From positions 1,426,001 to 1,490,000 of the forward strand of contig NZ_CP108352.1 in the NCBI RefSeq assembly GCF_036237275.1: a DNA stretch of 64,000 nucleotides, written 5' to 3'. The notes under the pieces are model-generated. The model did not search any database. It was not told the origin of the DNA and saw only the letters and a list, made by a program, of their open reading frames with translations. Numbering within the stretch: the first letter of the stretch is position 1; each line of letters starts with the position of its first letter. The position numbers and the translations under genes were made by a program. This document shows positions 1 to 64,000 of this stretch, piece after piece. Source of the DNA: Streptomyces sp. NBC_01353. Its GTDB lineage: Bacteria > Actinomycetota > Actinomycetes > Streptomycetales > Streptomycetaceae.

Positions 1-1380
1 CCGGTCGTCGCGCTGACGGTCGACATCCTCGGCGTGGGGCTGCCCACAGCGCTGATCATGGGCGTCGAGCGTCAGCCGTACGCCTACCTCAGTGCCCTGG
101 TCGCCGCCCTGTGCTGGGTCGCGGTCCGCGCGCTCCGAAGACGGTACGCGCGTCGGGAACTCGGCGAGTCGCGGGGCAGTCTGCCCGTTCTGCACGACTG
201 GCTGATCCTCCTCGGGGTACTCGCCGTGCTGCGTGCCGCCGCCGATCTGCACCATCCGGCGCTGCTCTGTCTCGCGGCACTGATCCCGGCACCCGTACTC
301 ACCCTGACCTGCTCGAAACTGACCTGGCATCACCTGGTCGCGGCCCGCCGCGAGGCGCAGGTGGTCACCCGGGTGCTCGTCCTCGGCGAACCCACGGCCG
401 CCGGTGATGTCGCGGAGCACCTCGCCGGACGCACCGAGCACCCGTACGTGGTGGTCGGCGTCGTCGCGGTCGGGGACGGCCAGGTCCGTACCGGCGCCCC
501 CGTGGCGACCCGGCTCGGCGTCCTGATGCCGGAGGCCGCGGACGGGGACACCACCCATGTCCTGGCCGCCGTCCGTGAGTTGGAGGCCGATGTCGTCCTC
601 GTCGCGGCCGGCCCCCTGATGGCGGGCGAACGGCTGCGGCGGCTCTCCTGGGGGCTGCACGACTCCGGTACCGAACTCGCCCTGGCCCCCGGCCTGGTGG
701 AGTTTGCCGTGAAACGCCTGGAGACCACATCGGCGGCCGGAATGGCGCTGCTCCGGGTCGCGCCGCCGGTGCGCAGCGGTGTGCAGCAGGTCCTGAAGTC
801 CGTCATGGACCGCGCCGGAGCGGCCTTCGGGCTGCTCGCCCTGTCGCCGTTCTTCCTCGCGATCGGCGCCGCGGTGCGGCTCACCTCGCCCGGGCCGGTG
901 TTCTACAAGCAGGAGCGGGTCGGGCAGGGGCGAACCCCGTTCGTGATGTGGAAGTTCCGCACGATGTATCTCGACGCCGAAGCCCGCAAGGCGGAGCTGT
1001 CGCAGGCCAACGAGCACGACGGACTGATGTTCAAGATGCGGCGCGACCCCCGGGTGACCCGGGTGGGCAGACTGCTGCGCCGCACTTCGCTCGACGAACT
1101 GCCCCAGCTGATCAATGTGTTCCTCGGTTCCATGTCCCTGGTCGGACCGCGTCCGCCGCTGCCGGAGGAGGTGGCGCGGTACGGGGACGTGGAGCTGCGC
1201 CGGCTCGCCGTGCGCCCCGGGATGACCGGACTGTGGCAGATCAGCGGCCGTTCGGACCTGTCGTGGGACGAGACGGTGGAGCTCGATCTCCACTACGTGG
1301 ACAACTGGTCGTTCACCAGCGATGTCGATGTCATGGCCCGTACGTTCCGCGCCGTCGTCGACGGTCGCGGAGCGTACTGA
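1..1380 (+). CDS. Polyprenyl-phosphate sugar-1-phosphate transferase (exopolysaccharide initiation), 5' end cut off
   Basis: The frame is open to base 1 with no stop, so the gene starts left of the window; the first in-frame start visible is the GTG at 34. The first part is hydrophobic with several membrane segments and a CoA-binding-like Rossmann stretch. The C-terminal ~200 residues are a bacterial sugar transferase domain: a membrane anchor (residues ~265-290 counted from 34), the KFRTM motif, DELPQLINV, SLVGPRP and GLWQISGR. Such proteins move a sugar-1-phosphate from a UDP-sugar to undecaprenyl phosphate in the membrane, the first step of exopolysaccharide repeat assembly. The neighbouring polymerase, flippase and Wzz genes support this role. 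The sugar cannot be read from the sequence. Confidence 0.9.
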   Translation, partial: PVVALTVDILGVGLPTALIMGVERQPYAYLSALVAALCWVAVRALRRRYARRELGESRGSLPVLHDWLILLGVLAVLRAAADLHHPALLCLAALIPAPVLTLTCSKLTWHHLVAARREAQVVTRVLVLGEPTAAGDVAEHLAGRTEHPYVVVGVVAVGDGQVRTGAPVATRLGVLMPEAADGDTTHVLAAVRELEADVVLVAAGPLMAGERLRRLSWGLHDSGTELALAPGLVEFAVKRLETTSAAGMALLRVAPPVRSGVQQVLKSVMDRAGAAFGLLALSPFFLAIGAAVRLTSPGPVFYKQERVGQGRTPFVMWKFRTMYLDAEARKAELSQANEHDGLMFKMRRDPRVTRVGRLLRRTSLDELPQLINVFLGSMSLVGPRPPLPEEVARYGDVELRRLAVRPGMTGLWQISGRSDLSWDETVELDLHYVDNWSFTSDVDVMARTFRAVVDGRGAY

Positions 1381-1398
1381 CGGGCCGGCCGCATGACG

Positions 1399-2364
1399 TC
1401 AGTTCTGTTCCCGCCACCAGGCATACGTGGCGGCGATGCCGTCGGGCAGTGCGACGGCCGGCTTCCAGCCGAGTCCGGTCAGCCGGGACACGTCGAGGAG
1501 CTTGCGCGGTGTGCCGTCGGGCTTGCTCGTGTCCCAGGCGATCCGGCCCTCGTACCCCGTCACCTCGGCGACAGTCTCGGCGAGTTCGCGGATGGTGAGG
1601 TCCTCGCCGCAGCCGATGTTGACCGGCTCGTCGCCGTCGTAGCTGCGCAGCAGTACGGCGCAGGCGGCGGCCAGGTCGTCGACGTGCAGGAACTCCCGGC
1701 GCGGGGTCCCGGAGCCCCAGAGCACGATCTCCTCGCGGCCCTCCTCACGGGCCTCGTGGAAGCGGCGGATCAGCGCCGGCAGGACGTGCGAGGTCTCCAG
1801 GTCGAAGTTGTCGCCGGGCCCGTAGAGGTTCGTGGGCATCGCGGAGACGTAGGCGGCTCCGTACTGCTTCCGGTACGACTGGACCTGCACGATGCCGGCG
1901 ATCTTGGCCAGCGCGTAGGCCTCGTTGGTGGGCTCGAGCGGGCCGGTGAGGAGCGCGTCCTCGGGGATCGGCTGGGGCGCGAGCCTCGGGTAGATGCAGG
2001 ACGAGCCGAGGAAGAGCAGCCGCTCGACCCCGGCGGCGTGCGCGCCGGCGACGACCGCGAGCTGGATCTGGAGGTTCTCCTCCAGGAACTGCACGGGGTA
2101 GGTGCTGTTCGCCATGATGCCGCCCACCTTCGCGGCGGCGAGCACGACGGCGTCGGGGCGGGTCTCGGCAAGGAAGGCCGCGGTCCGGGCCGCGTCGCGC
2201 AGATCGAGCTCGGCGCGGGTCCGGGTGATCACTTCGTGCCCGTCCGCGGTCAGCCTGCGGGCGATCGCGGAGCCGACGAGGCCGCGGTGGCCCGCGACGA
2301 ATATCCGGGCCCGCTCGGGCAGATACGACGGGGCTTCCGTCGGGGCGGTCGTCGATTCATTCAT
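1399..2364 (-). CDS. fcl: GDP-L-fucose synthase
   Basis: Extended SDR enzyme of 321 residues. The N-terminal nucleotide-binding motif is GHRGLVGSA, followed by GSSCIYP and the catalytic YALAK (YxxxK). It converts GDP-4-keto-6-deoxymannose to GDP-L-fucose (epimerase and reductase) with NADPH. The open frame runs up to 2505, but that would overlap the divergent gmd start. The ATG at 2364 (MNESTT) places the Rossmann motif about 20 residues from the start, as expected; an ATG at 2376 is an alternative. It is divergent from gmd, which makes its substrate, so the two form a GDP-L-fucose supply pair for the polysaccharide. Confidence 0.9.
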
Positions 2365-2489
2365 GGCCCGGATCATGCCAGGCCGACAGGGACCGCAGTA
2401 CAGCAGATCCGGATTTAAGGCCCGGATCATATCATATCCGCAAGTTACGGACCGGCTGGGGGCCGGTCCGTTCGGGAGGGGCACCACGC
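2365..2489. promoter_or_regulatory. Divergent fcl/gmd control region with a 12-bp direct repeat
   Basis: This 125-bp stretch separates the fcl and gmd starts. It carries two exact copies of GGCCCGGATCAT, at 2365-2376 and 2419-2430, 54 bp apart (about five helical turns). The second copy continues into an AT-richer stretch (ATATCATATCC). The gmd ribosome site GGGAGGGG lies just before 2490. The repeat could be a regulator site; this is inference. Confidence 0.4.
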
Positions 2490-3503
2490 ATGAGCAAGAC
2501 CGCACTCATCACCGGAGTCACGGGGCAGGACGGCTCGTACCTGACCGAACTGCTGCTGTCCAAGGGCTACACGGTGCACGGCCTCGTCCGTCGCTCGTCG
2601 AGCTTCAACACCGAGCGCATCGACCACGTGTACCAGGATCCGCAGCAGGCGAACCGTTCGTTCGTGCTGCACCACGCCGATCTCTCGGACGGGGTGGCGC
2701 TGGTGAACCTGCTCCGTGACATCCGCCCCGACGAGGTCTACAACCTCGGGGCACAGTCCCATGTGCGGGTCTCCTTCGACGCACCGCTGTACACGGGCGA
2801 CGTGACGGGCCTGGGCGCCCTGCGGCTCCTGGAGGCGATCCGGGCGAGCGGGGTCGACACCCGGATCTACCAGGCGTCCTCCTCCGAGATGTTCGGCGCC
2901 ACACCGCCGCCGCAGAACGAGCAGACGCCGTTCCACCCGCGCAGCCCGTACGGCGCCGCCAAGGTGTTCGCATACTGGACCACGGTCAACTACCGCGAGG
3001 CGTATGACATGTTCGCGGTGAACGGGATCCTGTTCAACCACGAGTCGCCGCGGAGGGGCGAGACCTTCGTGACGCGCAAGGTGACGCGGGCCGTGGCCCG
3101 CATCAAGGCCGGACTGCAGGACCGGCTGTACCTGGGCAACCTCGATGCCGTTCGCGACTGGGGGTACGCCCCCGAGTACGTCGACGCGATGTGGCGGATG
3201 CTTCAGTGCGACGAGCCGACCGACTACGTGGTGGCGACCGGAGTCCCGGCGACCGTGCGGCAGTTCGTGCAGACGGCGTTCTCCCATGTGGGGCTCGACT
3301 GGGCGGAGCACGTCCGCTACGACCCCAAGTACGAGCGCCCCAGCGAGGTCGACGCCCTGATCGGCGACGCGAGCAAGGCGCGGGACCTGCTTGGCTGGAA
3401 GCCCTCGGTTCAGGTGGACGAGTTGGCCCGGATCATGGTCGATGCCGATGTCCGTCTCGTCGAGGACCAGCTGGCCGGAGCGACGGTCCGTATCGACCGC
3501 TGA
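2490..3503 (+). CDS. gmd: GDP-mannose 4,6-dehydratase
   Basis: 337 residues, the usual length for the family. It opens with the nucleotide-binding motif GVTGQDGSY, has SSSEMFG around residue 130 and the catalytic YGAAK further on. It makes GDP-4-keto-6-deoxy-D-mannose from GDP-mannose with bound NADP, in the cytoplasm; the product is the substrate of the divergent fcl enzyme. The ATG has a strong upstream GGGAGGGG site. A hairpin terminator follows the stop. GDP-rhamnose or GDP-deoxytalose pathways also use this enzyme, but the fcl neighbour favours L-fucose. Confidence 0.93.
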
Positions 3504-3519
3504 TCTGCGGCTTTCTTCG

Positions 3520-3556
3520 AACGGCCGCTCCGGGGCGACAGCCGGGGCGGCCGTTT
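3520..3556 (+). terminator. Hairpin terminator after gmd
   Basis: AACGGCCGCTCCGG (3520-3533) pairs with CCGGGGCGGCCGTT (3542-3555) with one G-T wobble and an 8-base loop, followed by a short T run. It sits 17 bases after the gmd stop. Confidence 0.75.
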
Positions 3557-3700
3557 CACGCGATGCGCGGAGGTACGCAAGGTAGCGGATTGGCCAAATA
3601 GGCTCTCCCGCTTGTCACTTCGTCGTACAGTTCGCATTCATCAGATGGCAGTTGCACCACTTCTCGCCACATTGACTGGGCTATCACGCCTGGGGGGAAC

Positions 3701-6421
3701 ATGCGTAGATCCTGGGGGCTTACCGCTGCCCTCGTCCTGACCGTCGCGGCCGGAGCCGGAGGCTCTCTGGCCCCGACGGCCGCGGCCCTGACGCCGCCGG
3801 TGGCCTTCACCGCGGACGATCTGCCGACCTGGCAGACCAACGGCATCGTCTGGGCACTCGCCGAGGCGAACGACACCGTCTTCGTGGGCGGCACCTTCTC
3901 CGAGGTGCGCCCGCCCGAAGGCGGCACCGGCACTCCGAAGGGGGCCGTCAACTTCGCGGCGCTGGACGCGGCGACGGGCGCGCCCACCGACTGCGTTCTC
4001 TCATTCACCGTCGGCAGCGGCACCGCGACCGTGCGGACCCTGGTGGTCTCACCGGACAAGAAGACGCTGTACGCGGGCGGTTACTTCGGTGCCGTCAACG
4101 GCACGCCGGTCTCCAGCCTCGCCGCGATCGACATCGCCACCTGCACACCGAAGGCGGCCTTCACCCCGAGTTTCCCCGCCACCGTGCGGGCCCTCGCGGT
4201 CACCGACACCACCGTCTACGCGGCCGGCGACTTCGACACGGTGGAGGGACAGACCCGGCAGCGGTTCGCCGCCGTCACCACCGCCGGCGCCCTGCTGCCC
4301 TTCACCGCGAACGCCGACGAGCCGGGCCGGGCCATCGAGGTCACCCCGGACGGGCAGCACGTGCTGCTCGGTGGCGACTTCTTCACCGTGAACGGGGCCA
4401 ACTCGCACGCGCTCGCCGTGGTCAACGCCACGACCGGCGCCGTGACGAAGGCGTACCCCAACGGCTGGATCCCGCAGAACTCCGTCGTCAAGGACATCGA
4501 GACGGACGCGACGGGCTTCTACACCGGCAACGAGGGCACGGGCGGCGGCGTCTTCGACGGCCGTATCGCCCTGAACCTCTCCGACTTCGAGCAACGCTGG
4601 CGCGACACCTGCCTCGGCGCCACCCAGGCGGTCCGCTCCTACCAGGGTGTGCTCTACAGCGCCTCGCACGCCCACGACTGCTCCAGCGTCGGCGAGTTCC
4701 CGGACGGGCGCCGCTACCACCTGCTCGCCCAGCCGACGACGTCGACCGGCAAGCTCGGCTGGTTCCCGGACACCAACGACGGCCTCGGCGAGGGCATCGG
4801 ACCGCGCGCCTTCACCATCTCCGGCACCGGGACGACCAAGTACCTCTGGGTGGGCGGAGAGTTCACCACCACGAACGGTGCCCCCGCCCAGGGTCTGACC
4901 CGCTTCGCCTCCGGCCCCGACACCGGCGCGCCGACCGTGCCGACGGTGAGCGCCGCTGCGGTGACCCCGAACGCGGTGCAGGTCCGCTGGCGCTCCAGCC
5001 TCGACCTGGACGACTCGACGCTGACGTACAAGGTCTACCGCAACGGCGCCGCGACCCCGATCGCGACCGTCCAGGGCGACTCGCTGCACTGGTCTCGCCC
5101 CCAGGTCTCGTTCAAGGACACCACCGTGACCCCGGGCCAGACCTACACCTACCGGGTGACGGCCGGTGACGCGGACGGCAACACCAGCGCCCTGTCCGCG
5201 ACGTCGACGGTGACGGTCCCGACCTCGCCGGAGCCGTACGCCTCCCAGGTGATCGCCGACGGCGCCGGGCTCTACTGGCGCTTCGACGAGTCCACCACGC
5301 CGTACGCCGCCGACTCCTCCAACGGGAACAACAGCGGCCTGTACGTCAACGCGCCCGTCCTGCGCCAGACCCCGGCCGCCGTCAGCGGAGCCTCCACCGC
5401 GGTCGCGCTCAACGGCACGGACGAGCAGATCCACAGCGACCGGCGTCAGGAGGTGACCGGCTCGTTCACCATCGAGACGTGGTTCAAGACGACCACGAAC
5501 CGTGGTGGCAAGCTGATCGGCTTCGGCAACAACACGACGCGGAACAGCGGTAGCTACGACAAGCACCTCTACATGACGAACACCGGCAACGTGGTGTTCG
5601 GCGTCTACACCGGCTCGGCCCGGACACTGACGTCGCTGGGCTCGTACAACAACGGTGCCTGGCACCACGCGGTGGGCACGCAGGGGCCGGACGGCATGAA
5701 GCTGTACGTCGACGGCAAGCTGCTGGCGTCCAACAACGTCACCACCAACCAGCAGTACCCGGGTTACTGGCACGTCGGCGCGGACAACCTCTCCGGCTGG
5801 CCGCTGCGTCCGACGAGCACCTTCCTCGCCGGCCAGCTCGACGAGGCGGCGGTCTACCCGACGGCGCTCACCGCGGCGCAGGTCGCCAAGCACCACAGCC
5901 TGGCCTCCGCGCCGGCCGACACGGTCACCTTGGTCACCGCGTCGGAGGACACCTACGCCAACGCCGGCGCCCCCGGCACCAACTACGGCACGTCCAGCTC
6001 CATGGCCGTGCGCGGTACGGCGGCGTACGAGTCCTACCTGCGGTTCACGCTGCCGGCCGCCCCGGCGGGCACCGTCCTCAAGAGCGCCCGGCTCGCGGTG
6101 AAGACCACCACGATGGCGGGCGCGGGTTCGGCCGACAGCCAGTCCGTCGTGCCGGTCACGGGTGCCTGGACCGAGGCCGCGCTGACGTACACCAACCGCC
6201 CGGCGCTCGCCGCCAGTCCGATCGGGACGCTCAGCGGTGCCACGGACGGCTCGGCCGTCTACTCGGCGGCGCTGGACGCCTCGGCGATCTCGGCGGCGCT
6301 CGGCGGCTCGTACAGCGTCGCGCTGACCAGCACCGGGACCGATCCGCTGTGGCTCTGGTCGTCCGAGGCGGCGGCCGCGGAGGGCACTCCGCAGCTGGTG
6401 CTGACCTTCGGCGCCCCGTAG
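3701..6421 (+). CDS. Secreted multidomain protein: beta-propeller-like repeats, Fn3, LamG, DNRLRE/CBM96-like
   Basis: 906 residues. A Sec signal peptide (MRRSW, then a hydrophobic run, cleavage near residue 30) is followed by about five repeats of the type 'V..L.V.......Y.GG.F..V.G' (residues ~45-400), typical of propeller-like delta-60/DUF5122 repeats. Next come an Fn3-like domain (~410-505, with YKVYRNG and YTYRVTAGD), a LamG/concanavalin-like domain (~510-735, with YWRFDES, AVALNGTDE and WHHAVGTQ) and a C-terminal DNRLRE/CBM96-like domain (~742-906, ASEDTYANAG, WTEAALTYTNRP). No catalytic site is recognised. It is probably extracellular and carbohydrate- or matrix-binding. Its place inside a polysaccharide locus suggests interaction with the exported polymer, which is inference. 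The ATG has a GGGGGG site at short spacing. Confidence 0.85.
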   Translation: MRRSWGLTAALVLTVAAGAGGSLAPTAAALTPPVAFTADDLPTWQTNGIVWALAEANDTVFVGGTFSEVRPPEGGTGTPKGAVNFAALDAATGAPTDCVLSFTVGSGTATVRTLVVSPDKKTLYAGGYFGAVNGTPVSSLAAIDIATCTPKAAFTPSFPATVRALAVTDTTVYAAGDFDTVEGQTRQRFAAVTTAGALLPFTANADEPGRAIEVTPDGQHVLLGGDFFTVNGANSHALAVVNATTGAVTKAYPNGWIPQNSVVKDIETDATGFYTGNEGTGGGVFDGRIALNLSDFEQRWRDTCLGATQAVRSYQGVLYSASHAHDCSSVGEFPDGRRYHLLAQPTTSTGKLGWFPDTNDGLGEGIGPRAFTISGTGTTKYLWVGGEFTTTNGAPAQGLTRFASGPDTGAPTVPTVSAAAVTPNAVQVRWRSSLDLDDSTLTYKVYRNGAATPIATVQGDSLHWSRPQVSFKDTTVTPGQTYTYRVTAGDADGNTSALSATSTVTVPTSPEPYASQVIADGAGLYWRFDESTTPYAADSSNGNNSGLYVNAPVLRQTPAAVSGASTAVALNGTDEQIHSDRRQEVTGSFTIETWFKTTTNRGGKLIGFGNNTTRNSGSYDKHLYMTNTGNVVFGVYTGSARTLTSLGSYNNGAWHHAVGTQGPDGMKLYVDGKLLASNNVTTNQQYPGYWHVGADNLSGWPLRPTSTFLAGQLDEAAVYPTALTAAQVAKHHSLASAPADTVTLVTASEDTYANAGAPGTNYGTSSSMAVRGTAAYESYLRFTLPAAPAGTVLKSARLAVKTTTMAGAGSADSQSVVPVTGAWTEAALTYTNRPALAASPIGTLSGATDGSAVYSAALDASAISAALGGSYSVALTSTGTDPLWLWSSEAAAAEGTPQLVLTFGAP

Positions 6422-6446
6422 CCGGTGCGCTGAACCGTCCATCCCA

Positions 6447-6480
6447 GGATGCGGGGCCCGGTCCACCGGGCCCCGCATCC
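6447..6480 (+). terminator. Perfect 15-bp hairpin terminator after the secreted protein gene
   Basis: GGATGCGGGGCCCGG (6447-6461), loop TCCA, then CCGGGCCCCGCATCC (6466-6480): a perfect 15-bp stem. It ends only 22 bases before the next ATG at 6503, so the lipoprotein is read either by leakage or from a promoter lying inside this area. Confidence 0.8.
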
Positions 6481-6502
6481 GACGTACCACGGGAGTTCCC
6501 CC

Positions 6503-7186
6503 ATGCGTCGTCCACTTCACCGGCGCCCGGCAGCGGCGGCGGCCGCCCTGCTGACCGCACTGCTCACCCTCTCCGCCTGCTCCTCGGGCGGTGACGGCTC
6601 CGACGGCGCGCCGCAGGCCGCCACGCCCACGCGCTCGGCGGCCGTGCCCGACCGGCAGGCCGAGGCGGAGCCCACCGGCCCCACCCCCTCCCCGACCAAG
6701 GGACCCGTCGTTCCCGATGCCGAACTCAAGCCCGTCACGGGCTCGTTCACCACGGAACAGAAGAAGTACCTGAGCGGGCGGGTGCCCAAGAACACGGATC
6801 CGGCCGCCGTGCTCCAGACCGGCCAGGAGTCCTGTCAGCGTCTGGAGCGCACCGCCAAGCGCGACAAGGACGCGGCGGTGGGCGCCCTCGTCGCCGGGGA
6901 CATCCCGGACGCCGAGGCCGCCGTGAACCATCTGTGCCCGGCGCAGAAGCCTCTGCTCACGACGGCGAGGAGCGGGTTCCCCGACGGCACGGCCACGCAG
7001 CCGAAGGCCGGCACGTACCGTGCGCTGACCACCGACCCGTCGTGCACCTGGCGGGCCCTGGGCAAGGACGGGAAGGTGCTCGCCTCGGGTCCGGCGCTCG
7101 GCGCGAAGGGCCCGGTGAAGGCCGCCGTCCCCGCGGGGACGGCGGAGTTCGTCTCCTCTTCCTGCTACGCCTGGCTGCCGGCCTGA
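6503..7186 (+). CDS. Putative secreted lipoprotein, function unknown
   Basis: 227 residues. Lipoprotein signal: RRPLHRRP, a hydrophobic run, then lipobox LSAC. A Thr/Pro/Ala-rich linker follows, then an Ala/Lys-rich domain with three or four Cys residues (ESCQRL, HLCPAQ, PSCTWRAL, SSSCYAWLPA) that could form disulphides outside the cell. The ATG at 6503 has a GGGAG site. A GTG at 6449 in the same frame is rejected because it lies inside the terminator hairpin. The 3' end overlaps the convergent glycosyltransferase by 22 bp. No family was recognised. Confidence 0.75.
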   Translation: MRRPLHRRPAAAAAALLTALLTLSACSSGGDGSDGAPQAATPTRSAAVPDRQAEAEPTGPTPSPTKGPVVPDAELKPVTGSFTTEQKKYLSGRVPKNTDPAAVLQTGQESCQRLERTAKRDKDAAVGALVAGDIPDAEAAVNHLCPAQKPLLTTARSGFPDGTATQPKAGTYRALTTDPSCTWRALGKDGKVLASGPALGAKGPVKAAVPAGTAEFVSSSCYAWLPA

Positions 7187-8307
7187 TCCACACGGACCGA
7201 CTCGTACACCCCGAGCAGGGTGTCGAGGACGGCCTCCATCGAGAACGCCTCCGTGGCCAGCTTCCGGGCCGCCACGGAGGCGCTGTCGTTAGCGTGGCGG
7301 TCCAGCAGCGCGGTGACGGCCGGGGCGATGCCCGCGGGGTCCGTGACCACGCGTCCCGCGCCGGCCTCCTCGATGTCGCGGGCGAGGCCGTTGGAGTCAG
7401 TGACGACGGCGGGTGTGCCGACCGACAGCGCCTCCAGGACGGACATCGGGAACGGCTCGTCGACAGAGGGCAGGACGTACACGTGCGCCCTGCGCATCTC
7501 CTCCAGCATCCGCTCGGCCGACAGTGGTCCCGGCCGGTCCACCCGATCGCCGACTCCCAGCTCGGCGACGAGCGCGTCGACGGCCGCCCGCTCGCCCTCG
7601 TCGGGCCCCGCGAGGACGAACGTGGCGTCGGGATGGTGGCGCAGGATCTCCGGGACCGCCGCGACGAAGTCCGTGGGGCGCTTGCGGGACTGCAACCGGG
7701 CCGCGTAGAGGATGCGGGGCGGGCCGGCGGGTGCCGGGCGCGGCTCCTGGGCGGGTACGCCGTTGACGAGTCGTACGGCCCGGTCGAGCGGACCGCCGAC
7801 GACGGCGTCCAGGTCCTTGCGCTCACGGCCCGTCAGATGGAGGACGGCGGAGGCACCGCGCATCACGCGCCGGACCGCGACCGCGTCCAGGATCCTGGCC
7901 AGGATCTTCTCGCTCGGATCGACCATGCCGTGCGTCTGGAGCACGAGCGGCCGGCCGGCCCGCAGCGCGGCCAGCGCCACGGGCAGGGTCACCAGGTCGC
8001 GGGCGAGGTGGACATGGACCACATCGGCGTCCCTGACCAGCGCGCCCGCCCCGGCGAGCAGCGCGGGCGAGGTGATGCCGCTGAAGCCGAGCGGGAGGAT
8101 CGAGCGGGCCCGGTAGAGCCGGGCGGGCACTCCGTCGACCTCCGTCGGAAGCCGCTCACCGAAGCCGTCGCCCAGGGCCACCAGGCGTGCCTGGTGGCCG
8201 CGTTCGGCCAGTCCGCGGCAGAGGTTGACCGCCACTCTGACCGGGCCGCCGAAGGCGTGGGTGGGACTGTGCAGGGTGACCGCGTGCAGGACGCGCAGGC
8301 CGCTCAC
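7165..8307 (-). CDS. Glycosyltransferase family 4
   Basis: 380 residues with the GT-B fold of retaining family 4 enzymes: N-terminal HAFGGPVRVAVNLCRGL (glycine-rich acceptor side) and C-terminal RILYAARLQSRKRPTDFV, followed by the sugar-nucleotide site PSVDEPFPMSVLEALSVGTPAVV (E-x7-E type). It should add a sugar to the lipid-linked repeat unit at the inner membrane face. The start overlaps the stop of the WcaF-like gene by 4 bp, so the two are translationally coupled. Donor and acceptor cannot be told. Confidence 0.87.
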   Translation of the reverse strand: MSGLRVLHAVTLHSPTHAFGGPVRVAVNLCRGLAERGHQARLVALGDGFGERLPTEVDGVPARLYRARSILPLGFSGITSPALLAGAGALVRDADVVHVHLARDLVTLPVALAALRAGRPLVLQTHGMVDPSEKILARILDAVAVRRVMRGASAVLHLTGRERKDLDAVVGGPLDRAVRLVNGVPAQEPRPAPAGPPRILYAARLQSRKRPTDFVAAVPEILRHHPDATFVLAGPDEGERAAVDALVAELGVGDRVDRPGPLSAERMLEEMRRAHVYVLPSVDEPFPMSVLEALSVGTPAVVTDSNGLARDIEEAGAGRVVTDPAGIAPAVTALLDRHANDSASVAARKLATEAFSMEAVLDTLLGVYESVRVDQAGSQA

Positions 8308-8840
8308 GCGGGCACCGGGACCGGACGGCGGCCGTCGGCCGTGTGCAGCGTGAGCTCGGGCAGGTCCTTGTGCAGGGTCGTGCCGGCGGCGACGACCGCG
8401 TGGCGGCCGACGGTGACCCCGGCGAGGACGGTGGCGCGGGTCGCGACCCAGGCGCCGTCCTCGACGGTGATCGGGGCGTTGCGGTAGCGGAAGTCGGCGG
8501 CCCGGTGGTCATGGCTGCCGGTGCACAGCAGCGCCTCCTGGGAGACACAGACGTGGGCGCCGAGCGTGACGGGCTCCAGGTTCAGCAGCCAGGCGCCCTC
8601 GCCGATCCATGTGTGGTCGCCGACGGTCAGCTTCCACGGCCACAGGATCCTGACCCGGTGCCGTATGAGCACACCGTCGCCTATGGTCGCGCCGAAGGCC
8701 CGCAGCAGCGCGACCCGCAGCCTGGCCGGGCAGAACCAGGCCATGAAGACCGTGTTCATCACCGCGAACCAGAGGGCCTGCACGAGCTTGCCGCGGCCCT
8801 TGTCGTATCCGGCCAGCGTGAAGGCCGGGAGATTCCGCAT
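8304..8840 (-). CDS. WcaF-like hexapeptide-repeat O-acetyltransferase
   Basis: 178 residues with left-handed beta-helix hexapeptide repeats (for example IGDGVLIRHRVRI, VGDHTWIGEGAW, LGAHVCVSQEAL, VGRHAVVAAGTTL). Length and the N-terminal 'NLPAFTLAGYDKGRG...AVMNTVFMAW' style match putative colanic acid acetyltransferase WcaF. It would transfer acetyl from acetyl-CoA to a sugar of the repeat unit. It is the first gene of a two-gene unit with the GT4 gene. Confidence 0.85.
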   Translation of the reverse strand: MRNLPAFTLAGYDKGRGKLVQALWFAVMNTVFMAWFCPARLRVALLRAFGATIGDGVLIRHRVRILWPWKLTVGDHTWIGEGAWLLNLEPVTLGAHVCVSQEALLCTGSHDHRAADFRYRNAPITVEDGAWVATRATVLAGVTVGRHAVVAAGTTLHKDLPELTLHTADGRRPVPVPA

Positions 8841-8999
8841 GAGTCCACCCCCAACAGCGCCTCCCCAGGCGCCGAGGCGTTCAGACTAACGGTTGACACG
8901 AGGTGACAGGGGGGCGTCGGTAGACTGCCGCGAAGTGACGTTCCGGGGTGGCGCATTGATGTGCCGGGGGCCGGAAGTCCGGGGATTCCAGGGGGCGGC

Positions 9000-10505
9000 A
9001 TGAGCACCGATGTACGTGGTCCGGCGGCGGAGCCACGCCCTGGGCCGACGGCGCCCGCGCCCCTGCTCCTCGCCCCTCCGGTCTCCCCGCGCACGCTGCT
9101 CTCGCGGGCCCTGTCGATCCCGCTGGTGCTGGGCTTCACGGTGTTCCTGCCGCTGCTGGTGGCGATCCAGCCGGGCGCGGGGGTGCACGACGCCGCGTAC
9201 TACCTCCAGATCGCGCTGACCATGTACGCCGGGGCCCGGCTCTCGGCGATGATCCTCACCCGCCGGCGCAAGCTGCTCCAGGGCTCGTTCTGGCTCTTCG
9301 TCTACATGGCGATGGGCGTGGCGCCGCTCGCGCAGGCCGTGCTCGGCCGGGTGCCGACGCCGGTGGTGGGGCCGCGCTCCGATCTGACGACGGCGGTGGC
9401 CCTGGTCCTGGTCGGCTGCGCCGCGTTCGACCTGGGGTCGCTGCTGGCCCGCGGCCGTCCGGGGGGCTCCGGTCGCGGTGCGGAGCGTCCGGCGCTGGTG
9501 CACCGGCGGAGGTTGTACCTGCTGGTGCTGCTCGCGTTCGTGTGCAGCGGGCTGTTCGTCGTCAAGCTCGGCGGGCCCGCGGTGTTCTTCTCCAGCCGTC
9601 AGGAGATCATCGCCGGGATCGAGGAGGCGGGCGTCTCGCAGGCCGACTCGCAGGCCGGGCAGGCGTTCCTGCGCGGCTTCGGCACGGTCCCCGCGCTCTT
9701 CGCGCTCCTCGTGTACTGCCGCTGGCTGGTCACCTCGCGACGGGCCCGGCGCCGCCCCATGGTGATCGCCGTCTTCCTGGCCCTGGTGCTGCTCAACTGT
9801 GTGGTGAACAACCCGATCTCGAATCCCCGGTACTGGTTCCTCACGGTGATGTTCTCGCTGCTGTTCACCGTCTTCCCGGTGAGCGCGGCGATGTACCGGT
9901 CGGCGCTGAGCCTCGGGGTGGTGATGGCGCTGATCGTCTTCCCGTTCTCGGACCGCTTCCGGTACGACGAGAAGAACTACCGCCCCGTGGAGACGACATC
10001 GGTCCTGGAGCCGCTGGCGCTCAAGGACTACGACCAGGTCGGCATGTTCGCCAACACGATCACGCTGGTGAACTCGGGCAGCCGGCACCGCTACGGCCGT
10101 CAGCTGGCCGGGTCCGTGCTCTTCGCGGTGCCCCGTTCGGTGTGGCCGGGCAAGCCGCGCGACACGGGCGTGATGGTCGGCCAGTGGATGGGGACGGTGA
10201 ACACCAATCTCTCGTCCCCCGTCTGGGCCGAGCTCTGGATCGACTTCGGGGCCGTCGGCATGGGCGCCGGGATGATGGGGATGGGGTACGCCGCCGCGCG
10301 CGTGGACGGGCGGTTCGCCCGGCGGGGCACCCGCAGGGCGCCTCCGGGCAGTCTGATCTCCCTGGTGGTGCCGCTCGTGGCGGGGTACTCCTTCATCCTG
10401 CTGCGCGGCCCGCTGCTCCAGGCTTCGGGCCGGGTGGCGATCGCGCTGATCTGCATCGCCCTGGTCACCACCTGGCGTCAGGACAAGGGCGCCGCGCTGC
10501 GCTGA
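9000..10505 (+). CDS. Wzy-like polysaccharide repeat-unit polymerase (multi-pass membrane protein)
   Basis: 501 residues, mostly hydrophobic, with about ten to twelve membrane segments and a long periplasm-side loop in the middle (around SDRFRYDEKNYRPVE to VPRSVWPGKPRD). This layout, length and context fit O-antigen/repeat-unit polymerases, which join lipid-linked repeats outside the membrane. The ATG at 9000 has GGGGGCGG just before it; a GTG at 8961 in frame has no good site and is not chosen. It converges on the flippase gene, overlapping by 28 bp. Family sequence identity is low, so the call rests on topology and neighbours. Confidence 0.75.
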   Translation: MSTDVRGPAAEPRPGPTAPAPLLLAPPVSPRTLLSRALSIPLVLGFTVFLPLLVAIQPGAGVHDAAYYLQIALTMYAGARLSAMILTRRRKLLQGSFWLFVYMAMGVAPLAQAVLGRVPTPVVGPRSDLTTAVALVLVGCAAFDLGSLLARGRPGGSGRGAERPALVHRRRLYLLVLLAFVCSGLFVVKLGGPAVFFSSRQEIIAGIEEAGVSQADSQAGQAFLRGFGTVPALFALLVYCRWLVTSRRARRRPMVIAVFLALVLLNCVVNNPISNPRYWFLTVMFSLLFTVFPVSAAMYRSALSLGVVMALIVFPFSDRFRYDEKNYRPVETTSVLEPLALKDYDQVGMFANTITLVNSGSRHRYGRQLAGSVLFAVPRSVWPGKPRDTGVMVGQWMGTVNTNLSSPVWAELWIDFGAVGMGAGMMGMGYAAARVDGRFARRGTRRAPPGSLISLVVPLVAGYSFILLRGPLLQASGRVAIALICIALVTTWRQDKGAALR

Positions 10506-11719
10506 CCGTCCTGCTGTTCCAGGACGGGCTCGGGGCGGGTGCGCGCCACCCGGGTCCAGGCGGCGAGGGCCTTCAGCGCGGAGCCGGCGGCCAGGCCCCA
10601 CGCCGCGCCGATCGCACCGCCGAGGACGTATCCGCCGAGCATCAGGGCGACCGAGAGCAGCGAGAAGACGACCTGGACGGAGAGCGTGGCGCGCGGACTG
10701 AGGACCCGCAGGGTCACCAGGGCGCAGGTGCCCGCCGCCATCACGGCGTACTGGCTGCCGGTGGCGGGCAGGAGCGCCGCCGCGGACTGCCAGGTGTCGC
10801 CCAGGAGCCCCCGTCCCATGCGCTCCGGGAGCGCGTACAGGGCGGCGGCCCAGCCGAGCGCGACGAGCGCGAGGACGGCGGCGAGTCCGACGGCGGCCCG
10901 TACGGTGGCGCGGCGGGAGTCCGCCCTGCCGAGCAGCGGCGGGCCGAAGGCGTTGACCGAGGTGAAGAGCGTGTTGAGCGGCCCGAAGAGGGTCGAGGCG
11001 CCGCGCAGCGCGCCGACGGCGAGGGGGCTCGCGAGGAGTCCGAGGCCGAGGACGGCAAGCTGGCTGGAGCCGTTGCCGACGGCGAACTCGACGACGAAAC
11101 GCCGGCCGAGGTGGTCCTTGCGCAGGAAGCGGCGCGGATCGCCGGGCCGGTTCCGCACGAAGGGCCGGAGCAGGGCGAGTCCGAGAAGGGCGGCGGGCAC
11201 CGCCGACAGGCCCCAGACGAGGACCAGGCGGGCCGGTGAGGAGCCGTGCGGCTGGAGCAGCAGTGCGGGTACGGCGCAGGCTAGCCGGAGGGTGTCGGCG
11301 GCGAGGGCACGGTGCGGCTGCCGCAGCGCGGAGAAGGCGTAGCGCAGCCCGTCCTGGACGAGGACGACCGGCAGGACGGCGCCCAGAGCGAGCAGCGCGC
11401 TGCCGGTGGCGCCGCCGACGACGGCACCGGCGGCGAGCAGCGGGAGCGCGGCGGCCGTGGCGGCTGCGGCCGTGAAGGTGACGGCGGACCGGGCGGCGGC
11501 GCCGACCTCGTGCTCCTCGCCCTTCTCCAGGACGACGCTCTGTCCGACGTACGCCGCGCCCAGGCCCAGGAGCACGGTGAAGACGATGTAGACCATCGAG
11601 AAGGCGGCGAAGCCGTCCGCGGTGGACGCCCGCGCCGCGATCACCAGGACGGCGATGTTGGTGAGGCTGGACGCCGCCTGGTCGAGGACCGAGGCGGCGA
11701 CGGTGACGGCTCGTCTCAA
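10478..11719 (-). CDS. Wzx/MATE-type polysaccharide flippase
   Basis: 413 residues with about twelve predicted membrane helices and an N-terminal half like 'LDQAASSLTNIAVLVIAARAST' typical of the MVF/MATE polysaccharide transporter family. It should move lipid-linked repeat units across the membrane. The start overlaps the stop of the Wzz-like gene by 4 bp. It is third in the unit GT4, Wzz, Wzx (14711 to 10478). Confidence 0.83.
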   Translation of the reverse strand: MRRAVTVAASVLDQAASSLTNIAVLVIAARASTADGFAAFSMVYIVFTVLLGLGAAYVGQSVVLEKGEEHEVGAAARSAVTFTAAAATAAALPLLAAGAVVGGATGSALLALGAVLPVVLVQDGLRYAFSALRQPHRALAADTLRLACAVPALLLQPHGSSPARLVLVWGLSAVPAALLGLALLRPFVRNRPGDPRRFLRKDHLGRRFVVEFAVGNGSSQLAVLGLGLLASPLAVGALRGASTLFGPLNTLFTSVNAFGPPLLGRADSRRATVRAAVGLAAVLALVALGWAAALYALPERMGRGLLGDTWQSAAALLPATGSQYAVMAAGTCALVTLRVLSPRATLSVQVVFSLLSVALMLGGYVLGGAIGAAWGLAAGSALKALAAWTRVARTRPEPVLEQQDGQRSAAPLS

Positions 11720-13446
11720 CGGTCGCCCGCGCGGATGTCACCGGTCCGGAGGTCCTCGGCGCGCAGCGAGCGCAGGGTGACGGTGTCGGAGCCGTCGCCC
11801 GGGATCACCTGCTCGGGCTCGGCGGTGAACTCCTCGCCGCCCGAGGGCGCGGGCGCCGGCTGTCGGCTCCGACCGCCTCCGCCTCGCCGGCCGCCCGTCT
11901 GCTTGGCGGCGCGGCGCTGCCCGCTCGGGGTGTGCACGACTGCGCCGAGGACCGTGCCGCCGGCGCCCGCGATGAGTTCGCGGATCCGCTGGAGGTCCGT
12001 ACGGTGGACGCCGCGCGGGTCGCAGACGATGAGGACGCCGTCGACACGGTCCACGAGGGCGAGCGCGTCCGCATAGTTGAGGACGGGCGGGGCGAGGACG
12101 ACGACGGTCGCGTTCGGCGAGTCGGCCTCGGCGATCAGCCGGGTGACCGTCGGGGCGGTGAGGGCCCGGGCCACGTTCCGTACCCGCTCGCCCGGCACCA
12201 GGCCGAACGAGCCGGACTCACCCGCGTCGACGGAGAGTTGGCGCCGTCCCGGCCAGTCGTTCTCATCGCTCTCCACCGCATGGCTCCACCGGGGCGCAGC
12301 CGCCGCGTGGGCGCGCAGGCGTCCGGCGAGCGTGGGGGTACGCAGGTCGGCCTCGATGAGGAGGACGTCCTTGCCGGTCTCCGCGAAGGAGGCGGCGAGG
12401 TGCGAGGCGACCGCCACGGCGGCGTCGTTGGAGCCGCGCGGGGCGACGACGAGGAGCCGTCGGCGGTCGGCGAAGCGCTGGTCGTAGGCGAGGCGGAAGG
12501 CGACGGAGCGGTACTCCTCGGCGACCCGGGCGTCCGTGTGGTCGTCGGCGAGCAGGACGTCGGTGGCCCCGCGCGGCAGGGTCCCGAGGACGGGGGCGCG
12601 GACGGCGCGGGCGACGTCGCCGGCGGAGCGGGGCGCGGGGTCGAAGACGAGCCGGACCCAGGCGGCGAGCAGGCCGAGCGCCACGCCGACGAGGGCTCCG
12701 AGGCCGAGGCTCATGGTGAGCCCGGGCCCGTCGGAGAAGCCGGGGGCGGTGGCGGTACGGATCACGGTGCCGGCCGACATGTCGAGGGACTTGAGCTGGC
12801 TGATCCGGGCGTCGAGCTCGTTGATCCGGTTGAGCAGGTTGGTCTTGACCGCGTACTCGTTGTCCCGGGCCGCCCCGTCGGACATCCGGTCGACTTCCTT
12901 GGTCTTCTGGTCGTGCTTCCTGGCGACCTCGTCGAGCTGCTTCTGCTGGCCCGCCAGCATGGTGGCCCGCAGGTCCGTCCACTGCTTCTTGCGCAGGTCG
13001 AGATAGGCCTGGGTGACCGCGTTGGCCCGGTCGGCGGCGGCCTGGGGCGAGTCGGCGGTGTAGGTGAACTGGAGGACCTGGCTCTGCGGCGGATTGGTGA
13101 CCTGGAGGTCCTTCTGGAGCTTCCCCAGGGTGCCGGTCCAGCCGAGCTTCCTGGCGGCCTGCTCGGCGACGCTGCTGCTGAGCGCGGTCTGCCGCTCGGA
13201 CCCCATGTTGAGTGTCTTGTCCTGCGAGACGCTGGGGTTGAACGGGTCGTTGACGGGGGCGCGCAGAACGACCTGGCTGGTGGCGACGTAGGTGTCGGCG
13301 TTGGAGAGGCCGAACCAGACACCGCCGAGGAGGCCGATCCCGATGCCCGCGCCGATGATCGCGCGGTAGCGCAGGAGTTGGCGGAACTGGTCGCGCAGCA
13401 GCTCCGGTTCGTCGTCCTCCACTGCGGTGACGTGCGTGTGTGTCAC
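11716..13446 (-). CDS. Wzz-type chain-length protein with degenerate BY-kinase-like domain
   Basis: 576 residues. N-terminal Wzz domain: a membrane helix at ~31-50, an extracytoplasmic region with VVLRAPVNDPF and a coiled coil (~150-230), and a second helix at ~255-280. The cytoplasmic half resembles a bacterial tyrosine kinase (VLLIEADLRTP keeps the A' motif), but where Walker A should be it reads VVAPRGSNDAAVAVASH, without GKS/GKT. The Walker B position reads TVVVLAPPVLN, without the Asp of DTPP. The tail has no Tyr cluster. It probably controls chain length and export without kinase activity. Stop and start overlap both neighbours by 4 bp. Confidence 0.85.
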   Translation of the reverse strand: MTHTHVTAVEDDEPELLRDQFRQLLRYRAIIGAGIGIGLLGGVWFGLSNADTYVATSQVVLRAPVNDPFNPSVSQDKTLNMGSERQTALSSSVAEQAARKLGWTGTLGKLQKDLQVTNPPQSQVLQFTYTADSPQAAADRANAVTQAYLDLRKKQWTDLRATMLAGQQKQLDEVARKHDQKTKEVDRMSDGAARDNEYAVKTNLLNRINELDARISQLKSLDMSAGTVIRTATAPGFSDGPGLTMSLGLGALVGVALGLLAAWVRLVFDPAPRSAGDVARAVRAPVLGTLPRGATDVLLADDHTDARVAEEYRSVAFRLAYDQRFADRRRLLVVAPRGSNDAAVAVASHLAASFAETGKDVLLIEADLRTPTLAGRLRAHAAAAPRWSHAVESDENDWPGRRQLSVDAGESGSFGLVPGERVRNVARALTAPTVTRLIAEADSPNATVVVLAPPVLNYADALALVDRVDGVLIVCDPRGVHRTDLQRIRELIAGAGGTVLGAVVHTPSGQRRAAKQTGGRRGGGGRSRQPAPAPSGGEEFTAEPEQVIPGDGSDTVTLRSLRAEDLRTGDIRAGDR

Positions 13447-14711
13447 GTGCTCGGACCCCCCAGAGCCTCGTCGATCAGTGCGTCGATCCGGGCCAGTCCG
13501 GCCGCCCGGGTCAGATGGGCCTCGACATGGCGGGGCCCCTGGGCGCCGAGCGCATCGGCGGCCGACGGATCGTCACCGAGTCTACGGATCTCGGCGAGGA
13601 GCGCGTCGGGGTCCTCGGGCGGTACGAGTACGCCGGCGCCGGAGCGCAGCACTTCGAGGGCGGTGCCACCCTCGGCGGCCACGGAGGCGACGACGGGGCG
13701 TCCGGCCGCGAAGTACGAGGTCAGCTTGGACGGGACGCTCATGTCGAGGACGGAGGCCCGCTGGGTGACGGCAAGGACGTCCGCCGCGGCGAGGGTGTCG
13801 GGGAACTCGTCGTCACCGACGGGTGCCATGAAGTCCAGGTTGGGTATGCCGGCGCCCAACTCCTCCAGGTGGGCACGCTGGTTCCCGTCGCCGAGGAGCA
13901 CGATCCGGATCTTCGGGTCACGCCTGGCCGCCTCGACGAGCACCTCGAGCCCCTGCTTGAGGCCCATGTTCCCGGAGTGCAGGACGACGGTCTCGCCCTC
14001 GGCCCAGCCGAGCCGCCGCCGGGTCTCGGCGCGGGGCGCCGAAGGGCTCGGCACGTGCGACCAGTTGGGGACGAGCCGGATGCGTCCGCGGTCGACGCCC
14101 ATGGCGGCGACCTTGTCCACGAAGGTCTCGTGGATGACGCCGACGAGCGTGGCCCTCCGCAGGGCGTACGTCTCGGCCCGGGCGGCGAGCGCCGCTGCCC
14201 GGTCGCCGCCGCGGATGCCGCTCTGCGCGGCGGCGGCGCCCATCAGGTCCTGCACGACGGGGACGTAGGGAACCCGCCAACGGCCCGCGAGGCGGGCGCC
14301 GATGATGCCGCCGGCGAGGCTGGGCATCTGGGCGAGGACCGCGTCGGGCCGGGCCATGGAGGGCGGTGCGAGGAGACCGTGTGCGAGGACGGTCGCCTCG
14401 AACGCGGCGCGCTTCAGGGCGGTTTGCCGGGGCGGGACGGTGTGGCGCCTGCGGTACACGATGACGCCGGCGCGCTGCTCGGTGCGGCGCCAGGCGCCCG
14501 CGTAGGCCGGGTCGAGGGACCAGGAGGGGTAGTGCGGCATCCCGGTGAGGACGTGGGTGTCGTGGCCGCGCGCCGCCCAGTGCTCTGCTATCTGAGTGGC
14601 GTAGGGGCCTATTCCGGCATGTTCCGGCGCGTAGTTGGTGGACACCATCAGCAGCCGCCGACGTATGACCGGCGTATCCCCGCCGTTGTTCCCTGCTGCC
14701 GCTTCCCCCAC
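13443..14711 (-). CDS. Glycosyltransferase family 4 (WcaI/WbuB-like)
   Basis: 422 residues. N-terminal STNYAPEHAGIGPYATQIAEHW is the typical opening of WcaI/WbuB-like family 4 transferases; the C-terminal half has VVLHSGNMGLKQGLEVLVEA and a donor site near VPSKLTSYFAAGRPVVA. The GTG at 14711 is chosen because GGGGGAGAGG lies 9 bases upstream; the frame stays open to a GTG at 14750 and also has an ATG at 14648. First gene of the GT4-Wzz-Wzx unit. Donor sugar unknown. Confidence 0.85.
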   Translation of the reverse strand: MGEAAAGNNGGDTPVIRRRLLMVSTNYAPEHAGIGPYATQIAEHWAARGHDTHVLTGMPHYPSWSLDPAYAGAWRRTEQRAGVIVYRRRHTVPPRQTALKRAAFEATVLAHGLLAPPSMARPDAVLAQMPSLAGGIIGARLAGRWRVPYVPVVQDLMGAAAAQSGIRGGDRAAALAARAETYALRRATLVGVIHETFVDKVAAMGVDRGRIRLVPNWSHVPSPSAPRAETRRRLGWAEGETVVLHSGNMGLKQGLEVLVEAARRDPKIRIVLLGDGNQRAHLEELGAGIPNLDFMAPVGDDEFPDTLAAADVLAVTQRASVLDMSVPSKLTSYFAAGRPVVASVAAEGGTALEVLRSGAGVLVPPEDPDALLAEIRRLGDDPSAADALGAQGPRHVEAHLTRAAGLARIDALIDEALGGPST

Positions 14712-14802
14712 GCGAACGTCCCTCTCCCCCGTACGTGAACCGGCCCTCACCCTAGTCGTTCACCCACTCTCAACGGAACGTGCACGCTATCGTCGGAACT
14801 CC

Positions 14803-14822
14803 TTCGCGCTGGGGAGCGCGAA
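14803..14822. promoter_or_regulatory. Inverted repeat upstream of the TagD-like gene
   Basis: TTCGCGCT, GGGG, AGCGCGAA: a perfect 8-bp stem 21 bases before the ATG at 14844, in the 132-bp gap between two divergent genes. It could be an operator or a 5' leader hairpin. Confidence 0.35.
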
Positions 14823-14843
14823 CGCACCTGGGGGGTTTCATAC

Positions 14844-15326
14844 ATGACCGCTGGACGGCCGTACCGGGTCGGCTACGCGCCTGGCGCCTACGACCTCTTT
14901 CACATAGGCCATCTCAACATCCTTCGGCACGCCCGTAGTCAGTGCGACTATCTGGTGGCCGGCGTGGTCTCGGACGAGATGGCCGAGCTCGCCAAGGGGC
15001 GGCGCCCGATGATCCCGCTGGTCGAGCGTCTCGAGATCGTGCGCCACGTGAAGTACGTCGACGCCGCCTTCGTGGAGACCGTGCCGGACAAGCTGGAGAC
15101 GTGGAAACAGGTCCGGTTCGACGTGCTGTTCAAGGGCGACGACTGGCGCGGCACGCCCAAGGGGGACCGACTGGAACGGGACTTCGCCGGGGTGGGGGTG
15201 GAGATCGTCTACTTCCCGTACACGATGCACACCTCAAGTACCCAGCTCCGCCGTGCGCTCGACCTCCTGACGCAGGAGGTCGAGCCGGGCACGGGACTGG
15301 GCGGGGTCAGCGAGGGGCTGCGCTGA
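14844..15326 (+). CDS. TagD-like cytidylyltransferase family protein
   Basis: 160 residues. N-terminal GYAPGAYDLFHIGHLNILRHA contains the HxGH nucleotidyltransferase signature (HIGH); later residues include LFKGDDWRGTPKG and the C-terminal HTSSTQLRR motif (ISTTxLR-like). The family joins CTP or ATP to a phosphate-containing alcohol, for example glycerol-3-phosphate to CDP-glycerol. The gene faces a CDP-alcohol phosphotransferase gene and overlaps it by 20 bp at the 3' ends, so the product may be a CDP-polyol used there or in teichoic-acid-like decoration. The substrate is not certain. Confidence 0.85.
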   Translation: MTAGRPYRVGYAPGAYDLFHIGHLNILRHARSQCDYLVAGVVSDEMAELAKGRRPMIPLVERLEIVRHVKYVDAAFVETVPDKLETWKQVRFDVLFKGDDWRGTPKGDRLERDFAGVGVEIVYFPYTMHTSSTQLRRALDLLTQEVEPGTGLGGVSEGLR

Positions 15327-16029
15327 GCTCGCGGAACCACTTGGCGAGGAAGGCGAGGAGGAACACCGCGCTCGCGATGCCGAGCGCGGTGTAGGTCCAG
15401 CGGAACGCGGAACCGCCGCCGAGCAGCAGGAAGACCAGGCAGAAGACGCCGTGGTCGACGGGGAGCAGCGCCACGGCCCGCAGCGTGGAGGGCTGGGGCG
15501 CGGGGGTGCCGGGGGCCGGCCGCGGCTTGAGCTTCTCGGTCAGGAGTCCGCCGAAAAAGGTGACGACCGCGGCGAGTTGGAATCCGAGCGGGACGAGGAA
15601 CCAGCCGTCGGTGGTCGTGCCGAAGTGCTCGGGGTGCCGGTAGAAGGCGATCAGCACGGCGAGGTGCAGGGCGGTGATCTTCGCGCAGTCCACCACGTGG
15701 TCGAGCCACTCCCCCGCCGGGCTGCCGCCGCCGCGCAAGCGGGCGAGCTGCCCGTCGGCGGAGTCGAAGGCGAAGCCGACGGCGAGACCGAGCCAGATCA
15801 GCAGGCCGAGCGTCCAGGACGGTGCGGAGAGGGCGACCCCTGCGACGGCCGCGAAGCTGAATCCCGCACTGATCAAGGTGACTTGATTGGGTGTCAGTCC
15901 GGCGGCGTACGAGCCGGCCGCGAGGTAGCGCCCCACGGGTCGGTTGACGAACCGTGAGTAGAGCGAGACCCCCTTCGCGGACTTCTGCGCGGATCTCAGT
16001 TCGGTCAGCGCGGTCCCGATCGTTCCCAC
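15307..16029 (-). CDS. CDP-alcohol phosphatidyltransferase family membrane enzyme
   Basis: 240 residues, about six membrane segments. The family signature D-x2-DG-x2-AR-x(n)-G-x3-D-x3-D is complete: DSADGQLARL followed by GEWLDHVVD. These enzymes swap CMP of a CDP-linked donor for an alcohol acceptor inside the membrane. The long insert between the two halves of the signature is short here. Neighbouring the TagD-like gene, it may use a CDP-polyol made there. The acceptor is unknown. Confidence 0.87.
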   Translation of the reverse strand: MGTIGTALTELRSAQKSAKGVSLYSRFVNRPVGRYLAAGSYAAGLTPNQVTLISAGFSFAAVAGVALSAPSWTLGLLIWLGLAVGFAFDSADGQLARLRGGGSPAGEWLDHVVDCAKITALHLAVLIAFYRHPEHFGTTTDGWFLVPLGFQLAAVVTFFGGLLTEKLKPRPAPGTPAPQPSTLRAVALLPVDHGVFCLVFLLLGGGSAFRWTYTALGIASAVFLLAFLAKWFRELSAAPR

Positions 16030-16066
16030 GAACCCCCCCGGGTCGTTGTTGCGTACGGTCGATACC

Positions 16067-16100
16067 CGTACATCTGTACGTGATGATGGCGCACATCATC
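16067..16100. promoter_or_regulatory. Two inverted repeats between the ABC ATPase and CDP-alcohol transferase genes
   Basis: CGTACATCTGTACG (16067-16080) is a 6-2-6 palindrome and GATGATG-GCGCA-CATCATC (16082-16100) a 7-5-7 palindrome, back to back. They lie 38-71 bases upstream of the CDP-alcohol transferase start (minus strand) and downstream of the ABC ATPase stop. They could be an operator pair or, for the second, a weak terminator. Confidence 0.4.
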
Positions 16101-16141
16101 GCAGGCCCCGGGAGGGGGTGAGGGTCAGGTGGCTCGAACCG

Positions 16142-16840
16142 TCACGCCTCCACGGCCTCCACGTGGCGGTTCTCCTTGAGGGTGATCCGGCCCTTGCGGA
16201 TGGTCGCCACGCGCGGGGCGCGGCGGGCGATGGCGCTGTCGTGGGTGACCATGACGAAGGTCAGTCCGTGCTCCTTCCACAGGCCTTCGAGCAGTTCCAC
16301 GATCTCGTCGCGCATCGACTCGTCGAGGTTGCCGGTCGGCTCGTCGGCGAGGAGCACCTTGGGCCGCTTCACCAGGGCCCGGGCGATCGCGACACGCTGC
16401 TGCTGGCCTCCCGAGAGCTCGGACGGAAGGTGGCCGAGACGTTCGCCGAGACCGACGGACTCCAGCGCCTCGGCCGCCATCCCGCGCCGCTGGGACGCCT
16501 TGAGGCCCATCGGGACGAGCGCGGTCTCCACGTTCTCCTGCGCGGTGAGCGTGGGGATGAGGTTGAAGGACTGGAAGACGAAGCCGATGTTCTGACTGCG
16601 TACGCGCGTCAGTCGGCTTTCCGGCAACTTCGCCAGGTCGACTCCGTCCAGCATCACGCTGCCCGCCGTGGGGCGGTCCAGGCCGCCCAGCATCTGGAGC
16701 AGCGTGGACTTGCCGCCGCCGGTGGGGCCCTGGATGACGAGCCGGTCGCCCTCGCTGATGGTGAGATCGATCCCGGCGAGCGCGTCGACCCGCTCCTGGC
16801 CTCTGCGGTACTGCTTGGTGACGCCTGTGAGTTCGTACAT
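16142..16840 (-). CDS. MacB/LolD-type ABC transporter ATP-binding protein
   Basis: 232 residues. Walker A GPTGGGKST, signature LSGGQQQRVAIARAL, Walker B VLLADEPTGNLDE and the family-typical H-loop MVTHDSAIARR. The DEPTGNLDE wording is characteristic of the MacB/LolD/FtsE branch that works with FtsX-like permeases, as in the gene just upstream. ATG has AGGAG at 8 bases. Role in export or mechanotransmission; substrate unknown. Confidence 0.9.
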   Translation of the reverse strand: MYELTGVTKQYRRGQERVDALAGIDLTISEGDRLVIQGPTGGGKSTLLQMLGGLDRPTAGSVMLDGVDLAKLPESRLTRVRSQNIGFVFQSFNLIPTLTAQENVETALVPMGLKASQRRGMAAEALESVGLGERLGHLPSELSGGQQQRVAIARALVKRPKVLLADEPTGNLDESMRDEIVELLEGLWKEHGLTFVMVTHDSAIARRAPRVATIRKGRITLKENRHVEAVEA

Positions 16841-16882
16841 GGTGCAACTCCTGCGATACGTGAAGGGGGTTCGGGCTTCCGG

Positions 16883-18358
16883 CTACTCGACGCGGCGCAG
16901 GGCGTCCGCCGGGCGCAGTCGCGAGGCGCGCCAGGCGCCGAAGCCGCCGGCGACGAGCCCGCCGCCGAGAGCCAGGACCACGGCGAGACCGACGGTGGTG
17001 ACGCTGACGGGGGCGGTGAGGGCGATGTCGAGGGTGTTGCCGACGGCGCCTTCGCGGGCCGCGGTCATGCCGGGGCCGCCCATCATGCGACCGCCGCCGG
17101 GGCCGCCGCTGTTCAGTGCGCCGGCGCCGAGTTCGGCGGTGAGGGTGGGGCTGATGGCGGTCACGAGGTAGGCACCGCCGAGGCCCACGGCGATGCCGAG
17201 CGCGCCGCCGATGATGCCGTTGACGAGCGCCTCGCCCATGACCTGACGGGTGACCCGGCCACTCTTCCAGCCGAGCGCCTTGAGCGTGCCGAACTCGCGC
17301 ACCCGGCGGCTGACGGCGGAGGAGGTGAGCAGACCGGCCACGAGGACGGCGGCGACGAGGACGGCGTACGAGAGCCACTTGCCCACGTTGGTGGCGAGGT
17401 TGGCGGCGGTGTCGAGGGAGCCGGAGACGGTCTCGGCGAGATCGGCGGAGGTGGTGACCGTGGTGCCGGAGACGTTCTTCTGGATGGCGGACTTGACGGC
17501 ATCGATCTTCGTCGAGTCGGTCGCCTTCACATAGACGGTGGTGATCTTGTCTTTGGAGTCCGACAGGGTCTGCGCCTGCTTCAGCGGCAGATAGACCTGG
17601 GCGGCGGACTGTCCGCTGTCGGCGGTGGCGATGCCGACGATCTCGAACTTCACCGCCTTGACCGTGAGGGTCTTGCCGACGTCGAGGCCCTCCTGCTTGG
17701 CGTAGGCGCTGTCGATGACGACGACCTTGGCATCGGTCTCGGAGGTCTTGAAGGTACGGCCCTTGGAGATGGTGGAGGTCGTGAGCGGGCCGAGGTCGGG
17801 GGCGGTGACGTCGGTGCCGTAGAGGGTGAAGGAGTTGACGTCGAAGGCGGCGCCACCGCCCTCGACGGCGCCTCCACCACCGCTGCCGCTGCCGCCGCCC
17901 GGACCGCCGGGCTGGGCCTGCCGGGTGTCCTGCCTGACCTCGCCGCGGCTGAACTGGCCGTCGATCTTCAGGTTGGTGAGGCTGAGACCGCCGACGGCGC
18001 CGGCGACGCCGTTCTGCTTCGCGACGGTGGCGACGGTGGAGGCGGGGAGGGTCTGGAACCCCTGGACCATCAGCCGGTCGCTGCTCTGCTCCTCGCCGTC
18101 CTCCCCGGCGTCGAACTCGAACCGCGGCCGCTGCGCCTGCCCGCCCTCCGTGGGCTGCTCACGGGCCTTGGTGACGGTCAGGTCGGTGCCGAGGCCGTAG
18201 AGGGATTCGAGGACCTGGGTCTGCGCCTGCTTCATCCCGGAGGCCACGGAGTTGACGACGATGACGAGCGCGATCCCGAGCGCGAGCCCGGAGGCGACGA
18301 CGAGCGCCGCCTTTCTGCGACGGCGCAGCTCGCGCCGGAGGTAGGTGAAGAACATGGG
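16883..18358 (-). CDS. MacB/FtsX-type ABC transporter permease
   Basis: 491 residues. One N-terminal membrane helix (LVVASGLALGIALVIVVNSVASG), a long extracytoplasmic domain (~45-300) and three C-terminal helices with the FtsX pattern (REFGTLKALGWKSGRVTRQVMGEALVNGIIGGALG). Mechanotransmission-type permease working with the ATPase 42 bp downstream. The periplasmic domain has a Gly/Ser-rich insert (GGPGGGSGSGGGGAVEGGG) and a Gly/Met-rich loop near ~405-425. The start is the ATG at 18358 (MFFTYLRRE); the frame is open to 18649 but that extension reads through the repeat cluster and is not protein-like. Confidence 0.9.
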   Translation of the reverse strand, partial: PMFFTYLRRELRRRRKAALVVASGLALGIALVIVVNSVASGMKQAQTQVLESLYGLGTDLTVTKAREQPTEGGQAQRPRFEFDAGEDGEEQSSDRLMVQGFQTLPASTVATVAKQNGVAGAVGGLSLTNLKIDGQFSRGEVRQDTRQAQPGGPGGGSGSGGGGAVEGGGAAFDVNSFTLYGTDVTAPDLGPLTTSTISKGRTFKTSETDAKVVVIDSAYAKQEGLDVGKTLTVKAVKFEIVGIATADSGQSAAQVYLPLKQAQTLSDSKDKITTVYVKATDSTKIDAVKSAIQKNVSGTTVTTSADLAETVSGSLDTAANLATNVGKWLSYAVLVAAVLVAGLLTSSAVSRRVREFGTLKALGWKSGRVTRQVMGEALVNGIIGGALGIAVGLGGAYLVTAISPTLTAELGAGALNSGGPGGGRMMGGPGMTAAREGAVGNTLDIALTAPVSVTTVGLAVVLALGGGLVAGGFGAWRASRLRPADALRRVE

Positions 18359-18419
18359 CGCGAAGCTAGGTGCGCGTGGTGATGGCTGGATAAGGCCTGC
18401 GTGAGAGCGGGATGAGAGT

Positions 18420-18765
18420 CGAGGTGCCGCGCGGGGATCGGCGCACGCAGGCGCCTGCGGCGACCGTCGGGCCGGTGCCCGGGGCGCGTTGCTTTCGCCC
18501 GCCGGGCGAGTCGCGGTGCCTCGCGGGGATCGGCGCACGCGGGCGCCTGCGGCGACCGTCGGACGTGTGCCCGGGGCGCGTTGCTTTCGCCCGCCGGGCG
18601 AGTCGCGGTGCCTCGCGGGGATCGGCGCGCGGGCGCCTGCGGGGACCACCGGACCTGTGCCCAGGGCGGGTTGCGTTCGCGCGCGGGACGAGTCGGGGAG
18701 CCGCGCAGGCGCCTGCGGCGACCGTCGGAACCTTTGCCGGGGCGCGTTCGTGCGCCCGCGGGGCC
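18420..18765. repeat. Decaying tandem repeat cluster, four units of about 76-92 bp
   Basis: The 412-bp space between the permease start and the ROK gene stop has four copies of a unit marked by GGCGCCTGCGG at 18449, 18541, 18631 and 18707. Units 1 and 2 share long identical stretches, for example GGGGCGCGTTGCTTTCGCCC and GGCGACCGTCGG; units 3 and 4 are diverged. No gene is seen in it. It is open in several frames only because of base composition. It may carry the permease promoter at its left end. Confidence 0.75.
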
Positions 18766-18770
18766 GGGTG

Positions 18771-20018
18771 TCAGCGGCCGTATGCCAAGGGGTCCGCCAG
18801 GACTTCGCGGATGACCACGGCGGCCGCGCCGCGCGCCGCGTCCGTCGAGGTGGAGGCCGGGCGGAGGCGGCCGGCGGTGGGTGTCCAGAGGCCGGAGACG
18901 ACGCGGCGGGCGAGTTCGGCGTCGACGGCGGGGCCGAGCCGGGGCATCAGGCGGGGGTAGATCCCGCCGAGGACGACGACCTCGGGGTCGAGCAGGTTCA
19001 CCGCGCCGGAGAGCGCGAGTCCGAGCATCCGGCCGGCCTCCTCGACGGCGGCCACCGCGCGCGGCTCGCCCGCCTCCGCGCGGCGCGCCAACTCCTCGAC
19101 GCCCGAGGCGCCGGTCTCCCCCTCCTCCGCGAGCCCCGAGGCCCGCAGGAGCGCCGACTGGCCGGCGTACTGCTCCAGGCAGCCGCGCGAACCGCAGCGG
19201 CACAGCGGCCCCTCCGCGTCGACGGCCATGTGGCCGATCTCGCCGGCGAACCCGTGCGCGCCGCGGAGCAGCTCGCCGTTGACGACGATCGCGCCGCCGA
19301 CACCGATCTCGCCGGTGAGGTGAACGAAGCTCCGTGCGTCGCCCAGCGCGCCGAACCACAGCTCCGCGAGCGCCGCGACGTTCGCCTCGTTGTCCGAGGC
19401 GACCCGCAGTTCCGGGCGCCCGGGGCACAGGGCGGTGAGGGCGGCGGCGAAGATCCGGTCGGCGTCGACGCGGTTCCAGCCGAGGTTCGGGGCCTGGTGG
19501 ACGGTCCCGGACGAGACGAGGCCGGGCAGGGCCAGCCGTACGCCCGCCGGGTGGAGTTCCCGTTCCGCCGCCCGCGCGAGGACCCGCGCCGCGATCCGGG
19601 CTGCGCGCCCCAGGACCTCGGTTGCGCCGGCCGCGCGGTTGTCGAGGGGCTCGGTGATCCGGAGCCGGTCGGTGCCCGCCAGGTCGACGACGCACACGGA
19701 CACGTAGTCGACGTTGATCTCTACACCGAGCCCGGCCGGGCCGGTGTCGGCCGCCTTCAGTACGGTGCCCGGCCGCCCCGCCTGCCCGCTGAACGTCTTG
19801 CCCGACTCCACCAGGAACCCCTGGTCGAGGAGGTGTTCGACCAGCGAGGAGACGGCGGCGCGGGTCAGCCCCACGCGCGCGGCGACCGCCGCGCGGGTCG
19901 TCTCGCCCGCCTCGTGCACGGTCCGCAGGACGAGGCTGAGGTTGTGCCGTCGCACGCTCGCCTTGTCGGCCTTGGGTTCCGCCGGGTGCACGTCCCCGGT
20001 CCCCGGAGTCTTCTTCAT
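18771..20018 (-). CDS. ROK family transcriptional repressor
   Basis: 415 residues. N-terminal winged-helix DNA-binding region (~20-80, with GETTRAAVAARVGLTRAAVSSLVEHL) followed by a ROK sugar-kinase-like domain with the zinc-binding motif CRCGSRGCLEQYAG and the family motif VHLTGEIGVGGAIVV. Such proteins sense sugars or their phosphates and control sugar genes. It is the nearest regulator to the xylFGH-like operon 2.3 kb away, but HxlR, PanE and a pseudogene lie in between, so the link is only plausible. Whether the ATP-binding DxGxT is functional was not resolved. Confidence 0.88.
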   Translation of the reverse strand: MKKTPGTGDVHPAEPKADKASVRRHNLSLVLRTVHEAGETTRAAVAARVGLTRAAVSSLVEHLLDQGFLVESGKTFSGQAGRPGTVLKAADTGPAGLGVEINVDYVSVCVVDLAGTDRLRITEPLDNRAAGATEVLGRAARIAARVLARAAERELHPAGVRLALPGLVSSGTVHQAPNLGWNRVDADRIFAAALTALCPGRPELRVASDNEANVAALAELWFGALGDARSFVHLTGEIGVGGAIVVNGELLRGAHGFAGEIGHMAVDAEGPLCRCGSRGCLEQYAGQSALLRASGLAEEGETGASGVEELARRAEAGEPRAVAAVEEAGRMLGLALSGAVNLLDPEVVVLGGIYPRLMPRLGPAVDAELARRVVSGLWTPTAGRLRPASTSTDAARGAAAVVIREVLADPLAYGR

Positions 20019-20047
20019 CGTGCGCCGAGCCTAACCCCGAGGAAAAC

Positions 20048-20085
20048 GGTTCAACCACCGAACTCTTTGCGCTACTGTCTGCGCC
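20048..20085 (+). promoter_or_regulatory. Promoter for hxlR, likely leaderless transcript
   Basis: TTCAAC (20050-20055), a 17-bp spacer, then TACTGT (20073-20078); the ATG at 20086 is 7 bases past the -10, where transcription normally starts, and no Shine-Dalgarno is seen. A GTTC-N7-GAAC repeat (20049-20063) covers the -35, a possible self-regulation site. Confidence 0.55.
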
Positions 20086-20649
20086 ATGCCACTTCCGCGC
20101 GACTACAGCGGTCAGACCTGTGCGCTCGCCCGTTCGATGGAGATCATCGGCGAGCGCTGGACCCTGCTGATCGTGCGCGACGCCTTCTTCGGGGTCCGCC
20201 GCTTCGGGGAGTTCGCCGCCCATCTGCGCCTCCCCCGGGCGGTCCTCACCGACCGGCTCACCACCCTGACCGAGGCGGGTGTCCTGCAGCGCCTCCCGGA
20301 CACCGGGCGCCGCGAGGTCTACGGCCTGACCCCCAAGGGCGTGGCGCTCTGGCCCGCCGTCCGCTCGCTCACCTCTTGGGGCGACGAGTTCTACGCACCG
20401 GACGGCGGCCCGCGCCGCGTCTTCCGCCACGCCGACGACGACGCCCCCCTCGCCGGGGACGGCCGCTGTACGGGCTGCGGAGCGCCGGTCGAGGCCCGCG
20501 ACACCCTTGTGACCCCCGGCCCCGGGCTCGCTGCCGCGGCCGAGGACGACGATCCGGTGACGGCGGCCCTCGCCCGCCCGCACCGCCTGCTCAGCCCGCT
20601 GCTCACCCCGTCCTCCACCCAACGCCCCAAGAGAGGTTCGCACTCATGA
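20086..20649 (+). CDS. HxlR-type helix-turn-helix transcriptional regulator
   Basis: 187 residues. The HxlR winged helix covers ~5-100: CALARSMEIIGERWTLLIVRDAFFGVRRFGEF, LPRAVLTDRLTTLTEAGVLQR and REVYGLTPKG. The C-terminal part adds a small CTGCGAPVEA element (CxxC) followed by a region rich in Asp and Ala. The stop overlaps the PanE-like start by 4 bp, so it probably controls that gene and itself. Confidence 0.9.
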   Translation: MPLPRDYSGQTCALARSMEIIGERWTLLIVRDAFFGVRRFGEFAAHLRLPRAVLTDRLTTLTEAGVLQRLPDTGRREVYGLTPKGVALWPAVRSLTSWGDEFYAPDGGPRRVFRHADDDAPLAGDGRCTGCGAPVEARDTLVTPGPGLAAAAEDDDPVTAALARPHRLLSPLLTPSSTQRPKRGSHS

Positions 20650-21572
20650 AGATCCTGGTCGTCGGCGCCGGAGCCACCGGAGGCTACTTCGGAGCCCTGC
20701 TGGCCCGCTCCGGACAGGACGTCACCTTCCTCGTCCGTCCGCGCCGCGCCGCCGTGCTCCGCGAGCGCGGGCTGCGCATCACCGGCCGGGACCAGGACTG
20801 GTCCGTGGAGCCCCGGCTCCTCACGGCCGACGAGCTGACCACCCCGTACGACCTCGTCCTCCTCTCGGTGAAGTCCACAGCCCTGGAGCAGGCGATCGAG
20901 GACATCGCCCCGGCCGTGGGCCCCGAGACGGCGATCGTGCCGCTGCTCAACGGGCTCGCCCACATCGACACCCTGAACGCCCGCTTCGGCACCGCACCGG
21001 TCCTCGGCGGTGTGGCCAAGGTGGTCACCACCCTCAGCGACGAAGGCGACATCGTCCGCCTCGCGCCGATCGCCCATCTGACGATCGGTGAGCAGGACGG
21101 GTCACCCTCGCCGCGCGTGGAGAAGATCCGGGCGGTACTGAGCGAGGCGGGCATCGACGCCCTGGTGCCCGAGGACGTGATGGCCTCCATGTGGCACAAG
21201 TGGGTCTTCATCACCACCTTCGGCGCGGTGACGAGTCTGATGCGAGGAACCGTCGGTGAGGTCAACGCTGTCCCGGGCGGCGCCGAACTGGGCCCGGCGG
21301 TCCTCGCGGAGGCGGCTGCCGTGTCGGCCGCGGCTGGCCATCCCGTACCGGAGTCCGAACGGGCCGCGACGCTGGGCTTCGTGACCGCGAGCGGGTCCCC
21401 GATGGTGCCCTCCCTCTACCGCGATCTGGTGGCCGGGCGCCCCACGGAGGTCGAGCACCTCTTCGGCGATCTGGTGGCCCGCGCACGGGCCCTGTCGGTT
21501 CCCACCCCCCTCCTCGACCTGGCGACGCTGCACCTGCGCGTCCACCAGGAACGGGTCGCGGCCGCCCTCTGA
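20646..21572 (+). CDS. ApbA/PanE family ketopantoate reductase-like oxidoreductase
   Basis: 308 residues. N-terminal NADP motif GAGATGGYFGALLARSG, then LLSVKS, LLNGL and HKWVFITTFGAVTSLMRG. The C-terminal ApbA_C domain follows. Family members reduce 2-dehydropantoate to pantoate, but many Streptomyces paralogues act on other keto acids, so the exact substrate is open. ATG with GAGAGG at 8 bases. Coupled to the HxlR gene. The longer frame running back to 18489 is a shadow. Confidence 0.87.
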   Translation: MKILVVGAGATGGYFGALLARSGQDVTFLVRPRRAAVLRERGLRITGRDQDWSVEPRLLTADELTTPYDLVLLSVKSTALEQAIEDIAPAVGPETAIVPLLNGLAHIDTLNARFGTAPVLGGVAKVVTTLSDEGDIVRLAPIAHLTIGEQDGSPSPRVEKIRAVLSEAGIDALVPEDVMASMWHKWVFITTFGAVTSLMRGTVGEVNAVPGGAELGPAVLAEAAAVSAAAGHPVPESERAATLGFVTASGSPMVPSLYRDLVAGRPTEVEHLFGDLVARARALSVPTPLLDLATLHLRVHQERVAAAL

Positions 21573-21582
21573 TCCCCTGTCC

Positions 21583-22256
21583 CGGGCGTTGCTCGCGGGG
21601 GAAGCCGAGGTGATCGAAGAGGCGCTCGGCTCCGCGCGGAGTGACGGCCGGATCGTCGAGGCGGCCCTCGCTCACCAGGGAGGGGAGCCGAACGTGGTCG
21701 GCGCGGCCGCGCTCGCGCAGATGCTCGACGCCGACCGTCAGGGCTACACGCTGGTGGCGGACGCCTGCCTGGGCGGCGGAGTTCGGGCTGCCGTTCGCCG
21801 CCTGCGCGGCGGTGGAGCTGCGGGAGACACGGAACGAGTGGGAACAGCGGGACCACCGCAGTGTCGTCGTCGGCATCAGGGTGAACCCCGAGGGCCCCGG
21901 CGGCTGGGGATGGGGGGCCACGGGCGCGGCCCTCGACCGGGTCAGGGCCCTGCTCGCGGTGGCCGACGACGCCACCTACCGGGCCGCGGTCGAGGCCCTG
22001 GCCGAGCACCGGCACGGCGTCCGCAGGGCGGTCCAGGTGTCGTACCTCGTTCCCTCGGAGACGAAGTGGGTGGACGAGTGCTCGCACAGTCGAGGGAGCC
22101 GGCGCAGGTGGACCTCGGCGTGGGCACGATGCTGCTGTGTGCGCTCGGCACCGCCGAGCAGGCCGCCCTGGTCGGCGACCGCTACCCGCGGAGCTGGTCC
22201 GTGCCGTCCCGGCCACGCTGCGCCAGGCGGGTCCCTCGGCGGCCATCGGCGCCTGA
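21583..22256 (+). pseudogene. Frameshifted remnant of a larger gene (possibly DUF4132-like)
   Basis: Protein-like sequence appears in pieces in different frames: RALLAGEAEVIEEALGSARS to ADACLGGG (frame 1), then AEFGLPFAACAAVELRETRN to SYLVPSETKWVDE (frame 2), then DLGVGTMLLCALGTAEQAAL (frame 1) and ELVRAVPATLRQAGPSAAIG up to a TGA at 22254 (frame 3). At least three single-base frameshifts are needed to join them. The order and continuity show a once-continuous gene, now broken. The sequence slightly recalls DUF4132-type proteins; that is a guess. Confidence 0.7.
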
Positions 22257-22344
22257 GTGGAGGCGCAGATCCATCTCTTGACGGCGTCGGAGCTGCGTTC
22301 CCGCGCGCTCTGACAGGCGGGGGGACCACGGCGACCGGGAGGGC

Positions 22345-23622
22345 TCAGGCGCGGCCCGCGGCCTTCTGGCTCCTGCGGGACAGGGAGTCGACGACCACGG
22401 CGGCGAGCAGGACCGCTCCGGTGATCATGAACTGGACGGCGTTGCTGACGCCCATGATGTTCATCCCGGACTGGATGGATCCGATCACCAGGGCGCCGAG
22501 CAGGGCGGACCAGACCGATCCGCGTCCGCCGAACAGACTCGTGCCGCCGATGACGGCTGCCGCGATGACGTTCATCAGGAGGTTGCCACCGCCGGAGGTC
22601 TGGCTCGCGGACTGGATCTGTCCGGCCAGGAAGAGGCCGCCGACCGCGGCCATGGTGCCCGAGATCGAGAAGACGGTCATGCGGATGAACGGCACGCCGA
22701 TACCGGCGCGGCGCGCGCCCTCGATGTTGCCGCCGACGGCGAAGATCTGCCGCCCGTACGACGTGCGGCGCAGCACGAAGTCCACGATCACCAGCAGAAT
22801 CAGGAAGATCAGGAGCGCGAGCGGCAGGCCCTGGTACTGGTTGAGGATGTAGGCCGAGACGAACGCGATCGCGGCGATGACGACCGTACGCAGCACGATC
22901 TCGGCGATCGGGCGGAACGGTACTCGGGCGGCCTGGCGGCGCCTGGCGTCGAGGAGCGAGGCCGCGAGGAAGAGTCCGACGCCGACGGCCGCGGTCACAT
23001 AGGCGGCGGCGGGGCTGTGGAAGATGGTCGAGTAGAGCTCGGAGACGATGCTGTCGCTGGGGATGTTGACCGTGCCGCTGGTGCCGAGCACCTGGAGCAT
23101 CAGGCCGTTCCAGGCAAGGTTGCCCGCGAGGGTGACGACGAACGCCGGCACGCCGACCTTGGCGAAGAAGAAGCCCTGTATGAGCCCGACGGCCGCTCCG
23201 CCCGCGATGGCGACGACGAGAGCCAGCCACTCGTTCATGCCGTTCAGGACGTTGAGCACGGCGAAGATGGCCGCGCACAGTCCGCTCACGGAGCCGACGG
23301 AGAGGTCGATCTCGCCCAGGAGCAGGACGAAGACGATCCCGACGGCGATCATGCCGGTGCCGACGATCTGCTGGCTGAGGTCGGAGAGGTTCTGGGCCGA
23401 GAGGAAGGCGCTGTCGAGGCTGCCGAACACCGTCCAGATGATGATGACGGCGACGACGACGGGCAGGGACCCCAACTCGCCGCTGCGCAGCTTGCGCTTG
23501 AACTCCCCCAGATACCCGCGGAGCCCTTCCTCCCGGACGAGCAGCCGGGTGTCGACGGCGGGCATCGCCTCGCGCGCCGGTTCCTGGGCGGAGGCGTCGT
23601 CGCGGCCTCGGTCCCGCTTCAT
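22345..23622 (-). CDS. Sugar ABC transporter permease (XylH-like)
   Basis: 425 residues, about ten membrane helices, of the branched-chain/ribose-type permease family. Family landmarks: LLGEIDLSVGSVSGLCAAIFAV, VTLAGNLAWNGLM, GLPLALLIFLI, and GGTSLFGGRGSVWSALLGALVIGSIQSGMNI split by a loop. The longer N-terminus (~60 polar residues) is typical of XylH-like proteins. ATG with AGGAGG; 4-bp overlap with the ATPase gene before it. Forms one importer with the two upstream genes. Confidence 0.9.
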   Translation of the reverse strand: MKRDRGRDDASAQEPAREAMPAVDTRLLVREEGLRGYLGEFKRKLRSGELGSLPVVVAVIIIWTVFGSLDSAFLSAQNLSDLSQQIVGTGMIAVGIVFVLLLGEIDLSVGSVSGLCAAIFAVLNVLNGMNEWLALVVAIAGGAAVGLIQGFFFAKVGVPAFVVTLAGNLAWNGLMLQVLGTSGTVNIPSDSIVSELYSTIFHSPAAAYVTAAVGVGLFLAASLLDARRRQAARVPFRPIAEIVLRTVVIAAIAFVSAYILNQYQGLPLALLIFLILLVIVDFVLRRTSYGRQIFAVGGNIEGARRAGIGVPFIRMTVFSISGTMAAVGGLFLAGQIQSASQTSGGGNLLMNVIAAAVIGGTSLFGGRGSVWSALLGALVIGSIQSGMNIMGVSNAVQFMITGAVLLAAVVVDSLSRRSQKAAGRA

Positions 23623-24398
23623 CGCTCCTCCTCCCGCTTACGGGCCTGGCGGCGGGTGACGGCGCTGTCGGAGGCGCCGGTGATGGCGGAGATGATCTCC
23701 TCGGTGGTGGTGGAGCGCTTGTCGAAGAACCCGTTGTTGCGGCCGAGGCGCAGGACGGCGATGCGGTCGGCGACCGCCATCACGTCCACCATGTTGTGGC
23801 TGATCAGGATGGTTCCGAGACCGTGGTCCCGGAGTCGTTCGACCAGGTCGAGGACTTCGGCGGTCTGCTCCACACCGAGGGCGGCGGTGGGCTCGTCCAG
23901 GATGACGACCTGCGGTTCGCCGATCAGGGACCGGGCGATCGCGACGGTCTGGCGCTGGCCGCCGGAGAGGGAGGCGACGGGGATACGGACGCTCGGGATA
24001 CGGATGGACAGCGTGTTGAGCAGCTCGCGCGAACGCCGTTCCATCCCGACCTCGTCGAGCACGCCGAAGCGCTTCAGCTCGCGGCCGAGGAAGAGATTGC
24101 CGACGACGTCGAGGTTGTCGCAGAGCGCGAGGTCCTGGTAGACGGTGGCGATGCCGAGGTTCTGGGCGTCGTGGGGCCGGTTGATGGTGACTTTCCGGCC
24201 CTGCCATTCGATGACGCCCTCGTCGGGCGGGTTCACCCCGGCGATCGCCTTGACCGCGGTGGACTTCCCGGCGCCGTTGTCACCGACGAGCGCGACGACC
24301 TCGCCGGAGTGGACCTCCAGGTCGAATCCCGACAGCGCCTGGACGGCGCCGAACCGCTTGGATATCCCCCGCAGTGTGAGCACAGGTCCTTCCGGCAA
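23619..24398 (-). CDS. Sugar ABC transporter ATP-binding protein (XylG-like, single ATPase)
   Basis: 259 residues. Walker A GDNGAGKST, signature LSGGQRQTVAIARSL, Walker B VVILDEPTAALG, and a DVMAVADRIAVLRLGR regulatory part. Ribose/xylose-type importers usually have a double-length ATPase (~500 residues); the single-length form seen here is common in actinobacterial xylose-type systems. TTG start at 24398 with GGAGGAGG at 8-10 bases; a GTG at 24383 lacks as good a site. Second gene of the three-gene operon. Confidence 0.88.
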   Translation of the reverse strand: MPEGPVLTLRGISKRFGAVQALSGFDLEVHSGEVVALVGDNGAGKSTAVKAIAGVNPPDEGVIEWQGRKVTINRPHDAQNLGIATVYQDLALCDNLDVVGNLFLGRELKRFGVLDEVGMERRSRELLNTLSIRIPSVRIPVASLSGGQRQTVAIARSLIGEPQVVILDEPTAALGVEQTAEVLDLVERLRDHGLGTILISHNMVDVMAVADRIAVLRLGRNNGFFDKRSTTTEEIISAITGASDSAVTRRQARKREEER

Positions 24399-24436
24399 TC
24401 CAACCGCCTCCTCCGCACACCCCCGATGGGCTACGG

Positions 24437-25519
24437 CTACTGGAGTCCGGCCTCCTTGCAGGCTGCGGCGTAGGTCGGAGTGCAGATCTCGTCGACCGTG
24501 TACAGACCGTCCTTGACGACCGTGTCATTGATGTTGTTCTTGTCGACCACGATCGGGGTCAGCAGGTTGGCCGGGACCTTCTGGCCGCTCCCGCTGGTGA
24601 CGGTCGTGGGCGTCAGGGAGTCGGGAAGCTCCTTGCCCTCGGCGAGATCGACGGCCATGGTGGCGGCGATGTCGGCCTCCGGCTTGTACGGCTTCTCGAC
24701 CGTGATGGTCTGGGTGCCGAGGAGAATCCGCTGGATGGCGTCGAGTTGGGCGTCCTGGCCCGTCAACGGCACATTGATGCCGGCCGACTTGAGCGAGGTG
24801 GCGATGCCGGCTGCCAGGCCGTCGTTGGCCGAGTACACGCCGACGATGTTGTCCTTGCCCAGTGCGCTGATCGCGCCCGACATCTGCTGGTTGGCGTTGT
24901 TGGGGTCCCAGTTCGGGGTGTCGTACTCCTTGCCGATCTTGACCTTGCCGTCGAGGACCGAGTGCGCGCCGGCCTTGAACTCCGCAGCGTTGGGGTCCGT
25001 GGGCGAGCCGTTGTGCATCACGATCTGACCGGTCTCGGCCTTGTCACCGAGCGCGTCGAGCAGCGCCTGCCCCTGCAGCTCGCCGACCTTGCGGTTGTCG
25101 TACGAGACGTAGGCGTCGACGGGGCCCTGCGCGAGACGGTCGTACGCGACGACCTTGACGCCCGCGTCATGGGCCTTCTGCACCGAGGACTGGATCGACT
25201 TGGAGTCCACGGCGTCCAGGATCAGCACCTGGTCACCCTTGGCGAGCGCGGTGTTGACCTGCTGCTGCTGGGTGGTCGCGCTCTCGGCCGCGTTGTAGTA
25301 GTCGATCTGCGCGTCGGGCGCCAGTTCCTTGATCTTCTGCTCGATGTACGGCCGGTCGAACTTCTCGTACCGCGTGGTCTTGCTCTCGGGTAGCAGCAGA
25401 CCGATCTTGACGTCCTGTTTCGCCTCGCCCGGCTGAGCCGCGCCGCTGGTCGCCACAGCGCCGAGCGAGAGGGCGGCGGCCCCGACCAGGGCTATCGCGC
25501 CGCGCAATGTGCGGGACAT
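24437..25519 (-). CDS. Sugar ABC transporter substrate-binding protein (XylF-like)
   Basis: 360 residues. Sec signal peptide (MSRTLRGAIALVGAAALSLGAVATSG) without a clear lipobox Cys, followed by the periplasmic-binding-protein type I fold: VKIGLLLPESKTTRYEKFDRP, QVLILDAVDSKSIQSSV, VKVVAYDRLAQGP, VGVYSANDGLAAGI and LTGQDAQLDAIQRI. The best-known relatives bind xylose. The start at 25519 (AAGGAG at 6 bases) is chosen over the open frame to 25663. Missing lipidation would need a different way to stay at the cell; a lipid Cys may simply be overlooked. Confidence 0.87.
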   Translation of the reverse strand: MSRTLRGAIALVGAAALSLGAVATSGAAQPGEAKQDVKIGLLLPESKTTRYEKFDRPYIEQKIKELAPDAQIDYYNAAESATTQQQQVNTALAKGDQVLILDAVDSKSIQSSVQKAHDAGVKVVAYDRLAQGPVDAYVSYDNRKVGELQGQALLDALGDKAETGQIVMHNGSPTDPNAAEFKAGAHSVLDGKVKIGKEYDTPNWDPNNANQQMSGAISALGKDNIVGVYSANDGLAAGIATSLKSAGINVPLTGQDAQLDAIQRILLGTQTITVEKPYKPEADIAATMAVDLAEGKELPDSLTPTTVTSGSGQKVPANLLTPIVVDKNNINDTVVKDGLYTVDEICTPTYAAACKEAGLQ

Positions 25520-25669
25520 GGGGGCTCCTTCCGTACGCCCCCTTCCCTTCACCAAAGGATCGCGGGAACGAGGGTGCAGATATGGCCTTAATACGACATT
25601 AGCCGCAACCCAGGCACCGGCAAGCGGGTGACGCCACCCCACGCACCGACTTCGGGCCGCCACTTCGCC

Positions 25670-26110
25670 TCAGGCGCGCTTCTCCATGCCCGGACGCAGG
25701 CGCTCCAGCAGGGCGTACAGGGTCGCGCTGTCCTCGGCACCGAGGGTGTCGAGCGCGCCGTGGGTCGCCTGCATCTCCTCACGGACGCGCAGGATGACCT
25801 CCCTGCCCTCATCCGTCACCACGACGTTCTTGACGCGACGGTCGGTGGCGTCGGGCTCGCGGCGCACCAGGCCGCGAGCTTCCAGGCGGTCCACGATCCC
25901 GGTGACGTTCGACGCGTCGCACACCAGCAGGGTCGCGAGCGCGCGCATCGGCTTCGGGCTGTCGAGCTGGGCGAGGACCTTGCCCTGCATCGAGGTCAGG
26001 CCGTGGTGGGCCGCGGCGGCGGCGAAGTCACGCCACTGGGCCGACCCGATGGCGGCGAGGAGCTCAAGGAGCTGGAGCTTGGTGGGGGTCTCAGGGGTCG
26101 TCGTGCTCAC
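25670..26110 (-). CDS. MarR family transcriptional regulator
   Basis: 146 residues. Winged helix: HGLTSMQGKVLAQLDSPKPMRALATLLVCDASNVTGIVDRLEARGLVRREPDATDRR with the RxxD wing motif. GTG start. Divergent from an MFS drug exporter with palindromes between, the classical layout in which the MarR protein represses the pump and itself and is released by the drug. A GATAAT -10 (26138-26143) and TTCAGG -35 (26161-26166) on the minus strand give a 17-bp spacer. Confidence 0.92.
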   Translation of the reverse strand: MSTTTPETPTKLQLLELLAAIGSAQWRDFAAAAAHHGLTSMQGKVLAQLDSPKPMRALATLLVCDASNVTGIVDRLEARGLVRREPDATDRRVKNVVVTDEGREVILRVREEMQATHGALDTLGAEDSATLYALLERLRPGMEKRA

Positions 26111-26266
26111 CCTTCGAGCGTACTCAAGATCCTTGACATTATCAATTGTTTACTTGACCACCTGAACTATCTACGTCTACCGTCGACGGAGTTACTTGAT
26201 GACATCAAACATCCACGCCTTGAAGCACCCCGAGCACTCCGAAGCACTGAGAAGGTCCACCCCGAC
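26111..26266. promoter_or_regulatory. Divergent marR/MFS control region with two palindromes
   Basis: The stretch is clearly AT-richer than its surroundings. TCAAG-ATC-CTTGA (26124-26136) is a 5-3-5 palindrome just downstream of the marR -10, and TTGATG-A-CATCAA (26196-26208) a perfect 6-1-6 palindrome between the pump promoter area and its start. CAATTG (26143-26148) is also palindromic. Two MarR operator sites are likely. Confidence 0.55.
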
Positions 26267-27760
26267 ATGAGCCCCTCCACTCCCCCGCCCACCGCCGGGC
26301 CCCGGCGCGAGACGGTCGTCATCTTCGCGCTCAGCCTCGCGGCCATGGTCGTGTCGATGATGCAGACCCTGCCGGTCCCGATCCTCGGTCTCATCCGCGA
26401 CGATCTCGGTACCTCGACCGCCAACGTGAGCTGGGTGACCACCGCCACACTGCTCTCCGCCGCCGTCTTCACCCCGCTGCTCGGCCGCTTCGGCGACCAG
26501 CACGGCAAGAAGCCCACGCTGGTGGCCGTCCTCGGCGTCATGGTGGTCGGCTCCGTCATCGCCGCCCTGGCGACCTCGCTCCCGCTGCTTGTCCTGGGCC
26601 GTGTGCTTCAGGGCGCCGCCACCGCGATCTTCCCGCTCGCACTGTCCGTCCTGCGTGAAGAGGTCCGCCCGCAGAAGCTGCCCGGCGCGATGGCGCTCGT
26701 CAGCGGCACCCTCGCCTTCGGCAGCGGCCTCGCGCTCGTCGCCACCGGCCTGCTCACCTCCGGCTCCGACGCCGACTACCGCAGCGCCTTCTGGATGGCG
26801 ACCGGCTTCGCCGCCCTCGCCCTGCTCGCCGTGGTCTTCCTCGTCCCCGCGACCCGCCACAAGACCGGCGGGCGCACCGACTTCCTCGGCGCGCTGACCC
26901 TCGGCCTCACCCTGCTGCTGCTTCTGCTGCCCATCTCCCAGGGCCAGGAGTGGGGCTGGACCTCCGGCCGCACGCTCGGCAGCTTCGCCGGCGCCGCCGT
27001 CATGACCGCCGTCTGGGTCCTCACCGAGCTCAAGGTCCGCGAACCCCTGGTGGACATGCGGATGTTCGTCCACCGCCCGGTGCTCATGGCCAACCTGGCC
27101 GGCGTCCTCGTCGGATTCGGCATGTTCGCGAACTTCCTGGGCGTCTCCTACCTCGTCCAGATGCCCGAGGCGCTGACCGGTTACGGCTTCGGCGCGTCCA
27201 TCCTGCGCGCCTCCGTACAGTTCCTGCTGCCCGGCGCGATCGTCTCCCTGCTCGCCTCGCCGATAGGCGGCCGACTGGTCCGCCACCGCGGGCCGCGCAC
27301 GGCGCTGATCCTGGCCGCCGGCCTCGGCGCCGTGGGATTCGGCTGGCTCGCCCTCGACCACGTCCACACCGTCTCGGTGATCGGCGCGGGCATCGTGGTC
27401 GGTGCGGCCGTCAGCTTCGGCTACGCGGCGATGCCCGCCGTCATCATGGCGAGCGTCCCGCCCCACCAGAGCGGCATCGCCAACGGCATCAACTCCATCT
27501 CCCGCTCCACCGGCAGCGCGATCGGCAGTGCCGTGGTCACCACGATCCTGGCCTCGCAGACCATCGAGCACCTCCCGGCAGGCGCTCCGGCCCTGCCCGC
27601 CGAGTCCGGCTTCACCCTCACGTTCTGGATCGGGGCGGCGGCCTTCGCCCTCGTCGCGGTCATCGGCCGGGTGGGACTGCGCGCCCGGCAGGAGCCCCGC
27701 ACCGCGGCGGTGGGCCTGCCCGCCACCGAGAAGACGGCCGCGGCGGCGGCCACGGCCTGA
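26267..27760 (+). CDS. MFS drug-efflux transporter (DHA2/14-TM type)
   Basis: 497 residues with about fourteen membrane helices, as in the EmrB/QacA branch. Motif A-like stretch LGRFGDQHGKKPTLV after helix 2, motif C-like segment in helix 5 (AMALVSGTLAFGSG), and Asp/Arg loop RFGDQHG. Proton-driven export of drugs or metabolites from the cytoplasm. ATG at 26267 (GAGAAGG upstream), opposite the MarR gene that likely controls it. Confidence 0.88.
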   Translation: MSPSTPPPTAGPRRETVVIFALSLAAMVVSMMQTLPVPILGLIRDDLGTSTANVSWVTTATLLSAAVFTPLLGRFGDQHGKKPTLVAVLGVMVVGSVIAALATSLPLLVLGRVLQGAATAIFPLALSVLREEVRPQKLPGAMALVSGTLAFGSGLALVATGLLTSGSDADYRSAFWMATGFAALALLAVVFLVPATRHKTGGRTDFLGALTLGLTLLLLLLPISQGQEWGWTSGRTLGSFAGAAVMTAVWVLTELKVREPLVDMRMFVHRPVLMANLAGVLVGFGMFANFLGVSYLVQMPEALTGYGFGASILRASVQFLLPGAIVSLLASPIGGRLVRHRGPRTALILAAGLGAVGFGWLALDHVHTVSVIGAGIVVGAAVSFGYAAMPAVIMASVPPHQSGIANGINSISRSTGSAIGSAVVTTILASQTIEHLPAGAPALPAESGFTLTFWIGAAAFALVAVIGRVGLRARQEPRTAAVGLPATEKTAAAAATA

Positions 27761-28012
27761 CCGGCGGGCCACTCGATCGGCGGCCGAGCCCTTCCGGGCA
27801 AGGCCGCCTCCGCGTCCCCGACGCGCTGCGACTGGCCGAAGACGATCTGGACGTCCTGAGCGCACTCCATCGGCGAGGTGCGTGACCCGACGGACTGCCG
27901 CGCCCCGGAGCCGCGCCCGTACGCGTCACCGAGGTCCGCATCACCGGACGGGTGCACGTCGGCGGCTGACGACTGGCGGTCCGTTCCCGCGGCGGGATGA
28001 TGGAGAGGACCC
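27761..28012 (+). other. Intergenic, possible coding remnant
   Basis: No intact gene. Two short protein-like pieces can be read: GRLRVPDALRLAEDDLDVLSALHR (split by frame from its surroundings) at ~27799-27870 and PVRVTEVRITGRVHVGG ending in a stop at ~27970. They may be the scraps of a lost gene; this is weak. The GGAGAGG site for the next gene is at 28002-28008. Confidence 0.25.
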
Positions 28013-30187
28013 GTGCGTCCGCTCCGTAGAGGTGCAGCAGTGGCTGCGGGGTGGAGGAGGGATGCGGTCTGGATGAGCGCGGCGGCGTTTCCACCTGCCG
28101 GCCCGGACCCGGCGAGCGACGAGCTCGCCGTGGAGCCCGGCGGGCTCCTCGACGTACTCGGAGTGGCCGCCGTCGTCGTGGACGCGACGGGGCGGATCGC
28201 CCTCTGGAGCCCGCAGGCGGAAGAGATCTTCGGATACCCGGCGGCCGAGGCGCTGGGCCGGCCGGCTGCCCCCCTTCTGGTCTCGGAGAGCCAGCGGGAC
28301 GAGGTGCTGTCCTTGTTCGAGCGGGTCATGTCGGGCGGCGGACCCTGGGCCGGCGTCATCTCGGTACGCCACAGGGACGGCCGCACGATCCCGGTCGAGT
28401 TCCGCAACACCCGGCTCCAGGACGCCGAAGGGCGTCTCTACGCTCTCGGTCTTGCCACGGACGCGGCCACCGCGAGACGCGTGGAACAGGACCTCGCCCT
28501 GTCCTCCCGGCTGGTCGCCCACTCCCCGATCGGCCTCGCCGTGCTGGACCCCGACCTCCGGTTCGTCCTGGTCAATCCGGCGATGGAACGTATCGACGGA
28601 CGCACCGCTGCCAGCTATCTGGGCCGCACGTTCCGCGATGCCGTGACCTCGCCGGACGCCGACGAACTGGAGCCGGTGCTCCGAGAGGTGCTGGAGACCG
28701 GGGTTCCCATACTCTCCAGGAACGTGCGGGGTTCCGTCCGCTCCGACGGAAGGGAGCAGGTCTGGTCGATGTCGCTGTACCGCCTGGAGACGTCGGGACA
28801 GCGCGTCGTCGGGGTCGCCGCCTCGGTCGTGGACATCACCGACCAGCACCATGCCGCGAGGGCGGCCGCACGGGCCAGGCGTCGCCTGGCGGTGATCGCG
28901 GACGCCTCCGAGCGCGTGGGCACCACGCTCGACCTGGACCTGACCGCTCATGAACTGGCGGATCTGGTGGTGCCGGAGTTCGCCGACATCGCGGCGGTCG
29001 ACGTCCTGGAGGACATCCTGACCGGTCCGCACCCCGGAGGGACGAGGGCCTCGGGGCCGGCCGTGTTCCGCGCCCTCGCCGTGAAGGCCGCGTACCCCAC
29101 CCCGGCTGAGGAAGCCGCCGACCCGGTCGGCAAACCGGCCCGCTACGGCGCCGAGCGGCTGGTCACGCAGTGTGCCCGCACCGGCCGCCCCGTTCTCGTC
29201 CAGCACGTCACGGACGGCGACCTGCCCCGCATCGCCCGCGCCGGCTCCGCCGCAGAGCTCCTGCGACAGGCCGGCATCCACTCCTACCTCGCCGTCCCCC
29301 TACGCGCCCGCGGTGTCGTCCTCGGCGTGCTCGACCTCAAGCGCGCGCGCAACTCGCAGCCGTTCGACCGGGACGACGTCCTGCTCGCCGGGGAGCTGGC
29401 GGCCCGTGCGGCGGTGGCCATCGACAACGCCCGCTGGTACCGGCAGCAGAGCCAGGCCGCCCTCGCCCTCCAGAGCCATCTGCTGCCGCACGGTCCGGCA
29501 CGGTTGAACGGGCTCGACGTGGCCTATCGCTATCAGCCCGCCTCCGCGGCGGTCGAGGTCGGCGGGGACTGGTTCGACGCGATCCCGCTGACGGACGGCA
29601 GGACGGCCCTGGTCGTGGGCGACGTGATGGGCAGCGGCATCAACGCCGCGGCGACCATGGGGCAGGTGCGCACAGCGGCCCGCACGCTCGCCGGGCTCGG
29701 TCTGTCACCTGCCGTGATCCTGACCCATCTGGACCGCATCATCGCCGATCTGGACGACGCGATGGCCACCTGCGTGTACGCGGTGTACGACCCCCGTCAG
29801 GGGAGTTGCAGCATCTCCAACGCCGGCCATCTTCCGCCCGTCCACGTCCCCATGGGTCGGGCACCCCGCCTTCTCGACCTTCCCACGGGTGCGCCACTGG
29901 GCGTCGGCGGCGTCCCCTTCGAGACCGAGGAGATCGCGTTCGTCGCGGGTGACGAACTGGTGCTGTACACCGACGGTCTGGTGGAGACCCGTGACCAGGA
30001 CATCGATGTCCGGCTCGCGGCCCTCACCGACCTGCTCGGCCAGTCCTCCCTGCCTCTGGAGGAGACCTGTGACCTGCTCCTGGGTGCGCTGCGAGGCCCC
30101 GACGACCACGACGACGTCGCTCTTCTGATCGCCCGGGCCCAGCCCCTGTCCGGCACCGAGGACGGCCGAGAGGAGGAGGCACCGTGA
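28013..30187 (+). CDS. SpoIIE-type PP2C serine phosphatase with PAS and GAF sensor domains
   Basis: 724 residues. Two PAS domains (~45-155, ~165-285), a GAF domain (~295-475) and a SpoIIE/PP2C phosphatase (~490-720) with VGGDWFDAIPL, GDVMGSGI and DDHDDVALL, the acidic metal ligands being present. Such proteins remove phosphate from anti-anti-sigma proteins and thereby switch alternative sigma factors in stress or development. No membrane helix was seen, so sensing is cytoplasmic. GTG at 28013 has GGAGAGG at 5 bases; an ATG at 28073 is possible. The stop overlaps the next gene (GTGA). Confidence 0.87.
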   Translation: MRPLRRGAAVAAGWRRDAVWMSAAAFPPAGPDPASDELAVEPGGLLDVLGVAAVVVDATGRIALWSPQAEEIFGYPAAEALGRPAAPLLVSESQRDEVLSLFERVMSGGGPWAGVISVRHRDGRTIPVEFRNTRLQDAEGRLYALGLATDAATARRVEQDLALSSRLVAHSPIGLAVLDPDLRFVLVNPAMERIDGRTAASYLGRTFRDAVTSPDADELEPVLREVLETGVPILSRNVRGSVRSDGREQVWSMSLYRLETSGQRVVGVAASVVDITDQHHAARAAARARRRLAVIADASERVGTTLDLDLTAHELADLVVPEFADIAAVDVLEDILTGPHPGGTRASGPAVFRALAVKAAYPTPAEEAADPVGKPARYGAERLVTQCARTGRPVLVQHVTDGDLPRIARAGSAAELLRQAGIHSYLAVPLRARGVVLGVLDLKRARNSQPFDRDDVLLAGELAARAAVAIDNARWYRQQSQAALALQSHLLPHGPARLNGLDVAYRYQPASAAVEVGGDWFDAIPLTDGRTALVVGDVMGSGINAAATMGQVRTAARTLAGLGLSPAVILTHLDRIIADLDDAMATCVYAVYDPRQGSCSISNAGHLPPVHVPMGRAPRLLDLPTGAPLGVGGVPFETEEIAFVAGDELVLYTDGLVETRDQDIDVRLAALTDLLGQSSLPLEETCDLLLGALRGPDDHDDVALLIARAQPLSGTEDGREEEAP

Positions 30188-32610
30188 ACGAAACGCCCTT
30201 CTCGCGTGACAGCTACCTGCCGGTCCTCGAGGGCACCGCCGGCGCCCTGCTCGACGGCCGGGGGCGGATCAGCGGCTGGACACCGGAGGCCGTGGCACTG
30301 CTCGGCCGTTCCGCCGCCGACGTCGTCGGCCTTTCGGCGCGGGCCCTCCTCGCGGACCCCGCGGCCTGGCCCGCGCTCGTGGCGGCCTACGCGCGGGGGG
30401 CCCGGGGAGGCGAGACGGTGCTGCGCACGGGCGAGGGCGAGCACGCGCCCGTCGTCTTCCAGGCGTTCGATCTCGCCGACATGGGCCAAGTCGACGGTAC
30501 GGCGGGCGTGGGAGCGGGAGCGGGATGCCTCGTCCTGGCCGCCCCGGCGGAGGAGGCCGTCAGTTGGCATCAGGACCAGGCGTTCATCAGGGAGCTGTTC
30601 CTCCAGGACCGGGTGGGGCTCGCCGTCTTCGACTCGGAGCTACGGCTCCTGCGGACCAACACCCACCTCCTGCCGTACACCGGCGTGCCGTCCGATCTGC
30701 GCGGCCGACGCCTGAGCGACTTCCTCTGGCCCGGAGACGCGAAGGCGGTCGAGGAGAAGCTGCGCCAGGTCCTGGCCACGGGCCGGCCGCTGATCCGTGC
30801 CGTGGAGTTCCTGCGGACCATCGAGGATCCCGGCGGCGGGGTGGTCATCGCGATCTCGGCGTTCCGCCTGCAGGCACCCGACGGACAGGCCCTGGGGGTC
30901 ACGGCCCTCTTCACCGATGTGACCGAGCTGCACCGTTCGAGCGAGCGCCTGGCGCTGTTGCACCGTGCCACGGCCAGTGTCGGCGGTTCGCTGTCGGTCA
31001 GGGACACGGGCAGAGAGCTGGCCGCCGCGCTGGTACCCGGCCTGGGCGACCTCGCCGTCGTGGAGATCGCGGAGGCGGTGTCCTTGGGCGAGGAGCCGGT
31101 GCCGGACCGGGAGGGGCGGCTGCTGCTCCGCCGTACCGCCGTGGCGGGGCTGTCCGCGGCGGGGGACAGCCCCGCCGCCTCGGACGTCGGCCTCGTCGCC
31201 GTCGACGACGGTGACGTCCCCGGTGTCGGTGGCCACCCGATGACCATGACTGCCTCGCTGCGCGCCCGGGGGATGGTGCTCGGCCGGGTGTCGGTGGGCC
31301 GGAACTCCGACCGTGGCGCGTACGAAACGGCCGACCGGGACCTGCTGCGCGAGATCGCCGACCGTGCGGCCCTCGCTCTCGACAACGCCCGCCGCTTCAC
31401 CCGCGAGCGCCGCGCGGCCGTCGGCCTCCAGCGCAGCATGCTGCCGCCCACCCAGATGGAGACGGCCGCGGCGACGACGTCGGGCGCGTACCTCCCCGCG
31501 GACACCACGAGGGGTGTCGGCGGAGACTGGTTCGACGTGATCCCGCTGTCCTCCGCCCGCGTCGCCCTGGTCGTCGGGGACGTCGTCGGCCACGGCCTCG
31601 CGGCCACGGCCACCATGGGCAGGCTGCGCACGGCCGTCCGCACCCTCGCGGATCTCGAACTCGAACCCGACGAGTTGCTCACCCACCTCGACGACCTGGT
31701 CGCCCAACTCCTCGCCGAACCCGAGGAGACGGACCTCGACGAGGAGGGCGAGGAAAGGACGGACGGCGGGGACCCCGACGACGACCTCGACGACGGCTGG
31801 CACATCGGCATTCCCTCCTCCCCCACCGGCGCGACCTGCGTGTACGCGATCTACGACCCGGTCTCGCTGCGGTGCACGGTGGCGTCCGCCGGCCATCCAC
31901 CGCCCGCCGTGGCGGACCCGGAAGGCCATGTGTCGTACCTCCCGGTCGACCCTGGCCCCCCGCTGGGCGTCGGCGGCCTCCCGTTCGAGGCGACGGAGGT
32001 CGAGGTGGCCCCCGGAAGCGTCCTCGCCCTCTACAGCGACGGCCTGATCGAGGGGCGGGACGGCGACATGGACGCGGGAATGAACGAACTCGCCGGCCAT
32101 CTGACCCGACCGGGCGCCCTCGCGGGTCCCCTGCGCGAGCTCGGCCGCGCGATCGTCGCGGGCCGCCCCGCCTACGGACTCGGGGACGACGTCACCCTGC
32201 TGCTCGCACGCACCCGAGCCGTGCCGGCCGAGGATGCGACTTCGTGGCGGATCGAAGCGGATCCGGCGGCGGTCGGCACGGTACGGGAGGCCGCGACGAC
32301 GCGGCTGCGCGAATGGGGGCTCGAAGAACTCGTCTTCACCACCGAGTTGGTGCTGAGCGAACTGGTCACCAACGCCATCCGGTACGCCGGGGGCCCGATC
32401 GACGTACGACTGATCCGCGCGGGCCGACTGATCTGCGAGGTCTCCGACCCCAGCGCGACCCACCCACGGATGCGCCGTGCCCGGCTGACCGACGAGGGCG
32501 GCCGCGGCCTCTACCTGGTGGCCCAACTCACCACCCGCTGGGGCAGCCGCTACAGCCGTCGGGGCAAGACCATCTGGGCGGAACAGGAGTTCCCTCCGCC
32601 CACCGACTGA
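30184..32610 (+). CDS. SpoIIE-type phosphatase fused to an anti-sigma-like ATP-binding domain
   Basis: 808 residues. PAS domains (~10-100, ~125-240), GAF (~255-410), SpoIIE/PP2C (~425-680: VGGDWFDVIPL, GDVVGHGLAA, GDDVTLLLART) and a C-terminal GHKL/HATPase domain (~690-808: LSELVTNAIRYA N-box, EVSDPS, GGRGLYLV). The kinase-like part is of the RsbW/anti-sigma type, so one chain holds both the phosphatase and the kinase side of a partner-switch. An acidic insert (EPEETDLDEEGEERTDGGD, ~514-535) breaks the phosphatase domain. GTG start overlaps the previous stop. The partner sigma and anti-anti-sigma genes are not in the window. Confidence 0.87.
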   Translation: MNETPFSRDSYLPVLEGTAGALLDGRGRISGWTPEAVALLGRSAADVVGLSARALLADPAAWPALVAAYARGARGGETVLRTGEGEHAPVVFQAFDLADMGQVDGTAGVGAGAGCLVLAAPAEEAVSWHQDQAFIRELFLQDRVGLAVFDSELRLLRTNTHLLPYTGVPSDLRGRRLSDFLWPGDAKAVEEKLRQVLATGRPLIRAVEFLRTIEDPGGGVVIAISAFRLQAPDGQALGVTALFTDVTELHRSSERLALLHRATASVGGSLSVRDTGRELAAALVPGLGDLAVVEIAEAVSLGEEPVPDREGRLLLRRTAVAGLSAAGDSPAASDVGLVAVDDGDVPGVGGHPMTMTASLRARGMVLGRVSVGRNSDRGAYETADRDLLREIADRAALALDNARRFTRERRAAVGLQRSMLPPTQMETAAATTSGAYLPADTTRGVGGDWFDVIPLSSARVALVVGDVVGHGLAATATMGRLRTAVRTLADLELEPDELLTHLDDLVAQLLAEPEETDLDEEGEERTDGGDPDDDLDDGWHIGIPSSPTGATCVYAIYDPVSLRCTVASAGHPPPAVADPEGHVSYLPVDPGPPLGVGGLPFEATEVEVAPGSVLALYSDGLIEGRDGDMDAGMNELAGHLTRPGALAGPLRELGRAIVAGRPAYGLGDDVTLLLARTRAVPAEDATSWRIEADPAAVGTVREAATTRLREWGLEELVFTTELVLSELVTNAIRYAGGPIDVRLIRAGRLICEVSDPSATHPRMRRARLTDEGGRGLYLVAQLTTRWGSRYSRRGKTIWAEQEFPPPTD

Positions 32611-32748
32611 AGCCCTCGGACCAGGCCCGCGGACCGCGCTCCGCCGGCGGCGGGACGATCCGGGTCAGCTGTTCCACATCGGGATGCATCGGTGTGATTC
32701 CCCCCAGCGAGTTGGCCCCGCTGGCCCATGGCCCCCGAAAACGATCAA

Positions 32749-32780
32749 GGGGCCGCTTCAGATTGCTCTGAAACGGCCCC
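32749..32780 (-). terminator. Terminator of tRNA-Pro
   Basis: On the minus strand, right after the tRNA: GGGGCCGTTTCAGA (780-767), loop GCAA, TCTGAAGCGGCCCC (762-749), with one mismatch, followed by TTGATCGTTTTC. A rho-independent type end of the tRNA transcript. Confidence 0.85.
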
Positions 32781-32800
32781 TGATCTGCGACTCTTTCGAG

Positions 32801-32874
<74 letters not shown>

Positions 32875-33015
32875 ATGCCCGTCCGTCCCCCGGTTTCTCC
32901 CCGGTGGCGGCGTGCAAGAGAACATTACCTCACTTCGTGGGGCCGATGGACGCGGCCGCGCCCGATGGTGGGTGGCATACCCGCAGGCCGGGCCGCCGAA
33001 GGGGAGAATGGGCGG

Positions 33016-33486
33016 GTGGACAACACGCCGAGGGACCGGGACGAGGAGGGGCGGGCGCGCAGCGCGCGGCCGCGGGACGGGCTGGGGCGGCCGTTGCCGT
33101 ACGGGGTGGAGGGGGTGCCGCGGCAGCCCGAAGGGGTGGTGCGGACGCCCGCGCAGACGCTCCGTGAGGCGCAGCGGCTGCTGGACGCGGGGATGCCGTT
33201 CCACGCGCACGAGGTCTTCGAGGACGCGTGGAAGACCGGTCCCGCCGGGGAGCGCGACCTGTGGCAGGGGCTCGCCCAGCTGGCCGTGGGGCTGACCCAT
33301 GCCGCGCGGGGCAACGGGCCCGGCGGGGCGCGGTTGTTGCTGCGCGGCGCCGACCGGATCTCCGGGCAGCCCGATCCGTACGGCATCGACGTCCGCGGAC
33401 TCGTGCGGTGGGCCCGGGAGTTGGCGGAGCACGCGGACGCCGTGACCGACGCGGCGGCCGATGCGCCGCGCCTACTGGCCGAGTAG
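33016..33486 (+). CDS. DUF309 domain protein
   Basis: 156 residues. The DUF309 core is DAGMPFHAHEVFEDAWKTGPAGERDLWQGLAQLAVGLTHAARGN, with the His and Trp pattern of that family. Function unknown. The N-terminal ~45 residues are polar and rich in Arg and Gly. The GTG at 33016 has GGGGAG 11 bases upstream; the frame continues back to the edge of the tRNA gene, which makes an earlier start unlikely. No clear operon partner. Confidence 0.82.
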   Translation: MDNTPRDRDEEGRARSARPRDGLGRPLPYGVEGVPRQPEGVVRTPAQTLREAQRLLDAGMPFHAHEVFEDAWKTGPAGERDLWQGLAQLAVGLTHAARGNGPGGARLLLRGADRISGQPDPYGIDVRGLVRWARELAEHADAVTDAAADAPRLLAE

Positions 33487-33501
33487 CGCGGCGCCCGGTC
33501 G

Positions 33502-34752
33502 TCACCAGGTGAGGTGCAGCTCCAGGGGCGAGCGATGGATCAGCGTCGGCCGCATCTCCACGTCCTGGTCCTTCGCCAACCGCAGTCCGGGGAAGCGGCG
33601 GACGAACAGCTCCAGGGTGAGACGGAGTTGGGTGCGGGCGAGCTGGGAGCCCGGGCAGCCGTGGGCGCCGTGACCGAAGCTCACGTGCCGGGTGGGTGTC
33701 GCCGGACGGGTGATGTCGAAGACGTCGGCGTCCTCGTGCCGTGCCTCGTCGCGGTTGGCGGAGCCGTACGCCACGAAGACGCTTGCTCCTGCGGGCAGTT
33801 CGGTGCCGGCCAGGACGACGGGCCGGGTCGTGGTGCGGCGGAATCCCTGGACGGCGGTGTCGAAGCGGGCGGCTTCCTCCACCGCGCCGGGTATGAGTTC
33901 GGGCCGGGCGCACAGCAGCTCCCACTGGTCGCGCCGGTGCAGCAGATGGAAGAGCGCGGTGCCGATCAGGGCCGTGGTGGTGAGGTGTCCGGCGATGAGG
34001 AGGTTCTGCAGGTTGGCGACGAGTTCGTTGCGCTGGTCGTCCGTGAGTTCGCGCGGCCCGGGGCCGAGGCCGGTGTCCGGGGCGAGGGCGGCGACCATCG
34101 CCGAGCAGAGGTCGTCGCGCGGTTGGGCGCGCCGCTCGCGGGCGTAGCGGTCGAGGAGTCGCTGGAGGGCGACCACGTCCTCGGCTGCCGCGATCTGTTC
34201 GTCCTCGGCCATCGGCCGGAAGAGGAGCTGCTCGGCGCGGTGTCCTCCGTGCACCGCGACGGGCACGTCCTGCGGCTCGAAGCCGATGAGCCGGCCGATG
34301 ACGGCGCCGGGCAGCAAGCGGGCGTAGGAGGACATCAGCTCGGTGTGGCCGTCGGCGGAGAAGCCGTCGACGAGGGCGGTGGCGACCTCGGCGGCGTACG
34401 GCGCGAGGGCCGAGACGCGCGCCGCGGAGAGGCCACTGTTGATCGGGGCGCGGTGGCGGCGGTGGGCGGCGCCGTCGGTGGAGACGACGGTGGGTCGGTT
34501 GCCGTAGCCGCGGGCGAGGACACCGAAGACGGCGGCCGGAGGGATGACGTCGGGCCGCAGCGCCTGGGCGGAGGAGAAGTCCGCCGGGCGCAGCAGCACC
34601 TCACGGACGTCGGCGTCCCTGGCGACCAGCCAGGCGTCGAGTTCGGGGACGAAGGTCAGACCTGCGGTCTGTCGCGCACGTGCGTAGAGGGGGTACGGGT
34701 CGCGCTGCAACGCGTCGAGCAGCTCGTGACCTGCGCTTGTGGTCGGGTCCAC
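33502..34752 (-). CDS. Cytochrome P450
   Basis: 416 residues. Heme-binding loop FGHGAHGCPGSQLAR (FxxGxxxCxG), K-helix EAAR (ExxR). The I-helix reads LIAGHLTTTALIG, which keeps the Thr needed for oxygen activation. Typical soluble class I bacterial P450 needing ferredoxin and reductase, neither of which is nearby. GTG start with GGAGG at 9 bases. Substrate unknown. Confidence 0.92.
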   Translation of the reverse strand: MDPTTSAGHELLDALQRDPYPLYARARQTAGLTFVPELDAWLVARDADVREVLLRPADFSSAQALRPDVIPPAAVFGVLARGYGNRPTVVSTDGAAHRRHRAPINSGLSAARVSALAPYAAEVATALVDGFSADGHTELMSSYARLLPGAVIGRLIGFEPQDVPVAVHGGHRAEQLLFRPMAEDEQIAAAEDVVALQRLLDRYARERRAQPRDDLCSAMVAALAPDTGLGPGPRELTDDQRNELVANLQNLLIAGHLTTTALIGTALFHLLHRRDQWELLCARPELIPGAVEEAARFDTAVQGFRRTTTRPVVLAGTELPAGASVFVAYGSANRDEARHEDADVFDITRPATPTRHVSFGHGAHGCPGSQLARTQLRLTLELFVRRFPGLRLAKDQDVEMRPTLIHRSPLELHLTW

Positions 34753-34825
34753 GCGGCGCCTCCGGAGCGGGAAGGTGCGGAACTCGGTGCGGTCTGCACA
34801 TGGTGACCGGCACCGCGGGTTCTGG

Positions 34826-35200
34826 CTATGCCCTGGAGGCGTTCAGCGCGCGCAGGAGTACGGAAGTGTGGCTGACGGACGGGTCCTTCGCGGCGGTGAG
34901 GAGGGTGACGGTGCCCTCGGCGGCGAGGGTGCGCAGCCGGTCGAGGGCCTCGGCGGCGGCGGGTTCGCCGAGTTCGTCCTCGTACCGTCGGCAGAACTCC
35001 CCGTACTCGCCGTCCGGGCCGTGGTACCAGCGCCGGAGCTCGGTGGAGGGGGTGAGCGCCTTGGGCCATTCGTCGATGCGGGCGTCGGTCTTTGCGAGGC
35101 CGCGCGGCCAGAGCCGGTCGACGAGGACCCGTACACCGTCGTCGGGTGAGGGGGCCTCGTAGATCCGGCGGACGCGGACGTCGGGGGCAGCGGCTGGCAT
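34826..35200 (-). CDS. DUF488 family protein
   Basis: 124 residues. Family landmarks RRIYEAPSPDDGVRVLVDRLWPRGLAK, LRRWYHGPDGEYGEFCRRYEDEL and VTLLTAAKD. The family is small, cytoplasmic and of unknown function. ATG at 35200 with no strong Shine-Dalgarno. The frame opens to 35233, but that adds only 11 residues and has no site. Confidence 0.87.
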   Translation of the reverse strand: MPAAAPDVRVRRIYEAPSPDDGVRVLVDRLWPRGLAKTDARIDEWPKALTPSTELRRWYHGPDGEYGEFCRRYEDELGEPAAAEALDRLRTLAAEGTVTLLTAAKDPSVSHTSVLLRALNASRA

Positions 35201-35229
35201 GGATCCAGGGTGCCGGAGGCCGCCGGTGG

Positions 35230-35844
35230 TCACACCTCGACGCGTCCCGGCGGCCGCAGCGCCGGCAGCAGGACGGAGTCGACGAAGACACGCATCGTCG
35301 AGGCGTCGGCGAAGCGCTCCTCGAAGAGCCGCTCGATGCGGAGCATCCCGAGGAAGCAGGGGGCGACGAAGCCGATCGCCGGGTTGTCCGCGTCGATCTC
35401 GCCGCGTTCGACGGCCCGCTTCAGGATCGTGTCGAGGGCCGCGACCTCCGGGCTGATGACGGTCTCGCGGAGCGCCTCGCGCAGATCGGGGTACTGGACG
35501 TACGCCTGGCTGACGGCCTCCATCAGCTCGGCGTCGTGATCACGGCGGGTCGCGGCCAGGTGGGCCGCCTCCCGGAGGTCACCGGCGAGCGATCCGGTGT
35601 CGATGCCGCTGAAGAAGACGCAGCGCTGTTTGGCGAGAGCGGCGGTGACGAGCTGCGGCTTGCTCCCCCACTGGCGGTAGAGGGTGGCCTTGCCGCACTT
35701 GGTGCGAGCCGCGACGCCCTCCATGGTCACCGCGTCGTAGCCGCCCTCCCGGAGCAGGCGGAGAACGGCCTCGTAGAGCTCTCTCTCCCGCTCCGGCGTG
35801 ATCTTTCCGCGGCGGGCGGCGGCGGTCGCGGCCTGTGTGGACAT
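35230..35844 (-). CDS. TetR family transcriptional regulator
   Basis: 204 residues. TetR helix-turn-helix at ~20-65: ELYEAVLRLLREGGYDAVTMEGVAARTKCGKATLYRQWGSK; a ligand/dimer domain follows. ATG at 35844 (MSTQAAT) with GGGAGGAA at 7 bases; the long frame back to 36660 is a shadow of the opposite gene. Divergent from the PAP2 gene; two overlapping palindromes lie between, so it likely represses PAP2/DMT and itself. Confidence 0.92.
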   Translation of the reverse strand: MSTQAATAAARRGKITPERERELYEAVLRLLREGGYDAVTMEGVAARTKCGKATLYRQWGSKPQLVTAALAKQRCVFFSGIDTGSLAGDLREAAHLAATRRDHDAELMEAVSQAYVQYPDLREALRETVISPEVAALDTILKRAVERGEIDADNPAIGFVAPCFLGMLRIERLFEERFADASTMRVFVDSVLLPALRPPGRVEV

Positions 35845-35896
35845 CCCATTCCTCCCGGACAGCTCTCTGCACATACGAGAGTAGGGGGTGCACAAT

Positions 35897-35930
35897 CGAG
35901 ACGCAAACGTTTCGAGACGCTTGCGTCTCG
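35897..35930. promoter_or_regulatory. Two overlapping palindromes, TetR operator candidate
   Basis: CGAGACGCTTGCGTCTCG (35913-35930) is a perfect 8-2-8 palindrome. CGAGACGCAAACGTTTCG (35897-35914) is a second, nearly symmetric copy that shares 2 bp with the first. They lie between the divergent TetR and PAP2 genes, 53-86 bp from the TetR start. Confidence 0.65.
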
Positions 35931-35991
35931 ATGAGTTCGGATCTAGGCTTCCTCCGTTTGCTGGCGATTTGACGGGAAAAAGGGGCCGGGC

Positions 35992-36942
35992 ATGGCTGCC
36001 GGGATACGCGGGACACGTCCCACAGAACCGGGGCCGACCGCTACCCCGAACACCCCGAGACCTCCGCTGGTGCGCGAGCTGCTGCTCGTCACGGCGCTGT
36101 TCCTCGTCTACAAGTTCGGCCGGCTGTTCGCGAACGGCCACGAACTGCGGGCCTTCCACAACGCCGACCGGATATGGAACGCGGAGCGGGCCGTCCATCT
36201 CCCCGACGAGGGCTCCGTGCAGGCGCTGCTCATGCACGGAGAGCCGCTCGTCCGGGCCGCGAACACCTACTACGCGGCCGTGCACTTCCCGGCCACGATC
36301 GCCTTCCTCGCCTGGCTCTACTGGCGCCGCCCCGCGCACTACCTCTGGTCCCGCCGCGTCCTGGCGCTCCTGACCGCCGCCGCGCTCGCCCTCCATCTGC
36401 TGCTGCCGCTGGCGCCGCCCCGGATGCTCGCCGCGACCGGACTCGTCGACACCGCACGGGTCTACGGCCCGTCGGTGTACGGCGCGAGCCCCGAGACGGA
36501 CTCGATGGCCAACCAGTTCGCCGCGATGCCGTCGCTGCACTTCGGCTGGGCGGTGATGGTCGCGATCGGCCTGATCGTCGCCACGCGCGGCCGGTGGCGC
36601 CTGCTGTGGCTGCTCCACCCCCTGCTGACGCTCCTGGTCATCGTCGGCACGGCCAACCACTACTGGTTCGACGCTCTCGCCGCCGTGGCGCTGCTCGGCC
36701 TCGCGCTCGCGGTGGTACGGGCGCCGGGCACCGGACCGGCCGCCCCGGGCCCGCTCCGGAGCGCCGCCACACCCACCGTGCTCGCCGCGTCCGCCACACC
36801 CACCGTGCTCGCCGCGTCCGCCACGCCCACCGTGCCCGTCGCGTCCGCCACGCCTGCCGTGCCCGTGGCGTCCGCCACGCCTGCCGTGCCCGTGGCCCGC
36901 ACCGCGCCCGCCGCGCCGCGCCCGGTGGAGGCGCTGCGATGA
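35992..36942 (+). CDS. PAP2-superfamily membrane phosphatase with C-terminal repeat tail
   Basis: 316 residues, five to six membrane helices. The catalytic motifs of the inositol-phosphorylceramide-synthase-like PAP2 branch can be seen: MPSLHFGWA (PSLH) and GTANHYWFDALAAV (HxxxD). They hydrolyse or transfer a lipid-linked phosphate on the outer side. The C-terminal ~60 residues are a 9-residue repeat (ATPTVLAAS type) coded by a 27-bp tandem repeat. The start has a weak GGG site. The stop overlaps the next ATG by 4 bp. Confidence 0.83.
   Translation: MAAGIRGTRPTEPGPTATPNTPRPPLVRELLLVTALFLVYKFGRLFANGHELRAFHNADRIWNAERAVHLPDEGSVQALLMHGEPLVRAANTYYAAVHFPATIAFLAWLYWRRPAHYLWSRRVLALLTAAALALHLLLPLAPPRMLAATGLVDTARVYGPSVYGASPETDSMANQFAAMPSLHFGWAVMVAIGLIVATRGRWRLLWLLHPLLTLLVIVGTANHYWFDALAAVALLGLALAVVRAPGTGPAAPGPLRSAATPTVLAASATPTVLAASATPTVPVASATPAVPVASATPAVPVARTAPAAPRPVEALR
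36766..36900 (+). repeat. 27-bp tandem repeat, five copies, inside the PAP2 gene
   Basis: Five in-frame units starting at 36766 encode ATPTVLAAS, ATPTVLAAS, ATPTVPVAS, ATPAVPVAS and ATPAVPVAR. The first two are nearly identical at DNA level; later ones drift. The unit length is a multiple of three, so copy changes only alter tail length. Confidence 0.85.
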
Positions 36943-38048
36943 CCGCCCCCGACGGCATCGTCCTCGCCGTACTCCTGTCCCTGGTCTCCGCGGCCGGGTA
37001 CGCCCTCGCCGCGGTCGCCCAGTCCCGGCTCGCCGCCTCGGCCCCCTCCGACGGCGGTGGCGGCGCGCTGCGCGCCCTGCTCGCCCGCGGCCAGTGGTGG
37101 TGGTCCGTCGGCCTGAACGCCGCCGGCGCGCTGGCCCATGTGGCCGCCCTGCACTACGGCCCGCTGACGCTCGTTCAGCCGCTGGGCGCGCTCACCCTGG
37201 TGGCGGCGCTGCCGCTCGGGGCGTACTGCGCCCGGCGACGGGTGACGCGGGCGGAGTGGCGTGGCGCGTTCTGGACACTGGCGGGCCTCGTCGGCCTGAT
37301 CTCGGTCACGGGCCCCGCGACGCCGGGCGACGCGCTGACCCTGCGCGAGGCACTGATCGTCGCATCGTCGACGGCCCTGTTGATCGTGATCCTCGCCAGG
37401 GGAGGACGGAACAGCGCGGGCTCCCGTGCCGAAACGTCACGCCGGGGGCGCGGGCTCGGGCATGCGACGGCCTCCGGGATCGCCTCGGGAGTAGCCTCCG
37501 CCTTGACGCAGACGCTGACCGCCGCCCTCGCGCGCGAGCTGCCCGGCGGGGCGACGGCCTGGTGGCAGACCACCCTGATAGCTGTACTGCTCTCCGCCTT
37601 CGCCGTCGGCGGCCTGCTGCTCTCGCAGACCGCCTACCGCGGCGGACTCGCCGCGCCGCTGGCCGTCGTGAACCTCTCCAACCCGGCCGCCGCCGCGGTC
37701 ATCGGCGTGGCGCTGCTCGGCGAGACGTTCCGCGCGGGCGTGTGGGGCTGGCTGATCGCTGCCGCCGCTTCGGCGGTGGCGGCACGCGGCGTGGTGCTGC
37801 TGACGACGGGCGCGGGAGCGGCCCCCACGACGCCGTCCCCCGCGCCGGTCCCCACGACGCCGTCCCTCGCGCCCGCCCCCACGACGCAGGCGTCCACCAC
37901 CGTCGCCGCCCTGGTCACCGCCCCCGTGACGTCGCCCCTGTCCACCGTCGCCGCCCCCGCGCAGCCGCTGCCCCCGCTCCGTACCGACGAGCCCGCGACC
38001 GTGCCCGCAGCCTCCCCAGCACCCACCCCCGCGCCTCTCGCGGGCTGA
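36939..38048 (+). CDS. EamA/DMT-type membrane transporter with Pro/Thr-rich tail
   Basis: 369 residues. About nine to ten membrane helices in two EamA-like halves (AGALAHVAALHYGPLTLVQPLGALTLVAALPLG and LAVVNLSNPAAAAVIGVALLGETF). Then a ~80-residue tail rich in Pro, Thr and Ala with repeats of the type TTPSPAPVP/TTPSLAPAP. The ATG overlaps the PAP2 stop (4 bp), so the two genes are coupled. Substrate unknown; the pair may act on lipid-linked compounds. Confidence 0.8.
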   Translation: MTAPDGIVLAVLLSLVSAAGYALAAVAQSRLAASAPSDGGGGALRALLARGQWWWSVGLNAAGALAHVAALHYGPLTLVQPLGALTLVAALPLGAYCARRRVTRAEWRGAFWTLAGLVGLISVTGPATPGDALTLREALIVASSTALLIVILARGGRNSAGSRAETSRRGRGLGHATASGIASGVASALTQTLTAALARELPGGATAWWQTTLIAVLLSAFAVGGLLLSQTAYRGGLAAPLAVVNLSNPAAAAVIGVALLGETFRAGVWGWLIAAAASAVAARGVVLLTTGAGAAPTTPSPAPVPTTPSLAPAPTTQASTTVAALVTAPVTSPLSTVAAPAQPLPPLRTDEPATVPAASPAPTPAPLAG

Positions 38049-38055
38049 CGGCGCC

Positions 38056-38673
38056 TCACTCCCCCGACGGCGGGCGGTCCTCCGTCACCTGGGCCGCGAA
38101 GATCGGTTCGGTGGACGGCTGGTACCCGCCCTTCTCCCCCGGCACGGCCGGTTCCAGCCCGAAGAGCGCGCCGACCCCCATCGGCGGCATGTCTCCGTAG
38201 AGCGCGTGATACGCGCCGGGCCGGACCGAGTACATCTCGTGCCAGATGCCGACCGCCCCGTTGCTCGCGAAGTAGCGCCGCCAGTAGGCGCTCTGAGCGG
38301 GGCGGTGCCGGCGGGCGGACTCGGCGGCGTACGCGCGGATGTCGCCCGCCTTCCGCCAGTACTGGACGACGGTGACCTCGCCGAACGAGGGCCCGAGGAG
38401 CATCCGGTAGCCGAGGAACCCGCTCTCCGGGTCCGCGCGGAGCTCCTTGATCATGGCGGGCATGGCCATCAACACGGGCAGCCAGCCGCGGACCGAGCGC
38501 CAGCGGTTGATCCGGGCACCGATCAGGAAGACGGCGATCGGCTCGCCGTTCGCGGCCATGAAGCGACCCCGGCGCACCCGGCGCCGCTCGGCACGGCTCT
38601 CGACTCCGCCACGGTTCCACTCGGGCACGGTGACGAGCCGTAGCCCGTTCTTGAAGTCGGACCCCATTGCCAT
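38056..38673 (-). CDS. DUF4188 family protein (monooxygenase-like)
   Basis: 205 residues. Landmarks: FLIGARINRWRSVRGWLPVLMAMPAMIKEL, GEVTVVQYWRKAGDIRAYA, NGAVGIWHEMY and GAYHALYGDMPPMGVG. These match DUF4188 proteins, which look like heme-degrading-type ferredoxin-fold monooxygenases of unknown role. ATG with AGGAG at 6 bases. Divergent from a MerR regulator across a palindrome. Confidence 0.82.
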   Translation of the reverse strand: MAMGSDFKNGLRLVTVPEWNRGGVESRAERRRVRRGRFMAANGEPIAVFLIGARINRWRSVRGWLPVLMAMPAMIKELRADPESGFLGYRMLLGPSFGEVTVVQYWRKAGDIRAYAAESARRHRPAQSAYWRRYFASNGAVGIWHEMYSVRPGAYHALYGDMPPMGVGALFGLEPAVPGEKGGYQPSTEPIFAAQVTEDRPPSGE

Positions 38674-38695
38674 GGTTCTCCTACCTCCCGTTGTT

Positions 38696-38712
38696 GGATA
38701 GCTGAACTATCC
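38696..38712. promoter_or_regulatory. Operator candidate between DUF4188 and MerR genes
   Basis: GGATAG-CTGAA-CTATCC: perfect 6-5-6 inverted repeat, 23 bp upstream of the DUF4188 start and 62 bp upstream of merR. Confidence 0.5.
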
Positions 38713-38773
38713 TTGGAGGGCAGAGTAGAACTCCCGGGTAACCGTGTCGAGACGATGGGAACGGTGAAAGTCT

Positions 38774-39445
38774 TTGCGCCTCTCCGAGCTGAGCGACCGC
38801 GGCGGCGTATCCGTGGCCACGGTCAAGTACTACCTGCGCGAAGGGCTCCTGGCCCCGGGCACCCCCGTCACCGCACGGCAGTCCGACTACGGCGAGGAGC
38901 ATCTGCGCAGACTGCGACTGATCCGGGCACTGCTGACGGTCGGCGGAATGACGATCCAGCAGGCCCGCGACGTCCTCGCCGTCGCGGACGACCCCGCCTT
39001 CGGCCGCCATGAACGCGTCGGCATCGCCGCGTACATGCTCGGCCCCCAGATCTCGCCGCCCGACGCCTCCGATCCCGAGCGCGCACTCTGGGACGAGGTC
39101 TTCGCCGAGATGCGCGACCTGCTCACCGAGATGGGCTGGTACGTGAACGAGGAGGCACCGGCGCTCGCCGCACTGACCAGGGCGGTCGTGACGCTCCGTT
39201 CACTGGGCTACCGGGGCGGCGTCGACGACATCCGGCGGTATGCGGAGGTGATGCACCCGATCGCCGCCGAGGAGTACACGGTGATGGAGGAGTACCCGGT
39301 CCTGGAGGAGGCGATCGAGGCGGCCGTCGCGTACACAATGCTCTACGAACCGATTCTGCTGGCCCTGCGCCGACTGGCGCACGAGGACGTCTCGGCGCAT
39401 CTGTACGGGATTTCCCCGCCGAACCCTCCACTTTCGTCACCTTGA
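38774..39445 (+). CDS. MerR family transcriptional regulator
   Basis: 223 residues. N-terminal MerR winged helix: RLSELSDRGGVSVATVKYYLREGLLAPGTP, SDYGEEHLRRLRLIRAL. The effector half is long and acidic, without the metal-binding Cys residues of MerR proper. TTG start at 38774, site GGTGAAAG rather weak; no ATG fits the HTH start. Likely controls the divergent DUF4188 gene. Confidence 0.87.
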   Translation: MRLSELSDRGGVSVATVKYYLREGLLAPGTPVTARQSDYGEEHLRRLRLIRALLTVGGMTIQQARDVLAVADDPAFGRHERVGIAAYMLGPQISPPDASDPERALWDEVFAEMRDLLTEMGWYVNEEAPALAALTRAVVTLRSLGYRGGVDDIRRYAEVMHPIAAEEYTVMEEYPVLEEAIEAAVAYTMLYEPILLALRRLAHEDVSAHLYGISPPNPPLSSP

Positions 39446-39481
39446 CGAAAACCCTGGAGCCTCCTATCGTCATCATGACGA
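39434..39481. promoter_or_regulatory. Two copies of TCGTCA-N3-TGACGA upstream of the SPFH gene
   Basis: TCGTCA-CCT-TGACGA (39434-39448) and TCGTCA-TCA-TGACGA (39467-39481) share both half-sites exactly and are 33 bp apart centre to centre, about three helical turns. The first copy overlaps the MerR stop codon and its symmetry extends to TTTCGTCA/TGACGAAA (39432-39450). The second ends 15 bp before the SPFH ATG. Confidence 0.6.
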
Positions 39482-39496
39482 CAAGGGGGAGTTCCC

Positions 39497-40501
39497 ATGG
39501 CCGACATCACCCGCCGGGCCGGCTGGCGCCATCTGCGGTCCGCGCCCACCGCACACATCCGCCACCACCGGCGCGGACGCCTCGTCCACGACGGAACGGG
39601 GCTCAGCTTCTGGTACCGCTCGCTGTCCGCCGCGCTCTCCGAAGTGCCGGTGAACGACCGGGAGTTGGCGATGGCGTTCCACGCCAGGACCGCCGACTTC
39701 CAGGACGTGAGCGTGCAGTCCACCGTCACGTACCGGATCGGCGAACCGGAAGCCGCCGCCACCCGGCTCGACTTCTCCATCGATCCGGACACGGGCGCGT
39801 GGCGGGGCGCGCCGCTGGAGCAGATCGCCACGCTCCTGACCGAGACGGCGCAGCAGCACGCTCTCGACGTCCTGGCCCGCACCCCGCTCGCCGCGGCCCT
39901 CGTCGACGGTGTGGCAGCCGTACGGGACCGGATCGCGGACGGGCTCGCGGCGGAGCCGCGGCTGCCGGCCACCGGGATCGAGGTGGTGGCGGTACGGGTG
40001 GTGGCGATCCGTCCGGAGCCGGAGGTCGAGCGGGCGCTGCGCACGCCCGCGCGTGAGCAGATCCAGCAGGAGGCCGACCGGGCCACCTACGAGCGCCGGG
40101 CCGTGGCGGTCGAACGCGAGCGGACGATCGCCGAGAACGAGCTCGCCAGCAAGATCGAACTCGCCCGGCAGGAGGAGCGGCTCGTCGACCAGCGCGGCAC
40201 CAACGCACGTCGCGAGGCCGAGGAGAGCGCCGCCGCGGACTCCGTACGGGCGGAGGCGGAGGCGTTGCGGAAGGTCCGGCTCGCGCGGGCCGAGGCGGAG
40301 GCGGCGCGCGAGGTCGGCGAGGCGCGGGCCGCGGCGCAGGCGGCCTGGCTCCGGGTGCACGGGGAGGTCGACGCGGCGACGCTGCACGCGCTCGCGGTCA
40401 CCCGGGCGGCGGAGAACCTGCCCCGGATCGAGCACCTGACGCTCTCGCCCGACGTGCTGACCGGACTCCTGGCGAAGCTCGGCGGCGGGACCTCGTCGTG
40501 A
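39497..40501 (+). CDS. SPFH/prohibitin-domain protein
   Basis: 334 residues. An SPFH domain (~20-190) of the band-7 type, for example SVQSTVTYRIGEPEAAATRLDF, ALDVLARTPLAAALVDG and GIEVVAVRVVAIRPEPEVERAL, followed by a long Ala/Glu/Arg-rich coiled coil (~190-290, EREEVEAAR-type) and a small C-terminal part. There is no N-terminal membrane helix, unusual for SPFH proteins, which normally are membrane scaffolds. ATG with GGGGGAG. Stop and next GTG overlap by 4 bp (GTGA). Confidence 0.85.
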   Translation: MADITRRAGWRHLRSAPTAHIRHHRRGRLVHDGTGLSFWYRSLSAALSEVPVNDRELAMAFHARTADFQDVSVQSTVTYRIGEPEAAATRLDFSIDPDTGAWRGAPLEQIATLLTETAQQHALDVLARTPLAAALVDGVAAVRDRIADGLAAEPRLPATGIEVVAVRVVAIRPEPEVERALRTPAREQIQQEADRATYERRAVAVERERTIAENELASKIELARQEERLVDQRGTNARREAEESAAADSVRAEAEALRKVRLARAEAEAAREVGEARAAAQAAWLRVHGEVDAATLHALAVTRAAENLPRIEHLTLSPDVLTGLLAKLGGGTSS

Positions 40502-41406
40502 GCCTGGCGCCGCGTGCGGTGCTCGTGCACCGCACGACGGAGTACGAGACGTTGCTCGCCCGCCACGGAACGCACGGGCAGGCCGCGTTCTTCCTCTCCA
40601 GCCGGGGCCGGGGCATCGAGGACGTACGGGAGCGGCACGAGCGGAACCGGCGGGCGCTGGCGGAGGTGGCGGCGGCGGTGCCGCTGCAGTGGCGACAGGC
40701 GCGGGTCGAGCGGGCGGATCTGGACCGTTTCCTGTTCGGCCCCGAGGACGTGGTCGTCGTGGCCGGGCAGGACGGTCTGGTGGCCAACGTGGCGAAGTAC
40801 CTGGACGGGCAGCCCGTCATCGGGATCGACACCGATCCCGGACGGAACGCGGGGGTCCTGGTACGGCACCGGGTGGCGGACGCACGGGGGTTGCTGGCGG
40901 CGGTGGACCGGACGGGGGCAGCCGCGACCGGGGCGGACGAGCTGACGATGGTGGAGGCGGTCACCGACGACGCACAGCGGCTCCTCGCCCTCAACGAGAT
41001 CTATCTCGGCCCGCCCGGCCATCAGACGGCCCGCTACACGCTCACTGTGGAGGACCCGGAACCGGCGGCCGAACCCCAGGCCTCCTCGGGCGTCCTGGTC
41101 GGTACGGGTACGGGCGCGACGGGCTGGCTCCGCTCGCTCTGGCAGCAGAGTTCCAGCCTCCTGCCTCTGCCGGTCCCGACGGACCCGCGCCTGGCCTGGT
41201 TCGTCCGCGAGGCCTGGCCGTCCCCGACGACGGGCACGACGCGGGTGGAGGGGGTATTGAGCGCCGGGCAGTCCCTCCACCTGACGGTGGAGTCGGACCG
41301 CCTGGTCGCGTTCGGCGACGGGATGGAATCGGACGCGCTGGAACTGACGTGGGGCCAGACGGTACGGGTGGGGGTGGCACGGACGGCGCTGCGGTTGGTG
41401 GGGTGA
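40498..41406 (+). CDS. NAD-kinase-like protein
   Basis: 302 residues. Shows the order of the NAD(+)/diacylglycerol-kinase fold: VVVVAGQDGLVANVAKYL at 85-102 (GQDG for the family GGDG, Asp kept), PVIGIDTDPGRNAGVL (106-121), LALNEIYLG (162-170, the NE motif) and GTGTGATGWLRSL (201-213, instead of the TPTGS loop). The acid residue and the NE pair are kept but the glycine of GGDG is replaced, so activity on NAD is uncertain. GTG start overlaps the SPFH stop, so the two are produced together. Confidence 0.7.
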   Translation: MSLAPRAVLVHRTTEYETLLARHGTHGQAAFFLSSRGRGIEDVRERHERNRRALAEVAAAVPLQWRQARVERADLDRFLFGPEDVVVVAGQDGLVANVAKYLDGQPVIGIDTDPGRNAGVLVRHRVADARGLLAAVDRTGAAATGADELTMVEAVTDDAQRLLALNEIYLGPPGHQTARYTLTVEDPEPAAEPQASSGVLVGTGTGATGWLRSLWQQSSSLLPLPVPTDPRLAWFVREAWPSPTTGTTRVEGVLSAGQSLHLTVESDRLVAFGDGMESDALELTWGQTVRVGVARTALRLVG

Positions 41407-41685
41407 GGAGGGGCGACCGGCGTGCGGCACGGCAGGCGTGGTGGCGCGCGCCGTCGGCGTGACGCGGCAGCGCGGCACGCCCCGGTGGCGCGTGGCAGGG
41501 TGTGGCGCGGCGTGGGGCCGCAGGGAACCGCGTGGCGGCGCGTGGCGCATGGCGGCGCGTGGCACCCGCATGGCGGGAAACGATCGTCGCGTGATCTCCG
41601 GTCCTGCGGTGCTCGCTAGGATCGGGCCGCTTCGTCCGATTCGCCCCCACCGCCCCGTGCTCCACCGGCAGTCGAAGGAACACGC
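41407..41685. other. Non-coding stretch rich in GTGGCGCG-type motifs
   Basis: No gene seen. The first ~170 bases consist of diverged direct repeats of GTGGCGCG/GGCGCGTGGC/GCATGGCGG. The last ~80 bases are ordinary and probably hold the promoter of the GNAT gene; GAAGGAA precedes its ATG. Confidence 0.5.
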
Positions 41686-42585
41686 ATGCCCTCCCCCACC
41701 CCCGACACGCTCCACATCGCCCCGGCCACTCTTCAGGACTGGGAGCTCGTACGTACCTGGGCGGCGGAAGAGGGATGGAACCCGGGGGCGTCCGACGCCC
41801 CGGCGTTCTTCGCGCAGGACCCGGAGGGGTTCTTTCTCGGCCGGATCGACGGGGAGCCCGTCTCCGCCATCTCGGTCGTCAACTACAGCGACCGGTACGC
41901 CTTCCTGGGCTTCTACCTCGTCCGTCCCGACCTGCGCGGTTTCGGCCATGGGCTGGCGACCTGGCGCGCCGCGCTCGCGCACGCCGGCGAGCGGACGGTC
42001 GGCCTCGACGGGGTGCCGGACCAGCAGGACAACTACCATCGCTCCGGCTTCTCCCTCGCGTACCGCACGGCCCGGTACGTCGGTGAGCCCGTCGCGGCCG
42101 GCGCCCCCGTCGTCGGGGAGCCCGTCGGATCCGGCGCCCCCGCGCCGGACGTGGTCCCCGCCGCGCAGGTCGACCCGGCCGCCCTCGCCGCGTACGACAG
42201 CGCCTGCCACCCCGCGGACCGACCGCGCTTCCTCACCACGTGGCTGACCACTCCGGGCCATCGCGCGCTCGCCCGGGTCACCGACGGGCGCCTCGCGGGG
42301 TACGGAGTGGTGCGGCCGGCCCAGGAGGAGGCGCGCATCGGGCCCCTGTTCGCGGACACCCCCAAGGACGCGGCCGCCCTGCTGGACGCGCTGTCCGCAG
42401 AGGCTCGGGCCTTCGGTTCACCACGCATCGCGATCGACATCCCCGAGGCCAACCCCATCGCCGCCCGGCTCGCCGAGGAGCGGGGTCTCGAGCCCACCTT
42501 CGAGACGGCACGCATGTACACGGGCGCGGTCCGCCCGGTGGCGCGGGAACGCGTCTTCGGCGTGACGACCCTCGAACTGGGCTAG
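41686..42585 (+). CDS. GNAT family N-acetyltransferase with a second GNAT-like half
   Basis: 299 residues. The first half is a GNAT domain (AISVVNYSDRYAFLGFYLVRPDLRGFGHGLATWRAALAH, with the acetyl-CoA loop RGFGHG). The second half (after ~140) starts a YjdJ/Eis-like DUF (GPLFADTPKDAAALLDALSAEA). Acetyl-CoA-dependent N-acetylation of an unknown substrate. The last codons overlap the convergent lipoprotein gene by 4 bp. Confidence 0.83.
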   Translation: MPSPTPDTLHIAPATLQDWELVRTWAAEEGWNPGASDAPAFFAQDPEGFFLGRIDGEPVSAISVVNYSDRYAFLGFYLVRPDLRGFGHGLATWRAALAHAGERTVGLDGVPDQQDNYHRSGFSLAYRTARYVGEPVAAGAPVVGEPVGSGAPAPDVVPAAQVDPAALAAYDSACHPADRPRFLTTWLTTPGHRALARVTDGRLAGYGVVRPAQEEARIGPLFADTPKDAAALLDALSAEARAFGSPRIAIDIPEANPIAARLAEERGLEPTFETARMYTGAVRPVARERVFGVTTLELG

Positions 42586-43244
42586 GCCGCCTTCACCACG
42601 GGGTCCTTCACCAGCGGCTTGTTCTCGCACCCCAGGGCTTCTGTGACCTCGCGCGTCATCAGATAGAGGAAGGAGAGCTGGCGAGCCTTCATCTCCTGGT
42701 CCACGTCCTTGCCCCGATTGACCGTGAGTGAGGCGTCGGCGCGGAGTACGGCCTTGCGCGAAGGTTCGCTCAGCTCACCACCCAGATCGCACGGAACGTG
42801 GAGCATCGAGGCGAGGTCTCCGCTTTCCCCCCTGACACCACTCACGTCGTAGAGCGAACCGGCCTGCGCGGGGTGCTCACCCGGCTCCTCGGCAGGGGTC
42901 CACGCGAAGCCGAGCACCACGCGTTCTTCGCTGCCCTCCGGGAGGAAGGTGCACAAGTAGGCAGGGGACGTACCGGACTTCTCCTGCCGTTCCCGCACGT
43001 CCTCTTTGAGCTCCGCCACAAAGCGCTGATCCGACATGATGACGTTTGTTTTGAAATCGTCCGTCCCGAGCACGTGGCGCAGCGATGTGCCCGCACCGGA
43101 GTCGGCGGGCTGACCGCACAATCCTTCGACCCGGGTGTCGGAGTCCCCCGACGAGCAAGCGGAAGCAGCCAGCGCGAGCGCCACAGCGGCCGCGGACCGC
43201 GCAAGCGTCCGAGTGCGATGCGTACGCCGCGTCATGAGCGCCAT
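42582..43244 (-). CDS. Putative lipoprotein
   Basis: 220 residues. Lipoprotein signal with lipobox LAASAC, then SSGDSD and an extracytoplasmic domain with Cys residues (GLCGQP, LCTFLPEG, HVPCDLGG, LGCENKP) that may pair. ATG with AAGGA at 9 bases. No family recognised; it faces the convergent GNAT gene. Confidence 0.72.
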   Translation of the reverse strand: MALMTRRTHRTRTLARSAAAVALALAASACSSGDSDTRVEGLCGQPADSGAGTSLRHVLGTDDFKTNVIMSDQRFVAELKEDVRERQEKSGTSPAYLCTFLPEGSEERVVLGFAWTPAEEPGEHPAQAGSLYDVSGVRGESGDLASMLHVPCDLGGELSEPSRKAVLRADASLTVNRGKDVDQEMKARQLSFLYLMTREVTEALGCENKPLVKDPVVKAA

Positions 43245-43686
43245 TGTTCAGAATCCTTCCTGGTCCCCCGCGCCGGGAAGGGGCGGTTCGTTCCATCCTC
43301 ACCGGCCGAACAGTGCGACATTACGGGACCGGCGATCTCCATCGGCGCCGCCCCCGCAGGGCCCCCCTCACCCTCCCCCCGCCCCCCTCGGGGGGTGACA
43401 AGGGTTTTCCCCGTATCGGGTTCATCTCGCCTTTCCCTACTGTCTGCCGCACCGGCAGATCCCATCCCCCGAACCACGCTCCCCGCAGGCGATCAGGTCG
43501 CCTGTCAGGTGCATGAGGGGACGAGGGTGGTGTCCGCCGGTGACGGCCTTGACCCGGGCCGTCGCGCCGGTGGCGGCGCACGGGCCCCCCAAGCCCAGGG
43601 ACCGGCGGACCGCAACCCCACGTCGCACCCCGTTCCCGCGCCGCCGCCACTGCTCCGCACCTACGTCGTGCTTGAAAGGGAACACC
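43245..43686. other. 442-bp intergenic region before the subtilisin gene
   Basis: No gene seen. It holds a hairpin CCCCCC-TC-GGGGGG (43382-43395) in a C-rich stretch, and the promoters of the lipoprotein (left end) and protease (right). An open frame from 43513 into the protease gene is read as upstream leader, since the signal peptide starts at 43687. AAAGGGA precedes the TTG. Confidence 0.5.
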
Positions 43687-45522
43687 TTGAACAGTTCCAG
43701 GCGGAGAGTCATATCCGTCGTGGTCGCGAGCGCCGCGATCGTCGGCGCCGCTGCCACCTCCACCGGGGCGTTCGCCGCCGCCCCGGCCGCTGCGACCCCG
43801 AAGCCCGCTCCGGCTTCGCAGACGATGACCGCGCTTCCCAGCGCCCCGGTCGAGAAGGTCATCGTCACCTACAAGTCCAAGACCGCCGAGGCCGGTTCGA
43901 ACGCCGCCGCCAAGAGCGACGCCGCCGCCAAGGGCGCCGAGACCGGCGAGAGCCTCTCCTTCGAGCGCCGCCTCGCCGGCGGTGCCGCGCTGGTCGACCT
44001 GGGCGACAGCGCCACGAAGCAGGACGTCACCGAGGTCATGGACGCCTTCCGCGCCGACTCCTCGGTCGCCTCCGTGGAGCCCGACATCCGCGCGTACGCG
44101 ATGGCGGTCACCCCGAACGACACGGACTACACCAAGCAGTGGGACCTCTTCGAGGCCACCGGCGGCATGAACGTTCCGCCCGCCTGGGACAAGACGACCG
44201 GCTCCGGTGTCACCGTCGCCGTGATCGACACCGGCTACGCGGCCCACTCGGACCTGGCGACCAACGTCGTCGCCGGCTACGACTTCATCTCCACCTCCGC
44301 CGACGCCCGCGACGGCAACGGCCGTGACGCGGACGCCAAGGACGAGGGCGACTGGAACGCGACCGACAACGAGTGCGGTCTCGGCTCCAAGGCCTCCAAC
44401 TCCTCCTGGCACGGCACCCACGTGGCCGGCACCATCGGCGCGGTCACCAACAACACCAAGGGCATCGCGGGCATCGCGTACAACGCGAAGATCCAGCCCG
44501 TGCGCGTCCTCGGCAAGTGCGGCGGTTCCTCCGCGGACATCGCCGACGCCATCACCTGGGCGTCCGGCGGCACCGTTCCGGGCGTCGCGGCCAACGCGAC
44601 CCCGGCGAAGGTCATCAACCTGAGCCTGGGCGGCGCCAGCTCCACCTGCCCGAGCGTCTACCAGAACGCGATCAACGGCGCCGTCTCGCGCGGTACCACC
44701 GTCGTCGTCGCCGCGGGCAACAGCAACGCCAACGCGTCCGGCTTCACCCCCGCGAACTGCTCGAACGTCATCACCGTGGCGTCGACCAGCCGTGAGGGCA
44801 ACCGTTCGTACTACTCGAACTTCGGCTCCATCGTGGACGTGGCGGCCCCGGGCGGCGAGACCCGTCGCGCGACCGACACCCCCGGCACCGTCACCACCCC
44901 CGAGAACGGCATCTACTCCACGCTGAACTCGGGCGCGACGACCCAGTCGGCGGAGAACTACAAGCCCTACCAGGGCACCTCGATGGCCGCGCCGCACATC
45001 GCCGGCCTGGCGGCCCTGCTGAAGTCGGCGAAGACCGGCCTCACCCCGGCCGAGATCGAGTCCGCGATCAAGTCCAACGCTCGTCCGCTGCCCGGCACCT
45101 GCACCGGCGGCTGCGGCACCGGCATCGCCGACTCCGCGAAGACCGTGAACGCCGTCACCACCACGACGCCGCCGGCCGGCAACGTCTTCACCAACGCGAC
45201 CGACGTGACGATCTCCGACAACACCACCGTGTCGTCCTCGATCGCCGTCACCGGCCGCACCGGCAACGCCCCCGCCGCCCTCAAGGTCGGCGTGGACATC
45301 AAGCACACCTGGCGTGGGGACCTGGTCATCGACCTGATCGCCCCCGACGGCACGGTGCGCAACCTGAAGGCGTCCAGCGGCTCCGACAGCGCCGACAACG
45401 TCGTGACCACGTACACGGTCGACGCGTCGAGCGAGGTCGCCAACGGAACCTGGAAGCTGCAGGTCCGCGACGTGGCATCGGGTGACACCGGCTACATCGA
45501 CTCGTGGAACCTCACCTTCTAG
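43687..45522 (+). CDS. Secreted S8 (subtilisin) family serine protease with I9 propeptide and P-domain
   Basis: 611 residues. Signal peptide (LNSSRRRVISVVVASAAIV..., Ala-rich), inhibitor I9-like propeptide (~50-130, KVIVTYKSK to YAM) and S8 domain with Asp in VAVIDTGYAAHSDL, His in NSSWHGTHVAGTIGAV and Ser in YQGTSMAAPHIAGLA: complete triad. C-terminal P-domain (~490-611: KHTWRGDLVIDLIAPDGT, SWNLTF). Exported, self-activated protease. TTG at 43687 with AAAGGGA. A hairpin terminator follows. Confidence 0.92.
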   Translation: MNSSRRRVISVVVASAAIVGAAATSTGAFAAAPAAATPKPAPASQTMTALPSAPVEKVIVTYKSKTAEAGSNAAAKSDAAAKGAETGESLSFERRLAGGAALVDLGDSATKQDVTEVMDAFRADSSVASVEPDIRAYAMAVTPNDTDYTKQWDLFEATGGMNVPPAWDKTTGSGVTVAVIDTGYAAHSDLATNVVAGYDFISTSADARDGNGRDADAKDEGDWNATDNECGLGSKASNSSWHGTHVAGTIGAVTNNTKGIAGIAYNAKIQPVRVLGKCGGSSADIADAITWASGGTVPGVAANATPAKVINLSLGGASSTCPSVYQNAINGAVSRGTTVVVAAGNSNANASGFTPANCSNVITVASTSREGNRSYYSNFGSIVDVAAPGGETRRATDTPGTVTTPENGIYSTLNSGATTQSAENYKPYQGTSMAAPHIAGLAALLKSAKTGLTPAEIESAIKSNARPLPGTCTGGCGTGIADSAKTVNAVTTTTPPAGNVFTNATDVTISDNTTVSSSIAVTGRTGNAPAALKVGVDIKHTWRGDLVIDLIAPDGTVRNLKASSGSDSADNVVTTYTVDASSEVANGTWKLQVRDVASGDTGYIDSWNLTF

Positions 45523-45567
45523 TTCCCACCTGAACCACCCCCCACATCAGCATCATTGCTGGTCAGC

Positions 45568-45599
45568 GACGCGCTCGTGGTCTACACCACGGGCGCGTC
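45568..45599 (+). terminator. Terminator after the S8 protease gene
   Basis: GACGCGCTCGTGGT (45568-45581), loop CTAC, ACCACGGGCGCGTC (45586-45599): 14-bp stem with one T-G pair, 46 bases after the stop. Confidence 0.8.
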
Positions 45600-45726
45600 C
45601 TGGCGTGGTGCCCGGGGTCGGCTGTCCGTATGCCGGACAAGAGGCCTGGACTGCGCGCGTACGCTCCGTATTCTCTGCCCCACGGGGCTCACGGGCAGGG
45701 CCCGAGGGCCGGAGGGGGGTGGACAC

Positions 45727-48700
45727 GTGACGACAGCGCCGCACCTCCCCCTGCGCCCCGCGGGCGTGGGGGGTCCCCCGGCGCCGGTGGGCCGGGAGGA
45801 ACTGCTCTCCCGTCTCGAACGCGTCCTGCACACACGCGGACGCGCCCTGCTCACCGGACCCGCGGGCGTCGGCAAGACCGAGGTTGCCCTGGCGGAGGCT
45901 GCACGCGCGGAGGCCCGCGGAGAAACCGTCCTGTGGCTGCCGACACTTCCGGCCGACCGCGACATTCCGGGCGCGGTGGCCGCCGCGCTCGTGGCCTCGG
46001 TGGCCTCGACGGTGACCTGGCCGGGTGGGGCGACCTCCGGCACGATGCTCCCCGCAGGCTCGACGGGCACGTCCGGCCCGACCGGCCTCTCCACCCCGAC
46101 CGGCCCGGCCGACGTCGCAGGCCCCCGCGAGATCCCCGCACCCCGCCCCGAGCTCGCCTCCGGCGGCGGTCCCACGGCCGGCGGTCTCACGGGAGACCAC
46201 CTCGGACTCAGCGAGGAGCCCGACGCCTTCCGCACGGCCGTCGGCCCGGTCACCACCTCCGGTGTCTTCGACGGACTGCCCGGACCTCAGCGGACCGCCG
46301 TCGCCATGCTCTGCCGCGAGGCGCCGCTGCACGACGGCGGTTGGGACCCGATCGCCCTGCGTCTCGGCATCGCCCAGATCCTGCGTGCCCTCACCGCCCG
46401 CGGCCCCGCCCTGCTCGTCGTCGACGGTGTGCAGCACATCGACGCGGACAGCGCCGACCTGCTGCGCTTCGCCCTCCATCTCGCCCCACCCGCGCTGCGG
46501 GTCGTCGCGGTCGAGACCCCGGAGGCGTACGGCTCCGAGGACGTCCACGACACCCACCTGTGGGTCCCGTCGGAGGCCGACATCCTGCTCGTGCCGGCGC
46601 TGCACGCCGACGAGATCGCCGCGCTGCTCATCCACCACCGGCTGCCGTCCCGGATGGCCGGCCGCATCCACAAGGCGAGCGGCGGCAACCCCCGCCTCGC
46701 ACTCGCCGTGGGCCGCTCGCTGGCCGACGCCCGGACCCCGGTGCACCACGCCGAGGCGCTCACACTCTCCGGGCGGGCCCGCGATCTGGCCCGGCAGCTC
46801 CTCGGCACGGCGCCGCCCGACGTCCGCGAGACGCTGCTGTTCGCCGCGCTGGCTCTGCGCCCGACGGCGGCGCTGATACGCCGGGCCGGGCGGCCGAACG
46901 CGGAGGCGGACCTCGCGGCCGCCGAGCGCGCCGACCTGGTCTCCCTCGCCGAGGACGGCACGGTCGCCTTCACGGCCGGGCTGCTCCCTTCCACCCTGGT
47001 CCACGACGCCTGCTGGGCCGAGCGCAGCGCCGGGCACGCCGCGCTCGCCGGGGTCGTCGACGACCCCGTGGAAGCGGTGCGGCACCGGGCGCTGGCCACC
47101 GACATCCCCGACGAGGCCCTCGCCGCCGAGGTCGCCGCCGCCGCCGATCTCGCCCGGCGCCGGGGCAACAGCGCACTCGCCGCCGAACTGGCCCTGCTCG
47201 CCGCCGAGTCGACCCCGGTCCAGCACGGCGCACAGCGGATCGGACGGCTCGTCGACGCCGCCGAGGAGGCCGCCCGGGCCGCGCGGGCCGACCTCGCGAT
47301 GCGGGCGGCGACCGATCTGCTGGCCCGGGACGCGGCCCCGTCCGACCGGGTACGCGCCAGGCTCGCCGTCCTCGACACCGCGGGCCAGGGCCTCACCGGG
47401 CTCGACGAGATGTACGTACACGCGATGGAGGACTCCGAGGGCGACACCGCGCTGCGGGCGGGTGTGCTGCTCCGACTGGCCGTCAAGTACGTGCTGGCGG
47501 ACGGGGATCCGCTGCGCTCGCGGGCCGCGGCCGTCGAATCGGCCGCGCTGGCCGCCTCGATGGGCGATCCGCGGACGGCCGCCCAGGCCCTGACCGTGCA
47601 GGCGCGGATGGACCGGGCACTGGGGGCTTCGGACGCGGAGTCCGTCCTCGCGCAGGCCCGGGGTCTGGAGATGGCCGAGCGTCCGCTCGGGATCCGCAAC
47701 GCCGCCCAGATCCTGACGATCCGTCACGCCCTTTTCGACGACCGGCTGATCGACGCCCGCGACCAGCTGAACGCCCTCCTCCCGCTGGTGCAGCGGCGTG
47801 GTTCGGTGGAGGACACCATCGAGCTCTTCTCGACGCTCGCCGCGATCGAGTCACGCATCGGGGCGTGCCCGGCGGCGCTCGTCCATGCCGGTCAGTCCCT
47901 GGCACTGACCCTGGAGGCGGGCCTCTCCCCCGGTCCCGCCTGGTACACGCTGGCGCTCGCGGAGACGGCCGGCGGCAGCTTCGGGCGGGCGGCGAGCTAT
48001 GCCCGGCGCAGCGTCCAGGCGTCGGAGGAGGAGGGCGACCGGGTCTTCCTCTCCCGCAGCCTCTACGCGCTGGGCCGCGTCCAGTTGGTCAACGGGGACG
48101 TCGCCTCGGCCCTGGAGACCCTGCGGCGGGTGCAGGCCAACGAGCGGGCCCAGTCGACCGTCGACCCGTCGATGCTGCGCTGGCACGAGGAGCTGGCCGA
48201 GGCTCTGCTCGCCAACGACGCGGCGCGGGAGGCGGCGGAGCTGCTGGCCGAGGTGCGTCCGGTCGCGGAGCGGCTGGGCCGTACGACCGTACTCCTCGGC
48301 TGCGACCGGGCGTACGCGCAGTATCTGGCGACGTGCGGGAAGACGGACGAGGCGGCGGAGCTGCTCGCCCGAACCGCCGAGCGGTTCGCCGAGGCCGGGC
48401 TGCCGCTGGAGCACGGCCGGGCGCTGATCGCGCTGGCACGGGTGGAGCGGCGGCGCCGTCGCCGGTCGGCGGCGCACAGCGCCCTCCAGTCGGCGGCGGT
48501 CGTGTTCGAGCGCGCCGGAGCGGCTCCCTGGCTGGCGCTGACGAGCGAGACGCCCGCGAGTGAGGACGCCCCGTCGGCGCTCTCCTCTCTGACGGACGCG
48601 GAGCTGCGGCTGGCGCACCTGGTCGGGCAGGGGGCGAGCAACCAGGAGGCGGCGGCCAAGCTGTATCTGAGCGTGAAGACGGTCGAAGCGCGCCTCACCC

Positions 48701-48762
48701 GGATCTACCAGAAGCTGGACGTCCGCTCGCGGGCGCAGCTGGCGACCGCGCTCCGCGGCTGA
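45727..48762 (+). CDS. Large ATP-binding LuxR family regulator
   Basis: 1011 residues. N-terminal AAA/STAND-like ATPase with Walker A GPAGVGKTE (~43-51) and Walker B PALLVVDGVQ; a long tetratricopeptide-like middle; C-terminal LuxR/GerE helix-turn-helix (~950-1011: LTDAELRLAHLVGQGASNQEAAAKLYLSVKTVEARLTRIYQKL). Large ATP-binding LuxR proteins of this type (MalT-like) often control antibiotic or secreted-protein genes in Streptomyces. GTG at 45727 has GGAGGGGGG upstream; a longer frame would start inside the terminator at 45568. Position between the secreted protease and the caspase module leaves its targets open. Confidence 0.87.
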   Translation: MTTAPHLPLRPAGVGGPPAPVGREELLSRLERVLHTRGRALLTGPAGVGKTEVALAEAARAEARGETVLWLPTLPADRDIPGAVAAALVASVASTVTWPGGATSGTMLPAGSTGTSGPTGLSTPTGPADVAGPREIPAPRPELASGGGPTAGGLTGDHLGLSEEPDAFRTAVGPVTTSGVFDGLPGPQRTAVAMLCREAPLHDGGWDPIALRLGIAQILRALTARGPALLVVDGVQHIDADSADLLRFALHLAPPALRVVAVETPEAYGSEDVHDTHLWVPSEADILLVPALHADEIAALLIHHRLPSRMAGRIHKASGGNPRLALAVGRSLADARTPVHHAEALTLSGRARDLARQLLGTAPPDVRETLLFAALALRPTAALIRRAGRPNAEADLAAAERADLVSLAEDGTVAFTAGLLPSTLVHDACWAERSAGHAALAGVVDDPVEAVRHRALATDIPDEALAAEVAAAADLARRRGNSALAAELALLAAESTPVQHGAQRIGRLVDAAEEAARAARADLAMRAATDLLARDAAPSDRVRARLAVLDTAGQGLTGLDEMYVHAMEDSEGDTALRAGVLLRLAVKYVLADGDPLRSRAAAVESAALAASMGDPRTAAQALTVQARMDRALGASDAESVLAQARGLEMAERPLGIRNAAQILTIRHALFDDRLIDARDQLNALLPLVQRRGSVEDTIELFSTLAAIESRIGACPAALVHAGQSLALTLEAGLSPGPAWYTLALAETAGGSFGRAASYARRSVQASEEEGDRVFLSRSLYALGRVQLVNGDVASALETLRRVQANERAQSTVDPSMLRWHEELAEALLANDAAREAAELLAEVRPVAERLGRTTVLLGCDRAYAQYLATCGKTDEAAELLARTAERFAEAGLPLEHGRALIALARVERRRRRRSAAHSALQSAAVVFERAGAAPWLALTSETPASEDAPSALSSLTDAELRLAHLVGQGASNQEAAAKLYLSVKTVEARLTRIYQKLDVRSRAQLATALRG

Positions 48763-48784
48763 CGCGACCCAGAAGGTCCGACGG

Positions 48785-49597
48785 TCACACCGTGAACGGC
48801 TTCTGGCTCAGGAACGCGGACGTGGGGTTTCCCGTCGTGTAGAGGTTCGGGCTCTGCGAGGCGGGCAGCTTGCCCTGGATCGCGCGGTGGAAGGGCCGGT
48901 ATCCGCCACGGAAGGCGCCCTCGCCCCAGACTCCGAGCAGCGCCTCGGTGAAGGCACCGTTGACCGGGCCGTCGGAGGCGACCTGGTTGTCCTGGCAGGC
49001 CGAGATGAGGATCGCCGGCGGTCCGGCGGCCTCTCCGTCGGGGGAAGCCTTCCGCAGGGAGCGCTGCAGCTCCTCGAAGAACGCCTGGTCCCTCTCGTAG
49101 ATCTCCTGCTGCTTCGGTACGGGCATCAGCCGGATGCCGGTCTCGGGCAGGGCCGTACCGGGCAGCTCGATGGCGCTGCCGCTGTGGCAGCAGTCGAGCA
49201 GGGCGAAGATCCGGACGCCGTCGGCGAAGCCCCGGAACTCCTGGTGCAGCTCGTCGTCGAGGAACTGCCGGTCGTACAGGACGAGGGTCTCGTCGAGTTG
49301 GTCCGGTTCATCGTCCGGCCCGGTGACGTCGGGCATCTGCCCGCCGTGACCCGAGTAGGTGAAGAGCAGGATGTCCTCGGGGGCGAGCTTGGCCGCCGCC
49401 TGGCGCAGCGCCGCGGTCACGTTGTCGACGGTGCAGTCGGCGGTCAGCAGGACGGTGTCGGAGAAGCCCGCGGCGCGGGCGATCCTGGCCATGTCGTGGG
49501 CATCGTTCTCGCAGGCCACGAGGGCGCCGTCCCAGCCGTCGTAGGCGTCGGGGTCGACCTTGTTGAGTCCTACATGGATGGACAGTCCGGCTGCCAT
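48785..49597 (-). CDS. Caspase-like (metacaspase-type) cysteine protease
   Basis: 270 residues, a stand-alone p20-like caspase domain. N-terminal sheet SIHVGLNKVDP, the ACENDAHDM motif, catalytic His84 in FTYSGHGGQ, and catalytic Cys137 in LLDCCHSG. Both dyad residues are present. Substrate residue preference is not clear; basic residues are usual for metacaspases. Cytoplasmic, no signal. ATG with AGGAGG at 7 bases. Divergent from the NUC1 nuclease and the NTPase-trypsin gene, so it is likely controlled with them, as one of several effectors of the module. Confidence 0.92.
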   Translation of the reverse strand: MAAGLSIHVGLNKVDPDAYDGWDGALVACENDAHDMARIARAAGFSDTVLLTADCTVDNVTAALRQAAAKLAPEDILLFTYSGHGGQMPDVTGPDDEPDQLDETLVLYDRQFLDDELHQEFRGFADGVRIFALLDCCHSGSAIELPGTALPETGIRLMPVPKQQEIYERDQAFFEELQRSLRKASPDGEAAGPPAILISACQDNQVASDGPVNGAFTEALLGVWGEGAFRGGYRPFHRAIQGKLPASQSPNLYTTGNPTSAFLSQKPFTV

Positions 49598-49703
49598 GGG
49601 GTGCCTCCTTGGGGGTGAGGGAGGGAGGCTCCGGGGGGCGGCTGATCGAGTGGCCTGCGGCCCGGTGCCGAGCGCGACCCTTCATGCGCGGTACTTACAT
49701 CGT
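49598..49703. promoter_or_regulatory. Divergent control region of caspase and endonuclease genes
   Basis: 106 bp. The caspase side has AGGAGG. On the nuclease side there is no Shine-Dalgarno; TACTTA (49692-49697) lies 6 bases before the ATG, which fits a -10 box with transcription starting at the ATG (leaderless). No good -35 was found. Confidence 0.45.
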
Positions 49704-50600
49704 ATGAAACAGACCGATCCCCCGTCCTCTCCACCGCCTCCCCGAGCGGGCGGACCCCGCCGAGATTCGCTCACCGACCGGACCGGATACGACGAGAACT
49801 TCCTCGGTCCCGTCGTGCCGCTGCCCGTGCCCGTCCGCAACTCGGTGGAGACGGTGACGCTGCCGTACACCCACTTCACCGTGGTCTTCCGGCCGGACCG
49901 GCGGCTCGCCGCCTCGACCGCGGTCTGCATCGAGGGCTCGCAACTCGCCGAGGACGTACCCCGGGACGACGTCTGGGAGTTCGATCCGCGGCTGCCCGAT
50001 GAGCACCAGGCCGGCAACGAGATCTACCGGAACAACAGCCTGGACCGCGGGCATCTGGTGCGCAGACTCGATCCGGTGTGGGGCACCCCGGCAGTGGCCG
50101 GCCGGGCCAACACGGACACCTTCCACTACACGAACGCCGCCCCGCAGTCGGACGTCTTCAACCAGGGAAAGCAGCTCTGGCAGGGCCTGGAGAACTATCT
50201 GCTCGACCATGCGGCCGAGTTCGACCGGAAGCTGACGGTGTTCACCGGTCCGGTGCTGCACGACTCGGACCCGCCCTACCGGGGTGTGCAGGTGCCGCTG
50301 CGCTTCTGGAAGGTGGCCGCGTTCATGCAGGACGGGGCGCTGGCCTCGACCGCGTACGTCCTCGACCAGAGCCCCGATCTGAGCCGGGACGCCGAGCGGG
50401 CGCTCGCCGGTGCGAAGGCGGGCGCGCCGCCGCCGCTCGGCCCGTACCGGACGTACCAGGTGCCGGTCTCGGACATCGCGGAGATCACCGAGCTGGAGTT
50501 CGGGCCCTTGCCCGATGTCGATCTGATGCCGCCGACGCGGGCGCCGGAGGACCGCTGGCGGCGGCTGGAGTCGTTCGACGACATCGCGATGCAGGGCTGA
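49704..50600 (+). CDS. NUC1-type DNA/RNA non-specific endonuclease
   Basis: 298 residues. A Pro-rich, Arg-rich N-terminus (~1-30), then the betabeta-alpha-metal nuclease domain. The catalytic motif DRGH is at 114-117; the metal and positioning residues follow, TNAAPQ (143-148), VFNQG (151-155) and LWQGLENYL (158-166). No signal peptide, so it would act inside the cell on the host or invading nucleic acid. ATG at 49704 (MKQTDPP). Lies in the same transcription direction as the NTPase-trypsin gene 134 bp downstream. A possible EndoG-like executioner. Confidence 0.92.
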   Translation: MKQTDPPSSPPPPRAGGPRRDSLTDRTGYDENFLGPVVPLPVPVRNSVETVTLPYTHFTVVFRPDRRLAASTAVCIEGSQLAEDVPRDDVWEFDPRLPDEHQAGNEIYRNNSLDRGHLVRRLDPVWGTPAVAGRANTDTFHYTNAAPQSDVFNQGKQLWQGLENYLLDHAAEFDRKLTVFTGPVLHDSDPPYRGVQVPLRFWKVAAFMQDGALASTAYVLDQSPDLSRDAERALAGAKAGAPPPLGPYRTYQVPVSDIAEITELEFGPLPDVDLMPPTRAPEDRWRRLESFDDIAMQG

Positions 50601-50676
50601 CCCGGCCGCCGGTCCGCCGGTGGATCGCCCGTTTGCCACGGCCCCTGCCCGGTGAAACGATTGTGCTGGCAGGTTT

Positions 50677-50692
50677 CAGTCAGTCAGTCAGT
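50677..50692 (+). repeat. (CAGT)4 tetranucleotide repeat upstream of the NTPase-protease gene
   Basis: Four exact CAGT copies 43 bases before the ATG at 50735. Just upstream TGAAAC (50653-50658) and GTTTCA (50673-50678) form a 6-bp inverted repeat. Unusual in such GC-rich DNA. TTGTGC at 50661-50666 could be a -35, which would put the repeat in the spacer and -10 region. Confidence 0.6.
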
Positions 50693-50734
50693 CCGTCCCG
50701 GGCTTCCCCGGAGGGACGGCCGGGCAGGTGCCGT

Positions 50735-53700
50735 ATGCCGCTCAGCGAAACGGAATGGGGACTCGTCACGAGCTGGGTGCGTGAGCACCTCCTCGACGCC
50801 CCCGATCCCCTCACCCGACTGCGGCGCAGCGGCCTCTCGCAGGATTTCGTCGCGGATCTCGAGCTCACGCCGGACCGCGACGAGAACGCGCGGCTGGTCG
50901 TCAGCACGGCGCGCCGGGACGTCGCCCACCAGCGCCGGCTGCTCGACGTACTGGCCGGGCTCGACGCCCTCACCGGCGCGGGCAACGCCGAGGCGAGGAT
51001 CCTGCTGACACGGCTGCGGGAGGACGAGGCGGTTCTGCACTCCGCCCAGGACCCCTTCCGCACCCTCGTCCTCGCCAACGGGGCCGAGGTGTTCATCGAC
51101 CGGCACGAGCTGCGCGAGAAGCTCCGCGCCTTCGTCGCCGACCCGGAGCAGACGGTCCTGGTCGTGGACGGCGAGCCCGACAGCGGGCGCTCGTACTCGT
51201 ACCACCTCATCCGGCATCTCGGGCAGCACTGCGGCTTCCGTCCGGTACGCGTGACCCTCTCGCGCACGTCGACGGCGGCGCGCCTGGTGGAGCGGCTCGA
51301 CGACTTCGTGGCCCCTCCCGGTACGGACCGGATGCCGTTGAACCCCACACAGTTGAACGATCCACTGCCGGCGATCGACGACGCCGTGCACCGGATCGTC
51401 AGCCGGGCGACCGCCGCGGAGGAACGGTTCTGGCTGGTCCTCGACGAGTGCGACAAGCTCGATCCGAACGCGGACGTCTGGGACTGCATCGGCAAACTGG
51501 CACTCGCGGTCTACGAGCACACACCGGTACGGCAGGACGCCGTGCCCCGGCTCGTCCTCCTGGGCTACTCACCTACCATGCGCCAACTCCCCTACGACAT
51601 ACGCAAGAACGAGTGCCGGGACACGGCCCGAGTCGTCGGGGAGGACGATCTACGGGAGTTCTTCCGGGAGTTCTTCACCCAGGAGCGCCCCGCTTCGGAC
51701 GCCACGGCGATACCGGCGCTCGTGGACGTGGCGGTGACCGAGGTCCTCCGGGCTGTCGACACCCCTGGTTCCGGCGACAGTTACATGCGCCGGGTGTGCA
51801 CGGCGGTGGAGGAGACGGTACGACTCTCGCGCTCCCTCACCCCCGGCGGCGACCTCACCGGAGTGCTCCACCAGGCCATGCGGGACACGACCGGGTCGCC
51901 CCCGCCCGCACCGCCCGAACTGCGCGCCGCCTACCGGGAGGCGGCCTGCCTCCTCGACGCGTTCGACCCCACCCGGCTGCGGCTGCCGGACGAGAGCGGG
52001 CCCACGGGGCGGGCCGCCCTTGCCCTCGTCGACGACTGCACGGCCCTTCCCTCGCATCCCTCCCCGTCCTGGACCCTGAAGCCGGAGATCCGGGAGCTGG
52101 CGCTGAGCGGACTCGCGGGCCCCGAGGCCGCCCGGCGCGCCCTGGAGGCCAACATCGGGCTCGTCCCGGAAGGCCCCGGCCCCGAGCGTGCGGCGCTCGC
52201 CCTGCTGTCCGGCGTCGCACCAGGTCTGTCCCCGGTCGCTCCGGACCTGTCGAGGGTCGCTCCCGACATGTCCGGGGTGGCACCCGGCCTCTCCGGCACC
52301 CCTCCCGACGCGTCCGCGGTCGCTCCCGACCCGTCCGGCACCGCGCCCGCCCCAGGCCGGCCGCACGACGTCGAAGGGCTCGCGGACACGCTGCAGGCCG
52401 TGCTGTGGCTGAGCCGGGTCCCCGGCACGACCGGGCTGCCCGATGTGGACGACGTACAGCACCGTCTGGAGCGGGCGCGTCTGCTGCAGCCGTTGGAACG
52501 GCTGATCCAGGAGACCGTCCACGGGCGGCAGCGCGAACTCGACTCCCTGCGCGGCTACATCGACCTGCCCGCCGAGCCGGCCGAGCCACCCGTCCTCATC
52601 CACGGCGTGGGCGGCGTCGGCAAGAGCACGCTGCTCGCCAAGTTCCTCGTCGACAGCCTCCACGACTCGCCCGCCGGATTCCCCTTCGTCTACGTCGACT
52701 TCGAGCGGCCGACGCTCTCCATCCACGAACCCGCCACCATGATCGCCGAGTTCGCCCGCCAGCTCGGCATCCAGTACCCGCGCCACCGTGCCGCGTTCGA
52801 CGCCCTCGCGGACGAGTGCGAGGAGACCGCCGCCTCCCAACGGGGCGCACGGAACCAGCTGGACGAGCTGTTCCAGCTGTCCACCACCCGCGCGACCCTC
52901 GGCCGCGACTACTCCGCCGGGTTCCACTCCCGGGCCAGCGCCCGCGAGCAGGAGCTCGCACAGAAGGTCGCCGAGCTCGTCGCCGAGGCCGTGCGCGGTC
53001 CGGCGGGCGCGATGGACCCGCCGCTGGTGATCGCCCTCGACTCCTTCGAGGAGGCGCAGTACCGCGGTTCGCCGGTCGTCGGCCGCATGTGGGCGATCTG
53101 GACCGCCCTGCGCGCCGCCTACCCACGGCTGCGGTACATCGTCTCCGGACGGGCCCCCATCGACCACCCCGCCAGGGTCCTCGCCCTCCGCACCATGGAA
53201 CTCGGCGAACTGGACCAACAGGCCGCCGTCGACCTGCTGATGGCCTCCGGCGTGGAGGACGAGGCGGTCGCCCGGGACCTCGCCGACCGGGTCGGCGGCC
53301 ATCCACTCAGCCTGAAGCTGGCCGCCCGGACCGCCGTGATCCTGGGCGCGCGGTCCGAGTCACTCGGAGACCTCCTGTCGAGCCTGCCCTCGCGCAAGCG
53401 CTGGTTCCACCACCAGGTCGACCAGATGCTCATCCAGGGCACGCTGTACGACCGCATCCTGAAGCACATCGCGGACGACGCGGTCCGCGCCCTGGTGCAG
53501 GCGGGTCTGGCCCTGCGGGTCATCACCCCGGAGCTGATCCAGGACGTCCTCGCCGAGCCCGCCGGACTCCATGTCACCTCGCCGCAGGAGGCCCGCGCCC
53601 TCTTCGGACGGCTGGTCTCGCGGGCCGACCTGATGGAGTCGGCGGGGCCGCAGGCCGTACGGCATCGGGCCGATCTGCGCTCGATCATGCTGAGGCTCTC

Positions 53701-56092
53701 CGACAGCGCGCGTACGGATCTGATGCGGGCCGTCGACCATCGTGCGGTGGAGTTCTACTCCACCCGCGAAGGCGCCGCCGCCCGCGCCGAGGAGATCTAC
53801 CACCGGCTCCGCCTCGGCCAGAACCCCCGTGCGGTGGAACGGCGTTGGCAGTCGGGCGTCTCCGGACACCTGGTCGGGGCGGACCGGGACATGCCTGCCC
53901 GTTCGGCCGCCTTCCTGCTGGGGAAGATCGGCGGACACGTACCGGACCGGATCATGGCCGAGGCCGACCAGAAGGACTGGGAGCGGATCGCCGCCCGGGA
54001 GGTCGAGGACCTGCTCACCCAGGGGTACGTGGAGGTGGCTTCGGAGCGGCTGGCCGAGCGCCGGCCCTGGACTCCGTGCAGCAAGCTGCACGGGCTCCTG
54101 GTGGAGACGCTGGCCAGGTCCGGACGGCTGGCCGAGGCGCGGGAGACGGCCGAGGCGGCCGTGGACCGGGCGGAGGAGGCCGGGTGCTCGGAGATGCAGC
54201 TGGAGCTGCTGCAGATCTCGGCCCGTCTCGCCCAGGACGAGGGCGACTTCGCGGACGCCGACCGCGATCTGCAGGAGGCGGAGGACCTGGCGGCCGGCCT
54301 CGGCCTCGCCCATGAGTCGATGGGCGTCCTGGTGGCCAGGTCGCGGCTGGCCGTGCTCTCCGACGAGGGTTCCGCCGAGACGGACGCCCGCCTCGCCGGC
54401 GCCCTGCGCGGTATGCCGGACGCGGAGCTGGCCCGGCAGCCGGCCCTGGCCCGGGCCGCGGCCGCCACGGCCTCCCGGGTCGATCCGCAACTCCTGGAGC
54501 ACACCCTGCGGCTCGTAGGTCTCCCGGCCGACGACGAGGCGGTGGTCGACGCCCTCGCCCGCTGGATCGAGACCGCCATGGTCGATGAGCCCCAGCTGCG
54601 CGAACCTCTGACGCGGATCCTGGAGTCCGCGGCGGGAGCCTCGCCGCAGGAGCCCCTGGCCGGAGCAGCGGGGCCCGGCGCCGTGGGTTCACCCGACATG
54701 CCGTACGCGACGGTGGAGCAGGCCCTGTGGGAGGCGCGCAGGCGCGGCACGCTGGACAGCCTCGCGTGGCGGGCGCTCATGCTCCGCGACCGGAGCGGCG
54801 ATCTGGTCGAGGGGGTGGCGGCCGCCATCGACGCGAGTTCCCCGGCGCGCGGCCCGCTCACGGAACCGGGTGCGGCCAGGAGCGGTACGGGGCTGTGGTC
54901 GCAGCCGCCGCCTGACTCGGCCGAAGCGTCGGTGCGCAGCGATCCGTATCTCTCCCCCGAGGACGTCGTACGGGTCCGCAACGCCGCGCTGGAGGCCGGG
55001 CTCGCCGAGAACGCCGTACGGCCCCTGCTGTTCGCGGGCATCACCGCGCACTTCCGGGCGAGCCTGCCCACGATGGACACCCCGCTGCGGCAGCTCCACT
55101 CCGACCTGCACACGATGAACCAGGTGGAGCGGCTGATCGACGGGACGGTGCCGCTGGAGGTCTGGCTGCGCAACGCCCTCGCCCAGACCGTCGAGGCGGG
55201 CCCGTTCACCGTCCTGCAGCGCGCCCTGGACGACGTGGCGCGCGACGCCGCAGGAGAGCCTGACCTGCCGCCGGAGATGATGCCCGGCGAGACCAAGGAG
55301 GAGATCATCTTCCGGGACGACACCGTGCCGTTCGAGTTCCTGCACGGCGGCGTCCTGGCCGGCACCTCGGTCGCGCGCCTGAAGGTCCCGCCGTACGAGT
55401 CCGGCCGGCCCCAACAGCCCGCCTACCCGCACGCCGGTACCGGCTGGATCATCGCGCCGGGGCTGCTGATCACCAACCACCATGTGGTGAACGCCCGTAC
55501 CCGCTCGCCCGGGGCACGACCGCAGGTGGCCGAGGCGGATCTCCGACTCCAGGTGGCCAACTCCCGTTCGCGCTTCGACTACGGCGCCGACGAGACGGAG
55601 ACCGAGGAGGTGACGGCGGGCGCCCTGATCGCCTGGGACGAGACGCTCGACTACGCGGTCCTACGGCTCTCGGACGGACTGCCGCCCCGGCCGATGCTGC
55701 GGATCGCGACCGCGCCCCTGCAGCTGACCGGCACGGAACCGGTGGCGGTGAACATCATCCAGCACCCCGGCGGACAGCCCAAGCGGGTCGCGCTGCGCAA
55801 CAACCTTGTCTTCCAGGCGGACGAGCGCGACGTCCGCTACTTCACCGACACCCGCAGCGGATCGTCCGGTTCGCCGGTCTTCACCGACGACTGGACGGTC
55901 GTGGCGCTCCACCGCGGCACCCGCCGGATGGAGGAGGTCGACTTCCAGGGCAGGAAGACGGCGTTCGTGAACGTCGGCACGCAGATGAGCCGGATCCTGG
56001 CCCATCTGCGGGAGAACAGCGTGGAGTTGTACGAGGAGATCACCCGAGCGCAGTCGGCCACGGCCCCACAGGACCACGAGTGGGCCGCGTGA
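50735..56092 (+). CDS. Very large protein: degenerate STAND-like NTPase + active NTPase + helical repeats + trypsin-like protease
   Basis: 1785 residues. Domains: a short N-terminal helical, effector-associated-like region (~1-95); first P-loop module (~120-420) with an altered Walker A VVDGEPDSGRSYS at ~143-155 (Arg for Lys) and LVLDECDKL at ~234-242; a 7-residue repeat linker (493-541); second STAND/NACHT-like NTPase (~590-900) with intact Walker A GVGGVGKST (624-632) and Walker B LVIALDSFEE (764-773); a helical repeat region (~950-1420); a C-terminal trypsin-like protease (~1545-1785) with His1583 in TNHHV, Asp1639 in LDYAV and Ser1711 in GSSGSP. All triad residues are present. Cytoplasmic. 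Likely senses a trigger by the NTPase/repeat part and releases protease. ATG at 50735, frame open further upstream but unlike protein. Confidence 0.88.
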   Translation: MPLSETEWGLVTSWVREHLLDAPDPLTRLRRSGLSQDFVADLELTPDRDENARLVVSTARRDVAHQRRLLDVLAGLDALTGAGNAEARILLTRLREDEAVLHSAQDPFRTLVLANGAEVFIDRHELREKLRAFVADPEQTVLVVDGEPDSGRSYSYHLIRHLGQHCGFRPVRVTLSRTSTAARLVERLDDFVAPPGTDRMPLNPTQLNDPLPAIDDAVHRIVSRATAAEERFWLVLDECDKLDPNADVWDCIGKLALAVYEHTPVRQDAVPRLVLLGYSPTMRQLPYDIRKNECRDTARVVGEDDLREFFREFFTQERPASDATAIPALVDVAVTEVLRAVDTPGSGDSYMRRVCTAVEETVRLSRSLTPGGDLTGVLHQAMRDTTGSPPPAPPELRAAYREAACLLDAFDPTRLRLPDESGPTGRAALALVDDCTALPSHPSPSWTLKPEIRELALSGLAGPEAARRALEANIGLVPEGPGPERAALALLSGVAPGLSPVAPDLSRVAPDMSGVAPGLSGTPPDASAVAPDPSGTAPAPGRPHDVEGLADTLQAVLWLSRVPGTTGLPDVDDVQHRLERARLLQPLERLIQETVHGRQRELDSLRGYIDLPAEPAEPPVLIHGVGGVGKSTLLAKFLVDSLHDSPAGFPFVYVDFERPTLSIHEPATMIAEFARQLGIQYPRHRAAFDALADECEETAASQRGARNQLDELFQLSTTRATLGRDYSAGFHSRASAREQELAQKVAELVAEAVRGPAGAMDPPLVIALDSFEEAQYRGSPVVGRMWAIWTALRAAYPRLRYIVSGRAPIDHPARVLALRTMELGELDQQAAVDLLMASGVEDEAVARDLADRVGGHPLSLKLAARTAVILGARSESLGDLLSSLPSRKRWFHHQVDQMLIQGTLYDRILKHIADDAVRALVQAGLALRVITPELIQDVLAEPAGLHVTSPQEARALFGRLVSRADLMESAGPQAVRHRADLRSIMLRLSDSARTDLMRAVDHRAVEFYSTREGAAARAEEIYHRLRLGQNPRAVERRWQSGVSGHLVGADRDMPARSAAFLLGKIGGHVPDRIMAEADQKDWERIAAREVEDLLTQGYVEVASERLAERRPWTPCSKLHGLLVETLARSGRLAEARETAEAAVDRAEEAGCSEMQLELLQISARLAQDEGDFADADRDLQEAEDLAAGLGLAHESMGVLVARSRLAVLSDEGSAETDARLAGALRGMPDAELARQPALARAAAATASRVDPQLLEHTLRLVGLPADDEAVVDALARWIETAMVDEPQLREPLTRILESAAGASPQEPLAGAAGPGAVGSPDMPYATVEQALWEARRRGTLDSLAWRALMLRDRSGDLVEGVAAAIDASSPARGPLTEPGAARSGTGLWSQPPPDSAEASVRSDPYLSPEDVVRVRNAALEAGLAENAVRPLLFAGITAHFRASLPTMDTPLRQLHSDLHTMNQVERLIDGTVPLEVWLRNALAQTVEAGPFTVLQRALDDVARDAAGEPDLPPEMMPGETKEEIIFRDDTVPFEFLHGGVLAGTSVARLKVPPYESGRPQQPAYPHAGTGWIIAPGLLITNHHVVNARTRSPGARPQVAEADLRLQVANSRSRFDYGADETETEEVTAGALIAWDETLDYAVLRLSDGLPPRPMLRIATAPLQLTGTEPVAVNIIQHPGGQPKRVALRNNLVFQADERDVRYFTDTRSGSSGSPVFTDDWTVVALHRGTRRMEEVDFQGRKTAFVNVGTQMSRILAHLRENSVELYEEITRAQSATAPQDHEWAA
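52211..52357 (+). repeat. 21-bp tandem repeat (seven copies) in the linker of the NTPase-protease
   Basis: Seven in-frame units code for GVAPGLS, PVAPDLS, RVAPDMS, GVAPGLS, GTPPDAS, AVAPDPS and GTAPAPG. It joins the first and second NTPase modules. Confidence 0.8.
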
Positions 56093-56145
56093 GAACTGCC
56101 GTATGAGGCCGGCCTCGGGACGAACTGAGGAGGAGGTGGCGGGAG

Positions 56146-57207
56146 ATGCGGTACGGATCACCGGTCGCGACCGATCCCGAGCGGGTCTTCGACGATCTGC
56201 GGGGAGTCGCCGCACGGGTGCGCGGGCACCTGGAGGCGGAGATCTCCGAGTCGGTGGAGGAGCTGCCGCCGGACGAGGCTCCGGCGGGCCAGATCTCCCG
56301 CTTCGCGCAGGAGGAAAGGGCCCGTGTCCTGGAGGCCGGCGTCGCCGGTCTGGAGAAACTGGCCGCTGGCCGCGCGGACGAGATCGACGAGGACGAGTAC
56401 TTCGGGGTGGAGGCGATCGTCCTCCTGGAGGGCAGGCCCGCGATCCTGGTGCAGGGGCAGGACTTCGCCGCGCAGGACGGCGACTGGTCCGTGCTGGACG
56501 CGGGACGGGCGGCGATCCGTGAGTCGATCGCGCGCGTGGGCCGCGTCGAGGTGACCGGCCACCCGAGCCTGGACTGGGTCGGGACCGCCTTCCTGGTAGG
56601 TCCGACGACGGTGATGACCAACCGGCACGTGGCCGTGGAGTTCAGCCGCGCCGAAGACGCCGGATGGTCCTTCCAGCAGGGCATGTCCGCCCGCGTCGAC
56701 CCGGGCGAGGAGCTGTCCGCGACCCCGGAGCCGGTCGGCGGCCCGCCGCCGTACGAGATCACCGAGGTGATCGGCATCCACCCGGACGTCGACATGGCCC
56801 TGCTCCGGGTCGCCCCGCCCGACGGCGGCGCACTCCCGACCCCGCTCGCGGTCGCCGCCGACGCACCCGCGAACGTGCCCGGCCGACCGGTCTACGTGAT
56901 CGGCTACCCCGCCTGGGACGGCCGCCGCAACGAGCCCGAGTCGATGCGGCGGATCTTCATGGACGTCTACAACGTGAAGCGACTCCAGCCGGGCACGGCG
57001 ACGGAGTTCACCCCCGGCGGTCAGGTGATGAAGCACGACTGCTCGACCCTGGGCGGCAACAGCGGCTCCCCGGTCTTCGACCTGACGGACCACCGAGTCC
57101 TCGGCCTGCACTTCGGCGGCCGCTACCGCCTCGGCAACTTCGCCGTACCGCTCTGGGAGTTGGTCGACGATCCCCTGCTGGCCCGGGCGGACGTCAACTG
57201 GGTCTGA
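56146..57207 (+). CDS. Trypsin-like serine protease with N-terminal helical domain
   Basis: 353 residues. An N-terminal ~120-residue helical, acidic domain (AARVRGHLEAEISESVEEL) which is probably an interaction domain, then a trypsin-like domain with His161 in TNRHV, Asp216 in DVDMALLRV and Ser306 in GGNSGSPVF. No signal peptide, so it acts in the cytoplasm. ATG with GGGAG at 2-6 bases, GGAGG further upstream. 53 bp downstream of the NTPase-trypsin gene, so same operon. The N-terminal domain may be the 'trypsin co-occurring' adaptor. Confidence 0.88.
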   Translation: MRYGSPVATDPERVFDDLRGVAARVRGHLEAEISESVEELPPDEAPAGQISRFAQEERARVLEAGVAGLEKLAAGRADEIDEDEYFGVEAIVLLEGRPAILVQGQDFAAQDGDWSVLDAGRAAIRESIARVGRVEVTGHPSLDWVGTAFLVGPTTVMTNRHVAVEFSRAEDAGWSFQQGMSARVDPGEELSATPEPVGGPPPYEITEVIGIHPDVDMALLRVAPPDGGALPTPLAVAADAPANVPGRPVYVIGYPAWDGRRNEPESMRRIFMDVYNVKRLQPGTATEFTPGGQVMKHDCSTLGGNSGSPVFDLTDHRVLGLHFGGRYRLGNFAVPLWELVDDPLLARADVNWV

Positions 57208-57406
57208 AACGCGCCCCCGCACGATCTGCCGCGACTCGACACAAGCCCGTCGCGCCTCCCCGGCGAATCCCCACAGGAGCCTCACACAGGCTGCGCACAG
57301 CCATTCGAGGGCTTCGTTAGCGTTGCGTGGCGCTCGATCCCGTTCGCGAACGCGACCGAACCGCGGCCCGGTGGGTCGGCGGCATGTCAACTCAGGAAGA
57401 CCCGAG

Positions 57407-58195
57407 ATGGACTACTGCTCCTCGTGTCGCCGGCATCTCAACGGCGCCCTGGTGTGCCCCGGGTGCGGCGCCTACGCCCCGGACATCGCCCCGATCACCG
57501 ACCACGGCCGCTTCGTCCCCGCCTCGCCCACGACGGCGGTCGGGGCCGACCACGGGCAGGACACGTGGCAGGACCCGTCCGAGGACCCCGTGGGTGAACT
57601 GCCCGCGCCTGAAGGGCGAGCCGCGCGGCGACGCCAGCGTGCCCGCTGGAGGAAGAGCCGGCGCCGGGCCGTGGTGGCGACCGCCTTCGCCCTGGTGGGC
57701 GGCGGTCTGACCGTGTCCGCGATGGACCGGCAGGGCGGCGAACGCGCACAGGCGGCCACGGCGCCGGAGAACCCGGGCACCGACATCGCCGAAGAGGCGG
57801 CACAGGACCCCCGCCCGACGTCGATACCGCCCGCCCCGCACGACACCGCGCCCACACCTTCCACCCCGCCCGACCTCCCGCGGCAGCAGCACAGCACGGC
57901 CTCCCTCCGCACCGCGCCGCCGAGCTCCCGGCCGGAGACGGCCGCCGCACGTCCCACGACGGCGAAGCCGGCCCCGCAGCGACAGAGCGGTTCCCCGGGC
58001 TCCACTTCCGCGTCCTCCGACCCGGCGGATACGAGCCCTGCGCAGACGCAAGCGCCCGCTGCCCCTGACGAGAACGAGGGCTCCGGCTCGGACTCGGCGG
58101 CGTCGCAGCCGAGCACCGCGCCGACCACACCGGGGGCGCCGACCGCGACGAAGCCGCCGGAGCTCTGCCTGCTCGTGGTCTGCCTGAACCTCTAG
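57407..58195 (+). CDS. Zinc-ribbon membrane protein with long Ser/Pro/Thr-rich tail (SCO2400-family-like)
   Basis: 262 residues. N-terminal zinc ribbon CSSCRRHLNGALVCPGCG, then ~60 polar residues, a basic patch (RRRQRARWRKSRRR), one membrane helix (AVVATAFALVGGGLTVSAM) and a ~150-residue Ser/Pro/Thr/Ala-rich tail. Seemingly a membrane-bound sensor or anchored protein with the ribbon inside. Resembles the SCO2400 family by memory; not searched. ATG with AGGA at 9 bases. 199 bp after the protease gene with no obvious terminator, so whether it belongs to the module is open. Confidence 0.65.
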   Translation: MDYCSSCRRHLNGALVCPGCGAYAPDIAPITDHGRFVPASPTTAVGADHGQDTWQDPSEDPVGELPAPEGRAARRRQRARWRKSRRRAVVATAFALVGGGLTVSAMDRQGGERAQAATAPENPGTDIAEEAAQDPRPTSIPPAPHDTAPTPSTPPDLPRQQHSTASLRTAPPSSRPETAAARPTTAKPAPQRQSGSPGSTSASSDPADTSPAQTQAPAAPDENEGSGSDSAASQPSTAPTTPGAPTATKPPELCLLVVCLNL

Positions 58196-58220
58196 GACCT
58201 GGTACGCACCTGACTCGGTT

Positions 58221-60041
58221 TCAGATCAGGTCGGCCGCCCGGGCGGGGTTGTCGTCGAGGAAGCCGCCCGACTGGTGCTGCCACAGTTTCGCGTAGGCGC
58301 CGTCCGTGGCGAGCAGTTCCTGGTGTGTGCCCTGTTCGACGATCCGGCCCCGGTCGAGGACGACGAGCTGGTCCATGGTGGCGACCGTGCTCAGGCGGTG
58401 CGCCACCACGAAGGCCGTCCGGCCGTCCATGAGCCGCCACAGCGCGTCCTGGACGAGGATCTCGCTCTCCGAGTCCAGCGCGCTGGTCGCCTCGTCCAGG
58501 AGCAGGATCGGCGCGTCGCGCAGGATCGCCCTGGCGAGGGCGACCCGCTGGCGCTGCCCGCCGGACAGCTTCACGCCACGCTCGCCGACCATGGTGTCGA
58601 AGCCTTCCGGAAGCGCGTCGGCGAACTCCGTGACGTGCGCGGCCTCGGCCGCGCGGCGGATCTCGGCGTCGGTGGCGTCCGGCCGGGCGAAGGCGATGTT
58701 GTCGCGCAGTGTGCGGTGGAACATCGCCGGGTCCTGCGGCACATAGGCGATCAGACTGCGCAGGTCGGCCTGGCACAGTCTGCTGATGTCCTGTCCTCCG
58801 ATCAGGATGCGGCCGGCGTCGATGTCCGTCATCCGCAGCAGCAGCCGGGTGAGTGTGGTCTTGCCCCCGCCGGACCTGCCGACGAGGCCGACCTTCGCCC
58901 CGCTGGGCACGGCGAGGTCGAGCCCCTCGAAGAGCGGCTTCGCGCCACCGTGGGCGAAGGTCACCTGCTCGAACCGCACGTCGACGGCCTTCTCCGACTG
59001 CAGCGGCTCCGGATGCACCGGGTCGAGCACGGTCGACGGTGTCAGCAGCAGTTCGGTGAACTGCGCGGCCTCCGTCATCGAGCTCTCCATGCGGCGGTAG
59101 ATCTGGTTGAACTCGAACATGATCCGCGTCGCGTTCGCGTAGTAGGTGAAGGTGACGATGATCGCCTCCACGCCGTGGTTCCCGGCGCCGAGAACGATGG
59201 CGAGCAGCAGACCGAGCGTGTTGGTCAGTACGGACATCGGCGCGACCAAGGTGTCGATGCGCAGGTTTCCGTAGTCCCACGAACGCAGTGTGAGGCGCCG
59301 GGACTCCGCGACGCGGGAGCGGTGTTCGGCGGCCTCACGTTCCTCGGCGGCGAACGCCCGGACCGTGTCCATGTTCATCAGGCTGTCCGCGACATGGCCC
59401 GACACCCGGGCGATCGCCTCCTCACGCTGGGCGACGAGCGCCTGACGGCGGCGGATCAGCGGCGTCACACACAGCGCCGCCAGTGTGATCATCACCAGGA
59501 GGCCGACCACGAGCAGTGGCTCGTACTGCCACAGCACCACCGAGGCGAAGACCAGCGGCACGAAGCTGCCCATGACCGAGAACGTCAGCGTGTCGACGAA
59601 CTCCTCGAAGCGGGAGGCGAAGCTCAGCACCCGCTTGGTCAGCGATCCGGCGAAGTTGTCGTGGAAGAACGCGGCGTCCTTGGCGAACAGTTCGTCCATG
59701 CCGATGACGTAGAGCTGCTCGATGCCACGGGCATCGAGACGGTTCAGGCAGTGGAGGCCGATGCGCCAGAGCAGTTCGGCGCAGAGCAGCACGCCGGCGA
59801 AGCCGAGGACGTACGGCAGCATCGAACCGATGTCGGTACGGCCACCTCCGACGATCCGGCCGACGAGCTTCGCGACGACCAGTGGCGCGATGTAGAAGAT
59901 GCCGATGTTGCCCAGCGCCGGGAGCAGCATGGCGGGCAGCGTCAGCCGCCGAAGGCGGGCCAACTCCCGTCCGTAATATCGAAGTGCGAGGAGCACCGGA
60001 CCTTTGCCCGGCGAACCTTTGCGCGATTCAGGCAATCCCAT
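58221..60041 (-). CDS. ABC transporter, permease-ATPase fusion (exporter)
   Basis: 606 residues. Six membrane helices (~15-310), then an ATPase with Walker A GRSGGGKTT, signature LSGGQRQRVALARAI, Walker B ILLLDEATSALDSE. Half-transporter that would work as homodimer in export of drugs, lipids or peptides. ATG at 60041 (MGLPESRKG) with weak AGGG; the frame is open to 60128, but this would overlap the operator-like palindromes at 60062-60098. The P450 gene ends 79 bp upstream. Confidence 0.88.
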   Translation of the reverse strand: MGLPESRKGSPGKGPVLLALRYYGRELARLRRLTLPAMLLPALGNIGIFYIAPLVVAKLVGRIVGGGRTDIGSMLPYVLGFAGVLLCAELLWRIGLHCLNRLDARGIEQLYVIGMDELFAKDAAFFHDNFAGSLTKRVLSFASRFEEFVDTLTFSVMGSFVPLVFASVVLWQYEPLLVVGLLVMITLAALCVTPLIRRRQALVAQREEAIARVSGHVADSLMNMDTVRAFAAEEREAAEHRSRVAESRRLTLRSWDYGNLRIDTLVAPMSVLTNTLGLLLAIVLGAGNHGVEAIIVTFTYYANATRIMFEFNQIYRRMESSMTEAAQFTELLLTPSTVLDPVHPEPLQSEKAVDVRFEQVTFAHGGAKPLFEGLDLAVPSGAKVGLVGRSGGGKTTLTRLLLRMTDIDAGRILIGGQDISRLCQADLRSLIAYVPQDPAMFHRTLRDNIAFARPDATDAEIRRAAEAAHVTEFADALPEGFDTMVGERGVKLSGGQRQRVALARAILRDAPILLLDEATSALDSESEILVQDALWRLMDGRTAFVVAHRLSTVATMDQLVVLDRGRIVEQGTHQELLATDGAYAKLWQHQSGGFLDDNPARAADLI

Positions 60042-60061
60042 CCCAACCCTGCTTTGTCGGA

Positions 60062-60098
60062 CCTGTAGGACAGGATTCGCAGTGTCCCGTGACGGGAC
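60062..60098. promoter_or_regulatory. Two inverted repeats upstream of the ABC exporter gene
   Basis: CCTGT-AGG-ACAGG (60062-60074) and GTCCCGT-G-ACGGGAC (60084-60098), both perfect, in the 79-bp gap between P450 stop and ABC start. The second could also be the P450 terminator. Confidence 0.45.
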
Positions 60099-60120
60099 CC
60101 GCACGGTCCAAGCGTTTTTT

Positions 60121-61443
60121 CTAGCCACTCACCGTCGCGGGCGTGGGGCCGTCGGGGCGGACGGTGATGCCGTAGGCCGTCCTGGCCGGCGTCGAGTGGA
60201 AGCGCGGGGTGTGGGCGGGCAGCAGGTGTTCGAGGAGGACGGTGGACTCGCGGAGGGCGAACTGCAGGCCGAGGCAGGCCCGGGGCCCGATGCCGAACGG
60301 GAGGTAACTCCCCGGGTCGTTGGGGCGCCGGCCGGGGGTGGTGAAGCGCGCCGGGTCGAACAGCTCGGGGTCTTCCCAGAGTCCGGGGTCCCGGTGCGTG
60401 AGGTAGGGGCAGACGAGTACGTCGGTGCCGGCCTCGATCTCGTATCCGGCGAGGAGGTCGTCCTCCGCCGCGCAGCGCGGCAGTATCCAGGCGGACGGGT
60501 AGAGGCGCAGCGTCTCGCTGACAAGAGCCTGGACGGCCTGCCGCCGTTCGGGTGAACCGTCGGCGCCCGCGGCGAGCGCCTGCTCCCGCGCCCGGGGGTT
60601 TCGGTCGAGCAGGAGGTAAAGCCAGGTCAGGGTGGTGGCGGTGGTCTCGTGGCCGGCGACGAGGAGGGTGACCAGCTCGTCGCGGATCAGCCGGTCGGTG
60701 TACTCGGGGCGCGTTCCGGCCGCCTCGACGAGGATGTGCAGCAGACCGGGGCCGTCGGGTCCGGCCTCACCGTCGCGGGCGGCGGCGATGGCGCGGCTCG
60801 CCACGGCGTCGATTCTCGCGAGCTCGTCGCCGACGGCGCCCTGAGCGGCGGCGCTGTCGGCGGGCAGGCTGGGCAGTGCGGCCACCACGGTGGGTACGGC
60901 GGCCAGTTCGCGCTCGGTATCGGCATCGAGGGGATGGCCGGTCAGGGAACGCCAGATCGTGTCCAGGGCGAAGCGGCGCATCTCGTCGCCGACGTCGAGG
61001 ACCTGCCCGGTGCGGGCGTACGCGTCCCAGCGCGCCGCGGTGGTCCGGGCGGCCTCGGTGATCCGCTGCTCGTAGCGGCGCATCCCCCGGCCGGTGAACT
61101 GGGACTGCAACAGCCGCCGTTGCCGCTGCCACGCCTCGCCCGTCGCGGCCAGGACGCCGTCGCCGATGAGCAGTCGGGCGCGGTGCGAGCGCTTCACGTA
61201 CCGGTCGGGGTGGAGCGCGAGCACGTGCTGCACGGCCGCGGGTGCGGTGACCAGGACGGTCGGGCGCGGGCCGAGCCGGAACGCGGCGACGCCGCCGAGG
61301 CGTTCGCACGCCTCGGCGAGGAGGTCGACGAGCTCCCCTCCCCCGGCCTGCCACTTCGCGACGAGGGCGGGATCCAGTTCGGGAACCCGCCGAGCTGAGG
61401 GAGACGGGCTCGGAAGGGAGGACGAGCGGGCGGGGGTGGCCAC
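60121..61443 (-). CDS. Cytochrome P450
   Basis: 440 residues. Heme loop FGIGPRACLGLQFA, I-helix LVAGHETTATTLTW, K-helix ETLRLYP: all P450 landmarks. The sequence style (FxIGPRACLG, ETLRLYPSAW) is that of CYP102/CYP110-like class fatty-acid or terpene hydroxylases. GTG at 61443 has CAGGAG at 7 bases; the open frame extends to a GTG at 61482. A strong hairpin separates it from the 2-MIB genes, so it need not act on 2-MIB. Confidence 0.9.
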   Translation of the reverse strand: MATPARSSSLPSPSPSARRVPELDPALVAKWQAGGGELVDLLAEACERLGGVAAFRLGPRPTVLVTAPAAVQHVLALHPDRYVKRSHRARLLIGDGVLAATGEAWQRQRRLLQSQFTGRGMRRYEQRITEAARTTAARWDAYARTGQVLDVGDEMRRFALDTIWRSLTGHPLDADTERELAAVPTVVAALPSLPADSAAAQGAVGDELARIDAVASRAIAAARDGEAGPDGPGLLHILVEAAGTRPEYTDRLIRDELVTLLVAGHETTATTLTWLYLLLDRNPRAREQALAAGADGSPERRQAVQALVSETLRLYPSAWILPRCAAEDDLLAGYEIEAGTDVLVCPYLTHRDPGLWEDPELFDPARFTTPGRRPNDPGSYLPFGIGPRACLGLQFALRESTVLLEHLLPAHTPRFHSTPARTAYGITVRPDGPTPATVSG

Positions 61444-61546
61444 GGGTCTGCTCCTGTTCGGCGGCTGCACGTCGTCACGCACTGTAGGGGAGCGGGCGCG
61501 AGGGGCGACAGACCGCCTCGGCTCCGGGCATCGGGCTCCGGCTGCG

Positions 61547-61585
61547 CCGAAGGGGTCGGGCCCATGACGGGCCCGACCCCTTCGG
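61547..61585 (-). terminator. Perfect 17-bp hairpin terminator after the 2-MIB operon
   Basis: CCGAAGGGGTCGGGCCC (61547-61563), loop ATGAC, GGGCCCGACCCCTTCGG (61569-61585). On the minus strand it follows the GPP methyltransferase stop by 19 bases. No T run follows. Confidence 0.85.
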
Positions 61586-61604
61586 TCAGCGGTGCGGCGG
61601 TCGG

Positions 61605-62489
61605 TCAGACGCGGTCGGCCGCGATCAGGACGTACTGGAACGAGCCGTCCTTGTAGGAGTTGATGAACGCCTCCTCGATACCCGTGACCAGGGAGGACGT
61701 GGCGCGCAGCTCCCAGTACGGGAGCGTCGCGGGGGTCAGGTCGATGACGGCCTGCGGCACGAGACGGTTGTCGGCCATGGCCCGCAGGTACTCACGGCGG
61801 GAGTGGATGTTGCACTCGAAGTGCGCGTTGATCTGGGAGACCCACTTCGAGGGCTGGCCGTAACGCGGGTTCCAGCAGCCGGTGATGGTCACATAGCGGC
61901 CGCCGACCTCGAGGACGCGGGAGTGCTCGGCGAAGAGGTCGTTCAGGTCGACGTACATGCTCGACTCGTTGTTCCACGAGGCGGCGGCCTGGCCGGTCTC
62001 GAAGGGCGTGTCGAGCATGTTGCACACACGGGCGCGGACGTGGTCCCCGATGCCGAGTTCATCGGCGCGCCGGTTGGCGAACTCGGCCTGCTTGGCCGAA
62101 AGCGTGACGCCCTCGACCTTGCACCCGAATCGCTGATGGGCCATGACCATCGAACCGCCCCGGCCGCAGCCGGCGTCGACGAGCGTGTCGTCGCTCCCGA
62201 TGGAGCCGAGGTTGTCCAGGAGGACCTCGGCCTGCGCCGACTCCAGGCGGTGGAGCTCGGCGATCAGCTTCTTCTCGTACGCGCTGTCCTCGACGTCCCC
62301 GAGGGCGGCGTGGTCGATGTCGCCGATGCCGTAGTGGTGGTGGTAAAGGCCGTCGACATCGCCGAGACGCAGGTTCACCGGCCTGGCCTCGTTGTTCCAG
62401 TAACGGGCGATGTCACTCTGATAGGGCGTCGCCGGTCCCGGGACGAACGCGGAGATGCCGTTGACGGTGGTGAACTCGGTGCTGGTCAC
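61605..62489 (-). CDS. gppmt: Geranyl diphosphate 2-C-methyltransferase
   Basis: 294 residues. SAM-dependent methyltransferase: VDAGCGRGGSMVMAHQRFG (motif I), VEGVTLSAKQAEFA and YVTITGCWNPRYG. N-terminal YWNNEARPVNLRLGDVDGLYHHHYG is typical of the GPP methyltransferase, which makes 2-methyl-GPP, substrate for 2-MIB synthase encoded 14 bp upstream. GTG start (GGAA upstream). Third gene of the operon encapsulin, MIB synthase, methyltransferase. Confidence 0.93.
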   Translation of the reverse strand: MTSTEFTTVNGISAFVPGPATPYQSDIARYWNNEARPVNLRLGDVDGLYHHHYGIGDIDHAALGDVEDSAYEKKLIAELHRLESAQAEVLLDNLGSIGSDDTLVDAGCGRGGSMVMAHQRFGCKVEGVTLSAKQAEFANRRADELGIGDHVRARVCNMLDTPFETGQAAASWNNESSMYVDLNDLFAEHSRVLEVGGRYVTITGCWNPRYGQPSKWVSQINAHFECNIHSRREYLRAMADNRLVPQAVIDLTPATLPYWELRATSSLVTGIEEAFINSYKDGSFQYVLIAADRV

Positions 62490-62503
62490 AGATGATTCCG
62501 TTC

Positions 62504-63769
62504 TTACCAGAAATCGGGCAGGCTGTATCGATAGGTGTTGGTCTGGTGCCAGTAGTGGTTGCCGTCGACCCACACGGCGACTCCCCGCAGGAAGCGCAGC
62601 ACGCTCGGGACGGGACAGGCGGCGGCCAGGGCGGCGGCTTCGGCTTCGAAGTCGTGCATGAGGTCGTTGTGGACCTCGACCGCCTTCAGGTACGCCTCCC
62701 GCTCCGAGAGCTCCTCGCGTTCGGCGAGCACCACGGGCAGGTTCAGGTGCCGGCCGGGGCTGGCGAGTTCCTTGGTGTACGAGTACAGGTCGTTGACGAT
62801 GGTGGTGGCATTGCCGGCGAGCGCGAGAACGCGCTGCATGGCCGGCTGGGCGTGGAGGTCCGCGGGCAGTTCGTAGCCGCCGACGGTGTCCGTGATGGTG
62901 GGGCAGGGGCGGAAGTTGTTGAACTGCCGCATCGCCAGGTACTCCCACACCTCGGGCACGTGGTCCGTCTGGGCCCAGGCGCCTTCGGCGAGGTATCCCA
63001 TGTGCAGCCGGGCCATGTCGTGCCGGAACCGGTCCGCCTGGGAGGGGGTGGACTGCTGGACGAAGTACTCCATGGCGGAGCGGTAGGCGCGCCGAGGGGC
63101 GTCCGCGTGGAGCGACTCCTCCCACTGCGGCTGGTACTCCTTCGTCGTGTGCAGGGGGTCGAGGGCGGTGTGCGCGAGCAGAAGGCGCCCGCCGAGGCCG
63201 ATGGGCGAGCCGCCGTGGTCCTCGCAGTAGCAGTCGTCGACCGCGTTCTCGGCGACCATCAGCCGGGTGGCGATCATCAAATGCTCGACGGTCGGGGCGT
63301 CGGGATGGCAGGCGACCATGTAGCGACCGACGGAGAAGCCGTCGAACTCGCCTTCCCAGTCCTCGGGGTACAGGTCGACCTCGTCCAGCGCCCAGGCCTT
63401 GATCCTGCGGCTGACCTCCTCCACGCGCACCGGGTCGGGCTCCGGGATGGGGTGGTGGTAGAGGCCCGGGATCGGTGTGCCCTCCGCCGGGGCCTCGGGC
63501 GCCGGCGGGGCCGAAGGCTCCTCGCGCCGCCCCAGGTACAGGCTCGAGGTGCCCAGACCGGTGGGGCCGCGCAGGATCCGATCCAGGTCGGGGGTCGCCG
63601 GCGCGGGCGGGGTGTCGGTGACGCTGACGGCCTCCGATGCGGCTTCGGCCTCGACGGCGGCTTCGAGGCCGGTGGCCGAGGTGTGGGCGTGGTCGATGAC
63701 GTGGGCCCCGAAGCCGGTCGCGGCGGCAGGCAGGCCCGACTGCAGAGGGGAAAGCCCCGGATCGGGCAT
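62504..63769 (-). CDS. 2-Methylisoborneol synthase (terpene cyclase)
   Basis: 421 residues. Class I terpene synthase with the acidic metal motif DDCYCED (178-184) and the NSE motif NDLYSYTKE (326-334); the end YRYSLPDFW is typical. It cyclises 2-methyl-GPP to 2-methylisoborneol, the earthy-odour compound. The first ~110 residues are low-complexity (Ala/Pro/Glu) with one defined short motif GPTGLGTSSLYLG (68-80), probably the encapsulin loading tail. ATG with AAGGAG. A small hairpin (63801-63815) precedes it. Confidence 0.93.
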   Translation of the reverse strand: MPDPGLSPLQSGLPAAATGFGAHVIDHAHTSATGLEAAVEAEAASEAVSVTDTPPAPATPDLDRILRGPTGLGTSSLYLGRREEPSAPPAPEAPAEGTPIPGLYHHPIPEPDPVRVEEVSRRIKAWALDEVDLYPEDWEGEFDGFSVGRYMVACHPDAPTVEHLMIATRLMVAENAVDDCYCEDHGGSPIGLGGRLLLAHTALDPLHTTKEYQPQWEESLHADAPRRAYRSAMEYFVQQSTPSQADRFRHDMARLHMGYLAEGAWAQTDHVPEVWEYLAMRQFNNFRPCPTITDTVGGYELPADLHAQPAMQRVLALAGNATTIVNDLYSYTKELASPGRHLNLPVVLAEREELSEREAYLKAVEVHNDLMHDFEAEAAALAAACPVPSVLRFLRGVAVWVDGNHYWHQTNTYRYSLPDFW

Positions 63770-63869
63770 CCGTAGCTCCTTGGTGAGGTGGGTGGGGGGT
63801 GCCCGGAGCCCGGGCTGCTCGCCCTGCCCCGGTCCCTGTCCGGGCCGTCGCGGCCCTGGGACGGGTGCT

Positions 63870-64000
63870 CTAGTCGTGCCTGCGGGCGATCTGCACGTTC
63901 TCCAGCACGCCGAGCGCGTTGGGCACGAGGATGGCGGCGGAGTAGTAGGTGGTGACCAGGTAGGAGATGATCGACCGCTCGTCGATGCCCATGAAGCGCA
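63870..64000 (-). CDS. Family 2B encapsulin (EshA-like) shell protein, C-terminal end only
   Basis: Only the last ~43 residues are inside the window; the start lies right of base 64000. The readable end is [19 protein letters not shown] followed by [17 protein letters not shown] and a short basic tail, like the HK97-fold end of EshA/family 2B encapsulins that have a cyclic-nucleotide-binding insert. Known relatives sit directly before 2-MIB synthase genes and encase the enzyme. Gap to the synthase gene is 100 bp. Confidence 0.75.

Follow-up and report, generated by a model that had tools for sequence, protein, structure and literature searches.

The gene set described here is probably a Streptomyces version of cell-death systems of the NucA-trypsin/STAND (CARD-NLR-type) kind and would work as proposed below. 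Its parts, their linkage, their homology to proteobacterial operons and the invariance of their catalytic residues are read from the sequence. The locus lies within a stretch of 64,000 nucleotides of Streptomyces sp. NBC_01353 (the window). A preliminary description had placed four genes here (a caspase, an endonuclease, a 1785-residue protein with two NTPase domains and a trypsin domain, and a second trypsin), and the open reading frame coordinates and Pfam families agree with it:

48785-49597, minus strand: caspase (orthocaspase, C14), divergent, payload slot; 270 aa, Pfam PF00656 (Peptidase_C14), 5.6e-24
49598-49703, no strand: divergent intergenic region of 106 bp, from the coordinates; probably a shared promoter
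49704-50600, plus strand: EndoG/NucA-type nuclease, payload slot; 298 aa, PF01223 (Endonuclease_NS), 2.8e-42; DRGH motif; start at 49704 predicted
50735-56092, plus strand: fused core protein of 1785 aa, NTPase1 + STAND + EAD5 + trypsin, from the open reading frame and Pfam
50735-51874, plus strand: NTPase1 region, aa 1-380, from an alignment of 17; N-terminal stretch of about 100 aa with no family assigned, then a divergent P-loop (GEPDSGRS) and LVLDECD
52520-53059, plus strand: STAND/AAA_16 P-loop domain (GVGGVGKS), followed by a TPR-like region; PF13191 (AAA_16), 8.5e-11
54947-55345, plus strand: EAD5 adaptor domain; PF19957, 6.5e-51
55436-55909, plus strand: C-terminal trypsin domain of the fused protein; PF13365 (Trypsin_2), 6.5e-18
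56146-57207, plus strand: second trypsin-like protease gene (trypsin 2); 353 aa, PF13365 (Trypsin_2), 1e-20

The EAD5 domain, recognised by Pfam, was not named in the preliminary description, and a scan of this genome gave no EAD5 match outside the fused protein. The region after the STAND P-loop matches Pfam TPR families weakly (TPR_12, 0.053). As to the two NTPases, the second P-loop is indeed canonical; the first is divergent and carries arginine in place of the Walker-A lysine. Hydropathy is consistent with the absence of signal peptides: no hydrophobic N-terminus was seen, the highest Kyte-Doolittle mean over 19-residue windows of the first 40 residues being 0.3.

Conserved core and variable payload in Streptomyces

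The four genes belong to a real unit. A survey of 62 named Streptomyces loci yielded 57 that are readable downstream of NTPase1 and 58 that are readable upstream; forms were counted in the 55 loci whose upstream and downstream flanks can both be read, with L079, L106 and L125, which are cut off downstream, left out. NTPase1 is followed by the STAND NTPase, the EAD5-trypsin and the second trypsin in all 57 loci. The core parts that our genome joins in one protein are split into several genes in forms B and C, with the order kept, which suggests that they act together. Upstream, by contrast with this invariant core, the slot is variable: the caspase is present in 49 of 58 loci, the EndoG-like nuclease in 46 and an alpha/beta-hydrolase, absent from the module of the window, in 30, with either caspase or hydrolase found in every one of the 58. 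A further conserved upstream payload was looked for in the hydrolase-only loci and none was seen. Consequently, the exact four-gene set put forward in the preliminary description is not the unit; it holds generally only in form A, the fused one (21/21 loci; G015, outside this count, is the one exception), which also adjoins a LuxR-type gene in 21/21 loci.

The distribution of the module among genomes is patchy. Among 246 genomes of the genus, NTPase1 is present in 17, identical to the EAD5-bearing 17, with a fragment in one more, and 16 of the 17 have a single EAD5 match; among 396 genomes of the phylum there are two NTPase1 matches, namely, this genome and one other of the same genus. The caspase occurs in 13 of the 246 genomes, all within the core 17, and the nuclease in 20, 14 of them within the core 17 (hypergeometric P of 2e-18 and 1e-15, respectively, both ignoring relatedness). 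All 27 testable gene pairs show correlated gene distances (r 0.57-0.90). Since those of the LuxR flank gene also correlate with the module (r 0.57-0.84), these values speak for co-inheritance rather than function. Lack of conserved linkage had been named in advance as the observation that would argue against a single system; the fixed core order and correlated distances show the opposite and, together with the renewed co-occurrence of the core parts on proteobacterial plasmids (below), support one system.

Neighbourhood by chance was rejected on the grounds of conserved linkage, co-occurrence in genomes and correlated distances. That the locus combines two or three separate systems as chance neighbours, with a STAND/trypsin core beside a caspase and a nuclease that are each independent, appears quite improbable. 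Consistent with such independence, 6 of the 20 nuclease-bearing genomes have no core, the core lacks the nuclease in 3 of 17 genomes and the caspase in 4 of 17, and of the 6 loci found for caspases of about 50% identity, the 5 that were read hold no gene of the module. However, all 13 close caspases in the 246 genomes (at least 63% identical) sit at the module, homologues of trypsin 2 and the nuclease are fused in two proteobacteria, and two of the six orphan nucleases look broken, with EHGR in place of DRGH in G025 and a stop in G150, and a third, G098, reads ERGH.

Catalytic residues and domain relatives

The catalytic residues reported as intact in all four genes were found as expected and are invariant among module relatives. 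In module sequences from the 62 loci and the window, each covering more than 70% of the profile, these are H84/C137 of the caspase (51/51), D-x-G-H of the nuclease (48/48), H1583/D1639/S1711 of the C-terminal trypsin (59/59) and H161/D216/S306 of the second trypsin (58/58). The STAND Walker-A lysine, K630, is kept in 61/61. The corresponding arginine of NTPase1, R152, is kept in 63/63 sequences of a set partly selected by the scan pattern and in 17/17 sequences gathered independently of that pattern. The NTPase1 P-loop of the window alone has no Pfam match above cut-off; with the alignment, at E ≤ 10, AAA_22 was matched in 17/17 sequences and AAA_16 in 16/17 (best 1.3e-6). No convincing sequence relative of NTPase1 was found in the PDB (best E 0.16), and homology between the two P-loops of the fused protein was rejected, NTPase1 against its own STAND domain giving 2.1% probability.

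The closest solved chain to the caspase is 3bij, GSU0716 (profile E 6.2e-96). One of the module-free caspase loci adjoins a PAS-GAF-SpoIIE gene. Profile matches of the nuclease in the PDB include EndoG (1.8e-6), and inspection of the nuclease alignments by eye revealed no plug-like insertion of the protease-gated kind. For the C-terminal trypsin, the best-scoring solved chains are FAM111A and glutamyl endopeptidases; the latter also score best among solved chains related to trypsin 2, which makes cleavage after Glu a tentative guess for that protease. Trypsin 2 matches PADLOC 'nacht' (6.6e-17).

Plasmid relatives and known systems

Profile comparisons indicate that the core parts are homologous to NucA-trypsin/STAND operons of proteobacterial plasmids, which have the CARD-NLR LypABC architecture. 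By tblastn, trypsin 2 has matches in 33 plasmid records and NTPase1 plus STAND in 18, with 14 records common to both: ten closely similar Rhizobium plasmids and others from Polaromonas, Paraburkholderia, Hymenobacter and Ruegeria. Trypsin 2 has no match in 4 of the 18 records with NTPase1 plus STAND. H50 (R. etli) has a STAND match but no annotated trypsin adjoining it, and no STAND gene lies next to the trypsin-nuclease H1, so the convergence is incomplete. NTPase1 aligns with a Paracoccus/Caulobacter ATPase (hhalign E 4.5e-13) and with a LypA-like ATPase (1.1e-6), the STAND domain with seven plasmid LypB-like STAND proteins from trypsin-bearing operons (E 2.3e-66, 557 columns), and the protease of the EAD5-trypsin with a plasmid operon protease (profile comparison, 2.3e-15). 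Trypsin 2 and the nuclease are homologous to the trypsin and NucA halves of trypsin-NucA fusions (E 9.5e-42 and 8.1e-56, respectively, scaled to 1e6 sequences). The plasmid loci are called LypABC-like by architecture, and these comparisons cover the plasmid proteins rather than those of C. crescentus or Lysobacter themselves.

With LypABC (PMC13236601) the module shares divergent and canonical ATPase domains, two trypsins and an Endonuclease_NS domain. A LypB-related STAND protein is represented through the plasmid homologues, its TPR match being weak, and both domains of the LypA-type protease-ATPase have homologues, with the Walker-A lysine replaced by arginine. The polypeptides are cut differently, LypA being CARD-trypsin-ATPase and LypC trypsin-endonuclease, and the module has EAD5 and a caspase but no recognised CARD. 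No alignment was obtained between its N-terminal domains and their plasmid counterparts, and EAD1 was not found in this genome, the control genomes being silent as well; sequence comparison, which is weak for the CARD fold, thus gave no sign of EAD1 or CARD at the N-terminus. The best reading of the module is a Streptomyces member of the NucA-trypsin/CARD-NLR kind that has EAD5 without a recognised CARD, shows arginine for the Walker-A lysine of the first P-loop in every relative seen, and carries a caspase in addition. Lysis by LypABC requires peptidase residues of LypA and LypC and ATP-site residues of LypA and LypB, the CARD-NLR effector being exchanged among gasdermin, phospholipase and endonuclease (PMC13236601). 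Lysis does not depend on the catalytic residues of the LypABC endonuclease (PMC13236601); the nuclease of the present module is therefore not necessarily the executioner.

In 'System 3' of Kaur et al. 2020, multiple peptidases are coupled to a NucA-like endonuclease, and a proteolytic cascade deploying the nuclease was predicted in multicellular hosts (PMC7159879). The NucA-type nuclease, more than one trypsin and a STAND NTPase fused to trypsin are shared: two trypsins occur in 57/57 of our loci, yet the nuclease, for all its Pfam match, is not universal. An optional protein of System 3 joins a STAND NTPase to a trypsin and a Death-like domain (bDLD2); the module has the STAND-trypsin fusion, and no Death-like domain was recognised in it by sequence. 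System 3 is described mostly from alphaproteobacteria, with EAD1 or bDLD2 (PMC7159879). The present module is from Streptomyces, has EAD5 and a C-terminal trypsin, and further carries a caspase and the divergent P-loop domain, joined in sister loci by the alpha/beta-hydrolase. The two-gene EACC1-caspase system likewise has a caspase-family protease in actinobacteria (PMC7159879), but membership was rejected (NCBIfam caspase_w_EACC1 scores 39.5 bits where 140 are required). The MoxR-vWA ternary (VMAP/iSTAND) systems were rejected as well, Pfam revealing no MoxR or vWA among the module, the LuxR neighbour and seven other window proteins; no defence gene was recognised among the seven neighbours in the Pfam scan. 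A phage- or virus-borne module was rejected, the 29 pattern matches in viral contigs including no module relative and phages giving one weak trypsin match. We found no published account of the module in the accessible text, although figures or source data of PMC7159879 may list Streptomyces examples.

With Canu and the HamMAB/Avs pairs, the module shares a trypsin or caspase beside a DNase in one defence locus (PMC12799240). Canu is a caspase-nuclease precedent with proteolytic activation (PMC12799240), and caspase and nuclease are adjacent, divergent and together in 45 of 49 caspase loci here; a Canu-like arrangement, with cleavage and activation of the nuclease left to the caspase alone and the STAND-trypsin protein as an upstream switch, is nonetheless unlikely. 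The Canu nuclease is a gated metallo-beta-lactamase enzyme (PMC12799240), whereas ours is of the EndoG/NucA type with no recognised gate, and membership in Canu was rejected for this difference in fold. Moreover, three caspase-only loci have neither nuclease nor hydrolase, so there the caspase must have other targets.

Proposed working and significance

The likeliest mechanism is a protease cascade leading to cell death, of which we infer the activation steps, protease order, payload target and trigger. The STAND domain with its TPR-like region would be the switch that senses the trigger and oligomerises on ATP, with the divergent P-loop domain, counterpart of the LypA ATPase, as a nucleotide-binding co-subunit. 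Oligomerisation would gather the EAD5-trypsin protomers, which in this genome belong to the same polypeptide as the switch, and the activated trypsin would cleave the second trypsin and/or the caspase. The cleaved proteases would then free the payload, here the EndoG-like nuclease and the caspase and in sister loci a lipase-like hydrolase too or instead, which would kill the cell, probably as abortive infection. By the EAD principle, partner EAD copies are expected; the single EAD5 match in 16 of 17 genomes weighs against the proposal.

More tentatively, and with somewhat less than even confidence, the module may be pictured as an 'apoptosome with EndoG' encoded in one conserved locus. An APAF1-like STAND switch would recruit, by self-assembly of EAD5 and not through a CARD, a serine protease as initiator, and this would activate another serine protease together with a caspase and a nuclease of the EndoG type. 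Species would differ in swapping lipase-like and nuclease payloads, and in Streptomyces the CARD-NLR core would have acquired a true caspase branch.

We consider it rather unlikely that the module serves regulated lysis or development (mycelial autolysis, particle release) instead of phage defence, as LypABC does in the lysis that releases gene-transfer agents (GTA) in Caulobacter, for which it is needed (PMC13236601). Location on an 8.47-Mb contig and the site that form A shares beside the LuxR-type gene suggest long residence, but presence in 17 of 246 genomes is unlike that of a developmental gene, and the payload differs among relatives.

Read as a Streptomyces cell-death system, the module would extend the CARD-NLR/NucA-trypsin logic to a genus in whose biology mycelial life, cell death and attack by phages come together. 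It would also join a caspase to a pathway for which, in Caulobacter, the lytic effector acting downstream has yet to be identified (PMC13236601). Fused and split forms, along with caspase-only, hydrolase-only and all-three-payload loci, make the order of the proteases and the identity of the killer testable by comparing relatives. Given that its core is related to a tested CARD-NLR cell-death pathway and has a caspase added, the module may be a counterpart, open to testing, of the apoptosis machinery of animals.

Architecture of the module

The module and two neighbouring stretches of the window are arranged as follows:

43513-48762: subtilase with a P-domain and LuxR-type AAA_16 regulator, directly upstream of the module
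48785-49597, minus strand: caspase
49704-50600, plus strand: nuclease
50735-56092, plus strand: 1785-aa protein
56146-57207, plus strand: second trypsin (trypsin 2)
60121-63769, minus strand: genes for a cytochrome P450 and, close by, a terpene synthase

Translation and family scans confirmed the four module genes, as named in the preliminary description. They are separated by gaps of 106, 134, and 53 bp, with trypsin 2 following the gene for the 1785-aa protein, and their catalytic residues are invariant across the module sequences gathered. The caspase is a single-domain orthocaspase, the profile of which aligns end to end with the solved Geobacter protein 3bij (E 6.2e-96), and the nuclease, by family scan and profile search, belongs to the Endonuclease_NS family and is EndoG-like. 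From the N to the C terminus, the 1785-aa protein consists of an unassigned region, a divergent P-loop domain (NTPase1), a STAND domain of the AAA_16 family, a segment resembling TPRs (weak TPR_12 match, E 0.053), the adaptor domain EAD5, and a trypsin. Hereinafter, NTPase1, STAND, EAD5-trypsin, and trypsin 2 are referred to as the core. EAD5, an alpha/beta-hydrolase of sister loci, the divergence of the first P-loop, and the relationship to CARD-NLR systems had all been overlooked.

The Walker-A motif of NTPase1, GxPxSGRS, carries arginine in place of lysine in each of the 17 genomes retrieved by a pattern-free search. The arginine is also present in 63 of 63 members of the pattern-based set, for which one of the two search patterns includes it; the STAND lysine is retained in 61 of 61. 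The substitution suggests that NTPase1 is probably a nucleotide-binding or structural co-subunit.

Conservation and payload of the module

In a set of 246 genomes from a single genus, inferred from named relatives to be Streptomyces, EAD5 is matched in 17, and NTPase1 was found in the same 17 and as a short fragment in one more (G090). The nuclease is present at 67% identity or above in 20 genomes (excluding 11 with matches reaching at most 48%) and the caspase at 63% or above in 13 (excluding six with matches at 52-54%). Both are found, always at the module, in 14 and 13 of the 17 module genomes, respectively (hypergeometric P = 1e-15 and 2e-18, indicative only, given that shared descent is ignored). 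Six of the 20 nuclease genomes lack the core: the nuclease motif reads EHGR in G025 and ERGH in G098, the G150 gene contains an in-frame stop, and the remaining three retain D-x-G-H. In G224, one of the six, fragments of a trypsin-2-like gene adjoin the nuclease; the LuxR gene there is likewise in pieces, which may point to a poor assembly.

An NTPase1 alignment search of genome contigs yielded 62 loci, all with Streptomyces in the title; the search relied on two short peptide patterns, which divergent relatives would escape. Genes were scored as present when more than 60% of the query was covered. STAND, EAD5, its linked trypsin, and trypsin 2 are all encoded in the 57 loci with a readable downstream side (cut off in five). 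This, together with the invariable placement of the nuclease and caspase at the module in the 17 genomes, upholds the earlier claim of a single system. The exact four-gene set, however, does not hold as the unit: in the 58 loci with a readable upstream side (cut off in four), this slot contains a caspase in 49, a nuclease in 46, and an alpha/beta-hydrolase in 30, with caspase but no hydrolase in 28, both in 21, hydrolase alone of the two in nine, and neither in none. The single hydrolase scanned (L027) matches Abhydrolase_1 slightly above the cut-off, and a remnant (16% covered) persists in L032, which is L115 of the named set.

Among the loci with both sides readable (n = 55), three forms occur: (A) the form of the window, with the core up to the first trypsin in a single protein (n = 21); (B) EAD5-trypsin encoded by its own gene (n = 13); and (C) NTPase1 and STAND also split into genes of their own (n = 21). 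The occurrence of the same parts both fused and split, a usual sign of proteins acting together, suggests joint action. All 21 form A loci carry caspase and nuclease without hydrolase, and one form A locus of the 246-genome set (G015) lacks the nuclease. A LuxR-type gene adjoins all 21 form A and two form B loci; form C adjoins an ABC/two-component set in five of five genomes of the 246-genome set, and an ABC gene is within its reach in 10 named loci. Directly downstream of the form B locus L032 (12433-14002) lie a gene for an M4 peptidase of protealysin type and, after it, a small putative emfourin-like ORF; proteins neighbouring L030, L031, and L034 have N-termini similar to those beside L032.

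Pairwise distances correlate for all 27 testable gene pairs (r 0.57-0.90; 0 of 499 permutations as high), the hydrolase-LuxR pair having no common locus. Given that distances of the flanking LuxR gene correlate as well (r 0.57-0.84), these correlations show inheritance as a unit rather than function.

Relatives on plasmids and in known systems

Kaur et al. (2020; PMC7159879) predicted a mainly alphaproteobacterial NucA-trypsin "System 3", in which a cascade deploys the nuclease. Banks et al. (2026; PMC13236601) showed lysis to be driven by LypABC, a CARD-NLR-like system that combines trypsins and a NucA-type domain with two ATPases, one divergent and one canonical; this lysis requires both peptidases and the ATP sites, not the nuclease residues. 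Tuck et al. (2025; PMC12799240) showed that a different nuclease is activated proteolytically by a trypsin or a caspase.

A tblastn search of plasmids with trypsin 2 recovered 33 records, with 13 of the matches annotated as DNA/RNA non-specific endonuclease; both proteins tested from these 13 fuse a trypsin to a NucA domain. NTPase1+STAND recovered 18 records, 14 of them shared with trypsin 2 (ten closely similar Rhizobium plasmids, and Polaromonas, Paraburkholderia, Hymenobacter, and Ruegeria). Among the four remaining (two Paracoccus, one Caulobacter, and one Rhizobium etli), the operons of Caulobacter and of the one Paracoccus locus read include an annotated trypsin-like/serine protease, and no such protease is annotated at the R. 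etli locus (H50). The trypsin-nuclease of Paracoccus liaowanqingii (H1) has no STAND neighbour. In profile comparisons, STAND matched the STAND proteins of the plasmids over 557 columns (E 2.3e-66). NTPase1 matched a Paracoccus protein of 350 aa, which carries an EAD1 annotation, and the Caulobacter counterpart of that protein (E 4.5e-13; Walker-A GKS and GRS, respectively), as well as the ATPase half of LypA-like proteins (E 1.1e-6); the control comparison of NTPase1 with the STAND of the module yielded a probability of 2.1%. The match of EAD5-trypsin to the LypA-like trypsin (E 2.3e-15) weighs less because the trypsin fold is generic. LypA-, LypB-, and LypC-like labels follow the length, order, and domains outlined in PMC13236601, not the C. 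crescentus sequences. The halves of a 662-aa Paraburkholderia fusion match trypsin 2 (9.5e-42) and the nuclease (8.1e-56; both scaled to a million sequences), and the caspase profile found no match among 29 plasmid proteins tested.

Further protease loci were observed. Plasmid NZ_CP109251.1 of Streptomyces cellulosae (L149, 5815-11686) carries a distant variant, with a trypsin-2-like protease gene followed by one for a 1625-aa trypsin-like protein with the canonical P-loop motif GEAGCGKT. In six other Streptomyces-type genomes (L073-L078), there are proteins of 618-736 aa that end in an Endonuclease_NS domain; the N-terminal half in L073 resembles a Nal1-type serine protease by eye (Pfam Nal1_C weak, E 0.25), and with a neighbouring trypsin protein (very weak PGAP1-like match, E 0.15) it possibly forms a second NucA-protease set. 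Caspases about 50% identical to that of the window occur in five genomes (L152-L156) with no module gene nearby; the scanned neighbour in L152 is a PAS-GAF-SpoIIE protein, which the N-termini of neighbours in L153-L156 resemble.

Proposed mode of action

Most likely, a trigger would cause the STAND switch to oligomerise, the EAD5-trypsin protomers would then be activated, and trypsin 2 and the caspase would relay the signal to the lethal payload. A simple EAD reading is countered by the single EAD5 match in 16 of the 17 module genomes, so that EAD5 would have to work by self-association and not by recruitment of further EAD5 proteins. Two points speak against a simple pro-nuclease: no gating insertion was recognised in the nuclease alignments, and the LypC nuclease residues were dispensable in Caulobacter (PMC13236601). 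The module of the window unites themes of System 3, LypABC, and the nuclease of Tuck et al., combining a CARD-NLR-like core with EAD5 and a caspase and with no recognisable CARD. It is a real conserved unit and is best taken as a variant of the known NucA-trypsin/CARD-NLR kind.
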